Program-made: the position numbers and the translations under genes | Source: Ehretia macrophylla | Lineage: Eukaryota; Streptophyta; Magnoliopsida; Boraginales; Ehretiaceae | Reading direction: 5' to 3' | Assembly: GCA_037974665.1 (NCBI GenBank) | Contig: CM075782.1 | Coordinates: 46,795,351-46,859,350 of the forward strand | DNA length: 64,000 nt | The notes under the pieces: model-generated | What the model saw: the letters and a program-made list of their open reading frames with translations, nothing else | Told to the model about the DNA's origin: nothing | Databases searched by the model: none | In this document: positions 1 to 64,000 of the stretch, one piece after another | Numbering within the stretch: position 1 is the first letter of the stretch | Layout: each line of letters starts with the position of its first letter

Positions 1-197
1 TGGATCACGCTCAAGGGCAGTTAGTAAAGGCGGGAAAACTAAAATCTTGACTGAGACACTGCACGCACAAACACACACTAATGTTGTACTGGAAAACACA
101 AACACGCACATATACTATTTATAGTACTAAAGAAGAACACACAATCCCCAGTACCAAACACACTCGCTATCTTCTTACTCGAGCCAGCTATATAACG

Positions 198-3100
198 ATG
201 GTTTGGTCTCACCCAGATATTAGCCTAGAAGATTTGTTAAAGCTGATAAAAGGGTTCATAGATATGATAATTCTAGCTTCTGGGTACCAATCCTCTGGTC
301 ATCTTGCTCACTGGGACTCACACACCATCAAAAAAGCCTTTCAATGGTCCCTCTTCTTCGAAAACGTAAGAATTTCATACATTTTTTGAATCATCATCCA
401 ACCATTTGAGTGTTTCGTTTTTGGGAAAAGTGCAAATCACTTGTTTATTGTTTATGTGTTTTTATTGAAGTTGCACGCTAAACCGTGTTGTACCATAACA
501 CTGCTATCCCCTGGTCCAGAATTTTTGTTGGTGATGCTATAAACACGCAGTTCAATACTATTTTAATTGGGTTAAATTGATTTTTTACTTTAAAAATATC
601 GTAAAAAATGGACGCATATTTTAAAAAAATACACCCAACTCATTGAGTTATGGTTCTGCTCTCGAGGTCTGCAAGGCTGGTCTGTGAATAAATTCGCCTA
701 TGACTGCCATCCATTTATAAGAATGCGATTCATTGGCCTTGTGTTTGGGTAGTGTCGCAGGCAGGAGGTTTTTCCAAATGTTCTTACTAATTAAAGGAAG
801 TTATTAGAATATTACGGTTTTAACTTGTAAACTTGGTAAAGTTTTTTGTATTTTGTAAAGTTGCACGTTCGACACTGCATTATGCTAATATTCAAGTAAC
901 CACTTTGATTTACAAGGACAGGGATTCTGTATATTGTAGGATAGGATGACACTGAATTTTTTTGACACATTCTTATAAGTTATACAAGAGTTATTAGAAT
1001 ATTAGGGTAACATGCAATTTTGACAAAACGTAACAGTTCTTTGCCCTTAACCCAGTATTTATATATATGTTTGCAGAATTTCCTCTTATAAGTTTTATGT
1101 TGTTGTATTTTTATGATGTTTAGGTGTTTGATCGTTTGAGCTGTTCAGATAATTACCAAGAATCTATAGAGGACCTTGATGCTGCTTTAGCCGAAATCAA
1201 ATCCAATCCATGTTTTCCTGAGGTTATAGTGTTTCTCTATAACCATTTTTTCATTCCTTACTTCGAATTTTGTGATGAAAAGTTTTCATTTTTATGTCTA
1301 CTATAAGCAGGGTCTTGCACATATGACATCCATGACTCTTAGTAAAGCTAGGAGCTTTTTGTTGGAACATCTGATACATACTTTACCCCTGAGAGAGGAA
1401 CGTCTCAGAGCTCTTGTAACAGCAGCCATGGAGATGGATTTTGATGATCTTGAGAGGAAACACGGTGATCGCCTTCATGTATATCTTGAGAAATTGATGA
1501 GTAATGTATCAATTTATCCGGCTTTACCTAGAAGGAAACTTTTTGCAAATGATCCATCAGTTGTCGCTGCAGACAGTACTAGTAGGAAAGACGACAACTT
1601 TGTGAATTGTGGTTTTTCTATGCTTACTGTGCAAGAACTTGGAAGGAGGCAATCAGCAGTTTCAAGTGTATCTTCAGCAGAGAGAGGCTTGGATATTCTT
1701 TTGAAGAGTTTGACAAAGACTGCCTGGAATGACTCTAAGAATATGTCATATGGAGAAGAGGGAAAACAACCAATAGATATGATGTAAGTGACTAACTGAA
1801 ATTTATAAACTACCTTACGTAATAAAAGGCACGAGCTTATTCTTTTATGTTGTCTTTTTGGGCTGTTTGTAGCTGTAGTTAAAAAAATTTCACTAAGTGA
1901 TTTAAAGATAGACAATTTTTGCTTCACAATCAATTGGTCTTGCATGCTTTAGAACATTTATGATTCTTGTAACTTGTAGCAGAGTGTATGAACATAGTAA
2001 GCTTTAATTCTTCTCTTCGTTATTATTTCATGAATACGAGTTCCGGCAAGTAATGCTACAAAGAATTGTTTTACCAAGCCTTCTCGTGATATCTGCTTCC
2101 AATAGTAGATTCAGCAACCTCTCTCACCATCTTCTTCAAAAATGCACTCTTCCAACTTCACCTCTTACTCATCTGACATATTTTCTGGAAAGAAACGATC
2201 CTTCTGAAATACAGGCTTCTTCACCGAGTTCCCCATGAATGGAAATCCTGAATTCTTTTGGTTTCATCAACCTCCCACATCCAGGCCCAAACAAAGGCGT
2301 GCCACTTTGATTGTCCTGTTGATAATCTCTAGTGACAAACTTTGCAGGTTGTAGTTATTAGCATTAAAGTAATATAGTTAGTGTAAGAAAAGTGATGTTT
2401 TCTTTCAACAAGCTTGTTTTTCTTCAAGTATACTAGTATTATCACCAGAGGGAAATCCAGTTAATCCTGTATTCAAGTTTCTCGGTTGAAAATTTATGCT
2501 TAGGGTTAGTCATACCTTAGCGTTTATATAGTCGTGACAAATTAATTTTGGAGTTATTAGAGTTACTGGGAGAGGTCAATCTGCATTGTTGTCTTAATTG
2601 AGCATTAACTTTGCTTCTAGGTAAAACAAAAGGCAGGAGCTTATAACTATCAACTCTCCTAGAACTGAAATTAGATTTTGATTGAATCTAGTGTCATTGT
2701 TCTTTTTCTAGAATCAATTTGACTTCTCTTGATAACCCTGATTACAATTTGGCTCGCTAATTACCATTTGGCTGGGTCGTCTATTAAGGACTGATGGACG
2801 GCCCATTGAACCTGTTATCTGGAGTCGGTGGAAAGCAAGAAGTCTGTCATATTTGCTTGACAACAGAACTATCAGATTGGTCTCAGGTGCAAACTTGATA
2901 TTCACCACACCTAAGTGTCAATGGGTTCATGTGTTTGAAAGGTTGGATGTATCTGCAGGAGCTCATGGTGATACTGATATCAGTGAAGTAGCGGTAAGTT
3001 GGATATACTTTCACCAGTTTTTTTTTTTTATAAAAATTATATATAAAAAAAGAATACTTTTAGGGACCATTCTTTTTCCCCATCATTAGTAGTATTATCT

Positions 3101-6100
3101 CACTTACTCTATCAGTTATAAGCATTCCGGTATGGAATTTTATAATTTATTCTTTAGTACGTACATATGTCTAGTTTCCTTGGGAGATGATATGGCGATT
3201 AAAAACTGATTACACGTATCCACTAACTATTGTTCATTAGTCTTCGACTGTTTCCCTGGAAAACTATAAATGTATGGATCATCAGCAAGATTTTTCTGTA
3301 AAAAGTTACATACCTAACTTAAAGACTGACTGATGGTCAGTGGAGAGGGCCATGAGATCCATATACCCCAAACTTTGCATGTTAAAAAAGAGCTGTCTCT
3401 GACACCGTCTTCTCTGGAAATGTCTCGTGCATGCAGAATGATGGACTGTAAAAAGTCAGGAAGCCTAGCCAGGTGCATCTGAAAGAAAAGTATAGCTTTA
3501 TCTAGATGCATTGGGGCTCAGACAGAAATCAAATTCATGTAAAAGAAAACAAGTGAAATGTTTTATATCATGCTGGGTCATCTAGGATGATTGTTATTAG
3601 AGAGAGAACTAGTGACTGTTTTGAGCTTAAGCATTCAAGAAGTGACATTTTTTATATCCCTTATTTATTTGATTTGTGTCAACTTTACTATATATTTTCA
3701 TCGTTCCTCTCTAAACTTAACTATACATGCTTCCCAGTTTCTTCTCTAGTTGATTACTTGTCTACTTTGCTGGGTGAAGAAGTGCTAGATTTAGTATGTA
3801 ATCAACGAATTGAAATGGTTACTTTGAGATTTTCTCATCCTATAACATTTTCACTTAGATTTTCTCATCCTATAACATCTTATTGTATGCAATCCTACGT
3901 GTTCTATCCTGAAAGTGCCATTATTATTTCTATACACAATAGCTGTACTTTGTCTAATCCTAACTCATAACAGGAGCTCTTGTTACTTGGATGCATTTCA
4001 AGCAGATGGAGTACTGTAATTGAATGTTTTATGTCAAGTTCTTACCAATCTCTTCCGGTCTCAAAGTTATATGAGGAAGTGCAAAACGTGCCATTTGAAA
4101 AATTCCAAAACCTTTCTTCCAAAGAGCAGATGATGGATGCAAAAGTATGTTATATTATTATATTGTTTATCCACTGATTAGTCATGAGATTTCTGCTATA
4201 TGATACTAATTGCATGTCTGTGCAATATCGTAGTTCCATTTCCACTGGTTCGTTATTATGATGGTAATTTTCAACACAACACATATTATTGCTTTATTAT
4301 GAGAAACCTCTTTCCATATCATATGCCGCATTGGTAATTTAAATAATCTGACGTCTCCCAACTATTAATGTGGGGAAAATATCAGTGGATATATGTGCTG
4401 TTTCTCTAGATCTTTTCTGTATCTATCGTCGCATTTATTGACCTCTTCCTCCGAGTGTACTTTGCCTCCTGGTACATGGCTTCTCTTAGTAATTTGCCAA
4501 ATCCTGGTACATGGCTTCTCTTAGTAATTTTCCAAATTGTACGTTTCTCTTACTAGGAAAAAGAAATCCTGGAGTATCTGGAAGTATTTTTGGGCAATAA
4601 ACTTCATCACGTGTGGAACCTATCTCCAGTACTTGCAGCAATCTCAGTTCCTTCCTGGTAAAGTTCAGTCTCTGGACGATTATTGTGAATTCACTGGATA
4701 TTGAGGAAGTGCATTGTATTTTACTGAGGATAAGACAAATTTCATGGTGTTTTGGTTACATCAATGAATAATGCGGGTTTGTGCAGTTTGTTACCCCGCC
4801 TTCAACCACATGCATCCTGCTACCCCTATCGTTCGTCTTAATTTTACCTCCTTAAACATCTTATGATAATCAATCACCAAATTTGTGAAAAGCAAATATG
4901 GGTCTATATTTTGTAGGTCACAGTTGTTCAGATCATATCTCCAAGAGCTAGAGAGCCAACTGAGAGGAGAGCCTTCAACTACTAGGTCTTCAGTTTTCTC
5001 ATCCTCTATCGTTGTCTTGTAAAATTGAACCTTTTTTGCTTCCTACTGAAGCATGTTTACCATTGATAATACTCGTTCCATCTTTATGCAGATGCTGTAA
5101 TTGTGTTGTGGACAGGAAGGAGCATATAGAATGTGGGTACAAATCATTGCTTTCCATTTCTCATCCGTGTCCTATCCTTGTTGTGTTTCATGTCTTTTCA
5201 ACATATTTTGCATGTGTCGAGATTAATTCTCTTCTTGTTTTCTTCTCTAGTTTCTAGCAGCTTCTTTACCTGATAATGTGTATTAGCTTCTTGCCCTATT
5301 GTTTGGCAGAAATGGTAAAGAATAACGCAATAGAATAAGAAACAAGTAGATCAAATATGGATGGTAGCAACTATAAAGGCCGTTATTCTTTCTGCCAGAA
5401 ATAGAATAAAATCTCCAAAAAAATATAAAAAACCCCTGATCTTATTACCATTTGATCCCTAATTGAGTCGATGTCAAACTACCCTAATTACCCTCCCACT
5501 GACATTAAAGGACCTCCCTGCCCCAATGCTCTCCGCCCGGGAGAAATTAGATGCAGGCATTGTACTCTCTATAGTCGTGTAAAAGATTATACAAGCTCTT
5601 GGTTTTAGGAATATTCTGCTTCATTTGATACTTCCCAACTGCTGTGCTTTATTCAAATTTCTATTCAATGAATACTGTCTGAGAGGAAACCAGTTGATCT
5701 TAAAGATCTCATTTTTACATTAGCTTGTTGGATTGACGGCCTTGATTAATGATAGATTTTTTCAAGTGCCAAATGATTGTAATCTGATTCACTTTCTGCA
5801 CCTAATCCTACATTTACTTTCAAGCTTGGCGCTCAAATAGAGAATACAGTCAACTTGCTCTACGAGGTCTTCTCTTAAGGATTTCATATTTTCTTTGTCC
5901 TCAGATGTTGTCCAATGGTAGACAACCCAAAGTTCGTTCTCATTTTCTCATAAGTAATGGGGAATTGCATGACATTACAAAGCATTAGGAAGTAGCGTGT
6001 AGCGACCCTTTTACTGAAGTCAAAAGTTTCTTGTTCTACATCTGTGTAAGGAATTTCCCTGTTTTAGTTTAGTTTTCAGAATGCGTATCAATTGCCTTGA

Positions 6101-6437
6101 TTGACGTTGAACTGGTCTATACGTATTAGAAGATACAACAAGCCTTGTTGTCTATATGCCTTAGAGGATCCAACAAGCCTTGTTGTGTGACAAATGAAAT
6201 TGCGCGATGGTTTAGTTTTTCCAGTTAGTGTTATTTGTAGAACTGAAATGAAGTTAGAGAATTCCAAATTCATTTTCTTGTATTTTTGCACATCTTTCAT
6301 TTTCAGCAGTAGAAGCATATGAATGTGTGCTATTATTTGACATGGTGATTAATGTCTTTGTGTTAGGTGAGGTGGCTGAGAGAATTTGGTGCCTCTATAC
6401 TTTTCATATTTGTGGTTCCTCAGTTAAACAGAGTTAA
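198..6437 (+). CDS. FANCF-like multi-exon gene, possibly decayed in the middle
   Basis: Exons read from frame and GT-AG sites: 198-365, 1124-1222, 1311-1783, an unclear part at about 2050-2350, a part at about 2765-2994, then 3974-4144, 4557-4657, 4917-4985, 5092-5132 and 6367-6437 (TAA). An in-frame ATG also exists at 81. The first exon has a motif HWDSHTIKKAFQWS that resembles, from memory, TWDPATVRRALQWA near the N terminus of human FANCF, an adaptor of the Fanconi anaemia core complex. The later stretch with NVPFEKF and VPSWSQLF also sits like the FANCF C-terminal part. This identity is inference from weak similarity. Between 2050 and 2350 the most protein-like frame (NTGFFTEFPMNGNPEFFWF) is crossed by in-frame stops, and near 2755 the frame appears to shift, so the gene may be a pseudogene or those parts may be intronic. 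It could also be an unrelated plant-specific protein. Confidence 0.5.
4467..4536. repeat. 35-bp tandem duplication in an intron
   Basis: Two consecutive 35-bp units (4467-4501 and 4502-4536) differ at about one base. They lie in the intron before the exon at 4557 of the FANCF-like gene and look like a simple slippage duplication. Confidence 0.85.
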
Positions 6438-7867
6438 CTGGTAAAGATTTCTTTTTCTAACATGCACCCTATTTCCAATTTATCATATATTTTGATTGTG
6501 AAAAGAGTTTATTGGTGTTTGTTTCTTTCGTATAATCTTTTTTCTTTTCTTCGCTTATTCGTCCGTTTTTTGGATGGAGAAATTCAGATGAAATCTAACA
6601 TGTGTGGAGCTAATAGAGAAGATGGCTACCGATGAGATTGAGTGGTGTCATTAAATTCACATAACTGTCCCCACCTATTGGTATAAGACTTGGTTTGGTT
6701 TGGTATGACGATGCCACTTATTCATGTTGAGAGTTGTCTTTTCTGTTAGTTTCATGCATGCGAAATCTCATCTAAGTGTCTCCATTTTATGCAAAAGATA
6801 AGAATAGATGACTTCAGATCGAAAATGATACAATGATATAGCTTGTTAGTCCTACATTAATATGCAATTCCATGCATGGATTTTAGATAAATGTGATAGT
6901 AATTCGTTATCAAAGAACATATTTGATTTAAAATGTAATCTATTAGAAGCTCAGTACAGAGGAATGGTGTGTAATAATAGCAATCTTTGCGAGAAGCTTT
7001 TTTGTGAGCGCAGGGGCTTCAAAGTGGTTCATGCTTTCAAAGAGGCGTTTGTGTTGGTGTTGACTAACTAGCTAACTTTGGGCTTCATCTTCCATTAGGG
7101 TGCCATGACATAGAGGTTATACAATGTTCTTTATCCTTATTTTAGAGAAAGATAAGATGGGAGAATCAGCACTTTTGCCTCCAATAATTTTTTTTTACGT
7201 AATGACTTAAAAGTGTTGAATCAAATAGAAAAGCCCCAAGGTGCAATTTCCTTTATTTGTTGTGGATCAAGGGCTTTACATTTCGACAAAAGACCTACAT
7301 CCGAGTTTCATATTTTTTAGTCTGTTGCGTTAGGGTTACACTACAAAACGTGTCATGAGTTTCACATTTATTTGTGGCGCATGCACCCACATGTTGGTGG
7401 GGCCCACAACTCTATGAGATGGACGCTTCGAACGTCCCTCCGTTTTTTAGCAAATTCCCGTTGTCTCAACATAATTAATATCGCAACCCGAGTTCCATAC
7501 CTTTTAGTCCGATGTCTCAACACAATTAATATCACATCGCCAGAGAATCAGGACCATCAGGACCTACAAGTAGTACAGTTGAGCATGACTGATCTATAAC
7601 TGATACTTTGATAAAAAAAAAAAAATCTATAACTGATAGTAACACTTTCTCATCTCTTTGCAGATATGCGAAAATGACATCCAATATTGGTGTTACTGCT
7701 GCATCCTCATGGAATGTCTACACTTTATAACACAAACTATCACATTTCCATCATCACCAAATTACAATGGGGGTAGGGGACTTTTGCTGAAGCCATTCCA
7801 ATTTCCAATTCCCGGTCTGGTTCTTGGTTTAAGGTGCGAAAGTACGAAGATAGCAGATACGGCAGGC
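6438..7867. other. Intergenic stretch, no gene recognised
   Basis: Contains the probable 3' UTR of the FANCF-like gene and the promoter of the small gene at 7868. Short open frames here (for example 6862-7071) have no recognisable motif. Around 7440-7530 a short phrase ending in AATTAATATC occurs twice, about 65 bp apart. Confidence 0.5.
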
Positions 7868-8158
7868 ATGAAGAAGATCTCCCTACTGAAGTGGACAACG
7901 AGAATCGCTTGCAGCAACTCTGCAGCAACAACAACAACAACAACCACCCTTGTCAGTGTTCGTACAAGAGCACCGGTCATGTGTTCTCAGGTATCGTATG
8001 TTGCGAAACAGGTTGTTTGGTGGTTGAAGTCGCGGTTGAGGCAACCTCTGAGATGGCAACGGCGTGCTGTCCGGTACAGTTACGATGCTCAAAGTTATTC
8101 TCAGAACTTTGATGATGGTTGCTTCACTGACCATGTCTCCCCTTTAGCTCCAAAGTGA
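7868..8158 (+). CDS. Small plant-specific basic protein, 96 aa
   Basis: Single-exon gene of 96 codons plus TGA. The start at 7868 is chosen because the upstream part of the open frame is not protein-like, while from MKKISLLKW onward it is. The protein is basic, with a tract of seven Thr codons, a conserved-looking core (QVVWWLKSRLRQPLRWQRR) and a C-terminal SYDAQSYSQNFDDG. That ending, Y-D-x-x-x-Y-x-x-N-F-D-(D/E)-G, is typical of a family of short uncharacterised angiosperm proteins. No signal peptide or membrane segment is evident. Function is unknown. The antisense frames over the same DNA are considered shadows. Confidence 0.65.
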   Translation: MKKISLLKWTTRIACSNSAATTTTTTTLVSVRTRAPVMCSQVSYVAKQVVWWLKSRLRQPLRWQRRAVRYSYDAQSYSQNFDDGCFTDHVSPLAPK

Positions 8159-9299
8159 TTTTCTGCATATATATTGTCATGACCAGCATGATGTGCGAGC
8201 TTGAGGCTTCATCTCTTGTTTCAAGTCTTTTATTGTATGTAACTTGAATCTTTATGAGCTCATACTTTTATGAGAACAGAATAATTCTCAGTTTATTTTC
8301 TGAAATTTGATTCCTCAAATCTCGTTATGGATGAAGGACTATGTTTGTAATCTCGGACTGCCATTGAGGTGTAAAGCGAAATAGACAACAGTAGCAACGA
8401 TATATATACGATCACAATATTATAGCTTTATGAGCAGATTCATCGATGGATATGAACAAAAATTATTTATTTTTTTGTGGGGTAAAACACTAAAATTGCT
8501 TATTTTTTTACAAATGATCTCTAGGTTATTATACGATCCTCGACACCTTTTGAAATTCCTTCGACACTTTTTGATAGGGTTCTATTAGTACGAATAAATA
8601 TTTTTCATTCAAAAAATAATAAAGATACGCGAGACTAACATAATAAAACACAAAGTATACTTATCGTTATTGTTTGAATGAAAAATGTCAAATTAACTAA
8701 ATCTCTTATTTAGGACATGAAGTTAAACTAAAAGATTGCAGAAAATGGCTAAGTCACCATCAATATTTTCAGGTGGTCCATGTGTTCCATAAGACAAACT
8801 GTTGTGCAGATTGACTGGCGAACTATGTTTTGTAACAATCTCTTGATGTGTCACTATTTCAACAAGTCCCTCCATTGATGATTCGATGGTTAAAAAAAGA
8901 TTGTAAAGGAAATACATACCCCAAAATGATTCCCATTTAACCCGGTCTCGACCTCCCTTTGAGGAAAAAAAACTAAAATTCTAAGTATTAAAATATTTAT
9001 TTTATAAAAGATAAGGAACTATGTGTGATACTATCCCTATGTAAAACTTGGGTTAGAGTTGAAGCTGGTTCAACGTTGAGCCAGACAATATAAGAAGATG
9101 TTGTCCCACGAAAACTATTCTAGCTGTCCATATCTTACAATAAGATGAGCTCTGGTTTTTCCATTTCATTAATTATGAAATCCATCGTGGCTTATTAGAA
9201 TATTCTATTTCATAGGTGTAGTAAAGTCAACAGTTGACTTTAATTACAACCTTTCGATTAATCCTCAAGAAAAACTTAGACGCTTATAGCCCCCTTTTG
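8159..9299. other. AT-rich intergenic DNA
   Basis: 3' flank of the small gene followed by AT-rich sequence with no frame or repeat I can identify. Confidence 0.5.
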
Positions 9300-10588
9300 A
9301 TCTCCACGTCGGCAACCTTATCAAAGAGTTAGATTGTTGTCGCATTTTATCCATAGAATTAAAAAAAAAAAAGTCAATGCACAATACTTTTATAATACAC
9401 GGAATCTAAAGAATGATCTAATACACTTTAAAATATATTCATCAATAGATTGATATTCATAAAAATTCCCATGAAATAACTTGATCATATCCATAGTGAT
9501 TGTATGCTATCATATAGAAAATTATAGGAAATATAAAAGAAAGTGGCATTTGTCTACCCCTCCAGTCCCTCTCACTCATGGCTAAATATGTGCACAAGTT
9601 GCTTAGCTTGTGTCTTCATTTTGCATGTCCAATTTGATTGAGTTTATTCTCCGGGTCACTTAATTTACATTTTGAAGATACTATTTTCAGGAATCGAACT
9701 CATGACCTGAATGAAACTCTTATCATATACAGAATGTGGAGAATGATTCAAAAAATATTAGACTCACTCTGAGTTACAAATTTTGTGCAGACTAAAATTA
9801 TTAAGGCAAACTTTCATCACATAGTTTTATATACAAGAAAGTCTAAACCCTCGCCAAATTAATTATTTCTAAAAAAAATACAAAAAACTCTTTAGTCTTT
9901 GAGACCCAAGCCTCTAACCACCTGGTATAACTACACTCTACCAGTTAACTAATACAATCACAATTAGTCCTCTGATTCTCTAATCTCACGTTGTGAGAGA
10001 ACTGAATATTGAGAATCTTAAAGTTCCATTTTAAAATTAATTAGTGTAATTAAGTAGAGTACGTAGCCTAGGATTTTATAAGGTGTTTTTGAAATTTTTG
10101 ATTTTCTAATGTGGGACAAGTGTATATTCTAACAATGAAGGCAACACTCAATAGGTTCCGATCCACATCTCAAACCCATGATAATTTCCAAGTCACATGA
10201 CTACAATTTTACCGTTTTACGTCGAAACATAAATATTAAAAATTCAAACAATTTTCTTCATGACTATGACTGGACCAACAACCTAGCTGATATACTAAGT
10301 ATGTTAAGCATTGTGAAATTTCATCATGAAATCATTTGGTACTAGGTGAAATAAAATAATCTTAACATTAGTTATTTTTTTTCTATGTAGAAAAAATATA
10401 TATTATAACAATCGCAAATCACATGACAACAATTTTAGAGTGGCGTCAAGCCCGTCACTAAAAACATAATTATTAAAAATCTAAACAATTTCCTTCATGC
10501 TTCGACCAATTCTAACTTAGCACGGTATGACAAATAGTTTATAACATATTTCATTAGTTAGGTTGGCCTTCACCAAGCAATGTTCCAA

Positions 10589-10596
10589 TTATAAAA
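10589..10596 (+). promoter_or_regulatory. TATA box of Gly/Cys-rich gene copy 1
   Basis: TTATAAAA 62 bp before the ATG. The same octamer stands 66 bp before the ATG of copy 2 (19768) and upstream of copy 3 (23513), within otherwise conserved promoter sequence. Confidence 0.6.
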
Positions 10597-10650
10597 CCCT
10601 ACAAAAGTCTATGTCTAGTCATCATCACTCATGCAATTTGTTCGAAGAAA

Positions 10651-11052
10651 ATGAAGGCATATGCTGTTGCACTCATTATTTGCGGCTCCATAGCTGCGAT
10701 ATTTTTGTGCTGTCTCTACAACGATTCACGCAACAAGAAGAAGAAGAAGACGACGACTAAAACAGCTTCTACTACAAAGAGCTTTGCTGCAACTCCTCCA
10801 GTACAGCAATCTTATGGTGATGATATCGAAAAGGGCAAAGAGGGCAAGAAAGATGGGGACATGGTGATCTTAGCGGGTGCAGGTGCTGCTGTAGCTGCCA
10901 CGGCTGTTACTGCTGCGGTATTGACTAGAAATCAAAGTGATAACAAAACTACTAGTGGTGGTGATTCTGGTGGCCGTGGCACTACTCAAGGTTGCTGTTG
11001 TGGTGGTGATGGTGATGGTGGAGGTGGTGGCTGTGGTGGTTGCGGTGGTTGA
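10651..11052 (+). CDS. Gly/Cys-rich small membrane-type protein, copy 1
   Basis: Single exon, 133 aa. The N-terminal hydrophobic segment (about residues 3-23, with a CC pair at its end) suggests a signal anchor. It is followed by a lysine run (KKKKK), a Thr/Ser/Lys-rich linker, a charged part with EKGKEGKKDG, a second Ala/Gly/Val-rich hydrophobic stretch (about residues 71-91) and a Gly/Cys tail ending GGCGGCGG. The start is supported by the TATA box 62 bp upstream and by agreement with copy 2. I do not recognise a named family; it is not the CYSTM pattern. Function is unknown; a wall- or membrane-associated or metal-binding role can only be guessed from the Cys/Gly tail. A CACTA element begins 35 bp after the stop codon. 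Confidence 0.75.
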   Translation: MKAYAVALIICGSIAAIFLCCLYNDSRNKKKKKTTTKTASTTKSFAATPPVQQSYGDDIEKGKEGKKDGDMVILAGAGAAVAATAVTAAVLTRNQSDNKTTSGGDSGGRGTTQGCCCGGDGDGGGGGCGGCGG

Positions 11053-11077
11053 TATTTGGCATGCATGCTTCGACATG
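10993..11077 (+). repeat. 85-bp direct repeat, left copy (gene end)
   Basis: Covers the last 20 codons of Gly/Cys-rich copy 1 and 25 bp of 3' flank. An identical 85-bp copy lies at 16313-16397, at the right edge of the CACTA element. This is the original copy because it continues upstream into the intact gene. Confidence 0.95.
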
Positions 11078-11278
11078 GCATCTACTCACTACAAAAAAGC
11101 TGAGCATAGGCGGCACAAATTAGGCGGCGCTTCAACAAGCGCCGCTAAAAATACTATTAGATGAGGTCTTTTGCGGCGCTTTAGTAAAGCGCCGTTTATA
11201 CTTCTAAAACAAGGGCGCTTTAGACAAACCGCCGTCAATTTATGACTGGTATTTAGCGGGAAAAAATCCCGCCACTAT

Positions 11279-11399
11279 GGCTGGGATAAAGACGGCGCTT
11301 TAGAGAAAGCGCCGGCTACGGATGGGATAAAGACGGCGCTTTAGAGAAAGCGCCGGCTATGGCTGGGATAAAGACGGCGCTTTAGAGAAAGCGCCGGCA
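11279..11399. repeat. Subterminal 41-bp tandem repeats of the CACTA element
   Basis: Three units of 41 bp starting at 11279, 11320 and 11361, nearly identical. Each holds a short hairpin, GGCGCTTT-agag-AAAGCGCC. More diverged GCGCC motifs extend from 11120 to 11560. In the En/Spm family such subterminal repeats bind the TnpA protein; the exact binding motif here is inference. Confidence 0.85.
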
Positions 11400-12070
11400 T
11401 ACCCTAGGACAAATAGCGGCATTTTTATAAAGCGCCGCAATATGGTGTTATAAAAAGCGGCATTTTTCTATAGGCGTCGTTATAGTTCTTTCAAAACCAG
11501 CACTTTTGTAGAAGCGCCGGGTTTTATTCATATAAAGCGGCAGTTTTTGTGAAACGCCGGCATAGGTGTTCTATATATACCCACCCAGATTGCAGCCACT
11601 CGCAGAAAACACTATCCCCACCAATCATCTCCATCCTCTGCTTCTTCCAGGTTCATTTCAACTCGTTTTTACTTGTATGTACATATATATAAGCATGTAT
11701 ATTTGTATTTGTCTATTTGATTCTTATTTTTTGTGTATGTATAATCATAATATATATATATATATACATATACATGTGTATGTATATATACACATATGCA
11801 CATATGCACATATGTATCTGCCCTCATAAGAACTAGATAATATATGATTGTTATCATCATTATATATATTTATTACACATATTTATGAATTTTAATTTGG
11901 TAATAGTCCTTCATACATTTAAATTACATGTCATTATCTATGAATGTTATTGTCACTTTGTTTTCTCAAATAATTAGTTGTTTCATCCAATTATTGAAAA
12001 AGAAAAGAAAAGGAAATTTATTGACATTTATTTATTTTTTTGTTTCATCTTACAATAGCACAATCCATCG

Positions 12071-15000
12071 ATGGATAAAAGTTGGATTACGAAGCCAAGA
12101 TATAGCATTGAATATATTAATGGAGTAGATAACTTTCTTGATTTTGCATTTACTCATAATTCAAGGACAAAGATCTTGTGCCCTTGTATTCGGTGCGTCA
12201 ATTGTTTATTCCAATCTCGGCACATAGTGAAAGAACATTTAGTATGTCATGGAATGATCAGTGGGTATACTAAATGGATTTATCATGGAGAAATTGTTAG
12301 AAATAGAGATGCACCACCTCTTGTTGATATGGAACCATCAATCAACAATTCACTTGAAAATCATAATAATATGAATGATTTAGTGAGGGATGCTTTCGGA
12401 ATTCATGATAGATCATATTTCGTAAATGAAAGTTTAGAGGGTGAAGAAATAAATGAAGATGAGGATGAGGATGAGGATGAGGATGATGTTGATATTGATA
12501 TTGATATTGATATTGAGGTTGAGCAACACAATCAATCTGAAAATGTACCTAATGAAGAAGCTTCAAAATTTTATAAGTTTCTTGAGGAATGCAACCAAGA
12601 TTTCTATCCTGGTTCCAAATCAACAATATTGTCATTCACAGTCGAGTTAATGCACTTAAAATGCGATAACAAATGGACTAAGAAGTCAGTTGATAGACTT
12701 CTTGAATTCTTGAAAAACCATTTTCCACAATCGAGAATGCCTAAATCTTGTTATGAAGCAAAGAAGATGACAAATGCATTAGGCCTCAAGTATGAAAAGA
12801 TTCATGTATGCCCAAATAATTGTATGTTGTATAGGGGTGTTAGAGCATCGCAACAATCTTGTCATGTTTGTAATACATCTCGATGGCAAGAAGACAATGA
12901 GGATAATGGAAGATGTATGAAAAAAAAGACAGCTGCTAAAATTATGAGATATTTTCCTTTGGTACCAAGGCTTCAAAGGTTGTACATGTCTTCGAAAACA
13001 TCTTGTTCAATGAGGTGGCATGACGAGGGTCGCACAAAGGATGGACTTTTAAGGCATCCCGCAGATTCGTCAGTGTGGAAGGATTTTGATTATCGATATC
13101 CCAGTTTTGCTTCTGATCCTCGAAATGTGAGACTTGGATTAGCCAGTGATGGTTTTAATCCTTTTGGATTGATGAGTAATGCGTACAGCATATGGCCTGT
13201 AATATTGATTCCGTACAATTTACCCCCGTGGATATGCATGAAACAATCTTCATTTATTTTGTCAATGATCATCCCAGGAAAAGAGTCTCCCGAAAATAAA
13301 ATAGATATTTTCCTTCAACCTCTTATTGAAGAGTTACAGCAATTGTGGGAAGGGATAGAAACATATGATGCAACAAGTAAACAAAATTTTTTGATGCGGG
13401 CTGCATTGATGTGGACCATAAATGACTTTCCTGCATATGCTTGTTTATCAGGTTGGAGCACTAAAGGAAAATATGCTTGTCCATGTTGTGTAGATAAGAC
13501 GCAATCAAGGTGGTTAAAACATGGGGGCAAATTTTGCTATTTAGGGCACCGTCGTTGGTTAAGTGATTCACACAGGTTTCGTGCACAAAAACAGTACTTT
13601 GATGGGACAGAGGAACGAGGAATGGAACCTAAGACATTATCTGGGTCAGATGTGATAAGGCAGTTAGAAGGGGTTAGTTTCATTGATGAGTATACGATAA
13701 ATACGAGGAATGAGGCAACTACTTCTAAAAGAAAGAGAACAAGAGTTACAAGTATTGAAGATGATTGTTTAGATGATCAACATATGGAGGGGGGTGACAA
13801 TCATGTTAGTGAGTTAGCGTTTTGGAAAAAGAAAAGTATCTTTTTTAAATTACCTTATTGGGAGTTCAATACATTGCGCCATAATCTTGATGTCATGCAT
13901 ATTGAGAAAAATGTTTGTGAAAATGTACTTGGAACATTGTTAAACATCAAAGGAAAGAGCAAAGATGATTCAAAAGCACGACATGACTTGGAGGACATGG
14001 ATATAAGGCCACAACTTCAACCTGTGAAGTTATCTAATGGAAAAGAGTTTTTCCCTCCTGCATGCTATTCGATGACTAAGAAAGAAAAAGATGTATTTCT
14101 GAAGGTGCTGAAACATGTGAAAGTGCCTGATTCATATGCATCAAATATATCAAGGGGTATTAATATTAAGGAAAGAAAATTACATTCTCTCAAGACCCAT
14201 GATTATCATATCTTGATGCAAGACCTACTTCCTGTTGCATTGCGCTCATCTATGACCAAACAAGTAACAAAACTTATAATTGAATTGAGTAGCATTTTCA
14301 AGGCCATATGCTCTAAGACAGTCAATGTTGAAGAAATGGAAAAGGTGAAGTCTCGTGCAGCATTATTGTTATGCCACATGGAGAGATGTTTTCCTCCTTC
14401 ATTTTTCACTATCATGGTTCATTTGGTCATTCACCTTGCTGATGAGGTAAAGGTTGCAGGTCCAGTTCAATTTAGATGGATGTACCCAATTGAAAGGTAA
14501 TTTTTTCATATTTAATTACTCAATAACAATTTTTTTTTTTTGACTTTATGTAATTATCTTTCACATCTTGTAGGTGCTTGAAAATATTTAAAAAGTATGT
14601 TGGCAATAAAGCCTCTCCAGAAGGTTCAATTGCTGAGGGTTATATTGCACAAGAGTGTCTCACCTTTTGTTCAAGATATTTTGATGGCATAGAGACCATG
14701 TTTAATCGGCCACGCCGAAATGATGACATTGATCATGTAGAAAGAGAAAAATATTTGCTTTCTAGTGGTGGCAAAGCCATTGGAGCACCTGAGATTAAAG
14801 ATTTGGATGATTTATCATTGGTGCAAGCACACAGATATGTTTTGCTACATATTGATGAAATAAAACCATATGTTGAGTGAGTCATTTGTTCTACCACCTT
14901 TAATGCATTTATATATTTACAATGGCCTTATACATATGATAATGAGTAATAACATTTGTTAATTTTGTGCAGAGAATTTAAGAGATACAAGATTCAAAAG

Positions 15001-15844
15001 TACCGCCCAAAAAGATATGGTACTAATTCAAGCGTATTGCAAAAGTTGGTGGTACAGGAATTTCATATATGGTTCAAGATCCATGTAAGTATATATTTCT
15101 AAATTATTTCCAATTGGTATTGTGACTAAAATCTTATTTTATTAAAAAAATTGAATAATATAGGTATCGAACATGGGCCATAGAGACGTATCAGATAAAA
15201 TAAGATGGCTTTCTATGGGTCCTTTTAAAACTACAAAAAGATTTAAAGGCTTTATTCACAACGGTATAAAGTTTCATACCAAAGATTGGAATAGGGGGAA
15301 AAGAACACAAAATTATGGAGTTGTTTTGACATCAATGACACCAAGCGTTGCTTCTGCCCGAGATCCAAATCTCATTGAAGGAGAAATTGAGTATTTTGGT
15401 GAACTTACAGATGTAATTGAATTGGATTATTCTGGACATTTAAAGGTTGTGGTTTTCCGATGTAATTGGGCTGATGTAACACAAGACAGAGGAGTCAAGA
15501 AAGATGAACTTGGATTTACACTGGTTAATTTCACACGATTGTCACATACAGGGGAACACATTACTCATGAGCCATTTGTTATATCGTCTCAAGTTCGGCA
15601 AGCTTTTTATGTACAAGATCCTTTGTATCCAGAATGACAAGTTGTGATAAAAACAATTCCTAGAGATGTGTTTAATCTTGGTGATGAGGTTATATCAACT
15701 GTTGTTGATGATGATGATGATATTAGTGATGCTACTTTCTCTGCTAGGAGTGCTCCTCATGCCCATCAAGAGTTGGAAGAGAGTGATTGGCTACGAAATG
15801 ATGTTACTGAAGATTTGTTGAGTGATTTTGTGCAACAAATATAA
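12071..15844 (+). CDS. CACTA transposase (TnpD type), one nonsense codon
   Basis: Four exons by frame and splice sites: 12071-14496, 14574-14876, 14973-15084 and 15164-15844. The N terminus (MDKSWI, CPCIRCVNC) is the transposase-associated zinc-binding domain. An acidic tract (DEDEDED then DIDIDID) around residue 130-150 is coded by microsatellite-like DNA. The middle (RWHDEGR, ASDGFNPFG, YNLPPW) is the Transposase_21 domain, followed by DUF4218 (VHLADEVKVAGPVQFRWMYP, crossing the first intron at ER-C) and DUF4216 (WNRGKRTQNYGV, EIEYFGEL). In the last exon a TGA at 15635-15637 follows DPLYPE, where relatives have a tryptophan; the frame is open again to the TAA at 15842. Otherwise the gene looks complete, so inactivation is recent. 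Confidence 0.85.
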
Positions 15845-16312
15845 GGAGATTGCTTGTGTCAACAAATTACATACTAGAAGACATGTCATCAAGGTATACT
15901 GGTAAACACTATAGCTTTTCATGTTTTTCTTTTTGGTTTTTCGTTTCACTTTTTGGGCATTTTTCCTTTTCTCTCCATTTGTTATATCTTGAGATTGCTA
16001 TATCTTGAGATTAATTGCTGTATTGCACGAAAGGAATTTTGAAAATGCCCCAGATTATCTGTATCCCAGCTCTCACTAAGTAATTGTAGTCGCTTATTCC
16101 TCTTTTTAACATGTTTCAGGAGGAGCTGAGGTTGATCCCCAGGTATTAGTTGTAGAGGGAAGTGAGGAGGTTCATATTGAGCCATTGCCTTGAGTTGTTG
16201 CGTAGCTTGTTTGATTGTTGAGGTTGGCTTGCTTGGATGGCTTGTGTGAAGATTATGTTACTGTTGTGTATATGTTCTATTTTGAGACCCTGGGTGGTCT
16301 TGTATGTATTTG

Positions 16313-16397
16313 TGCTGTTGTGGTGGTGATGGTGATGGTGGAGGTGGTGGCTGTGGTGGTTGCGGTGGTTGATATTTGGCATGCATGCTTCGACATG
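16313..16397 (+). repeat. 85-bp direct repeat, right copy (filler)
   Basis: Exact copy of 10993-11077, placed where the right inverted repeat of the CACTA element should be. It is followed by T and then ACTTGCTTC, which continues the interrupted host sequence as judged from the paralogous flank after copy 2 (CACTTGCTGCTTC at 20309). Confidence 0.9.
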
Positions 16398-16850
16398 TAC
16401 TTGCTTCTATATATGTGTGTATATATATATGGGTATGTATAGACACACGTTTCCTCATTACAAAATGTATATATATAAACGTTTAATTTCTTGATCATGT
16501 AGAACATCTTGTCAATGAAATAACGTTAATCGTTCGAGTGTTGTTATATATATATATATATTTTCAGTAAATTTTTACCATATAAGTGAAAAAAAATTTA
16601 ATACATGTTTTTAAGTATTTAAAAAGGAATAAAACATAACTTGAGTGATTTAAAAAGGAATTTTAATTACTCAATAATTTTTAACACTAAGAAATTTGTG
16701 GCAAACGAAAATGGTTTGGAAATACGTGAATGGCACTATGGTATTTAACTCTAAATGTGTAACAAGCTTTACTTGGGTCACCAATAAACTGAACAAAAGG
16801 GACGTCTACACTATAATTAATACTATATATGCCAAATATGTGAATAATTC
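16398..16850. other. Resumed 3' flank of Gly/Cys-rich copy 1
   Basis: Continues the sequence interrupted by the CACTA element. It resembles the region after copy 2 (for example CACAAAATGTATATAT and CTTGATCATGTA phrases at 16458-16500 and 20435-20470). Holds AT microsatellites and no gene. Confidence 0.6.
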
Positions 16851-17120
16851 AATAATTTTTTTTTTCTGAACAAGTAATCATTTCATTCAACTACAAAAAA
16901 CGTAGGAATACATGATTCATCCGCTACCTATCATGTACAAAACCAGTCATTTACAAAAGTCTATTTGTTAAGCTCCATGATGTACATAAATTTCTGTTGA
17001 CTATATTATCCACATATTTACGTTGAAGGGCAATCATTTGTCTCACATCCAACATTATTTTCTCGATGATTTGCTCCTCCGTACTAGTACTCAAGCCATG
17101 AGCCTCACGATAATTCGACA
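16851..17120 (-). mobile_element. LINE 3' end, 5'-truncated
   Basis: On the minus strand an open frame ending near 16955 reads EEQIIEKIMLDVRQMIALQ and later NRNLCTSWSL, which resembles the C-terminal tail of plant LINE reverse-transcriptase polyproteins. It is followed by a short 3' UTR and an A-rich tail (a T run at about 16857-16866 on the plus strand). No target duplication was confirmed. Confidence 0.45.
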
Positions 17121-17459
17121 ATCTTTTCATAGAATTAAAGAGGTGAAGTTAGAGTAGATGTCTAAATTAATTCTAACTCAAAGACCAAAAGACACTCGAT
17201 TAAAATAAAAAAGAATTTGGAGAGTCTTTGGTCCCACCTAATCCAAATTGTAGGTTTATGGGGGATCATGTTACGTGACCACCTTATCTAAAAGGTTAAA
17301 CTACAGATAAAGTTAGTTTTTGAGCCTTACAGTTGAACAATTTTAATATTTTTAAATAGGTGGTGGTTGGTTTTGAACTCATGACCTTTTACTACCTAGG
17401 CTTTGATATCATGTTAAGTGACCACCTCATCTAAAATCTTAAATTGTTAAAGAGGTGTT

Positions 17460-17978
17460 TGTTAGAATATAACATTTATCACATATCTGAAAATCAGAAA
17501 CTCTAAGGCCACCTTATAAGATCGTGGACTACTCCACTTAATACTAATTGGTTTTAAGATAAAACCTCATAATTTTTAACATGATATCAGAGTTGGACCC
17601 TTGGTCCAGTCATATATTCATCTGCATGCGACTTATTTCAAATCAGGTCCACTTGTGTTCAATTTTTCGCGTGTGTTATGTTCCACGTATCTTTAATCTT
17701 CCACGTGTGTCCCACGTGTATTCAATCTTCCACATGTATTAATCTACTATGTGTATTCAATCTTTTAAGCGTGACCCATCTCAAAATTAGGTCCACGCGT
17801 GTTCAATCTTACACATGTGACTTATCTCAAATCAGGTCACACGTGAGGGAGAGTGTTAGAATATAACACTTGTTCCATATCGAAAAATCAGAAACTCTAA
17901 GGCCACCTTATAAGATCATGGGTTACTCCAACTTGACACTATAATTAATTTTAAGATTAAATCTCATGATTTTTAACA
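17460..17978 (+). mobile_element. TRIM-like miniature LTR retrotransposon fossil
   Basis: Two direct repeats of about 122-125 bp (17460-17581 and 17854-17978), each starting TGTTAGAATATAAC and ending in CA, flank about 270 bp without coding capacity. Just inside the left repeat is a primer-binding-site-like TGATATCAGAGTTGG (initiator Met tRNA type). Just before the right repeat is a purine-rich tract GTGAGGGAGAG. The internal part contains several CACGTG-like phrases. It is non-autonomous; the visible divergence between its two ends suggests it is not recent. Confidence 0.7.
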
Positions 17979-18840
17979 TGGTTTATTATATTATTTATTA
18001 CCTTCAAACAAATTTACAGTTAGAATTTTTCTTTATCTTCTTCTTCTTGTTATTCTTTTGAGTTTATCTTTTCTTTTAGTAGACATATTTTTGTTGTTAT
18101 TGGTGTTGCTTCTACATTTTGTTGAATTAATATTTTAGTTCTTTTTTAAACATTTTTAATTTATCATCGGGTAGGGTTTGGTCAGGTACGTGCAGACTTT
18201 AAAATATTTATCAGGTTTGGGTATGGTCAAAAAATTTTAAACCCATTCGAGTATCAGATTGGGTTTAAAAAGAATTATACTAATTGAATTCGGGTTAAAT
18301 TTAATTTTCAAATTTTAATTGGTTCCTGACCGGTGACTATTCCTACTCCTCCAGGCCATAATGCATATTAGATTACCAACACCCACAACCTTATCAAGTC
18401 AGATTGATGTTACTCCAACCAAAAAAAAAAAGTCAGATTGGTGTTACATTTTCTTAATAATGGAACAAATGGAATACTATATGTGGATCCTGAGGTTTTT
18501 CTTCTTGTTGACTTGAGAATTCATTTTGCAGAGTTCAACTACTAACTAGTAAATTTTTAGGTGTAACGATGTGCTACAACACATATATATATCGAATCAG
18601 TTAAGAGTGTGAACCTAATATGTAAATAATAAGGAGTTTCAAACCCAGGTGTGCTGAATTCTACTAATTCTCCATATTGCCATTAGGCTGTTCCTTTAGG
18701 GGCTGGATCCTGAGGTTTTAGTTGTATATGTAGAATTAGTTCCTTTTGCTGATGGATATTACGACTTAGCTTTGTTTAGGTTTTTTATCAGCCACAATCT
18801 GCCAAGAGAAATGGTGGTGTAATTCGTAGAAATTTCAAGG
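17979..18840. other. Intergenic DNA, no gene
   Basis: AT-rich, with degenerate GGGTTTGG/AAACCC phrases around 18170-18290 and, from about 18390, sequence related to the other array units (CCTTATCAAGTCAGATTG, also near 21460). Confidence 0.5.
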
Positions 18841-19767
18841 AAACGACTTGGCCGATAATCATAGTAAGCGTATGCTATCACATAGAAAATTCTAGGAAAT
18901 ATAAAAGAAAGTGGCATTTGTCTACTCCTCCTGTCCCTCTCACTCATGGCTAAGTTTTCTATGTCCTATTTGAATAATTAGTCTACTCTATATGAAACAT
19001 TTCCATATATGGCTTGTTTTTCCCTTAGAGAAAGTGAGATGGCTTACTTATATTGTCAACCCAAAACATAATGATTAACCAAAGGGTAGTAGGTATATAA
19101 AACTCTTGTTACACACTGAGTTCTAGAAGAGGCTAAATCTACTCTTGGTTAATTTATATTTTGTTAAGTGGGTATTTTTATGAATCAATTTTCTGACCTG
19201 TATGAAATTCTTGCATGCCATGTACGAGGTTAATTCGGAGAAAGATTAGATTCACTCTGGGTTACTTTCCATTTTGTAATTTTGTTAAGAGGCTGGTTTC
19301 ATGTCTCAAACTTGTGATCTTTGTTAAGAATTAAAAACTGACATTGAAACGAATAAGTCAACAAAAAGTGAAACAATCACACAAATGAGTGATGTGTGGA
19401 TAAATGGGACTGAATCAAAGACCCAGCTTTGATATACCAAATACGTTAAGAATTGCAAGATTCAATCATGAAATTATTTGGTATTAGGTGAAATAATCCA
19501 ATATCCTATATATGATGATTTTAAAATTAGTTATTTTTCTACGTGGAAGAAATGTATATTATAACAATTATCAAATCACATGAGAACAATTTTATCGTTA
19601 CATCAAGAATGTCACTCAAAACATAATTATTAAAAATCTAAACAATTTCCTTCATGCTTCGACCAATTCTTCCTCAACACTAGCATGTTTCTCACGCAAC
19701 ACGGCATGGCAAATAATTTATAACGTATTTCATTCGTTAGGTTGGCCTTCATCAAACAATGTTCTAA

Positions 19768-19775
19768 TTATAAAA
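19768..19775 (+). promoter_or_regulatory. TATA box of Gly/Cys-rich gene copy 2
   Basis: TTATAAAA 66 bp upstream of the ATG, conserved with copy 1 and copy 3 in position and surroundings. Confidence 0.6.
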
Positions 19776-19833
19776 CGCTACAAAAGTCTATGTCAAATCA
19801 TCATCACCACTCATGCAATTTGTTTGAGGAAAA

Positions 19834-20277
19834 ATGAAGGCATATGCTATTGCACTCATTGTTTGCGGCTCCATAGCTGCAATAATACTATTTTTGTGCT
19901 GTCTCTACAACGATTCACGCAACAAGAAGAAGAAGAAGACGACGACTAAAACAGGTTCTACTACAAAGAGCTTCGCTGCAACTCCTCCACAGCAGGCTTA
20001 TGGTGATATTGAAAAAGGCAAAGAGAGCAAGAAAGATGGGAACATGGTGATCTTAGCCGGTGCAGGTGCTGCTGTAGCTGCCACGGCCGTGACTGCTGCG
20101 GTTGTGACTACTACTATTGAAAGTGATCGTGAGCGTGATAATAGAACTAGTAGTGGTGGTTGTGGTGGTGCTGGTGCTGGTGGCGGGGATGGCGGTGACG
20201 GTGGCGGCGGTGGATGTGGTGGCTGCGGTGGGTGTGGTGGTTGTGGGGGTGGGGGTTGTGGAGGTTGTGGGGGTTGA
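19834..20277 (+). CDS. Gly/Cys-rich small membrane-type protein, copy 2
   Basis: Single exon, 147 aa, and the most complete family member. The layout matches copy 1: MKAYAIALIVCGSIAAIILF hydrophobic N terminus, CC, KKKKK, a Ser/Thr/Lys linker (STTKSFAATPP), EKGKESKKDG, a second hydrophobic segment (ILAGAGAAVAATAVTAAVVT), then a long Gly tail with regularly spaced Cys (GCGGCGG units) reaching the stop. It is longer than copy 1 mainly through the Gly/Cys tail. Promoter and 3' flank are shared with copy 1. Function is unknown. Confidence 0.75.
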   Translation: MKAYAIALIVCGSIAAIILFLCCLYNDSRNKKKKKTTTKTGSTTKSFAATPPQQAYGDIEKGKESKKDGNMVILAGAGAAVAATAVTAAVVTTTIESDRERDNRTSSGGCGGAGAGGGDGGDGGGGGCGGCGGCGGCGGGGCGGCGG

Positions 20278-21449
20278 TATTTTGCATGCATGCTTCGACA
20301 TGGGATCCCACTTGCTGCTTCCTAGCTATTGGGTGCAATCTATTATCCTCATGCTGGTGGATATATTTTACGTGTTTGTTTTCTTCTGTAATTTTAAGGT
20401 TCTTGTATAATGAAGTTCTCTTAAGTTTCTTCATCACAAAATGTATATATAATAACGTTTCTTGATCATGTATAAGATCTTGTCAATGAAATTATGTTAA
20501 GTATTCATGTTATATACTACGTACAATAGTAAATTTTTTTCCATATAATAAGTGAAAAAAAATTCAATTCATAAATTCCAATCATTTAGAAAAGAGTGAA
20601 ATGTAACTCGAGTGACATAAATTATTATTTTAATTAATATATAATTTTTTTAGTACTAAGACACATTTTAGCACATCAGAATGGTTTTCAAAGTGAATCA
20701 TAATCTTCTCTTAACTAATAATTTATTCAAATTAAACATTTTAACTTGTATATATCAGCCATTCAATTCATCCACCAAAAATACTTGTTTTTTTTTTCTT
20801 CTATTTTTGTAATTTAAAAATCAAATGAATGGTTGTGATGTAATAGTAAAATGTTAGAAAAAAGTATCAGTTAGGAGAGGGGCAGATTTCCAATTAGGAT
20901 TTCAGTTTCAGCACGCATTAATCCAGCACATATTGCAGAAATCTTGTATTTAGTTATAAGAATTCATAATGGAATATCTTTTCCTTGCTTTATTTACTTT
21001 ACTTTTATTTACCATAACTTCGGTTAAGAGCAGTTGTACTGTAATCAGATAGTTACTTTTTTTTAAAAGCAAAAATATAATTAGGATCATCTCTTGATAC
21101 AAAACAAATTTTAAGAAATTAAACAAGTTTATGTGTGATATCTATATGGACCTTGTTATTTCTACAAATTACAAAGATATAGCATAATGTAAAAAGCACA
21201 AACCCGTATCAGGTCACTTCTGAATAGCTAGAAACAGAAAAGACTTCAATTTTCATGCATATAGAATTTATTCCTCTTTTTATAATTTCATTTCCAATTC
21301 AAAAAGAAAATATATAATTCTTTTACAACACTTTCATTTGTAATTTTATCCAATTTTAAAAAGAGTATGTCTCCTCCTTTTGTTTTTTATATAACTCTAT
21401 ATTTTCCTTTCCTTTATTATCCTTCACCTTATCCTTTACCCTACCAGAT
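20278..21449. other. 3' flank and AT-rich spacer
   Basis: Contains the 3' UTR of copy 2 and AT-rich DNA. No further gene or clear repeat was seen. Confidence 0.5.
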
Positions 21450-22590
21450 CAACGTCGAGAACCTTATCAAAAGTCAGATTGGTGTTACATTTTCTTAATA
21501 TAAGTTCATTTTGCTGATGAATATGATGACTTTTTTTTTTTTTTTTTTTTTCCGTTCCTGACTCATCTGGTGCATCCTTGGGAACAGACTCTATATGCAG
21601 GATTTTACTAGTTGGTGATCGACCTCTACCGGATAATCTAATAATCGAACTCAGTTAACTAAGTTTTTCTTGTGATCCAAAAAATATGACGACTTTTCTT
21701 TCGAGTTTTCTACTCAACTGTTGGCCTATTTTTTATTCATCAACGACTATTTGCCAATAGAAATGGTGGTGTTCATAGAAATTCAACGAAATGACTTGAT
21801 AATTAATCATAACTAGTAAGCGTATTCGATCATAGAAAATTCTAGCAAATATGGAAAGAAAGTCGCATTTCTCTTCATTTTTCGTATCTTGTAGACATGG
21901 ACGGATCTAAATTATTTTATTAGTGGAGGCTAAATAAAAATTAATTGAATTTAGTGAAGTTTAAGCGACTTTACATACTAAAAATTTTAAAAAAATATCA
22001 AAAGATTTTGAACAGTTTTTGGAGCTAGTAGAGCTGGTAATTTCCACAATTGTAGATGTAGATCTTATTAAATAACCTGATGTTGTATTTGAAATCAATT
22101 GGTGTTAGAAGGAGTAGTTCAAATCTTATGTAATGATTTTGAAAGTTCTGAATTATCTGTATGAGATAATTAGATTCTCCAATATCCATTTCAAGTGTGA
22201 CCCATGATTCAACTGGTGAAATCATAACTAGTGACAAAGTAAGAAAAACAACGAATTTGAGAGTTGTGTACTAAAGTCAATATTGTCTGATTATTGAAGG
22301 TGCAATGAATGATCTTGAAATTTCTAATTTATACACGTGGAACAATTGAATTCTCTATCGACTCTATTCTATACGAAACACAATTCCAAATTGCACCAAT
22401 TTTGTGGGAAAGCCAAGTTAAAAGAATAAATATACCCAAAAATAACGATAAATATATTTAAAGAAATTCTTTTGTTTTTTTCTTCGACCAATTAATTCTA
22501 ACCTAACAATGCGCAATTTTGTCACGCAACATGGTATATTGAGGCCAGTGCTAATATGTTCGATTGACATTCTTCGTTCGTTTCTAAATC
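21450..22590. repeat. Array unit without a gene
   Basis: From about 21453 the sequence repeats the upstream blocks of the array (GAACCTTATCAAAAGTCAG, then TAGAAAATTCTAGCAAATAT near 21833). At 22480-22580 it has a diverged match to the proximal promoter of copies 1 and 2 (TTCGACCAATTAATTCTAAC, CACGCAACATGG). No Lys-rich or Gly/Cys-rich frame follows. I infer a former unit whose gene was deleted. Confidence 0.5.
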
Positions 22591-23512
22591 TCCTGCTCAA
22601 CGACAAAATACTCTATTTCATGTGTTTGGTGTCTCTTGAGTACTTCTCGTTTTTAGAGAAGAAACTATTGTGAAATTATCACAATAAATTTTCAGCGACT
22701 TAGTAATAGTTTCGACAAGTTCAAGGCCTGGAATATAATTTCGCAACTATAATCACGAATTATAACTTCTAATATGTTACAAATTTTACTTTCATAATAA
22801 ATGACTTAATGATAATATATTGCGATACTTTTTCATGAAATCGCTTCCTCGGCAAAGACATGCTGTGGAGATAATTACTGCGAAAATCATTCTTTGACTT
22901 CTGTTTGAATTTCTCCTCCTACCGTTTAATTTCCAAGTAGTGGATGATTATTGTCCAAGGGAGTACCAAAACAAGTGGTGATCATATTCATAGAAATTTC
23001 TAGGAAATAACTTGATAATCATAGTGAGTGTATGAGATCACAAAAAAATGTGTCTAATTCAACAAGTCTATTCTAAATGGGATATTTTGGAAGATCTTCT
23101 AAGGTGCTACCAGCAGGGTAGAGCTAGGGGGACCGGCGGCCCCGACCCCCAAGTTTCTTTTTTCCAAAAAAGTTTTGAGTTATTTTCCTGTACGGAAATC
23201 GTACAGTACGATGTGAAATAAAATAAGTGAACCCCATTCTGTATTTTACAAAAAAAAATTAAAAAGTTTATCTAGCATCGTTAAAATAAAAGTTATTAGC
23301 ACTTTTTTATTTATTTTTATAATTAATCTTCTTATTTGAATTTTGACATTCAATATTAAATTTCTAACTCCGACCATGAATGATACGTGATCAACTAGAG
23401 CTGATTGCTACCACCTGATGTGATATTTTATCACTTAGGTCTCCCTTCAAAACAAGAAAAAAGAAAAAAATATCCATTTGTTAGCTTGGGCTTCAAGTAA
23501 TATTCTAATTAA
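22591..23512. other. Spacer before copy 3
   Basis: Includes another upstream block near 22940-23050. A GC-rich patch at about 23115-23155 (CTAGGGGGACCGGCGGCCCC) resembles dispersed plant repeats, but I could not define its ends. Confidence 0.4.
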
Positions 23513-23520
23513 TTATAAAA
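23513..23520 (+). promoter_or_regulatory. TATA-like box of Gly/Cys-rich gene copy 3
   Basis: TTATAAAA in the same context as in copies 1 and 2, about 57 bp before the ancestral ATG at 23577. Confidence 0.5.
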
Positions 23521-23604
23521 TAGTAATAAAGTCTTGTCAATAGTAATCCTCATACACAATTGTTCGAAGAAAATTCATGAAAGCACTGCTCCGCGGCTGC
23601 AACT

Positions 23605-23850
23605 ATGCTATGTTGGTGCTGTTTCTGCAATGATTCCCGCAAGAAGAAGGGGAAGAAGATGATGATGAAGAAGAAGAATAAAACAGCTTCTATTATAAGG
23701 AGCAATACCGGTAAAGGCAAAGAGAGCAAGAAAGATGGAAACATGGCCATCTTAGCGGATGCTGCTAGCCATGGCACCACTGCTCAAGGCTGTTGTTGTG
23801 GTGGTGGTCACGGTGGTGGCTGCGGTGGGTGTGGTGGTTGCGGGGGTTAA
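23605..23850 (+). pseudogene. Gly/Cys-rich protein, copy 3, N terminus lost
   Basis: The frame from ATG 23605 gives 81 aa: MLCWCCFCNDSRKKKGKK, then KGKESKKDGNMAILADAAS and a Gly/Cys tail ending GGCGGCGGCGG. The ancestral ATG (23577) is still present but now out of frame, because the sequence between it and the AATGAT codons is 23 bp shorter than in copy 2. Both hydrophobic segments are missing or shortened. It could be translated from the inner ATG as a soluble Cys-rich peptide, or be a pseudogene. Confidence 0.6.
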
Positions 23851-25109
23851 GATTCCACATGGGATCTTCTTACCGCCTCATGGGTGCAATAATCCATTAT
23901 CTTTTTCCTTGTTCAAAGTCAAAGTGGGTAAATTCTACAAATACTCTTCAATGTTTACACTTTTTTTTTTTTCATCCTTACTGTTTCAAAAATGATGCAT
24001 TTACTTCTCAAAGTTGTAAAAATATTATTTATATTTTCTTTCAATTTCGTCTCTATTATTTTAAAAGTAACGTGCATAATCTTCAAAGTTTACAAATATT
24101 TTTATTTTAGTCCCTACTATGGTGACATGTACATGATACTATTGAAAACTAAATGCATGCCCCATTCAGGCAATATGGTGTAATACATGAAGCAGCAGAG
24201 TCACGCTCCTTGATTGCTCTTTGATTGCCATATCGAAAGATTGAAGAGCGAAGTTATGTCATTACCCATAGTGAAATCCTTAAATAAGATGGAATTTCGT
24301 ACGAAAGGATTGTACTTTTCGAACATTGCCAATGAATAAAATTGCATGTATGATATCTTTTTTGTAAAAGAGTTCTCAAAATGCTTATACATAAAAGTTT
24401 CTTGGTCGTGTAAAAACTTAAAAGAAATTACATATATATACATATATTATTGTAACCGTATTATATATCTGTAAGAATTTCACGTCGAATATTGAAAATT
24501 CTAAATTATTTTCATGAATGATTATATTTTCAAGATAAACACATTTTTATAAATTAATTTTTAAAGAAAAGAAAAAATTATGTTGTTTTAGTTGTGAAGA
24601 TAAGTCAGTTCTGAGGTGTCACAAATTCGACCTTTTATTTTAGGTTGATGGGCTATATTCTTTTTCTTAGATTAGACTTTTATAAAAAGATACAAAATCC
24701 CGTTGTCATTTTAGTGTTAATTAAGAATAAGTGAAGAGCGATGTGACACAAGTCTATCTATTTATTTTAAATAAAGGTGATGTATCACTCTTCTAAATAG
24801 TAATTGGAGGATCCTCGAATTACTAGGATCCAAATCCGGATGATTATTGTCCAAGACAAGTGATCATATTCATTGAAATTCTAGGAAAAAAACTTGATAA
24901 TCATTGTAAGCAATAGTCATAGTTAGCGTATGAGACCATAGAAAATTTTGAAGGCAATAGAAAACGTCCCATTTGTCTAGCTAGCAAGTGTCTAATTCAA
25001 CGAGTTTATTCTAAATGAGTCATTTTCATATTGATTAATTTTATGAAAGAGACGCTTGATTTAATTTCAACCCAACACATAACGATGAGGGTGGAACTAT
25101 GAGAGCCAA

Positions 25110-25460
25110 ACACACACACACACACATATATATATATATGTATGTATATTAGTAGACTAGTGAATATTAACTACTCAAGTAAAAGATAGATATCCATACA
25201 CAAATAACTAATTAGCATATGAATAGTAACTCGTTTGAATAGTATTGTGTGAACAGTGAAGCCGCCATGTACTGTTTGAAAAGTAGAGCCGTTAGGTATT
25301 GTACAAATAGTGATGCGTGAATAGCAACTGTATATATATATATATATATATTCGGTTGGTTTCCTTACTATTTAAAATATATGATGAAATCAATAAAATT
25401 CTCTCTAATTTATCTCAATTCTCTTTTATATTATTATTTTTTAATAATTATTTTATAACA
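25110..25460. mobile_element. Possible solo LTR fossil
   Basis: A CA/TA microsatellite at 25110-25140 leads into a stretch with recurrent GAATAGTAAC/GAACAGTGAAG phrases. It ends near TTTATAACACGTTATTAACATG, a context that in plant Copia elements marks the LTR end and primer-binding site. No second LTR or coding part was seen. Weak call. Confidence 0.3.
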
Positions 25461-25960
25461 CGTTATTAACATGAAACTCTGCCACAACAGCAACGCTCAA
25501 AGTAGCCTATCACTGCACTTCTATTATCAAATTTTCTCAAAGGTATATACAATTCTTCTCTTTTCAATTATATTTTCATTATGCACGGATTGTGCACAGT
25601 AGATACGTGACACGCAATATTTTACGTGGTTCATCTAATTCTGGCTACATCCATAGAGTAATTTCACTATTATCCAATATTTCTGACTTTTTGTATGGAT
25701 AAAATCTAAATTTAAACATTCCTTACGTGACTTTATGTAGAGAAAAACTCCAAAATTCTCATTGTATGAATATTCTCTCACTTTCGCCCTGAAGTAGGAT
25801 GACCTCACAACTCTCACTTGACTATTATGACTGGACCTAACTTACCTGTTCGAGCCCGATAGATTAATCGACTATACTGATTCCAGATCTATCCATTCTA
25901 GTAAATAGATTACTACCGTCATCTAATACGCTATAATTTTGAATCTCTCTCGCTGATCCG

Positions 25961-26117
25961 TAGGGAGAACGCGGTTTCTTTTTGTTTGTTGTCATTTTGG
26001 GCACCCCCCCGCCCCCCCCCCCCCCCCCCCTCCCGGCCGCGGCCTTCTCATTTTCCAATCCCAAAAGTCTACTAAAAGTGTAGCGGGAACGCGGTTTCTT
26101 TTTGTTTGTTGTCATTT

Positions 26118-26154
<37 letters not shown>

Positions 26155-26388
26155 GCTGCGGCCTTCTCATTTTCCAATCCCAAAAGTCTGCTAAAAGTGT
26201 AGCGGGAACGCGGTTTCTTTTTGTTTGTTATCATTTTGGGCCGCATTGATAGCCTCTACTCGTGTCCTAGCTCATCGGAGAGCTAGATTTGTCTCAATTG
26301 TTTGTCTCTTTCCTTCAGCTTTTCTCAAATTAGCTTCCGCTATTTCAAGAGCTTCTCATTTTCCAATCCCAAAAGTCTACTAAAAGTG
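25961..26388. repeat. Three tandem ~120-190 bp units with poly-C cores
   Basis: Units start at 25961, 26081 and 26200 with AACGCGGTTTCTTTTTG and end with TTCTCATTTTCCAATCCC plus AAAAGTCTACTAAAAGTG. In units 1 and 2 the core is a C homopolymer of roughly 20-30 bases. In unit 3 the core is ordinary sequence of about 110 bp. The poly-C may be an assembly or base-calling artefact replacing the real core. Confidence 0.8.
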
Positions 26389-26461
26389 TAGCGTCCATAG
26401 CAACCACTCATGCATTATTCGAAAAAAGAATTCATGAAAGCACGGCTCTTTGGCTGCAACT

Positions 26462-26809
26462 ATGCTATTCTCGTGCTGCTTCCGCAATGATTACAGCAAG
26501 AAGAAGAATGAAACACCTTCTACTACAAGGTGCTTAGCTACATCTCCTCCACAGCAAGCTTACCCTGATATCGAAAATGGCAAAGAGAGCAAGAAAGATG
26601 GAGTAGTCATGGTCACAGAGAGCAAGAAAGATGGAGACACGGTTAAAGAGAACAAAAAAGATGGAAACATGGTCAAAGAGAACAAAAAAGATGGAAACAT
26701 GGTCATCTTGGACTATGCGGATGGAGCTACTCAATTAGGTTGTCTTTTTGGTGGTAGTGACGGTTGTGGTTGTGGTTGCGGTGGCTGTGGTGGTGGTTGC
26801 GGGGGTTAA
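26462..26809 (+). CDS. Gly/Cys-rich protein, copy 4, altered N terminus
   Basis: 115 aa from ATG 26462 (MLFSCCFRNDYSKKKNETPS). The ancestral ATG (26434) is out of frame through the same 23-bp net shortening as in copy 3. The linker RCLATSPPQQAYPDIENGKE is family-like. The KESKKDG motif is expanded to four units; the last two are a perfect 30-bp tandem repeat (26645-26674 and 26675-26704, KENKKDGNMV). The Gly/Cys tail (GCGCGCGGCGG) is kept. The usual promoter with its TATA box is replaced by the poly-C repeat block. Expression is doubtful. Confidence 0.6.
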   Translation: MLFSCCFRNDYSKKKNETPSTTRCLATSPPQQAYPDIENGKESKKDGVVMVTESKKDGDTVKENKKDGNMVKENKKDGNMVILDYADGATQLGCLFGGSDGCGCGCGGCGGGCGG

Positions 26810-27467
26810 GATTTAGCATTGCATGCAGATTTTCGACATGGGATGATCTTACTTCCTATTGGGTGCAACCAGTTATCTTTTTGCTTGTTGGAAAGTACAA
26901 CCCCTACCATGAAATTGTCATGTAGTGAATTATTGTAATTACAAATTTTACTCTTGAATCACAATTTCGCTCTCTATTATAAAATAAAAATTACTAATTA
27001 AAATTTCCCCTCACAAGATTTAGTCTAAGTTCTCTCCCATGATGTTTCAATTCATATTTCATTTGAGAAGTAGGCTGAATCTCGTAAAGGAAAATAGGAT
27101 TTTTTAGATGAAACTCCATGTGAGAACTATATTTTTGTACACTAGTGGCGAATAAAATTATGTGAAAATGATATATTTTGTGTAAAAGAGTTCTCAAAAT
27201 GCTTATATATAAAAGTTTATTGGTCATGAAAAACATCTTGTCACTCAAGAAATGTTAATGGCTATATGGTATATATGTAATTATTAGGCATGTTTTGGTA
27301 CACTGAAATGATTTATAGATAATGTAAATTGCACTATGCATTTAACCCTAAATGTAAATGCATAAATTCTAAAAAAACACTACTTCTCCAATTTCATTCT
27401 TTTACCATTTGCATGGGGGATTCCTAATTAATTGGTTAGGATGAGAATTTTTAACGTATATTTTAGA
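26810..27467. other. 3' flank of copy 4
   Basis: Matches the 3' flanks of copies 2 and 3 (GACATGGGATG, TTGGGTGCAA, AGAGTTCTCAAAATGCTTATA also at 24368). No gene. Confidence 0.55.
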
Positions 27468-27990
27468 TCAGATGAAGTCTTACTTCATTAAGCCAATGCC
27501 ATTTTTATGTAACTTATCAAAATGCTGACTTCATGATATGTGTAGGAGGTTTTTGATTCACCATGGGAGACAAAAACTTTTCTTGGGCTTTTTGTTTGAT
27601 GCTCTCCTCCTGCTAGTTTCCAACTAAAGTATGATAACTTTGTCAAACATTAATTTGAAATTGGAACTTGTTGCTTATCACTTGTTATTTTATCATGACG
27701 AGGAACTCACAATAAATAAAATCAAATTGGATTCATCACAAGGTTAATAAATCTTGTAATGCAGTGTCACGCTTCAATGCATATTTTTGGTCAATCCAAG
27801 ACCAGATAATATTTATAATGCGAGAATATAAAATCAATTGTTATGTTGCTCTTGAATCAATTGCATGACATTTACTGCTTAGCAATGAGGAGTAACCACT
27901 GAGCTTATGTTAGGTCGCTATTACATCTTATTCATAGTGAAGATTTCATTTACTATAGTAGTGAAGCATGTAAGATTTTGACTTCTATAG
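27468..27990 (+). repeat. Diverged copy of a PHR-like gene intron segment
   Basis: Shares phrases in the same order with 35830-36185, inside the intron before exon 5 of the PHR1-like gene: AACTTATCAAAATG, GACTTCA, ATGTGTA-GAGGTTT, TTATCACTTGTT, TAGGTCGCTA/TAGATCGCTA and ATTTTGACTTCTA. It is either a partial duplication of that intron or two copies of one unknown repeat. Confidence 0.55.
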
Positions 27991-29753
27991 ATTCCTTTCT
28001 TTCTTTTCTTTTTTATGAATATGACTACAATAGTTTCCCCAGCCCAAGGTAGGAGTGACTCTTGGCCTATTGTCTTGTAATTTGAATCCTCTCCTAATTA
28101 ATTCTATTGTCTCCAAGACCAAATTTACTTGGTGGCAATTCAAAAGACAATTTTTATTTTATTCCTCTGAATATAACATGGACATAGGAGTGGATATATT
28201 ACTACTAAAGATCGCAAGTATGAATCTATAAGTCCATCTCTATCTATCCTTTTACAGATAGATATACGATCCAGCATGCCCATTTGTGAAATCAAAAGAA
28301 AAAAAAAATTCATTTCTGGTAAAGGAGGTAGCTAGTAATAAGTCATGATATAGAATCAATGATTTCTTGGTAAAGTAAATCTCTCGATGATGTGCAGAGT
28401 TATTAAGAAGTAAGTTAGGGGAATGTTTTTTAAAAATGTGTGTATTTTAAAAGTATGTTTAGACTAAAAAAATTAAATTTTAAGCCCCACTAAAAAAAAT
28501 TATCTATATATAAGTGTTAAATTGGGTGCTTTTAACCCCTATTAAACAAAAATTCTAAATTCGTCCCTAATTGTCTCTTAGTTACTAGGAGATCGAGACC
28601 TGGATCATCTAATACTACAAGCTAAGATTAACTGAACAATTCATTTAAAAAATTCTAATTTTTTCCCTCTCTTGTATATGTTTGATAATGCAAATTATGC
28701 TTATGTATATTTGATAAGGCTAAAGTTTTCAATTTATCTAGTGAAAAATTTGCTTACTTTTTGGCACATGACGAGGGTACAAAAAAAATTGGCAGTTTTC
28801 CTGTTATAGTTTTTGTTCATCTCCATAACTTAGATTAATAAGGCTTCTCCATCCTTGTTCCCTAATGAAATTATAAAGTGATAGACATGTCTGTTTGGTC
28901 ATGAGCACGAGGGGATTAGAGAGAATTTGCAATTTGTTTCCTAATTATAAGACAATTTTTTTATTAAAAAGAAAATCTACATTTGGTGCAAAATCAGTTT
29001 TCGCCCCATTCATAATTTCCATGTTACGCATAAGCCCTTCATGTTGTAAAAATTAAGGGTGGGAAGGGGAGAAGATTTTGTGTTGATATAGAAAACGAGG
29101 TAAACATTTCTAACTACAAATGGAATTGTTACATTTGAGAGTGAGATAAGAAATTCGCGAAAGAGAGGAAATTAGAAGTTTGCGTGCATTTAATTATCTA
29201 ACTTGAAGTATTTTGTTTTAAAACAAAAGAAAAAGAAGAAAAGGAAAAAAAAAAAGGCTTGACAATATTAATAGCATTCAAGGCAAACTTGACATAAACT
29301 AAGAGCATGGCATATTTATGATATTAGTGGAAGTTATCCTATAAGAAAATGTTTATCAACAACAAACTCTTGAGAGATTGAGGTAGGATTAGGTTTTTAG
29401 ATTAATGATGTTGCAACTACAATATAGTAATTGTATAAGAAGGAAGAGATTTTGAAGATAAGTACAAAATTCATTTGGAGTTCAAAATGTTTATACATTA
29501 GTTGTTTTTGCTTGAGTTATGAGGGTAAAAAGAGGTGCACATAATCATTTTTAATCCACCACATTTTAAAAGTGTCAAATGTATGATAGTAATTAATTAG
29601 TATATGTAGAAATGTGCTTAGCTCCAATTGAATATTTTTAGGTTGTAATATAAAGTTATGGCACATTCTTTCTAAGAATTCGAATGATTAGTTTAGTAGT
29701 ACAAGTAGATTAAAACAAAATAAAGCATTTGTACACTAAAAAATAAGGATACA
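27991..29753. other. AT-rich gene-free DNA
   Basis: No frame above about 60 codons with protein-like composition on either strand, and no recognised repeat. Confidence 0.5.
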
Positions 29754-29890
29754 GAACTACAAGAAAATGCAGCTTTCGCAACACTAATTTCTTTGCGGTT
29801 TTTAGAAACCGCCTAAAAACCGTCACTTATATTGAGTTGTTACTGCTTTTCTACGAAAACACCTACGAAACCTTTTTCGCGGTATTGTTT
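29754..29890. mobile_element. CACTA-like terminal fragment
   Basis: ACTACAAGAAAATGCAGC followed by GCGGTTTTTAGAAACCGC, a small palindrome, is the usual look of a CACTA-type terminus and subterminal hairpin. No opposite end was found nearby. Weak call. Confidence 0.35.
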
Positions 29891-32112
29891 TAAAACCCCC
29901 ATCTTTGCTCATTTCTATATTTTTTTTTTTTGGGAATTTTTGTGTAGTATATGCTACTATCAGTAGAAAACGAAAAAAATATATATCTATTCTAGTTCTG
30001 CTACAAATTTATGGGTTCAAATCTTTCCTAAGCCATATACATGGTTCTAAGTTGATATTTACAAGGTCCATGGCATGCGATGATGAATTGAAATTCTTTA
30101 ATTACTAAATTACAAAGAGCAAAAAAGAAAAAGAAGCCAGTAAGATCTCTCACACGAATGACTTTAGTTGACCTTTTTCCTCTCACTTTTTCTTTATATA
30201 AGAAAAGTAGGATCATCATTCATTAGTCTTTATAAAACAAGGTAACTTGGTTGAAAAATTTAAGAGTTTAGTCATTTTTTATATGTTGATCTTTACTAGC
30301 AAAAGATCTTCTTTCTAAAATAAATTTGATCATAGACTCTTTCAATATTAACATATTTGGCGTAGTGCTAAAACCTCGTTTATAGATATTTTTACTCTTA
30401 GACAAAAAAAAATGAAATAAATATTCTTCTTTCTTTGAGAATAAAATTATGTCCCCCACTATAAACACTACTTTGCTTCGTTTTATCATTCGAAAAAAAG
30501 TTGACAAACTTACAAAGTTGATCATGATAAGATCAAGTATTTTCTGAGTCATTTCAAACCCAACTTTTAAAAAATATTAACTTTTATTTTATTTTATTTC
30601 CGTTCCACATGCAGATGCAAATTCGGAAGATTAACACTTTATACTTGACCAAAAAAAAAAAACACTTTATGAATTCTCAAAATGCTAGACAAAAGTACTC
30701 CAAATCTTTATTTCCGAAGAAAGGTTGTTCAATCTATTTACGAAGTCCAACTCAAACAGTTTTCTTAAATGCTTCTTTACACGACATGTAAAGAAGGTAT
30801 TAGAGCAAATGAACTCCAAGAACTTTCCTAGATGAATCCTTATATTTTAAGGGATCCTTAAACTGATTTTTAGTATCTCGACATTTAAAAAGTAGAAACA
30901 ATCCTTTATCTTTCCCAACGATCAAATGATTAAAATAAAAAAGTTGTAAGAGTAAAACTGAAATAAGAATTTTTTAAAATAAATAATTGATTAAATATTG
31001 GGAACTCGTTACAGTAAAATTGGAAAAATGTAAGGAAAATGTTTCAAATCCCATACATGAAATGAAAAAATGATAAACTACTGGAGTTGGTCTAGTAATA
31101 ACGTCCAAAAGAATTGCTATGTAATATCGGTTTTTGCCTCCTTTGAAAAAAAAAAATTATGTAAAAGATGTGATTTGGGCTAATGGAAAACAATATAATA
31201 GGCCTGCAATTTGTCCAAACTTTTTTTCTGGAGTGATTAAGACTTTCCAGGATACAAGTGATTTAATTTGTTGGGATCTTTGTAACAAAATTCCACACCA
31301 ATTGGCATCCCCCTCGTATGTTCCCCATTTTTTTGATTTAGCAGCCCCAGCTAGCAACACTTGTCCACCCAAAATTCTCAAGGACCACTTTCAATTCTGA
31401 GCAACTGGACTCAAATAAGAACCAAATTTAAAGTGTACGCACACAAGGGGAAGCATAAATACAATATACATATCTTCAATCACTCAATATGATAAAAATT
31501 GATTATTATTATTATACTTTTAAAAAGTCAAGATAAAGAAAATTAAGACCTATCTTACTGGGTGAGATTAACTATATTTCCTATACAGTGTGATTTCCTC
31601 CTTTACCTCCACTTGTGCTCGATCTCTTCTCAATGTCGATATTCAATTTTTTTAGGTTTTTTTTTTCCTATTGCTTTTGGGAAGTACTTGATAAAGAACA
31701 TGGGATTTCATCCTACAACCACTGGTATTGGTGGAATAGTATAGGATTTTATATTCTAGTCTTGAAATTTATGATTTATCCATGTAAGATAATTGTATTT
31801 TTTAATAATAATATCTTTATTATGCATCACAGAGTTCACCAATTCGAATTCTCTCAAAGTCACAGAGAATTTTACCAGGCCGTTATCTTAAAAACCCATG
31901 AGGTTAGTGGTGCAAAGTGTGAATACTAACAACTTAAAAATAATAATAATACTATTTTTATTGCTTCATACCTTTTAATATGTGGTTCCACAATCGGCTT
32001 TTGACATTTTTTAAATTATTTCAAACAGTTCTGTCTCATTTTGTTGCTTTAATTTATTATCATCGGCCCCATCCCAAAAAAAAAAACTAAATAAATAACT
32101 ATTATTAATACA
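29891..32112. other. Gene-free DNA upstream of the PHR-like gene
   Basis: Short open frames (for example 31134-31400) show no motif or coding-like pattern. AT-rich with A and T runs. Confidence 0.5.
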
Positions 32113-32120
32113 TATATAAA
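32113..32120 (+). promoter_or_regulatory. Candidate TATA box and G-box of the PHR-like gene
   Basis: TATATAAA at 32113-32120, with a palindromic CACGTG (G-box core) at 32141-32146, just before the pyrimidine- and purine-rich leader sequence. Placement relative to the 32.4-kb splice donor fits a transcription start around 32.15-32.2 kb; this is inference. Confidence 0.35.
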
Positions 32121-32384
32121 GACAATCAATTTCCCATCCCCACGTGCATCCCACGAGATATTGCAAAAGCAAATGAAAAGAGCGAAATAAAGATGCGGTC
32201 GTCACCGCTTACTTTCCTCGCTTATTGAACTTTGGTTTACGCCGGTCACGGAATCTTAGATAACCCGCACGTGTGGTTAGACCTTGCCTACCCTTATAAC
32301 ACACACACACACGAACATATATACAAACAAAATATACGCGTATTTATTCCCAATCATTCGCCGTACACCGTGGATTTTCTCGAT

Positions 32385-32429
32385 ATGGAGCTGTTTGATT
32401 CTCAACTTCTCAATTTTTTGCCATTTTAG
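32385..32429 (+). CDS. Upstream ORF in PHR-like leader exon, 14 aa
   Basis: MELFDSQLLNFLPF followed by TAG at 32427-32429. The stop abuts a good splice donor (TTTTAG|GTGAGA). If the leader exon ends there, this uORF lies wholly in exon 1, upstream of the main ATG at 34362, and could dampen translation. A role is inferred, not shown. Confidence 0.4.
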   Translation: MELFDSQLLNFLPF

Positions 32430-32610
32430 GTGAGAATTTTATATACCCATTTCATATTTCTGTTAAAAAATTTAATCTTTCTTTGATTAATTATCTTTTT
32501 TTGTGATTTCGTGATGTCCCATGTCGATTTTGCTTCAATTTTGGTTATTTTTTTCTTCAATTTTTTATGTGTTCCAAATTATTGGGACATATCAACACAT
32601 GTATGTATAT

Positions 32611-32697
32611 AGGTTGCGTATGATAGACTCCAAACAAGGTCCGACCCTTTTCAGATATCGGCGCCCCTAGCTCTAGCTAGGCGCGCAGGTGCACTTT
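32611..32697 (+). mobile_element. SINE-like repeat fragment 1
   Basis: GGTTGCGTATGATAGACTCC followed by GGTCCGACCCTTTTCAGAT and GGCGCGCAGGTGCACTTT resembles the widely dispersed plant SINE-like unit with GGCTGCGTAC, GGTCCGGCCC and GTGCACC boxes. Diverged and lying in the PHR-like leader intron. Confidence 0.45.
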
Positions 32698-33020
32698 AAA
32701 TTTTTTATATTTTCTTTCATATGTGATTCAAAGTTTAATTCTTTTTTTCTGTTGAGCAATGAAAAATTGATGCTTTTTTGCATTCTTATGAGTATGGTAA
32801 ATTTATGTTTTTGATTTTTTTGTTTTGGTTCAGAATAGTTTGTTTTGGATTTATTAGGGCAAAATATGGCTTTGAACTTGATTAAATGAATTTATGTGCT
32901 CTATTGTAAGCGGTTTTACTTAATTTGAGTTAGGGCGTTGGATAAGAAGGCTTGTTATTGTAGCAGTGTGGTTTCCAACGGTTTGAGTCATTAAAAGAAA
33001 AAACCTTCTGTCAAAGTGTA

Positions 33021-33114
33021 AGGTAAGGCTGCGTACGATAAACCTCAACGTGGGTTTGTACTTTCGCTAAACCTCACGCATAGCGAGTGCTTTGTGCATT
33101 GGGCTGCCCTTTTT
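33021..33114 (+). mobile_element. SINE-like repeat fragment 2
   Basis: AGGTAAGGCTGCGTACGATA, then ACCTCACGCATAGCGAGTGC and GTGCATTGGGCTGCCCTTTT; the same repeat family as the fragment 0.4 kb upstream and closer to its consensus as I recall it. Confidence 0.55.
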
Positions 33115-34361
33115 GAGTTTGGCGATCGAATAAGGAGGTTTGATATTGTACCTTATCGAGGGATATGGTTTTTGGTTTTATCGAGTTGACAAAAATTCTT
33201 GAAAAGTAATGATAGTGAGCCTAACCTATAATTGTAGTGCCTCTATGGTTGAAGACTTGAAGTTGATTATTGTCTATATTTCCTGATGTCAAGTGAAAAA
33301 TGTTACAAGAATTTAGACATTGAGGAGTCTAATGATGACTATTTTGTTGTCTCAAGAATCATCAAGCCTAAACCAAGCGGTGAGGCTGAGCAGTTATGGG
33401 ATGTTGCTTAGTGTAATTTGCTAAAGATTTACCATGTGTCAGCAATTCTTCATACTATACCAGTGTCTTACTCGGTATATGATTTGTTAAAGACTTTGGT
33501 TAGATACATCAAGGATCCATAAACCTTGTATGAGAATCACATAATTTGAAAGATTGTATGTAAGGTTGTCGAAGTTCTCGAAGATGGATGGAGAGTATTC
33601 AAATGTTTGCCTGACAATGCTGTTTTGTTAGGGTCTGACAGTCTCATGGTCAAGTCGAGTTTAATTTATACAACTTACTCAATTATGGCATGCTTTGGGA
33701 AAGGTCGAGACTATTCGGCATCGGGTTAATATTAGTTTATCAGACTTTCATGTCATTTACATTGTGGGCTAAACATCTCCAGAAGCACAGCTCATGTCTA
33801 CTATTTATTTTCCTAGGCATGTCTTTGATTCTCTGTTGAGACCATTTTGTTCCTCTTATGTCTTTTTTGAGGCTCTTCTTTATATTGTTCAGCTCGACCA
33901 AAAATCTTTTTACTGTGTAACAAGTACTACTAGTTTTGTTCCGGTTCTTATTACTAGCAAGACAAAATAGTTTAAGTGGGAAGCTTTTGTCCTATTTCGG
34001 AAGCTATGATTGATGGTCTTTGGCTTTTTTAATTACTCCTACATATTATGTAAAAGGAAATAACTATTGATTCATCTAGGCTTTCTGCTTGGTTTCCTTG
34101 TACTTGATTTCTTTTTCTTTTTTTCCTGTCAGAGCTTTTACTTGATTTAGAGATGCAAAATTGAAATGGTTCATCTTCTTTCATCATTTGCAAGTACTTT
34201 AAATATTTATTTTGATTATAATTCATCCCTTTGGAAATAAAATTTAATGGGCTACTTCTGGCATTGTGTCTAGGTATTAAACGTTGGCTGGTGACTGGAA
34301 CACTAAGCTACTACCATTTGAATTGAACTGAATTTGTTGTATATCCTGCACAAGAATAACT

Positions 34362-37300
34362 ATGGAGGCACGCCCTGCTTTATCCGTTCAAAGATCAAGT
34401 ACAAGACAGCTTGGCAATTTTGGAGCATCAGGGGCTCTATCTTCTTCTTTACCTGTTCTTCCCACCACTCGTGAAGAGATATATCCCAAGTTGCCAGATT
34501 CCCAGCAGGTTTCCATGGAAAGGGAACCTATCCAACACCATCTAACTGGTCCTCAATTATCTTCTGACAGCGGGATTGTTGGTCCTTTATTTTCTTCATC
34601 TTCTGGATTTTCAAGTGATCTTCATTTTTCATCTTTTCCACCCCAACAAAACCATTCAAGACAAGCCCCATTCATTTCTCAATCCTTAAATAGTGGGACA
34701 TCAGCAATATCGTCACATTCTTGTCAGTCTTCTGTTCAACAATCCACCGAATCAAGTCATTATACTAAACAAAATAACAGCTCCTCTTGGTGCACAGATC
34801 CACTCCCTGAGTTTTTTGATTACCCAATAAATACCCCTGTGCAGAGCAATCAGCTAGAAAGTTGCAATGCAGGTGCCAGTTGTGTTCCGACTGACGATCC
34901 TGGTAAACAAAGTGAGTTTGAATGGGCTGACCACCTGATGACTGATGAAGATCCTTTGAGTTCTAGTTGGAGTGAGCTTCTTGCTGATCCCTATGTTGCA
35001 GATCCAGAGCTAAAGGTTCAGATGATTTCTTAGACGCAAATAAGTTTTTATGATACTTCTCTTCTTATTCGGACACTGGCGTTGTTCATTAACTACTTGT
35101 CTTTTATCAAAGAATTGCTAGACTAATTTTATTCATTTTCTTTGTCTGCTCTAGGTGCTGCAATATCAGTTGTCTAAAGAACCTACAAATTTCTATACAG
35201 AGCAGCCCCAAGTATCCCAGCAGCTTCCCGCTGTATCTGGGGAAACTTGTGCAGCTGCTACTCCAGCATCCTCTGGAAGCAGTGGTCCTGCAAAGCAACG
35301 AATGCGTTGGACACCGGAACTTCATGAAGCCTTTGTTGAGGCTGTCAACAAGCTTGGAGGAAGTGAAAGTAATTCGCTCTCATTCTTGTACTTTTTGGCA
35401 ACTGATCATGCTAACTAATTGATAGTGGGACTGCTTTTTAAACTTATATTTCGATTTACAGGAGCTACTCCCAAGGGTGTGTTGAAGCAAATGAAAGTCG
35501 AAGGTTTGACCATCTATCATGTAAAAAGCCACTTACAGGTATGTTCTCTTTCCTGATCTTGGTTCCCTTCAAAGCTGCTTATGTATAAATATGAACTGTT
35601 TTTGGGAAATGCAGAAATATCGAACTGCTAGATACAAACCTGAGTCATCCGAAGGTAGGCTTCAACTTCTTAATGATCTTCAATTATCATATTATTATTG
35701 CATATATATTTTGCTTCCTGTATTCCTTTTTTCTATTTGAGAACATGTATGAGTCTCATATCTGATGCTCAAGTCATTTATATGTCCAAAGCTATACCTA
35801 TAATCGTAATGTTGATTTGCTTGCTAGATATGAAAGAGGTGAAGTTTTACTTTCTGAAAGCCAGTGATATCATAGAGTAACTTATCAAAATGGTGACTTC
35901 AAGACATGTGTAAGAGGTTTCCTTTTCATCATGGGTGACTGCAGAAATCTTTCTCAGGCTTTATTCCCAGCTAAAGGATTACAAACTTCAATTGGGAACT
36001 GAATTTTTATAATTTATCACTTGTTTGTTGCTCTCAGTCACTTGCATAACATTTTGCTGCGAATCAATGTGGAGTAGATGCTGAAATTGTATTAGATCGC
36101 TAATACATGTTTTTCCTAGTGAAAGATATTATATACTCCTTTGTCAGTGAATCCTAATATTTACTGTTAAATTTTGACTTCTAATACGGTTAGTTCCTTG
36201 TGTATGACAATCTACCCAGTCTTAGAGCTCCAATATAACAAACAGTTAAGATTTCTCACCATATGTTCCTTCAGACTCTGATATCTCGCTCTCTTGTTAT
36301 ATATATGTGGTTGATAATGGAAATGCATTAATATAACATGCTCTGGGCATACAGACTGTGATTGTCTTAATCTATGAAATTTTTACATCACCTAATGGAA
36401 AGGACTGTTTGGTTTTGCAGGGACTTCTGATAAGAAAACAACGTCAATTGATGACTTGTCTTCTCTCGACTTGAAAACGTAAGTCCAATCTATGATTGTG
36501 TCTTGGGTACTCAATTAGGAGTTAATGTGCATCATTTGAGTATCTATCACACTTTCTTCTTTGTGTGCTGGTTGATTGAATGATTTCTCGCTCTCTTTAT
36601 GCTCTTGCTTCTGTCCTCTCTGCGTTGGAGTCTAAGGAATAGAGCATGTGGGAGGAAACCACTGAATATCCATGAGCAAGCGTCTGAAACCAAACTCTTT
36701 CGTCCCTCTCTACTCCATTCATGTCATGAAAATGTTTTGAGTCTGAGTGGAAGATCTGTTACTGCCTGGGGTAGTTATTGGTTTTGTATTTTTGCAAAGT
36801 CACGAGATTATTGATTTAATATAGCGATTCGTTCTCCATCCTAAATATCAAAGTTGAGCTAGTTTGTTTCCTGGATTTTCTGTTAAGGTTGAAGATATAT
36901 ATGGTGTCATTCTCCGTTCATTTCCTCTCTTCGTCGGATGCATGCGTCACCAAGGAGGATTCCTTCCTAATCTCATCACCGTACCTGGTCTGCCTCATTG
37001 CATCTAGTTCCCTCACGACCTGATTACACATTGGCCTATCCTTAGACAACTAATATAGTATCTCTAATTGACTTATAAATTAGCCTGGCTAACTGTTTTT
37101 CCAGAACTCTGAGGACACTAGTAGAGAAACTTTTTTAACCTGGTGCTGAATTCTTGCAACACGTGGAAATATTATGTGCCTTTTTATTGAAAACCCGAAA
37201 CTTTAAACAGGATTGATAAGCAAGTTGCCAAATGCTAGAATTTATTCCATTTTTGTCCTTGTATCAATTCACTTGTACGATTTGGATATTGTTCTCAGTA

Positions 37301-38734
37301 GAAAAATGACATCGTAGGATGATAACTATAAGAAAGAGCTTTTAGGGAATATGGTTCAGATTCTTCTCTTTTCCGTGAGCTATTTTTGATTGGCCCCAAG
37401 GGAGGTAGGGGAAGCAGCTGCAAATTTCTGCTAGACCGACTCCCGTGGAAAAAAAAAAATGGTGAATATGGATGTGTCAAACGCAGTGCAATTGTTAGAC
37501 ATTCACAGATCATATGGCTTGTGGAGTGCAGCATGGAGAGAACTTGTGATTTTTATGTACACTACAGTATATATGGTTTTTGTAATATCGATCTTTTTAA
37601 GTAATAACCTAGAGAGAATGAAGGATTATAGAGGCATAATTTGCTCAGAAATTCCAGATTACATATTCTTGGCCACAGCACAGGTGTACAACAAGTTTAG
37701 AATGGCACGGTCGAGCTTCTTTTTCTTGTTATAGCTTGTGACACACATATACATATGTTGCTGACACATTAGTGTTACAGGGGTATTGAGATCACTGAAG
37801 CATTGCGCTTACAGATGGAGGTTCAGAAGCGGCTGCATGAACAACTTGAGGTATAAGTACTTGTTTATATTGCAATATGTTTCAGCTTGATGATTTTTCG
37901 TGGCCTTTTGGGCAGGTAAAGAAGTGTTTCTCTAGCTAAGGAGGAAAAAGAATCATTGGTTTAGACGCTAATAATTTGCTAGTTTAACTTAGATTTCACA
38001 GCTGTTTTCCCTTCAAATATCTTATGTTTAGGCTTATTGCGGCAAGTTGCATTTCTGTGAAAGCCATAAATACTGCAGAAAATGAGGAACAGACCCTAAA
38101 TTCATACAAAATGAACGTGTGTTTTCCCTTCTATGTGCTTATTGCTTAACAATTGTCTTTCTTTGTTGTCATCTCACAACTTGATCAATATTTGATCCCT
38201 ATCACTTTCGTGGCACCTTGCTTAATTTTAAGCCTAAAATGTCCCTGTAGATACTTATGCAATACCTGAAACTAAATAGAGAATAAATTAAAGCCGTTGA
38301 GGTAACAAATGGAACAATTTGCCAAGGTCTTCCCCCAGCTATTAGCTAATAGTCTTTGGTTCATCTTGCCGCAGATCCAAAGGAATCTACAGCTGCGGAT
38401 AGAGGAACAAGGGCGACATCTCCAGATGATGTTTGAGAAGCAGTACAAGTCAGGTATTGACTTAACAAAGGGCTCATCATCCACCAATGAGAACCCTGCC
38501 GCGCAGCCAACAGATGCTGTCCCAGATTGCCCTGCCAAAGATAATAATGAAGTTCCAAACTCAGATCATCAGAAAAAAGATGACGTTGCTAATGCAGCCA
38601 CAGCATCTTTAGAAAATAAAGAAGTAGGAGAGAAGCAAAAGGCATCCGAAACTGAAACTCTTCAAGCTTGTGAGGGAAGTGCAGCTGGCACATCAGATCC
38701 GCCACCTTCAAAGCGTGCCAAAATGGACGAATAG
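34362..38734 (+). CDS. PHR1: PHR1-like MYB-CC transcription factor, 490 aa
   Basis: Seven coding exons: 34362-35015, 35155-35368, 35462-35538, 35615-35654, 36421-36478, 37781-37850 and 38375-38734. Phases agree and sum to 491 codons. A leader exon ends at about 32429. The N-terminal 220 residues are Ser/Gln-rich, with an acidic EFEWADHLM stretch. The GARP/MYB domain ([55 protein letters not shown]) lies at about residues 260-315. The MYB-CC coiled coil ([33 protein letters not shown]) follows at about 350-385. The C-terminal part is Lys/Glu-rich and ends [11 protein letters not shown]1-type proteins bind P1BS (GNATATNC) sites and drive phosphate-starvation genes; SPX proteins restrain them. 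A PHL paralogue is the alternative. Confidence 0.92.
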
Positions 38735-40512
38735 GCCTACATCTCTTACCAAATCGTTGTAGGCCTGACGTGTTGATTTTAAATCATGGAACATCAATTA
38801 TTAGGACAGGTTGAGCTCGATAATGAGTTCAGTACTTATCGCATCCTTTCTCTAGAGATCTCTTATCTGAAGTACAAGTATCTTCTGCTCTACTTGGTTT
38901 TACTCAAGACGATAGTTTTAAGGCTTTTAATACCATTTTTCGGCCTCTTTAATGGTTTCTTACCAGGTTGGAGCCAACTCTTAAGCTGGGAAGTTATGTT
39001 AGTCTTTAATGTTTCTCAACCCCATGATTGTATAAGTTGAATTGCTTGAACTGTGCCTGCATAAGCACATCCTTGTTTCTTTCTTGAGACTAAAGATATT
39101 TAGCTGCTGTACTGTTATGTTAGATGAGAAAGATTTTTCAAGCTGAACTGTTTTATAGTTGATAGTTGTGAGAATTAGTAGAAGCAACTGTTTGCTTTGT
39201 GGTCATTTTGGATATATTGATATAGTGCAATAAACATTTGCCATCAACTTTCAAAGTTTTTAGAAATCCCTCCACTGCTGCAGATAATATTTCCCCATCT
39301 CTTTGCTCCTTTTGTCCAAGTCAAGATCATATCGGATTCGTCCTAAAGTTACAAAGTTCATAGTTTGTCTTGATGCATACTATAGGGCAGTCAATGGCCT
39401 TTTTTTTTTAGTGATAGAAAATTTTTCTTGAAAAGCCTTTTGGATTTACACCAAGAGTGTCAAAATCTTGGGATACACAACCTCGCCTTAATGGAGGCAT
39501 GGTCAAGGTTAATTAGGAGTAAGACCTAGTCACTAGAACTAACCTGAAGGCAATTAGTTTCTTAACTGACTCGAACTCGAGATTGTAAATTTTAAGCGTT
39601 TAATTAGTAAGGTAACCTTTCGAAATTGAGATTTTCAATGAAACAGGGATTGTTGGTTGTATGTCAATTCTTGTAGAGGCTCAAGGAGAAAGCAACTGTC
39701 ACTTAGTTTACCAAATAAGAAAGGATTATATGTTACCATCACTATTGTTGAGAGGGCACTATTATGCGATGTTAATATTAATTCCTTTGCCAAAATATCT
39801 TTGTTGCTGATTTTGACTTCACTTTTTTTAAGCAACTTTGATGAAATTGTAAGCCCATTTTTCTCGTATTCATCTTGAAACAAATCTTTCATGACTTCCA
39901 CATTATCTTATGAATCCAACTATTACAAGTCGAGGACAAAAGATTCATAAGAAAACAAAAAATGAAGAATTTTCAATTTCGATTGGCTGGAAAGAGTAGA
40001 ACTGTGTTGCGATAATAAATTTCACTATTAGATTTTAATGATTATTCAAAATTTTAAAATAGTTCTGATCTTCTAATAACAATTTATGATTTTTATCATA
40101 AGTGTTCAAAGTAGTCCCTATTATCATCTTTCTATTACAACACGATAAAAAATGTCTAAATAACTATTCACGTGCCTTTTGTTGTGGAATAAATTCAAAA
40201 TTCAAGTAATTTTTTGATCTTACGTAAATTTGACAGAAAGATAATGGGAGGACCAAATTAAAATTTGGAAGACTTCCGAAACTGATAAGAGTAAAATAGT
40301 CGACCGATAAGATTCACACACGTGGTATTATATTTGCTGGACCTGAGCCCAGCTTGGCAGTAGAGATGGACTCAGATTATAGCCAGAACTTTGTTAAGGA
40401 GCCTGTCAATGTAAACCATGCCGACTTGAGATGGGCATAGCAAAGCAAACACAGTACCTTCATCAGATTAAGTATGGCCTCTTAGTATTTAATGCGTCCC
40501 ATATTTGTATTA
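38735..40512. other. 3' UTR of PHR-like gene and intergenic DNA
   Basis: Immediately after the stop is a short hairpin (AGGCCTAC ... GTAGGCCT, 38733-38765). The rest shows no gene or clear repeat. Confidence 0.5.
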
Positions 40513-40847
40513 GGGCATCTTTAATAGAGTCTTCAAATATAAATTTTTTTTAATTTAGGTATTTTTAGAAACTCCAGTCTCTAAAAATAGGACTATTCAT
40601 GACAAAAATACGTAAAGTCCACCACTTTTGGCTTAAAAGATGCTAAAATAGAGATCCAGTCTTCATTTTCTTTCACAAATTTATTGAAAAAAATAGAGAC
40701 TGAGTCTTTATATTGGCATCTTTTAAATTAAAAATAGTGGACTCTATGTACTTTTATCATAAATAGTGTTATTTTTAGAAACTAAAATCTTTAAAAATAT
40801 TCAAATTAAAAAAATTTTATATTTTAGATACTCTATTAAGAATAGCC
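40513..40847. mobile_element. Tourist-like MITE (PIF/Harbinger)
   Basis: 335 bp flanked by TTA on both sides (40510-40512 and 40848-40850), the target duplication of PIF/Harbinger elements. Starts GGGCATCTTTAATAGAGTC; the reverse complement of its end is GGCTATTCTTAATAGAGTA. The two halves are extended imperfect inverted repeats with shared TTTTTAGAAACT phrases, so the whole element can fold back. It lies about 0.8 kb upstream of the CESA4 ATG. Confidence 0.75.
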
Positions 40848-41490
40848 TTAAAAAAGTGGCGAGTAAAGCCAGAAAACCATTCACTCACCGTGGGACCAAG
40901 AGATTCTAAATAAATAACCTGATGGGCACTAGTACTTCCTCACTAGGGTAACTTATATTCATACACGTATACATACCTTTTCTCTTTCTTTATCTCTCAA
41001 ACCCTCTTTTATTTTTTTAGATTTAAGTAATCTAACTTAAATGTCAGAACTTATCCCATGAAATTAATCCCTTTTTTCTCTTATAGATCAATGCATCCAG
41101 CTTGAATTCTACTTTAACAATAATATTTTGAAAATTAACTTAAAAATTTATAAACATAAAACACTAACTTGAAAATTCGATTAAATATCGAAAAAGACTC
41201 GTTGAAATTTGCCTGACAGTGGCAAACCAGCATAGTTTAAGCATGTCTAGGGGCTGGCCAACCGTTAGTTTCCAACTTTAGACACCTTTGGGTCGAAGAA
41301 TAATGTATAAAAGTACCTATAAAGTTGCCACGGATCTTTTGACTAGTGATATGGTTCTTATTTTAAATGTGATAGGTCCCAAGATGTTAAAATACCTGTA
41401 AAGTTCGAAAAGGAACAAGCTAACTATCGTCCCTGCAATACCGATCATAATAACGTCTCTTGCAATCAAACCTACGACCCTCCAACTATC

Positions 41491-41498
41491 AGTTGGTA
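41491..41498. promoter_or_regulatory. Candidate MYB46-class (SMRE/M46RE) site of CESA4
   Basis: AGTTGGTA (reverse complement TACCAACT) fits the published secondary-wall MYB element ACC(A/T)A(A/C)(T/C) and lies about 150 bp before the CESA4 ATG. MYB46/MYB83 are known to activate secondary-wall CESA genes. A seven-base motif can occur by chance. A CT-rich leader follows at 41520-41547. Confidence 0.4.
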
Positions 41499-41644
41499 GA
41501 GTCTTAACATGGACAACATACATCTCTCTCTCATCTCTCTCTCTCTAAAACCAAACATAACCATCACCATTAAATCCTTAAAACCCCCCTTCAACTCTTC
41601 ACCATTTCCACGCATTTCAAATCTCTCTTCTTCTCTTGCTCGCC

Positions 41645-44600
41645 ATGGCATCCAACCCCATGGCTGGCTTGTTCACTGGTTCTTCTCATGGCCGTGACGA
41701 TCTTCGTGTCGTGCATGGTGTCGATCATGAGGTGATTAATAATTCTTTTGCATGATTAATTTTTGTGTAAAGATTTCAAAGTTAGCACTGCCAACAAAAC
41801 AAGTGTCTCGTCTTGTTTCTTGATATTCTTATACGTGTTGGACGTGTTTTTATTTTTTTGTTTTTGGTGCAGCAACGCGCTCCAACGTATGATCATCAGT
41901 CTAGTAAGAAGATATGTCGAGTTTGTGGAGATGAGATTGGATTGAAGGAGAATGGTGAGGTGTTTGTGGCTTGTCATGAGTGTGGATTTCCAGTTTGCAG
42001 GCCTTGTTATGAGTATGAGAGAAGTGAAGGCAACCAGTGCTGTCCTCAGTGCCATGTTCGCTATAAGCGCCATAAAGGTTATTTCATCACTACTTTATCC
42101 GTTTACTTTTTTAATATTTTCTATATGATAAGCTTTTTATTATATACATGAGATATGTGACATTTAATACGGATAAACGAGTTGTATAAAACATTACGAT
42201 TGTAAATCTTCAAAATGGCCATACTAACATTAAAAGACTTGCATGTGCAGGATCTCCTAGAATTGAAGGGGATGATGAAGACACTTTTGATCATGATGAC
42301 TTTGAGGATGAGTTTCAGATCAAGAATCATCATGACAATCCAGATCATCAACCTTCGGTAAGTCAATATAAATAGACCATTTTTTTTTTTCAATCTACAA
42401 TGGAGACTGAACTCATAATTCGAGTTTAAAATCTCTTATTACATAGGTCACCATTTGTTTTTGCATCTCCCACCTTTTACCCATTCTATGCAAGAGGACA
42501 AAACATGGCCACCTAAAAACTAGCAAAAAAATTTCTGCAAAATTTTATCGAAATTACACGTTAGAGTTTAATCTAATGATGTCCTATAAAAATTATAAAA
42601 ATGTGACTCCCTATTCCTAATATTTACCAACACGAGATCTTTTGCGTATTCTTATAAAACATAGGAGAATAATTATATTACTATGATATCTTGAGATTTA
42701 GTGTGCAATTTCGGTGAAATACAACGAATTCTTTTGTAATTTACCCTTTATTGAAAATAAAATGGAGAAGTCTTTTTACTTGGAAGAATGAAAAAATTAA
42801 AGAAAATAAGATGGGCAATCCAAATCACAATTTACATGATGTTTTAATTTGCACATCAACTAACAATTAATTAACATTTCTCAAGTCCACAATTGTCTTC
42901 AAAAGTGTTAGTGTTAGTGTTAGATAGTAGTGACTTTTACAAATTGTGGTGCCTAATTAAATAGAAACAGTAGACAGCTGAGTGCAATTGGAACCATTTC
43001 ATATTAGTCATAATGACATTACTACAATATTAGTCATAATGACATTACTACAATATTTTATTTCTTTTGTAATAGTCGAATTAAATGATAAGAGAACTGT
43101 TAAGCTGTCGTCTTGTTGCAGCTTTTTTTTTTTTTAACTAAAACTATTTGCAAAGATTAAAAATTCTTTTATCACTTTTTGTTAATAATTATTCATGAGA
43201 TTATATTTTATCAACGATTTTAATATTATGAGTTAATTGCAACAATTTTTACACCTTTGATTATTATATATAAAAAAACGCTGCAATTGAAATTTTACAA
43301 CGAGAGCATATGTAATATATAATTAAAAGTATTTGCAAAGATTTTTAACCTTTTTGCAATAATTTAAATCGTTGTAATGGATTAATGATGTAACAGTGCA
43401 TTGAAACCAAAATTGTCTTTGGCAGGAGAATGGAGACTATAAACAGCAGCATTCACATACCAATGGTGCTGCTATTCCTTCAGTACCAGGAAGTGGTAAG
43501 CAAATCCTGACCATTTCCCCACGAGCTCTAGCTGATCAATATTATAAAACATTTCATTGCAAAATTGATTGCCTTCTCAATATAAACTATATGTGCAGTT
43601 GCAGGTAAGGATCTTGAAGATGAAAAAGAGACTTTTAGCAATGCAGAATGGAAAGAGAGAGTTGAGAAATGGAAAACCAGGCAAGAAAAGAGAGGTCTTG
43701 TCACCAAATTCGATGATGGAGGCAATGATCAAGATGATGATGATGAGTTTCTGTAAGATTTCATTCATGAAAGTTGTTATTCTCAATCAACATATCATTC
43801 ATATATGCACCATTAATGGAGAAAAGTTGATTGATAATACATTATACTCATTACACTTGATCATATGAAATCTATTCAAACCCAGACTGTTAAGATAATG
43901 TTAATGTAGTTATGTAGATATCAGATGCTCGAGCAGGCATTAACCTGCTCGAGCAAGTACAGAGCTGATGCTTTCTGCCATTTAGATGCTCAAGCAGTTA
44001 ATACTTGTTCAAGTAGGTTTAGAAAATGCTCGAGCAGGATTAATACTTGCGCGAGCAAGCTCAGAAGTTGTTGCTCTGCCGTTCAGATTCTTAAGTAGGT
44101 TAATACTTGCTCAAGCAGGTATTAACTGCTTGAGCATCTGAATGGGAAGAGCATCAACTCTCTACCTGCTCAAGCATCTGATATCTACATAACTAAATAA
44201 ACATCTGGTCCTGACTGTCGCCCCCACTCCATGTTAGAGAAGTGGACGTCCGTTAGTTGTTTGGAAGAATAACTCTTGATCATATTCTTTATGCTGACAT
44301 TACTTCATATTTTTCACTTCAGTATGGCTGAAGCTAGGCAACCCCTATGGCGAAAGGTTCCAATTTCATCAAGCTTGATCAGTCCATATCGCATTGTCAT
44401 TGTCCTCAGGCTTATCATTCTAGGCTTTTTCTTCCATTTTCGAATATTAACCCCGGCCAAGGATGCTTACCCTTTATGGCTCATCTCTGTCATCTGTGAA
44501 ATATGGTTTGGCATGTCCTGGATTCTTGATCAGTTCCCAAAATGGTGCCCAATCACGCGCGAAACTTACTTGGATCGCCTCACCCTGAGATTTGAGCGCG

Positions 44601-47600
44601 ATGGTGAGCCAAACCGTTTAGCTCCGGTTGATGTGTTTGTAAGTACTGTTGATCCTCTGAAGGAACCCCCTATCATCACTGCCAACACGGTTCTGTCAAT
44701 CTTGGCTGTTGATTACCCTGTTGATAAAGTGAGTTGCTATGTATCGGACGATGGTGCATCGATGCTTCTGTTCGATACATTGTCAGAAACTGCTGAATTT
44801 GCAAGGAGGTGGGTGCCATTTTGCAAGAAATACAGCATTGAGCCAAGAACTCCTGAGTTCTACTTCTCTGAGAAGATTGATTATCTGAAAGATAAGGTGC
44901 AGCCCACCTTTGTCAAGGATCGCAGAGCCATGAAGGTAAAAGCAGAAAAATGTTGCACAGAAGTGCACTTTATATATTACTCGTGGAGAATACACATATA
45001 TAGTGTACAATCTGCTAATTTTGTTCTGATCAATCTGAAATAATCACCTTACTGTTATGTCTTATGGTGCAAATTAGTATCGGGCTTAGGACTAAAATTA
45101 AAGAATGGTTGGGAATCTGAACAGGATTCTTTTTTGATTTATGACTAATCATTCCCATAGAATGGACCAGCCTACAAGAACAAAACAGTCCCTCCGTAAT
45201 CAGTCATTCATAATATCTGCTTGTCTAGGGTTGAGCCTTGGGATTTGACGTTACAGTTGCCCGTGATAGTGTAGTGATTCTATCCCTCATTTTTTGGCCT
45301 AAAAAGATAGCAACATGTAACTTTTCTTGATTCCTATGGTATATGTACAGGACTTGGATCCCTAAAAACATATACCATTATAAGATCGATCTAATAGTTG
45401 TGAATTGTTCATATTATTATGTCAGTAAATATATCATCAATTCATTATTGTTGAATCTTCCTTGTAATATTATAAGGTTAGTGTTCTTTGAAATTTGAGA
45501 ATGTTAAATGCAAGTTTCTCTTGTTTATGCAGAGGGAATATGAAGAGTTTAAAGTTAAAATCAATTCATTAGTGGCAAAGGCTCAGAAGAAGCCTGAAGA
45601 GGGATGGGTTATGCAAGATGGGACTCCATGGCCAGGGAATAACACAAGAGACCATCCTGGCATGATTCAGGTTCGTTGATATACTAGATTTGGATTCTCT
45701 CCTAAATACTATTGTCTTCGTTTGATTAGGAGTTGAAATTCTAATCATTCATCCCATATTGAATGGTTGAGATTGATAGAGAAGAAAACTTAGTGGCATT
45801 TGATGATGTATATCCCTCGAATCTATATCACCCAAATTTCACCTTTCTTGGCATCCTTATGTTAAGTATTACATGTAAATGAAACTCGTTTATTTGATGC
45901 CTTGACTTATGATATATAAGAGAGGGAGATTGGTACTGCTGATGTATATCACCCGAACTTGTATCACCCAAACTTCACCTTTTATTTTACATCATATGTG
46001 TCAAGTGTTACATGTAAATGAGACACGTTTGCATGATGGGTATATTTGACACATAAGAAGTGAAGAAAATGTGACATATAACAAGACATGTTAATGGAAT
46101 GCTAAATAGGTTTACCTGGGAAGCGAGGGGGCACTTGATGTAGAAGGCAAGGAGCTACCTCGGCTTGTCTATGTTTCTCGTGAGAAACGACCAGGCTATC
46201 AACATCACAAGAAAGCTGGTGCTATGAATGCCTTGGTAAGTATTTACTTACCCACTTTTAACTACTATGACATTAACAGAGTTAGATTCCCTCGTAATGT
46301 TATAACGTGAAATTGACGTTTGTATCTTCAATGTGATCATTCAGGTTCGAGTGTCTGCTGTGCTCACCAATGCACCCTTCATGTTGAACTTGGATTGTGA
46401 TCACTACATTAACAACAGCAAGGCTGTTAGAGAAGCCATGTGCTTTCTAATGGATCCTCAAGTTGGAAAGAAGCTCTGCTATGTCCAGTTTCCACAGAGA
46501 TTTGATGGTATTGATCGTCACGATAGATATGCCAATCGTAACGTGGTGTTCTTTGATGTAAGTTGCACTATTTCATTTCATTTCTTGGGATAAATTACAA
46601 AAAAAAATCATGTTTTGTCAAAATTGCATGTTAATTCCAGTGTTTTACCATAATAGTTCAATAGAATCTACAGAACTAACATGGACACAAGGAAAGTGAG
46701 TCACATTCTTATAGATTATAGGGGTCATTATACGATTTCAATATACAAGGTCTTACGTCTTCAATAACACGGTAAAAATTTTTACACTTCACCCTCTTTT
46801 CATGCCAACTAAACATGCACATAAGAGGGAATAAATTGTTGAGAAAAATGGGTGGTGCATAGCAACGCTCGTTTAAACCCCTCGAGTCTGTTCTTATGTA
46901 TTACAACAGTGTAAAATTTATTGGGTTAATTCTACTTTATGTAACAGATCAACATGAAAGGGCTAGATGGCCTCCAAGGACCTGTATATGTTGGCACAGG
47001 CTGTGTCTTCAATAGGCCGGCATTGTATGGCTATGATCCACCGGCATCCGAGAAGCGGCCGAAGATGACCTGTGACTGCTGGCCAAGGTGGTGCTGTTGC
47101 TGCTGTGGTGGTTCAAGAAAACCGAAATCCAAGTCCAAGAAGAAGGGGCTTAAGGCTTTGTTTGGCATCGGAGGATTGTATTCAAAGAAGAAGAAGATGA
47201 TGGGGAAGAACTACTCAAGAAAATCATCATCTGCACCACTCTTTGATCTTGAAGAGATTGAAGAAGGCCTTGAAGGGTACGATGAGCTTGAGAAGTCATC
47301 TCTCATGTCCCAGAAGAACTTCGAAAAACGGTTTGGACAGTCTCCTGTTTTCATTGCTTCTACTCTCATGGAAGATGGTGGCCTTCCTGAAGGGACTAAT
47401 TCGACATCACTTATCAAAGAAGCCATTCATGTTATCAGTTGTGGATACGAGGAGAAAACTGAGTGGGGCAAAGAGGTAAGTAGCAAGTACCATCCAGTTT
47501 ATAGTATCTTTAACACGCTCCTCACGTGCAGATATCATAATTGAATGGTAGCGACTTATTTAAGAAACTAGCCGAGCTAGGCTCAGTCAAGCAATTCCAG

Positions 47601-48778
47601 AAGATATATGTATATGAATAAATTGGACTTCTATCTATCGAATTAAGCTTTTAGATGAGGCACTCAAACAAATATTCCTAATGGACGTGCAGCATGCGGA
47701 CTGTTTTGTTTATTGTCTCTGTAAGCTGACTTCTGATGGATTTGCTTTGTTTACAGATTGGATGGATTTATGGTTCGGTTACAGAAGACATTTTGACAGG
47801 CTTCAAAATGCATTGTCGAGGTTGGAGGTCAGTGTACTGCACACCAAAGAGACCGGCGTTTAAGGGATCAGCCCCAATCAATCTGTCAGACAGGTTGCAT
47901 CAAGTTCTGCGATGGGCTCTTGGTTCTGTTGAAATTTTCCTCAGTCGCCATTGTCCACTGTGGTATGCCTATGGAGGCAAGCTCAAGTTGCTGGAGAGGC
48001 TCGCCTATATTAACACCGTGGTTTACCCTTTCACTTCTATAGCTCTATTGGCCTACTGCACACTCCCTGCCGTGTGTCTTCTCACTGGAAAATTTATCGT
48101 CCCAACTGTAAGTACTAATACAGTGAGCCAATATTTGTAGTCTTGCACCATCTTTTCAATTCGGCCATTGAGACTTAATCTGAACTCTTTGTGCAGCTGA
48201 ACAATTTTGCTAGCATATGGTTCATGGCCCTGTTTCTCTCCATCATATTGACAAGTGTGCTTGAGCTCCGATGGAGTGGAGTTAGCATTGAGGACTGGTG
48301 GCGTAATGAGCAATTTTGGGTGATTGGAGGTGTGTCAGCACATCTATTTGCAGTCTTCCAAGGCCTTCTCAAGGTTCTTGCTGGAGTAGACACAAACTTC
48401 ACTGTGACAGCAAAAGCAGCGGAGGATTCTGAGTTTGGGGAACTCTACCTTTTCAAATGGACTACTCTGCTCATCCCACCAACAACACTGATAATACTAA
48501 ACATAGTTGGTGTTGTGGCTGGAGTTGCGGGTGCCATTAACAATGGCTATGGCTCATGGGGTCCTCTCTTCGGAAAGCTATTCTTTGCCTTCTGGGTGAT
48601 TGTTCACCTCTATCCTTTCCTCAAAGGTTTGATGGGAAGGCAAAACAGGACCCCCACCATTGTCGTCCTCTGGTCTGTTCTTTTAGCTTCAATCTTCTCA
48701 TTGGTTTGGGTTCGGATTGATCCTTTCTTGCCCAAGCAAACAGGACCTATACTTAAACAATGTGGAGTGGATTGCTAA
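41645..48778 (+). CDS. CESA4: Cellulose synthase catalytic subunit, CESA4 (IRX5) type
   Basis: Twelve exons: 41645-41731, 41873-42077, 42251-42357, 43426-43495, 43599-43752, 44323-44935, 45533-45670, 46110-46235, 46345-46557, 46948-47475, 47757-48107 and 48197-48778; phases agree and give 1057 aa (Arabidopsis CESA4 is 1049, from memory). N-terminal RING-type zinc finger ([29 protein letters not shown]). Two membrane helices follow [11 protein letters not shown]. The GT2 catalytic core holds [22 protein letters not shown] and QVLRW, the D,D,D,QxxRW residues. The class-specific region contains a Cys cluster (WCCCCCGG) and Lys-rich linker. Six C-terminal helices end [16 protein letters not shown], and the terminus LKQCGVDC is typical of CESA4. 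It polymerises UDP-glucose into cellulose in the plasma-membrane rosette with CESA7 and CESA8 in secondary walls. Part of its last exon is duplicated at 55.9 kb. Confidence 0.95.
43003..43054. repeat. Perfect 26-bp tandem repeat in CESA4 intron 3
   Basis: Two identical units, 43003-43028 and 43029-43054, starting ATTAGTCATAATGACATTAC. Probably a recent slippage. Confidence 0.9.
43909..44193. mobile_element. Foldback MITE in CESA4 intron 5
   Basis: 285 bp with terminal inverted repeats GTTATGTAGATATCAGATGC and its complement, flanked by TA on both sides (43907-43908 and 44194-44195), as in Tc1/Mariner-type MITEs. The interior is built from recurring near-palindromes of TGCTCGAGCAGG/CCTGCTCAAGCA and TTAATACTTG units in both orientations, so several hairpins are possible. 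It occupies much of the intron between exons 5 and 6, and the flanking splice sites look intact. Confidence 0.75.
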
Positions 48779-49415
48779 TTGTACTCCTCATTTCCTGAAG
48801 TCTATGGTTGTTATCGATTTTTGCCAATTTTGCAAGCTTTTCTCTTTTGTTGCAAGTTAATATACATATTGTATGTGATCTGTTATAGAACATTAACCAG
48901 CATGTCCACAACAAAAGGAGAAACAAAAACCACTAGCATGTATTCGTTTGCCGAATGTAAGAGCTGTAAGATGCCTTTGATTGAACACTAAGGAAAGATT
49001 TCTATTATGTACTTCTTTGAAAGTTATCAATCAAGACATCAAATTGATTGTGTGCTTCCCTCACTGATCTTTAACCTTAGTATGAGTGATTATTGACACT
49101 ATGTTAAATTATTTCACTGTATGGTTCATGTTTCCGGTTGAACAAGAACTTAGTCATCAGTATCTGTTGGCTCAGCAACCCATACTTATCATCGAAAAGG
49201 TATAACAAATGCTTCCCTTTGCATTGAGGAGACAATATACATCTTGTTTGATTATCTATATTTCGAATCTCTAAAATGAGGGTGATATCTTCATTGAAAA
49301 GGTGTAGCTGGCTGTACATTCAAAGTATAATCTGTGCTAAGGCTAGAAATACATTTGCAACTCACGATACAACTTTTCAGCAAAATTATAAATTAAACAA
49401 CTAGTTCATATTTTT

Positions 49416-52400
49416 CTATTTCTGAAAACTAGTTAACTTGCTTACTTTTATTGTTCCCAATGGTTCGGCAAGGTGCGCCTGAGTTCGGGCAGATAGTTCT
49501 TGCGCAACAGAACGCATGGTAGGTCTGGACTCTGGGTTGGTGCGTGTGCACGCTAATGCCACTGTGACTACAAATACCACTTCTTCTGCTAATCGGCCTA
49601 TGGGAGGTAACAGTCGCTGATCAAGCATATCTTTCAAAAGAATATCTGAATCACTGGGCAACTTTGGTTCGTTCATTGAAGATGATAATGAAGATAGAAG
49701 CTCGCCCGGGTGCCTTCCCATCATAACTTCTAGTGCCACCACACCAAAGCTATAAACATCACACTTCTCCGTCACTCGCATGGTAAGAGCAAGTTCTACA
49801 TGTGAACAATAGAAGAACAATTAGTTCAAATATTCCTGGTCGAAATAACAACACAACAGAAAAAAGATTCAGCTCAATCTAAACAATATTTGTCTGCAAA
49901 ATACTGTAATGCACTTCATTTAATGAGAATTATCTCCTGCTTGATTATTGCAAGCATGTGGAAAACTGTAAAACATTATCCTTTCCTTCCCTAGAGTTTC
50001 TGTGAACTCGTAATTCTTACAAGTTCTCACAAGAAAATGAGATAATCAAAAGATGCATAATTAAATAGTTTAAGTACCTGGAGCTATATATCCATAAGAG
50101 CCAGCAACTGTAGTCCAATTTGATGTATTTGAAATCAGAAGTCTTGCCGTGCCAAAATCTGAGAGTCGTGGCTCGTATTCCATTTCAAGCAGAATATTGT
50201 TCAGTGTTACATCCCGGTGGACAATAGGCGGAGAGCAGTCATGGTGCAAGTAAGCAAGTGCATGAGCCACTCCTTGCACAATTCTCACCCTTGTACCCCA
50301 GACCAGTTCCATTGCATCCTGATCATCATACAGAACTTTCCCTAAGCTGCCTCTTTCAACATATTCATAGACCAAGTACAAACACCCATTCTTAGAACAA
50401 AAACCGTAGAGCTTAATGATATTCCTATGGCGTACTTCTGTCAGAGTCCGGATCTCATTCTCAAAACTGCGGCGATTTGTCAATGGAATGTCACTAGAGT
50501 CGGACATGTTGAGTTTTTTAACAGCCACAATTTGTCCAGTTGTCAATAATGCTCTGTAGACACTTCCAAATCCTCCTCTTCCAATGCAGTACTTCTCGTC
50601 GAAACCTTCAGTTGCTTTGGAAATATCCCCAAATGTAAATTTTCCTTCTCTTTCCCAAATCAGAGATTCAGAATATTCATATTTGTCCGAACTTATAGTC
50701 TCTGCATCGTGCTGCTTGGATTTTCTTCGAAGGACAAGACATCCAACAATAATGCTGAACAAAACTATGAGGCTGACGACCGGAACAATGATAGCAATTA
50801 GAACCTTTTTTCTGTTGCTCTCTGAATTCTCAGCTGTCGAAGTCACTGCACATGTTGATAATCCTTCTGTATTCCCACACAAACCAAAATTGCCAATATA
50901 TGGGTTTCCTGGTGCTCGTTGGAATATGCTACCACTAGGAATAGGTCCAGACAACTCATTGTAGGAGAAATCAATAACACGTAAACTAACCATGTCAGAA
51001 AATCCCGAGGGAATTCTACCTGAAAGAAAATTATGTGACAAATTGAGAATTTCTAATGAAGTAAGCTTTCCCAAACTGGGGGGAATGCTCCCTGAAAGAG
51101 AATTGTTACTAAGATCCAAAAGATACTGTAAACCTTGTAAATTTCCAAGTTCAGGTGGGATCAACCCTGACAAAATGTTGTTGCCCAAGTTCAAGCTCAA
51201 CAAGGTCTCACAATTGCCAAGCTCTTTTGGTATCATCCCTGTGAAATTGTTTGTCGACAAATCAAGGGATTGGAGCTGCACTAAGCTGCCAACATTCTGG
51301 GGAATCTTTCCTGTTAAATGATTGTTGCTCAGATTGAGATTGAACAACTTGCCTAGATTGCCGAGTTCTGCAGGGACTTCACCTGTCAATTCATTTGAGT
51401 CCAACCTTAGGACCCGCAACTGTGTCAAATTCCCTAGCTCAGATGGGATCTCACCAGAGATTCTATTTCTGTCCATCTGAAGATTTGAAAGCTTCTCAAA
51501 TTGTTCCCACTCAAGCGTGAGTTGCCCTGTAAAATTGTTCCCACTAAGAGAGAGGAATACAAGGTCTGGATGAATTCCAAATGCCTCTGAAATATTCCCA
51601 GAGAATTGATTCTCTTCAAGCCTTACTCTAGATAACCTCGAGCAGTTCTTGAAACAACTCGGCAATGGCCCTGTGAAATTGTTCCCATTCGCTGTGAACT
51701 GCTGAAGAGCAAGTCCACTACATAATTCAGCGGGCAGTTCACCAGAAAAGCTATTGTTCGAAAAGCTAACATTCCTCAAGGAAGGAATGTTTTTACCAAG
51801 ATCACTTGGTACATTGCCGGAAAAGCTATTAGTATATAGAGAGAGAACTTCCAGACTACTGAGATTGGAAATACTATCAGGCAACTCTCCACTCAACTGA
51901 TTGGTGTTAATATCAAGTATCAAAAGTGAGGTTAAATTTCCAATCTCAGGTGGAATTCTTCCATTGAGATTGTTGGAGAAAAGTTGTAGAACCTGAAGAT
52001 TTGTCAGATTGCCAACTGTAGGAGGTATCGGACCTGAAAGATTGTTCCCTGAAAGATCCAGACTACCCAAATTTTGCAAGTTTCCAATCTCCGGGGGAAT
52101 GGGGCCTGAGAAGTGATTATTGTACAAGAATAGAAAATTCAGGTTGGTCAGTAGGCCGATTTCAGATGGAATTCGCCCCGTGAAAGAATTGTTTTGAACC
52201 TGAAGTGATGTTAATTCAGTCCAATTTGTGATGAAATCAGGGAAGATCTCACCAGAAAGGGAATTATCAGATAAACCCAAGTCAGACAATCTGGTAAAAT
52301 TTGATAGTGATCTTGGCAATTCTCCAGTAAGCGAATTCTGGGCTAGAGCCAAGTAGGTGAGATTCTTGCATCGGCCAAGCTCAAAAGGAATTGAAGAATT

Positions 52401-53402
52401 AAGACTATTTGTTCGAAGATCTAACCAAGAAAGATTTCTAAGTTGGCCAATGGAAGATGGTATCTCTCCTACAAGTGAATTATTATACATTTCAATAAGC
52501 TCAAGATTGGAGATCGAACCAATAGCATCAGGAATTGAGCCATTCAATCTGTTCCTTCCAAGGTGAAGATATTTTAGCTTGGACAGCTTGGTAAAGTTCG
52601 AGGATACTGGCCCTTCATATGAATTGTCAGTAAGGTTGAGGTACTCGAGCTGTCCCAAATTCGTGAACAACGATTCAGGAATTTGGCCTGTAAACTTATT
52701 GAGTGACAAATCAAGGTAAGTAAGATTCCTGCACCTCAACACGAAATCTGGGAATTCTAAAGAGAGCTCGTTGAGGTAAAAGCTGAGTCGCGTTAACAAA
52801 GGCATGCTCTCGAACTTTGACCAATCAGGCGTCTCTAAATAATTCGATCCAAGGTCTAAGTACCATGCTTTTTGAAGGTTGCTTATTTGGTATGGGACAC
52901 TACCAATAATACTATTGTTATAGAAGCTTACATATTCAAGCTCTGTTAACTTTCCAACTTCTGGAGGTATAATACCATCGAAAAAATTATTACTCAGGTC
53001 CAAGAATGTGAGCTTGGAGACATTACCAATGGTGGAAGGTATCGACCCGCTGAAGTTGTTGCCATTGAGTCTAAAACGGGTGAGATTCGGAAATGAAGTG
53101 AAATTGAGTTGAGCTAGTGTACCTGTGAGGCCTGCACCATTTAAGTTGATCTCAGAAATGGTGGTGCCACCATTGTTGCAGATTAAGCCTGTCCAGTTGC
53201 AGAGGTTTCTGATATTGGAAAGTGACCATGAATTCATCATAGTTGAAGATGACGATGATGATATGCTGTTCTTCCATGTTACAAGAGCTTCTGCTTCTGT
53301 TCTTGGTGATGATGTGATCTGCCATGGAAGTATACAAAGCAGAAGAAGAATATGGAGAAGAAGTAGCCATGGATATCTATCTTTTTTCAAGAATGTTGTC
53401 AT
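49416..53402 (-). CDS. LRR receptor-like kinase (MIK2-like), copy 1
   Basis: Two coding exons on the minus strand, 53402-50078 and 49795-49416, joined within GYIAP-E; 1234 aa. Signal peptide (hydrophobic core [16 protein letters not shown]), LRRNT cap with a Cys pair (CNWTGLIC), a long run of LRR units of the xxLxxLxLxxNxxxGxIPxx plant type, a Cys pair after the LRRs ([11 protein letters not shown]), a transmembrane helix near residue 870 ([20 protein letters not shown]), then a kinase domain with [34 protein letters not shown] and APE. All catalytic residues are present (an RD kinase). The family is that of Arabidopsis MIK2/At1g35710 (LRR XII-like in tomato annotations), plasma-membrane receptors for peptides. 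It converges with CESA4, 637 bp between stops. The exact ligand is unknown. Confidence 0.93.
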
Positions 53403-55917
53403 GTTTCTGCTGTTTTTCTATTCTAAAACTGAGTCAGAAGATTTTCTTGGACAGATGGTAATGTGGAAGAAGTAGAAGTGGCTATGGAAAAACTTAGTCT
53501 ATTGGAATGTAATATAAATATGCATTGATTCATTGTCCACTTTCTCAGTAAACAAATTTGCAGGTGTGAAAACTCATGCGGTTAGTTAAGAGGTGGAGCG
53601 CTTGAGGCGTAACGATGGATTCAAATGAGTTAAGAAGTCAATTTTTTAAAAGCGAGTTTTGATAAATTTTATGTTTGACTAACTTAAATCATCATCTCTC
53701 TGGACAAGATTATGTGTCAAGAGATTTGATACTCCTAGTGTAAACAGAAGGCCTTTTTTTAAATCAATACCGCTATGTTATGTATTTGATTAACCAGAAT
53801 TATATATCATTCAGATAGGATCATGTGTTTAGAAGTTTGACACTATTAGTGTGATCCAAAGGCTTTTGTTGAAACCAATCCGATAAATTATATATTTAAC
53901 TAAGTTGAACCATGTTTCCTTCAAATAAAATTATATGTTTTAAAATTTGACACTCTTAATATAAGTCAAAGGACTTTCTGGGAATACTTTTCCATCAAAA
54001 AATAAAATAATATTTGCAGGTGGGAAACCATTTTGATAGCATTCTAGACTTGAGACTAGTTGTGCAGTATGTCCCGCACTTTCATGGCAACTTAATGGCT
54101 GTTTGACTAATAAAATATTTCACTTGTTATCTAGTCATCTTTAAGGCCTTGACAAAATAACCTTCGGATTGAATGGTCAACAGCTACATCACTCTCTTTT
54201 TTTTGCTTTTATATATGACGAGTAATATATTAAATTCATTTTAAAGTTATAAAATTTATGATAAAATAATATATATTAACACATATTTTAAGTTAATTAA
54301 AAATATAATATTTGTTATAGAATGATTAAGTTCGAATCTAAAATCTTTAACTACCTAACTTTGGATTAAATCACTCTCTTTTGTGTAGTGTATATGGTAA
54401 CGATAGATATTCAAGTTTGTGGTGGATAGAGAGTTGACTTTTGCTTAATCAGAACCGTTGTAGTCAAAGGCCAAAGTTATTGCTATTTGAAATTTTTTTT
54501 TTAATTCAGTAATAACTTAAGATCATACGATATAATCAGTAAGATTTAAATTCATAATTTTTTCTATAATACAAATAACATTAGTACTGAATCAAAGACG
54601 TAGTAACTGCTATTTGAATTTTCTTTTTGGAGTAAACGATTATGGCTTGACCAACGACAACCAACTACAAAACATTAATCATTAAAATATAGTTTTTAAT
54701 AATGACAAGTTGTTGTCTTTCTTTCTTTTTCTTTTTTGTAAAAAGTGGGAACCAATACCAAGTGCTTAAAAGACTTGTCTCTTTCTAATTGTTTTTCTTT
54801 GATTTTTTATGCATATTTTGATGAATTTTATGTGTATTATAGTATTTTCTTAATACATGTGTGTATATATTCTCAGTTCACTAGTATGCATGTGTATATA
54901 TATAATTGGTAATTGAGTTTTCATTCATAAATTCATTTATGTGTACTTTTCTCAAACACACATAAAATATAAAAAGCACCCCCTCAAATTTGGGGGAAAA
55001 ATTCTTTTTTTTTATGCCCTCTTATTTTTTTTTTTTTTTATTCTTTTCTCTTTCCTCATGCTTTTCTCTCTTCATTTTTCACTTCTATTCTCTTATTCTT
55101 AAATAGATTTTCAATTTATTTTTTTATACTTTAGAGACTATTTGTATTTATCATTATATATGAATTTCGATTCGTTTGTTTTTGTAATATTTTTAACATT
55201 TAAGTTAAACTTTTCTAAATTAATTGTACATTTATTTTTTTGAATAATTTTTAAATTGTTTTTATTTTAATTGATTAGTTTGTCTTTAATTAAACAATTC
55301 AGATTCAAATACCCATGAATTTTTTATTTTTAAATATTGTAATCTCTTATCATCAAAATAATAAATGAATGTCTCTATCCCTGACTCCGATTACTGATTC
55401 TGCCACATAGTGTCCCCAAATCCTGGTACCCGGCTCCATGACTTACACACATAATCTTCCTCTTACCTTTTTTTATTTTTTTATTATCTATTGTAATAAT
55501 GATAAGATCTAGATCCTCATATATTCAGATTTGGGGTGGATAGTGAGTTCATGGATCAAAATCATTCGGATAGAATATAATAGAAACTAGTAGAAACTTT
55601 TTTATTTCTCATTTGTTTACGAAGCATCCACTAGTAGAAACTTTACAAGTGTGAAATATTTATGGATCAAATCATTCACCCAAAAACGTGTTGGAGTCAA
55701 CCGCAAAGTTATTGCTGTTTGGATTTCTCGAGTAGGTAGGAAGCATAGAATCATTAGAATATAACTTTGTGCGCGATGGCCAAAGTAATCATTAACCAAG
55801 TAATCTTCATGAGAATATTTGTATTACTTGTGTCTCGTGGCCTAACTTGTCAATGAAACTTATATTTCACATGTGAGAAATAATGTTACTATATTATAAA
55901 CAAAATTTAGAGTTTAG
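53403..55917. other. Upstream region of kinase copy 1, unit-1 right part
   Basis: AT-rich DNA without genes. It corresponds to 60635-64000 of unit 2 and preserves the empty target sites of the two insertions found there (near 54000 and 54770). The end, about 55380-55917, meets the CESA4 fragment of unit 2. Confidence 0.7.
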
Positions 55918-56123
55918 GGTGATTGGAGGTGTGTGTGTCAGCACATGATCTGTTTGCAGTCTTCCAAGGCCTTCTCAAGGTTCTTGCTGGAGTAGACACA
56001 AACTTCACTGTGACAGCAAAAGCAGCAGAGCTTCTTGTTATCGATTTTTGCCAATTTTGCAAGCTTTTCTCTTTTGTTGCAAGTGAATATACATACTGTA
56101 TGCGATCTATGATAGAACATTAA
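55917..56123 (+). pseudogene. Truncated CESA4 3'-end fragment
   Basis: From GGGTGATTGGAGG onward it matches the last CESA4 exon (48318-48423; [19 protein letters not shown] encoded), with a 4-bp GTGT insertion early on. It then jumps at about 56031 to sequence equal to 48805 onward in the CESA4 3' UTR, an internal deletion of about 376 bp. It has no start, catalytic part or membrane helices and is the left edge of duplication unit 2. Confidence 0.92.
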
Positions 56124-56647
56124 CTAGCATGTCCACAAGAAAAGGAGAAACAAAAAACACTAGCGCATGTGTTCATTTGCCGAATGTAAGAGCGCTGTAA
56201 GATGCCTTTGATTGAACACTAAGGAAAGATTTCTATTATGTACTTCTTTGAAAGTTTATCAATCAAGACATCAAATTGATTGTGTGCTTCCCTCGCTGAT
56301 CTTCAACCTTAGTATGAGTGATTATTGACACTACGTTAAATTATTTCACCGTATGGTTCGTTGTTTCCGGTTGAACAAGAACTTAGTCATCAGTATCTGT
56401 TGGCTCAGCAACCCATATTTATCATTGAAAAGGTATAACAAATGCTTCCCTTTGCATTGAGGAGACAACATACATCTTGTTTGATTATCTATATTTCGAA
56501 TCTCTAAAATGAGGGTGATATCTTCATTGAAAAGGTGTAGCAGGCTGTACATTCAAAGTATAATATGTGCTAAGGCTAGAAATACATTTGCAGCTCAAGA
56601 TGCAACTTTTCAGCAAAATTATAAATTAAACAACTAGTTCTATTTTT

Positions 56648-59600
56648 CTATTTCTGAAAACTAGTTAACTTGCTTACTTTTATTGTTCCCAATGGTTCTG
56701 AAAGGTGCGCCTGAGTTCGGGCAGATAGTTCTTGTGCAACAGAACGCATGGTAGGTCTTGACTTCGGGTTGGTGCGTGTGCACGCTAATGCCACTGTGAC
56801 TACAAATACCACTTCTTCTGCTAATCGGCCTGTGGGAGGTAAAAGTCGCTGATCAAGCATATCTTTCAAAAGAATATCTGAATCACTGGGCAACTTTGGT
56901 TCTTTCATTGAAGATGATAATGAAGATAGAAGCTCGCCCGGGTGCCTTCCCATCATAACTTCCAGTGCCACCACACCAAAGCTATAAACATCACACTTCT
57001 CCGTCACTCGCATGGTAAGAGCAAGTTCTACATGTGAACAATAGAAGAACAATTAGTTCAAATATTCTCGGTCAAAATAACAACACAACAGAAAAAAGAT
57101 TCAGCTCAATCTAAACAATATTTGTCTGCAAAATACTATAATGCACTTCATTTAATGAGAATTATCTCCTACTTGATTATTGCACGCATGTGGAAAACTG
57201 TGAAACATTATCCTTTCCTTCCCTAGAGTTTCTGTGAACTCGTAATTCTTACAAGTTCTCACAAGAAAATGAGATAATCAAAAGATGCATAATTAAATAG
57301 TTTAAGTACCTGGAGCTATATATCCATAAGAGCCCGCAACTGTAGTCCAATTTGATGTATTTGAAATCAGAAGTCTTGCTGTGCCAAAATCTGAGAGTCG
57401 TGGCTCGTATTCCATTTCAAGCAGAATATTGTTCAGTGTTACATCCCGGTGGACAATAGGCGGAGAGCAGTCATGGTGCAAGTAAGCAAGTGCATGAGCC
57501 ACTCCTTGCACAATTCTCACCCTTGTACCCCAGACCAGTTCCATTGCCTCCTGATCATCATACAGAACTTTCCCTAAGCTGCCTCTTTCAACATATTCAT
57601 AGACCAAGTAAAAACACCCATTCTTAGAACAAAAACCATAGAGCTTAATGATATTCCTATGGCGTACTTCTGTCAGAGTCCGGATCTCATTCTCAAAACT
57701 GTGGCGATTTGTCAGTGGAATGTCACTAGAGTCGGACATGTTGAGTTTTTTAACAGCCACAATTTGTCCAGTCGTCAATAATGCTCTGTAGACACTTCCA
57801 AATCCTCCTCTTCCAATGCAGTACTTCTCATCGAAACCTTCAGTTGCTTTGGAAATATCCCCAAATGTAAATTTTCCTTCTCTTTCCCAAATCAGAGATT
57901 CAGAATATTCATATTTGTTGGAACTTATAGTCTCTGCAACGTGCTGCTTGGATTTTCTTCGAAGGACAAGACATCCAGCAATAATGCTGAACAAAACTAT
58001 GAGGCTGACGACCGGAACAATGACAGCAATTAGAACCTTTTTTCTGTTGCTCTCTGAATTCTCAGCTGTCGAAGTCACTGCACATGTTGATAATCCTTCT
58101 GCATTCCCACACAAACCAGAATTGCCAATATATGGGTTTCCTGGTGCACGTTGGAATATGCTACCACTAGGAATAGGTCCAGACAACTCATTGTAGGAGA
58201 AATCAATAACACGTAAACTAACCATGTCAGAAAATCCCGAGGGAATTCTACCTGAAAGAAAATTATGTGACAGATTGAGAATTTCTAATGAAGTAAGCTT
58301 TCCCAAACCAGGGGGAATGCTCCCTGAAAGAGAATTGTTACTAAGATCCAAAAGATACTGTAAACCTTGTAAATTTCCAAGTTCAGGTGGGATCAACCCT
58401 GACAAAATGTTGTTACTCAAGTTCAAGCTCAACAAGGTCTCAAAATTGCCAAGCTCTTTTGGTATCATTCCTGTGAAATTGTTTGTCGACAAATCAAGGA
58501 ATTGGAGCTGCACTAAGCTGCCAACATTCTGGGGAATCTTTCCTGTTAAACGATTGTTGCTCAGATTGAGATTGAACAACTTCCCTAGATTGCCGAGTTC
58601 TGTAGGGACTTCACCTGTCAATTCATTTGAGTCCAACCTTAGGACCCGCAACTGTGTCAAATCGCCTAGCTCAGATGGGATCTCACCAGAGATTCTATTT
58701 CTGTCCATCTGAAGATTTGAAAGCTTCTCAAATTGTTCCCACTCAAGCGTGAGTTGCCTCGTAAAATTGTTCCCACTAAGAGAGAGGAATACGAGGTCTG
58801 GATGAATTCCAAATGCCTCTGAAATATTCCCAGAGAATTGATTCTCTTCGAGCCTTACTCTAGATAACCTCGAGCAGTTCTTGAAACAACCCGGCAATGG
58901 CCCTGTGAAATTGTTCCCATTCGCTGTGAACTGCTGAAGAGCAAGTCCACTACATAATTTAGCGGGCAGTTCACCAGAAAAGCTATTGTTCGAAAAGCTA
59001 ACATTCCTCAAGGAAGGAATGTTTTTACCAAGATCACTTGGTACATTGCCGGAAAAGCTATTCGTATATAGAGAGAGAACTTCCAGACTACTGAGATTGG
59101 AAATACTATCAGGCAACTCTCCACTCAACTGATTGGTGTTAATATCAAGTATCAAAAGTGAGGTTAAATTTCCAATCTCTGGTGGAATTCTTCCATTGAG
59201 ATTGTTGGAGAAAAGTTGTAGAACCTGAAGATTTGTCAGATTGCCAACTGTAGGAGGTATCGGACCTGAAAGATTGTTCCCTGAAAGATCCAGACTACCC
59301 AAATTTTGCAAGTTTCCAATCTCCGGGGGAATGGGGCCTGAGAAGTGATTATTGTACAAGAATAGAAAATTCAGGTTGGTCAGTAGGCCGATTTCAGATG
59401 GAATTCGCCCCGTGAAAGAATTGTTTTGAACCTGAAGTGATGTTAATTCAGTCCAATTTGTGATGAAATCAGGGAAGATCTCACCAGAAAGGGAATTATC
59501 AGATAAACCCAAGTCAGACAATCTGGTAAAATTTGATAGTGATCTTGGCAATTCTCCAGTAAGCGAATTCTGGGCTAGAGCCAAGTAGGTGAGATTCTTG

Positions 59601-60634
59601 CATCGGCCAAGCTCAAAAGGAATTGAAGAATTAAGACTATTTGTTCGAAGATCTAACCAAGAAAGATTTCTAAGTTGGCCAATGGAAGATGGTATCTCTC
59701 CTACAAGTGAATTATTATACATTTCAATAAGCTCAAGATTGGAGATCGAACCAATAGCATCAGGAATTGAGCCATTCAATCTGTTCCTTCCAAGGTGAAG
59801 ATATTTTAGCTTGGACAGCTTGGTAAAGTTCGAGGATACTGGCCCTTCATATGAATTGTCAGTAAGGTTGAGGTACTCGAGCTGTCCCAAATTCGTGAAC
59901 AACGATTCAGGAATTTGGCCTGTAAACTTATTGAGTGACAAATCAAGGTAAGTAAGATTCCTGCACCTCAACACGAAATCTGGGAATTCTAAAGAGAGCT
60001 CGTTGAGGTAAAAGCTGAGTCGCGTTAACAAAGGCATGCTCTCGAACTTTGACCAATCAGGCGTCTCTAAATAATTCGATCCAAGGTCTAAGTACCATGC
60101 TTTTTGAAGGTTGCTTATTTGGTATGGGACACTACCAATAATACTATTGTTATAGAAGCTTACATATTCAAGCTCTGTTAACTTTCCAACTTCTGGAGGT
60201 ATAATACCGTCGAAAAAATTATTACTCAGGTCCAAGAATGTGAGCTTGGAGACATTACCAATGGTGGAAGGTATCGACCCGCTGAAGTTGTTGCCATTGA
60301 GGCTAAAACGGGTGAGATTCGGAAATGAAGTGAAATTGAGTTGAGCTAGTGTACCTGTGAGGCCTGCACCATTTAAGTTGATCTCAGAAATGGTGGTGCC
60401 ACCATTGTTGCAGATTAAGCCTGTCCAGTTGCAGAGGTTTCTGATATTGGAAAATGACCATGAATTCATCATAGTTGAAGATGAAGATGATGATATGCTG
60501 TTCTTCCATGTTACAAGAGCTTCTGCTTCTGTTCTTGGTGATGATGTGATCTGCCATGGAAGTATACAAAGCAGAAGAAGAATATGGAGAAGAAGTGGCC
60601 ATGGATATCTATCTTTTTTCAAGAATGTTATCAT
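56648..60634 (-). CDS. LRR receptor-like kinase (MIK2-like), copy 2
   Basis: Exons 60634-57310 and 57027-56648; 1234 aa, same architecture and intron position as copy 1. By eye 27 amino-acid differences separate the two; four are in the first 110 residues, none between about 111 and 557, and the rest lie in the last LRRs, transmembrane part and kinase. All kinase motifs are intact ([29 protein letters not shown]). Several changes alter LRR surface residues (for example [10 protein letters not shown] instead of [10 protein letters not shown]) and one follows the juxtamembrane Lys-rich motif (KQHVAE for KQHDAE). Both copies look functional. Confidence 0.93.
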
Positions 60635-61197
60635 GTTTTTGCTGTTTTTCTATTCTAAAACTGAGTCAGAAGATTCTTTTGGACAGATGGTAATGTGGAA
60701 GAAGTAGAAGTGGCTATGGAAAAACTTAGTCTATTGGAATGTAATATAAATATGCATTGATTCAATGTCCACTTTCACAGTAAACAAATTTGCAGGTGTG
60801 AAAACTCAAACGATAAGTTCAGAGGTGGAGCGCTCGAGGCGTAGGTGAAAAACTTGTTAACGTTGGATTTGAATGAGTTAAGAAGTTAATTTTTTAGAAA
60901 CGAGTTTCGGTAAATCTGACTAACTTGAATCATGATCCCTCTGGACATAACCATGTGTTAAGAGATTTGACACTTTTTGTGTGAGGAAAAGGCTTTTTTT
61001 GAAATCAATACCGTTAAGTCGTGTATTTGATAAATTTGAACTATATTTTATTCAGAAACCTTTGTTAAAACCAACCTCGATAGATTATATATCTGATTGA
61101 GTTAAACTATATATATATTTTTTTAAATTATATATTTTAAAATTTGATACTCTGACTCGAAAAAATTTTTAAGTATACTGTTCCATCATAAAATAAA

Positions 61198-61656
61198 GGG
61201 TGAAGTGCATCAGACCTCCTTGTACTTTAGCGAAAGTGCACAACACCCCCCTATAGTTTAAAAACCCCCTGAGTTAGTCCTTGTAGTTTTCAAAAGTGCA
61301 CAACAGCCCCCTACCGTTAAAAAATCCGTTAAATTTAACGGAGAGTGTATTTCACATGCGTTAAGTGAGATTTTTTTTGATTTTTAACGAATTTATTCAT
61401 TAAATAATTATATGAATTGACTAAATTACCATTTTTTTTCCTAAACAAAAGAGAAAATGGCAAAAGAGAGAAATGAAAAAAAATGAGGGTATTTACGTCT
61501 TTTTTACAAAATCCGTTAAATATGACGGATTTTATAACTGTAGGGGGGTGTTGTGCACTTTTAAAAAACATAGGGACTAGTTCAGGGAGTTTTTGAACTA
61601 TAGGGGAGTGTTGTGCACTTTCGCTAAAGTATAAGGGGGTCTGGTGCACTTCACCC
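61198..61656. mobile_element. Long-TIR non-autonomous element (Mutator-type MITE)
   Basis: 459 bp, starting GGGTGAAGTGCATCAGACC and ending with its complement (GGTCTGGTGCACTTCACCC). Inverted repeats extend for well over 100 bp with GTGCACAACACCCCC boxes. It is flanked by the 9-bp duplication TAAAATAAA (61189-61197 and 61657-61665). Nine-bp duplications and long TIRs fit Mutator-like elements. The paralogous site in unit 1 (about 54000) has no insert. Confidence 0.88.
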
Positions 61657-62323
61657 TAAAATAAAAAAATATTTACAGGTGGGAAAGCATTTTGATAGCA
61701 TTCTAGACTTGAGACTAGTTGTGCAGTGTGTTCTGCACTTTCAGGGCAACTTAATGGCTGTTTGACTAATAAAATATTTCACTTGTTATCTAGTTATCTT
61801 TAAGGCCTTGACAAAATAACCTTCGCATTGAATGGTCAACAGTTACATCACTCTCTTTTTTTGGTTTTTATATATGACGATCAATATATTAAATTCATTT
61901 TAAAATTATAAAATTTATAATAAAATAGTACATACCAATATATATTTTAAATCAATTAAAAGCTAAACAATATTTGTTATAAAAAAAATTAAATTAGAAT
62001 ATAAAATCTTTAACTACAATAAATTATTATCTAACCAATTTATTCTACCTTCGGATTAAATCAGTCTCTTTGGTGTAGTGTATGTGGTAACTATAAGATA
62101 TTCAAGTTGTGGTGGATAGAGAGTTGACTTTGTAATTGCTTAATCAGAACCGTTGTAGTCAAAGGCAATAGTTATTGCTATTTGAATTTTCTTTTTTCTT
62201 TTTTTTAAATTCAATAGTAATTACAAAACATTAATCATTAAAATATAGTTTTTCATAATGACAAGTTGTTCTCTTTCTTTCTTTTTCTTTTTTGGAAAAA
62301 GTGGGAACCAGTACCAAGTGCTT
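61657..62323. other. Unit-2 spacer between two insertions
   Basis: Corresponds to about 54010-54763 of unit 1; AT-rich, no gene. Confidence 0.7.
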
Positions 62324-62341
62324 AAAAGACTTGTCTCTTTC

Positions 62342-63070
62342 GAAACCTTGTGGTGGCTTTGGCGATGGCGTAATGATGGCAGGTGTGGAAAAGAAGAAAT
62401 TATAGAGGTAGGAGCTAAAGTTAATTTCATTTTTAATTATGCAAGAGAAATTGCTACAGCTTGGGAAATTAGTGAGAGGTGTAGCTTACGTGTTGAAAGA
62501 AATGAAATGCATGTTGGTTGGGTTAAGCCAAATTGCGGGCTAAAATTTAACATTAATGGTTATTTTAAAAGGAATCCGAATTTGGTTGGAGCTGGAGAGA
62601 TCTTTCGAAATGAAGAGGGCAGTTGGGTTACAAGTTATGTGGTAAATCTTAAAATTGCATCTAATAATGTTGCAGAATTAATTGCTATATATGAAGACCT
62701 GAAGCAAGCTGAGAAATTTAGAATTAACTCTTTATGCATTGAATCTGTTAATCTGATTCGTAACTGGTTGTTAACTTTGTGAGTAAAGGGAGCCCAGTTA
62801 ATAGTCCTGTCAGACCCGTCGTGGAGCATTGTCGTAATATGTTGGCGAATCATGAGAGATTCAAAATATAATATATTTATCGTAAAGCTAATAAATATGC
62901 AGATTGTTTGACAAATTTTGTACTAAGTAAATCGGTGGAAAAACATATATTACAACAGCCTCCTGACTGTATTCTATCATATATAGAAAGTGATAAAAAA
63001 GAAGAGACATCCTCTAGGATGGTTAGTTATTAAACATAACTTTTGCCTCCCTCAAATAGAAAAAAAAAAA
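62342..63070 (+). mobile_element. 5'-truncated LINE with RNase H domain
   Basis: Flanked by the target duplication AAAAGACTTGTCTCTTTC (62324-62341 and 63071-63088) and ending in an A run. The coding part (WWLWRWRNDG, then W-x-K-P-N-C-G-L-K-F-N-I-N-G, GAGEIFRNEEGSW, ASNNVAELIAIYEDL) is the C-terminal RNase H of plant LINE polyproteins, where the first acidic residue is usually D and here lies an N (FNINGYF). After a stop at 62780 the same frame still resembles the domain end (YIYRKANKYADCLTNFV), with another stop before it. Unit 1 has the uninterrupted target at about 54763-54786. Confidence 0.9.
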
Positions 63071-63466
63071 AAAAGACTTGTCTCTTTCTAATTGTTTTTC
63101 TTTGATTTTTTATGCATATTTTGATAAATTTTATGTGTATTATAGTATTTTCTTAATACATGTGTGTATATATTCTGAAGTACACAAGCATGCATGTGTA
63201 TATATATAATTGGTAATTGATTTTTCATTCATAAATTCATTTATGTGTACTTTTCTCACACACACATAAAAAAACATATATATATATCCAAACTATTTTT
63301 TCTTTTCATTATAAATAATATGTAGTTATGTTTATTGTATCTGTATGTATGTGTTCCATAAGTTGGTTAAGAGACATTAATTATAGTTTTAAGTTACCTG
63401 GTTTTTACAAACAATTATCACATATATATACATATACATATATACATAGAGAGAGAGAGACGCACA

Positions 63467-63975
63467 CAGGGGCAGAGCCAAGCAGGCAATAGTGGGGCAT
63501 GAAATTTGGGGAACATTTTATTTTATTTTTATTTTTATGCCCTCTTATTTTTTTATTCTTTTCTCTTTTCTCATATGTTTCTATCTTCATTTTTTACTTC
63601 TATTCTCTTATTCTTAAATAAATTTTCAATTTATTTTTTATATTTTGGAGACTATTTGTGTTTATTATTATGTATGAATTTCGATTCATTTATTTTGTAA
63701 TATTTTTAACGTTTAAGTTAAATTTTTCTAATTTAATTGTATAATTATTTTTATTTTTATTTTTTGAATAATTTTTAAATTATTTTTATTTTAATTGATT
63801 ATTTTGTTTTTAATTGAACAATTCAGATTCGAATATACGTGATTTTTTTATTTTTAAATATTATAATATTTTATTATTAAAATCATGATTTTAGGTATAT
63901 AAACAATATTTTTTTTTATTATATAATTTATATAAAATAAATTTGCATAAATGAATATCCCTGACTCTGCCATGT
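63467..63975. mobile_element. Possible hAT-like remnant
   Basis: CAGGGGCAGAGCCA at 63467 and CCTGACTCTGCCATG near 63958 look like opposite imperfect ends of a hAT-type element (consensus CAGGGGCGGAGCC as I recall). The interior is AT-rich with no coding capacity. A target duplication was not found. In unit 1 only the right end is clear (about 55380-55425). Confidence 0.3.
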
Positions 63976-64000
63976 AATGTCTCTCTAACTCTTGATATTT

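Follow-up and report, generated by a model that had tools for sequence, protein, structure and literature searches.

The window analysed here comprises 64,000 nucleotides of Ehretia macrophylla DNA (GCA_037974665.1, CM075782.1:46,795,351-46,859,350, forward strand), contains no N, and includes a cluster of four related, short Gly/Cys-rich ORFs of 133, 147, 81, and 119 amino acids, located at (i) 10651-11052, (ii) 19834-20277, (iii) 23605-23850, and (iv) 26450-26809, respectively, the third and fourth lacking, in the ORF list, the ATG and the initial part seen in the first and second. The first of these, gene 1 (10651-11052), is the host gene whose end is duplicated, and its 133-residue product displays no Pfam match at E ≤ 0.01. 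Gene 1, both copies of its duplicated end, its downstream flank, and all element segments described below are read on the + strand. Also within the cluster, at 25960-26238, a 119-bp unit occurs 2.3 times in tandem and carries poly-C runs of up to 33 C, an arrangement that could be either biological or a sequencing artefact. Elsewhere, the window displays ORFs in pieces at 44276-48778, which we take to resemble a cellulose synthase catalytic subunit, and a tandem segmental duplication (about 48300-55400 and 56000-63900; for the most part ~7.2 kb apart, with 81-99% similarity between blocks) carrying two 1110-residue ORFs that look like LRR receptor kinases; within this duplication, 1,028 bp are exactly repeated (51949 = 59181), which may reflect gene conversion.

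Comparison within the window discloses that positions 10993-11077 and 16313-16397 are identical at 85 of 85 sites, as an earlier, sequence-only reading of this DNA had claimed. The left copy (10993-11077) starts in frame and takes in the final 19 codons of gene 1, its stop codon, and the next 25 bp, in agreement with its earlier assignment to the end of this gene, and is found in the context ...GGT, the 85 bp, GCATCTACT, and CACTACAAAAAA. The right copy (16313-16397) is preceded by ...TATTTG and followed by T, ACT, and TGCTTC, its position directly before T and ACT (16398-16401) being likewise as first described. Codons for Gly and Cys abound in the first 60 bp of the repeat but not in the remaining 25 bp; the second copy, with no start codon of its own, is probably inert. 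An own-genome search with the 85-bp query, from which simple repeats were left out, returned 21 matches, 20 candidates being scored, and found the full 85 bp at 100% identity only at these two places, so that the exact repeat is not attributable to chance. Among the matches listed, the second-best scorer is the neighbouring paralogue in the cluster, at 84% over 79 bp, and shorter G-rich pieces of the query reach 90% over 40-49 bp. The window holds 46 maximal exact direct repeats that measure 40 bp or more; this one is fifteenth in length, and the fourteen that exceed it are all part of the tandem duplication (48-63 kb). The inserted and duplicated DNA, 5.3 kb altogether, begins 34 bp after the stop codon of gene 1, and the original downstream flank of the gene (16402-16700), collinear with that of paralogue 2, resumes on its far side.

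A CACTA element without its right end

The DNA between the two copies consists essentially of a CACTA element reduced to its left 5,226 bp (11087-16312); the nearest relative extends over ~16.4 kb. The left terminus, CACTACAAAAAA, starts with CACTA at 11087, directly after the left target-site duplication ACT (11084-11086), which is separated from the left 85-bp copy by GCATCT (11078-11083), a stretch that the paralogues retain. The terminus is followed by GCGCCG-type subterminal repeats (11087-11570, terminus included; 11.1-11.6 kb), the same motif being present at the right ends of two relatives. The first long transposase exon (12071-14500) encodes (i) Transpos_assoc (Pfam E 1.8e-22), (ii) Transposase_21 (E 1.8e-99), which identifies a tnp2-type transposase, and (iii) the start of DUF4218 (E 2.6e-25). 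DUF4218 continues at 14578-14880 (E 1.3e-17; profile positions 68-113, the first part covering 1-64), presumably after an intron, and a DUF4216 segment follows at 15173-15637 (E 4.1e-20), closed in the ORF list by an in-frame stop at 15635-15637. Inspection by eye of six relatives at this stop site revealed an open frame in three (L013, L017, L019), a stop in two (L015, L018), and an interruption by another repeat in one (L012). Rfam returned no match at gathering scores.

The 3-bp duplication is present as ACT at 11084-11086 and again at 16399-16401, two relatives having 3-bp duplications as well, with 85 bp plus T separating the right ACT from the element. The right end is absent, and with it the inverted repeat that would be expected at both termini; the window copy is accordingly filed as a truncated relic of a CACTA family whose other copies have both ends. 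Two complete relatives in the same genome, with both ends read, define what is missing: C1:58900370-58916732 (16,363 bp, duplication CAA/CAA) and C16:65408625-65425401 (16,777 bp, duplication GAA/GAA), both of which read CACTACAGGAAATG at the right end, inwards. The window copy is 99.0% identical to the former over element bp 1-2072 and 98.8% over bp 3263-5226, and about 97.5% identical to the latter where compared. By comparison with these relatives, ~11.1 kb and the right end, that is, the right two thirds of the element, are absent from the window copy. The T at 16398 is no remnant of that end, since both complete relatives have G (TAGTG) before the duplication.

A left-end search of the genome, in which a terminus was counted if the match starts at query base 1 or 2, gave 36 CACTA left termini among the matches listed, the window included. 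For 28 of the 36, a right-end match lies on the same strand within 40 kb, again among the matches listed; 26 of these right ends extend to the last 1-2 bases, and two, both on C13, stop 60 bp short. The pairing used 35 of 52 right-end match rows, the omitted ones comprising 13 second pieces of the same copies and four weak, distant matches, none near any unpaired left end. The window copy is among the eight termini with no right-end match. The right-end query was taken from a relative, and both searches score best candidates only, so that an unpaired left end is no proof of an absent right end.

Three of the seven other unpaired left ends were compared with the window as positive control, and a repeat of the left flank was found downstream of none of the three in the stretches covered (1.5-kb flank); among the copies compared, right-end loss with flank duplication is thus not seen to be a family-wide property. 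The copy on C20 is homologous to ~1.1 kb short of the right end and then continues into sequence that looks by eye like the nested repeat described below, the C1:65.18 copy loses homology earlier than the C20 copy, and the C1:28.24 copy is collinear up to the end of the stretch covered and is thus still inside the element there.

Between the element and its closest relative, 39 of 4,034 sites differ (0.97%); with rates of 1.3e-8 to 6.5e-9, this would correspond to about 0.4-0.75 million years. Under the assumption of a common source, this divergence caps the age of the insertion and therefore that of the truncation. The perfect identity of the two 85-bp copies, first read as the mark of a recent event, is weak in this respect: zero differences in 85 sites permit up to 3.5% divergence (95% upper bound) and have a probability of 0.44 at the 0.97% that separates the element from its nearest relative. 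The better evidence for a young event is the element itself, only about 1% away from that relative.

Junctions and the order of the empty site

The last part of the element, 15995-16312, belongs to a high-copy repeat that occupies the same place in the relatives (1629 first-look candidates, 40 scored); alignments of all six tested copies elsewhere start at 15994/15995. In the relatives, by eye, this nested repeat ends in ...GGGTCGGGGCGTGACA, which we take to be LTR-like, and it seems older than the spread of the CACTA family. A break at the edge of the nested repeat was considered and rejected: at least 10 relatives match the whole probe 15850-16312 among the matches scored, and all ten whole-probe relatives run unbroken past the point, going on after ...TATTTG with TGTTGTTT (TG-TTGTTT), whereas the window goes on with TGCTGTTGTGG (TG-CTGTTG), as gene 1 does. 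The junction thus falls inside the repeat and inside the element, and what is missing is therefore ~11.1 kb and not the inverted repeat alone. The proposal that the right copy sits in place of the CACTA right inverted repeat holds, in consequence, as regards the loss of the right end, and needs refinement as regards the extent of that loss and the position of the junction. The two sequences share a 2-bp microhomology, TG, at 16312/16313, which on its own is close to chance.

A break within a high-copy repeat, the hardest kind of sequence to assemble, is also where an assembler or gap closer could have joined an element-bearing haplotype to an empty or footprint-bearing one, and the structure is as expected from such a switch from the former to the latter. 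On the other hand, the window is free of N, a 2-bp overlap at the join is in our judgement not expected from a graph assembler, and the 85-bp search of 20 contigs revealed no second copy of the locus, unplaced haplotigs possibly lying outside these contigs. An assembly artefact is considered quite unlikely.

At the other side, the right flank starts with T and ACT (16398-16401). The left flank reads GACATGGCATCT ACT, and the right copy ends in ...GACATG, followed by TACTTGC. The flanks of the insertion, when joined (GACATGGCAT-CTACTTGCT), are collinear with GACATGGGATCCCACTTGCT of paralogue 2 at 20297-20316, which bears out the empty-site order described earlier for that paralogue. ACATGGGAT is likewise present in the two remaining paralogues, at 23857 and 26836, and its occurrence in three paralogues suggests that this stretch is ancestral. 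Set against this order, the right copy together with the right flank equals the empty site minus 5 bp, GCATC (11078-11082), located directly left of TACT; the paralogues and the left flank keep these bases and the right junction does not, which places the loss on the right copy. Between the end of the copied stretch and the insertion point 9 bp are left out, and the copy passes straight into the right flank.

Two simple arrangements do not accommodate these junctions. An insertion by one end only, its right end being cut at 16312, was rejected because 86 bp of host-like sequence separate the element from ACT. A long target-site duplication of 85-94 bp at a staggered break is less economical, since the left end of the element has a 3-bp duplication and the two copies differ by 5 bp.

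The location of gene 1 in a local cluster of four related ORFs raises a further alternative, in which two near-identical copies of gene 1 would have stood in tandem, with the element behind the first, and a plain deletion would have removed everything between a point within the element and the end of the second copy; the 2-bp microhomology would suit such an event, and excision would be unnecessary. Only 85 bp of the second copy would remain, leaving no further sequence of that copy to be recognized. The second copy would, however, need a coincidental loss of 5 bp exactly beside the insertion point of the other copy, and the deletion is regarded as very unlikely.

Proposed repair after excision and its alternatives

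The best explanation, to which we assign about an even chance, is repair after excision in which copying was interrupted and then resumed in an empty-like locus or in the left flank. The following evidence argues for it: (i) the right flank has its start at the target duplication, where the transposase cuts; (ii) the copy and the right flank together have the order of the empty site with a small loss; (iii) scars of comparable size are a common result of excision in rice (PMC4423477); and (iv) most left termini of the family (28 of the 36 listed) are paired, and that of the window copy is not. Against it count the loss of one element end, the shortness of the microhomology, which is near chance level, and the result that none of the three other unpaired left ends compared has a flank repeat in the stretches covered.

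In the sequence of steps envisaged, a complete element of ~16 kb would have inserted 34 bp past the gene 1 stop codon, with duplication of ACT, and the transposase, most likely as the trigger, would later have cut it out of one chromatid. The gap would then have been repaired by copying from the element-bearing chromatid, starting at the left and proceeding through 5,226 bp, until copying broke off inside the nested repeat and was taken up again at the TG microhomology, close to where gene 1 ends. The template used from there on would be an empty-like locus, namely an excised sister or homologue with a 5-bp footprint loss, or, as the less likely of the two, the left flank, in which case the copy would then have been joined to the right end of the cut. 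The truncation, the copy, the collinearity, the 5-bp loss, and the complete relatives are observed directly, whereas excision as the trigger, the identity of the template, and the order of the steps are inferred from them. The 5-bp loss appears compatible, from the bases at the site, with excision and sister-chromatid copying. A break inside the element, with no excision as trigger, is possible by analogy with animals, in which gap filling is judged to start mostly in this way (PMC8277862).

The nearest competitor to this repair scheme is ordinary filler DNA: the right end would have been broken, 85 bp of the left flank copied as filler, and the product joined to the right flank. Filler copied from near a break is well described in plants (PMC2686159, PMC4423477), 85 bp falls inside the length range reported in the latter, and the right flank begins at the duplication. 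The copy nevertheless ends 9 bp from the insertion point and is collinear into the right flank less 5 bp; random filler would have no need to end at that place, which by rough judgement lowers the likelihood of this reading about tenfold, and if the filler is random the collinearity with the empty site is a coincidence. Filler is therefore held to be unlikely, and a jump onto an empty or excised locus fits at least as well as filler taken from the left flank. This also decides how far the sequence-only reading of an abortive excision or gap repair, filled from the left flank, can be retained: the CACTA element, the lost right end, and the copied end of the host gene stand, and the class of event is plausible, but the named template is uncertain, the left flank being one option only, as the order of the copy is that of an empty or excised site. 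The narrower proposal that the second template was an already excised, footprint-bearing copy of the same locus on the sister or homologue is put forward tentatively, as a possibility of less than even probability.

Abortive, that is, interrupted, gap repair after excision was reportedly described for Ds by Rubin and Levy in 1997 and for MuDR by Hsia and Schnable in 1996, its classic products losing the middle and keeping both element ends. As in the window, the element is partly copied back before a switch at short homology, here with nearby copied DNA at the junction (the 85-bp copy and TG); in contrast, the window copy has not kept both ends with only the interior lost but has lost the right end and ~11.1 kb. 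Incomplete excision of Pack-CACTA with loss of one end was reportedly described by Catoni et al. in 2019, a case that shares with the window a CACTA element and the loss of one end at the original site but is said to display no host-flank copy at the lost end.

Among 94 rice excisions, eight were perfect, fillers measured 1-123 bp, and the mean flank deletion was about 18 bp (PMC4423477); the window resembles these scars in a filler within that range and a small flank loss, but retains 5.2 kb of an element that is gone from the rice sites. In animal DNA transposons, template switching during gap filling shows a median microhomology of 2 bp and often draws on sequence near the source, and its usual starting point is judged to be a break within the element and not excision; excision-triggered cases are expected to show large losses and breakpoints towards the ends, as the window copy does (PMC8277862). 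The animal Pack-TIRs of the same source resemble the window in the nearby copy and the ~2 bp of microhomology, but carry the filler between two retained element ends, with mostly small losses, unlike the window. The parts available of PMC8978399, PMC8903248, and PMC12312487 contain nothing decisive on the window structure, and no description of a CACTA element of exactly this structure was found in the literature searched, mostly papers outside subscription.

The event is a fresh example of known repair outcomes, namely abortive gap repair, filler DNA, and incomplete excision, error-prone repair after excision being an established broader idea. Cut-and-paste transposition requires both ends for normal excision, so that the product, devoid of its right terminus, should no longer be mobilised in the normal way as one unit. 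Gene 1 remains 5.3 kb away from its original 3' flank. If the template was an excised copy, the transposon would have been pinned by a switch onto its own excision scar, with the loss of its end and the duplication of the end of the host gene achieved in a single step. The locus offers a clear single-locus case of a cut-and-paste element immobilised while copying part of a host gene, and suggests that collinearity with the empty site may serve to distinguish random filler from a switch to an empty template.
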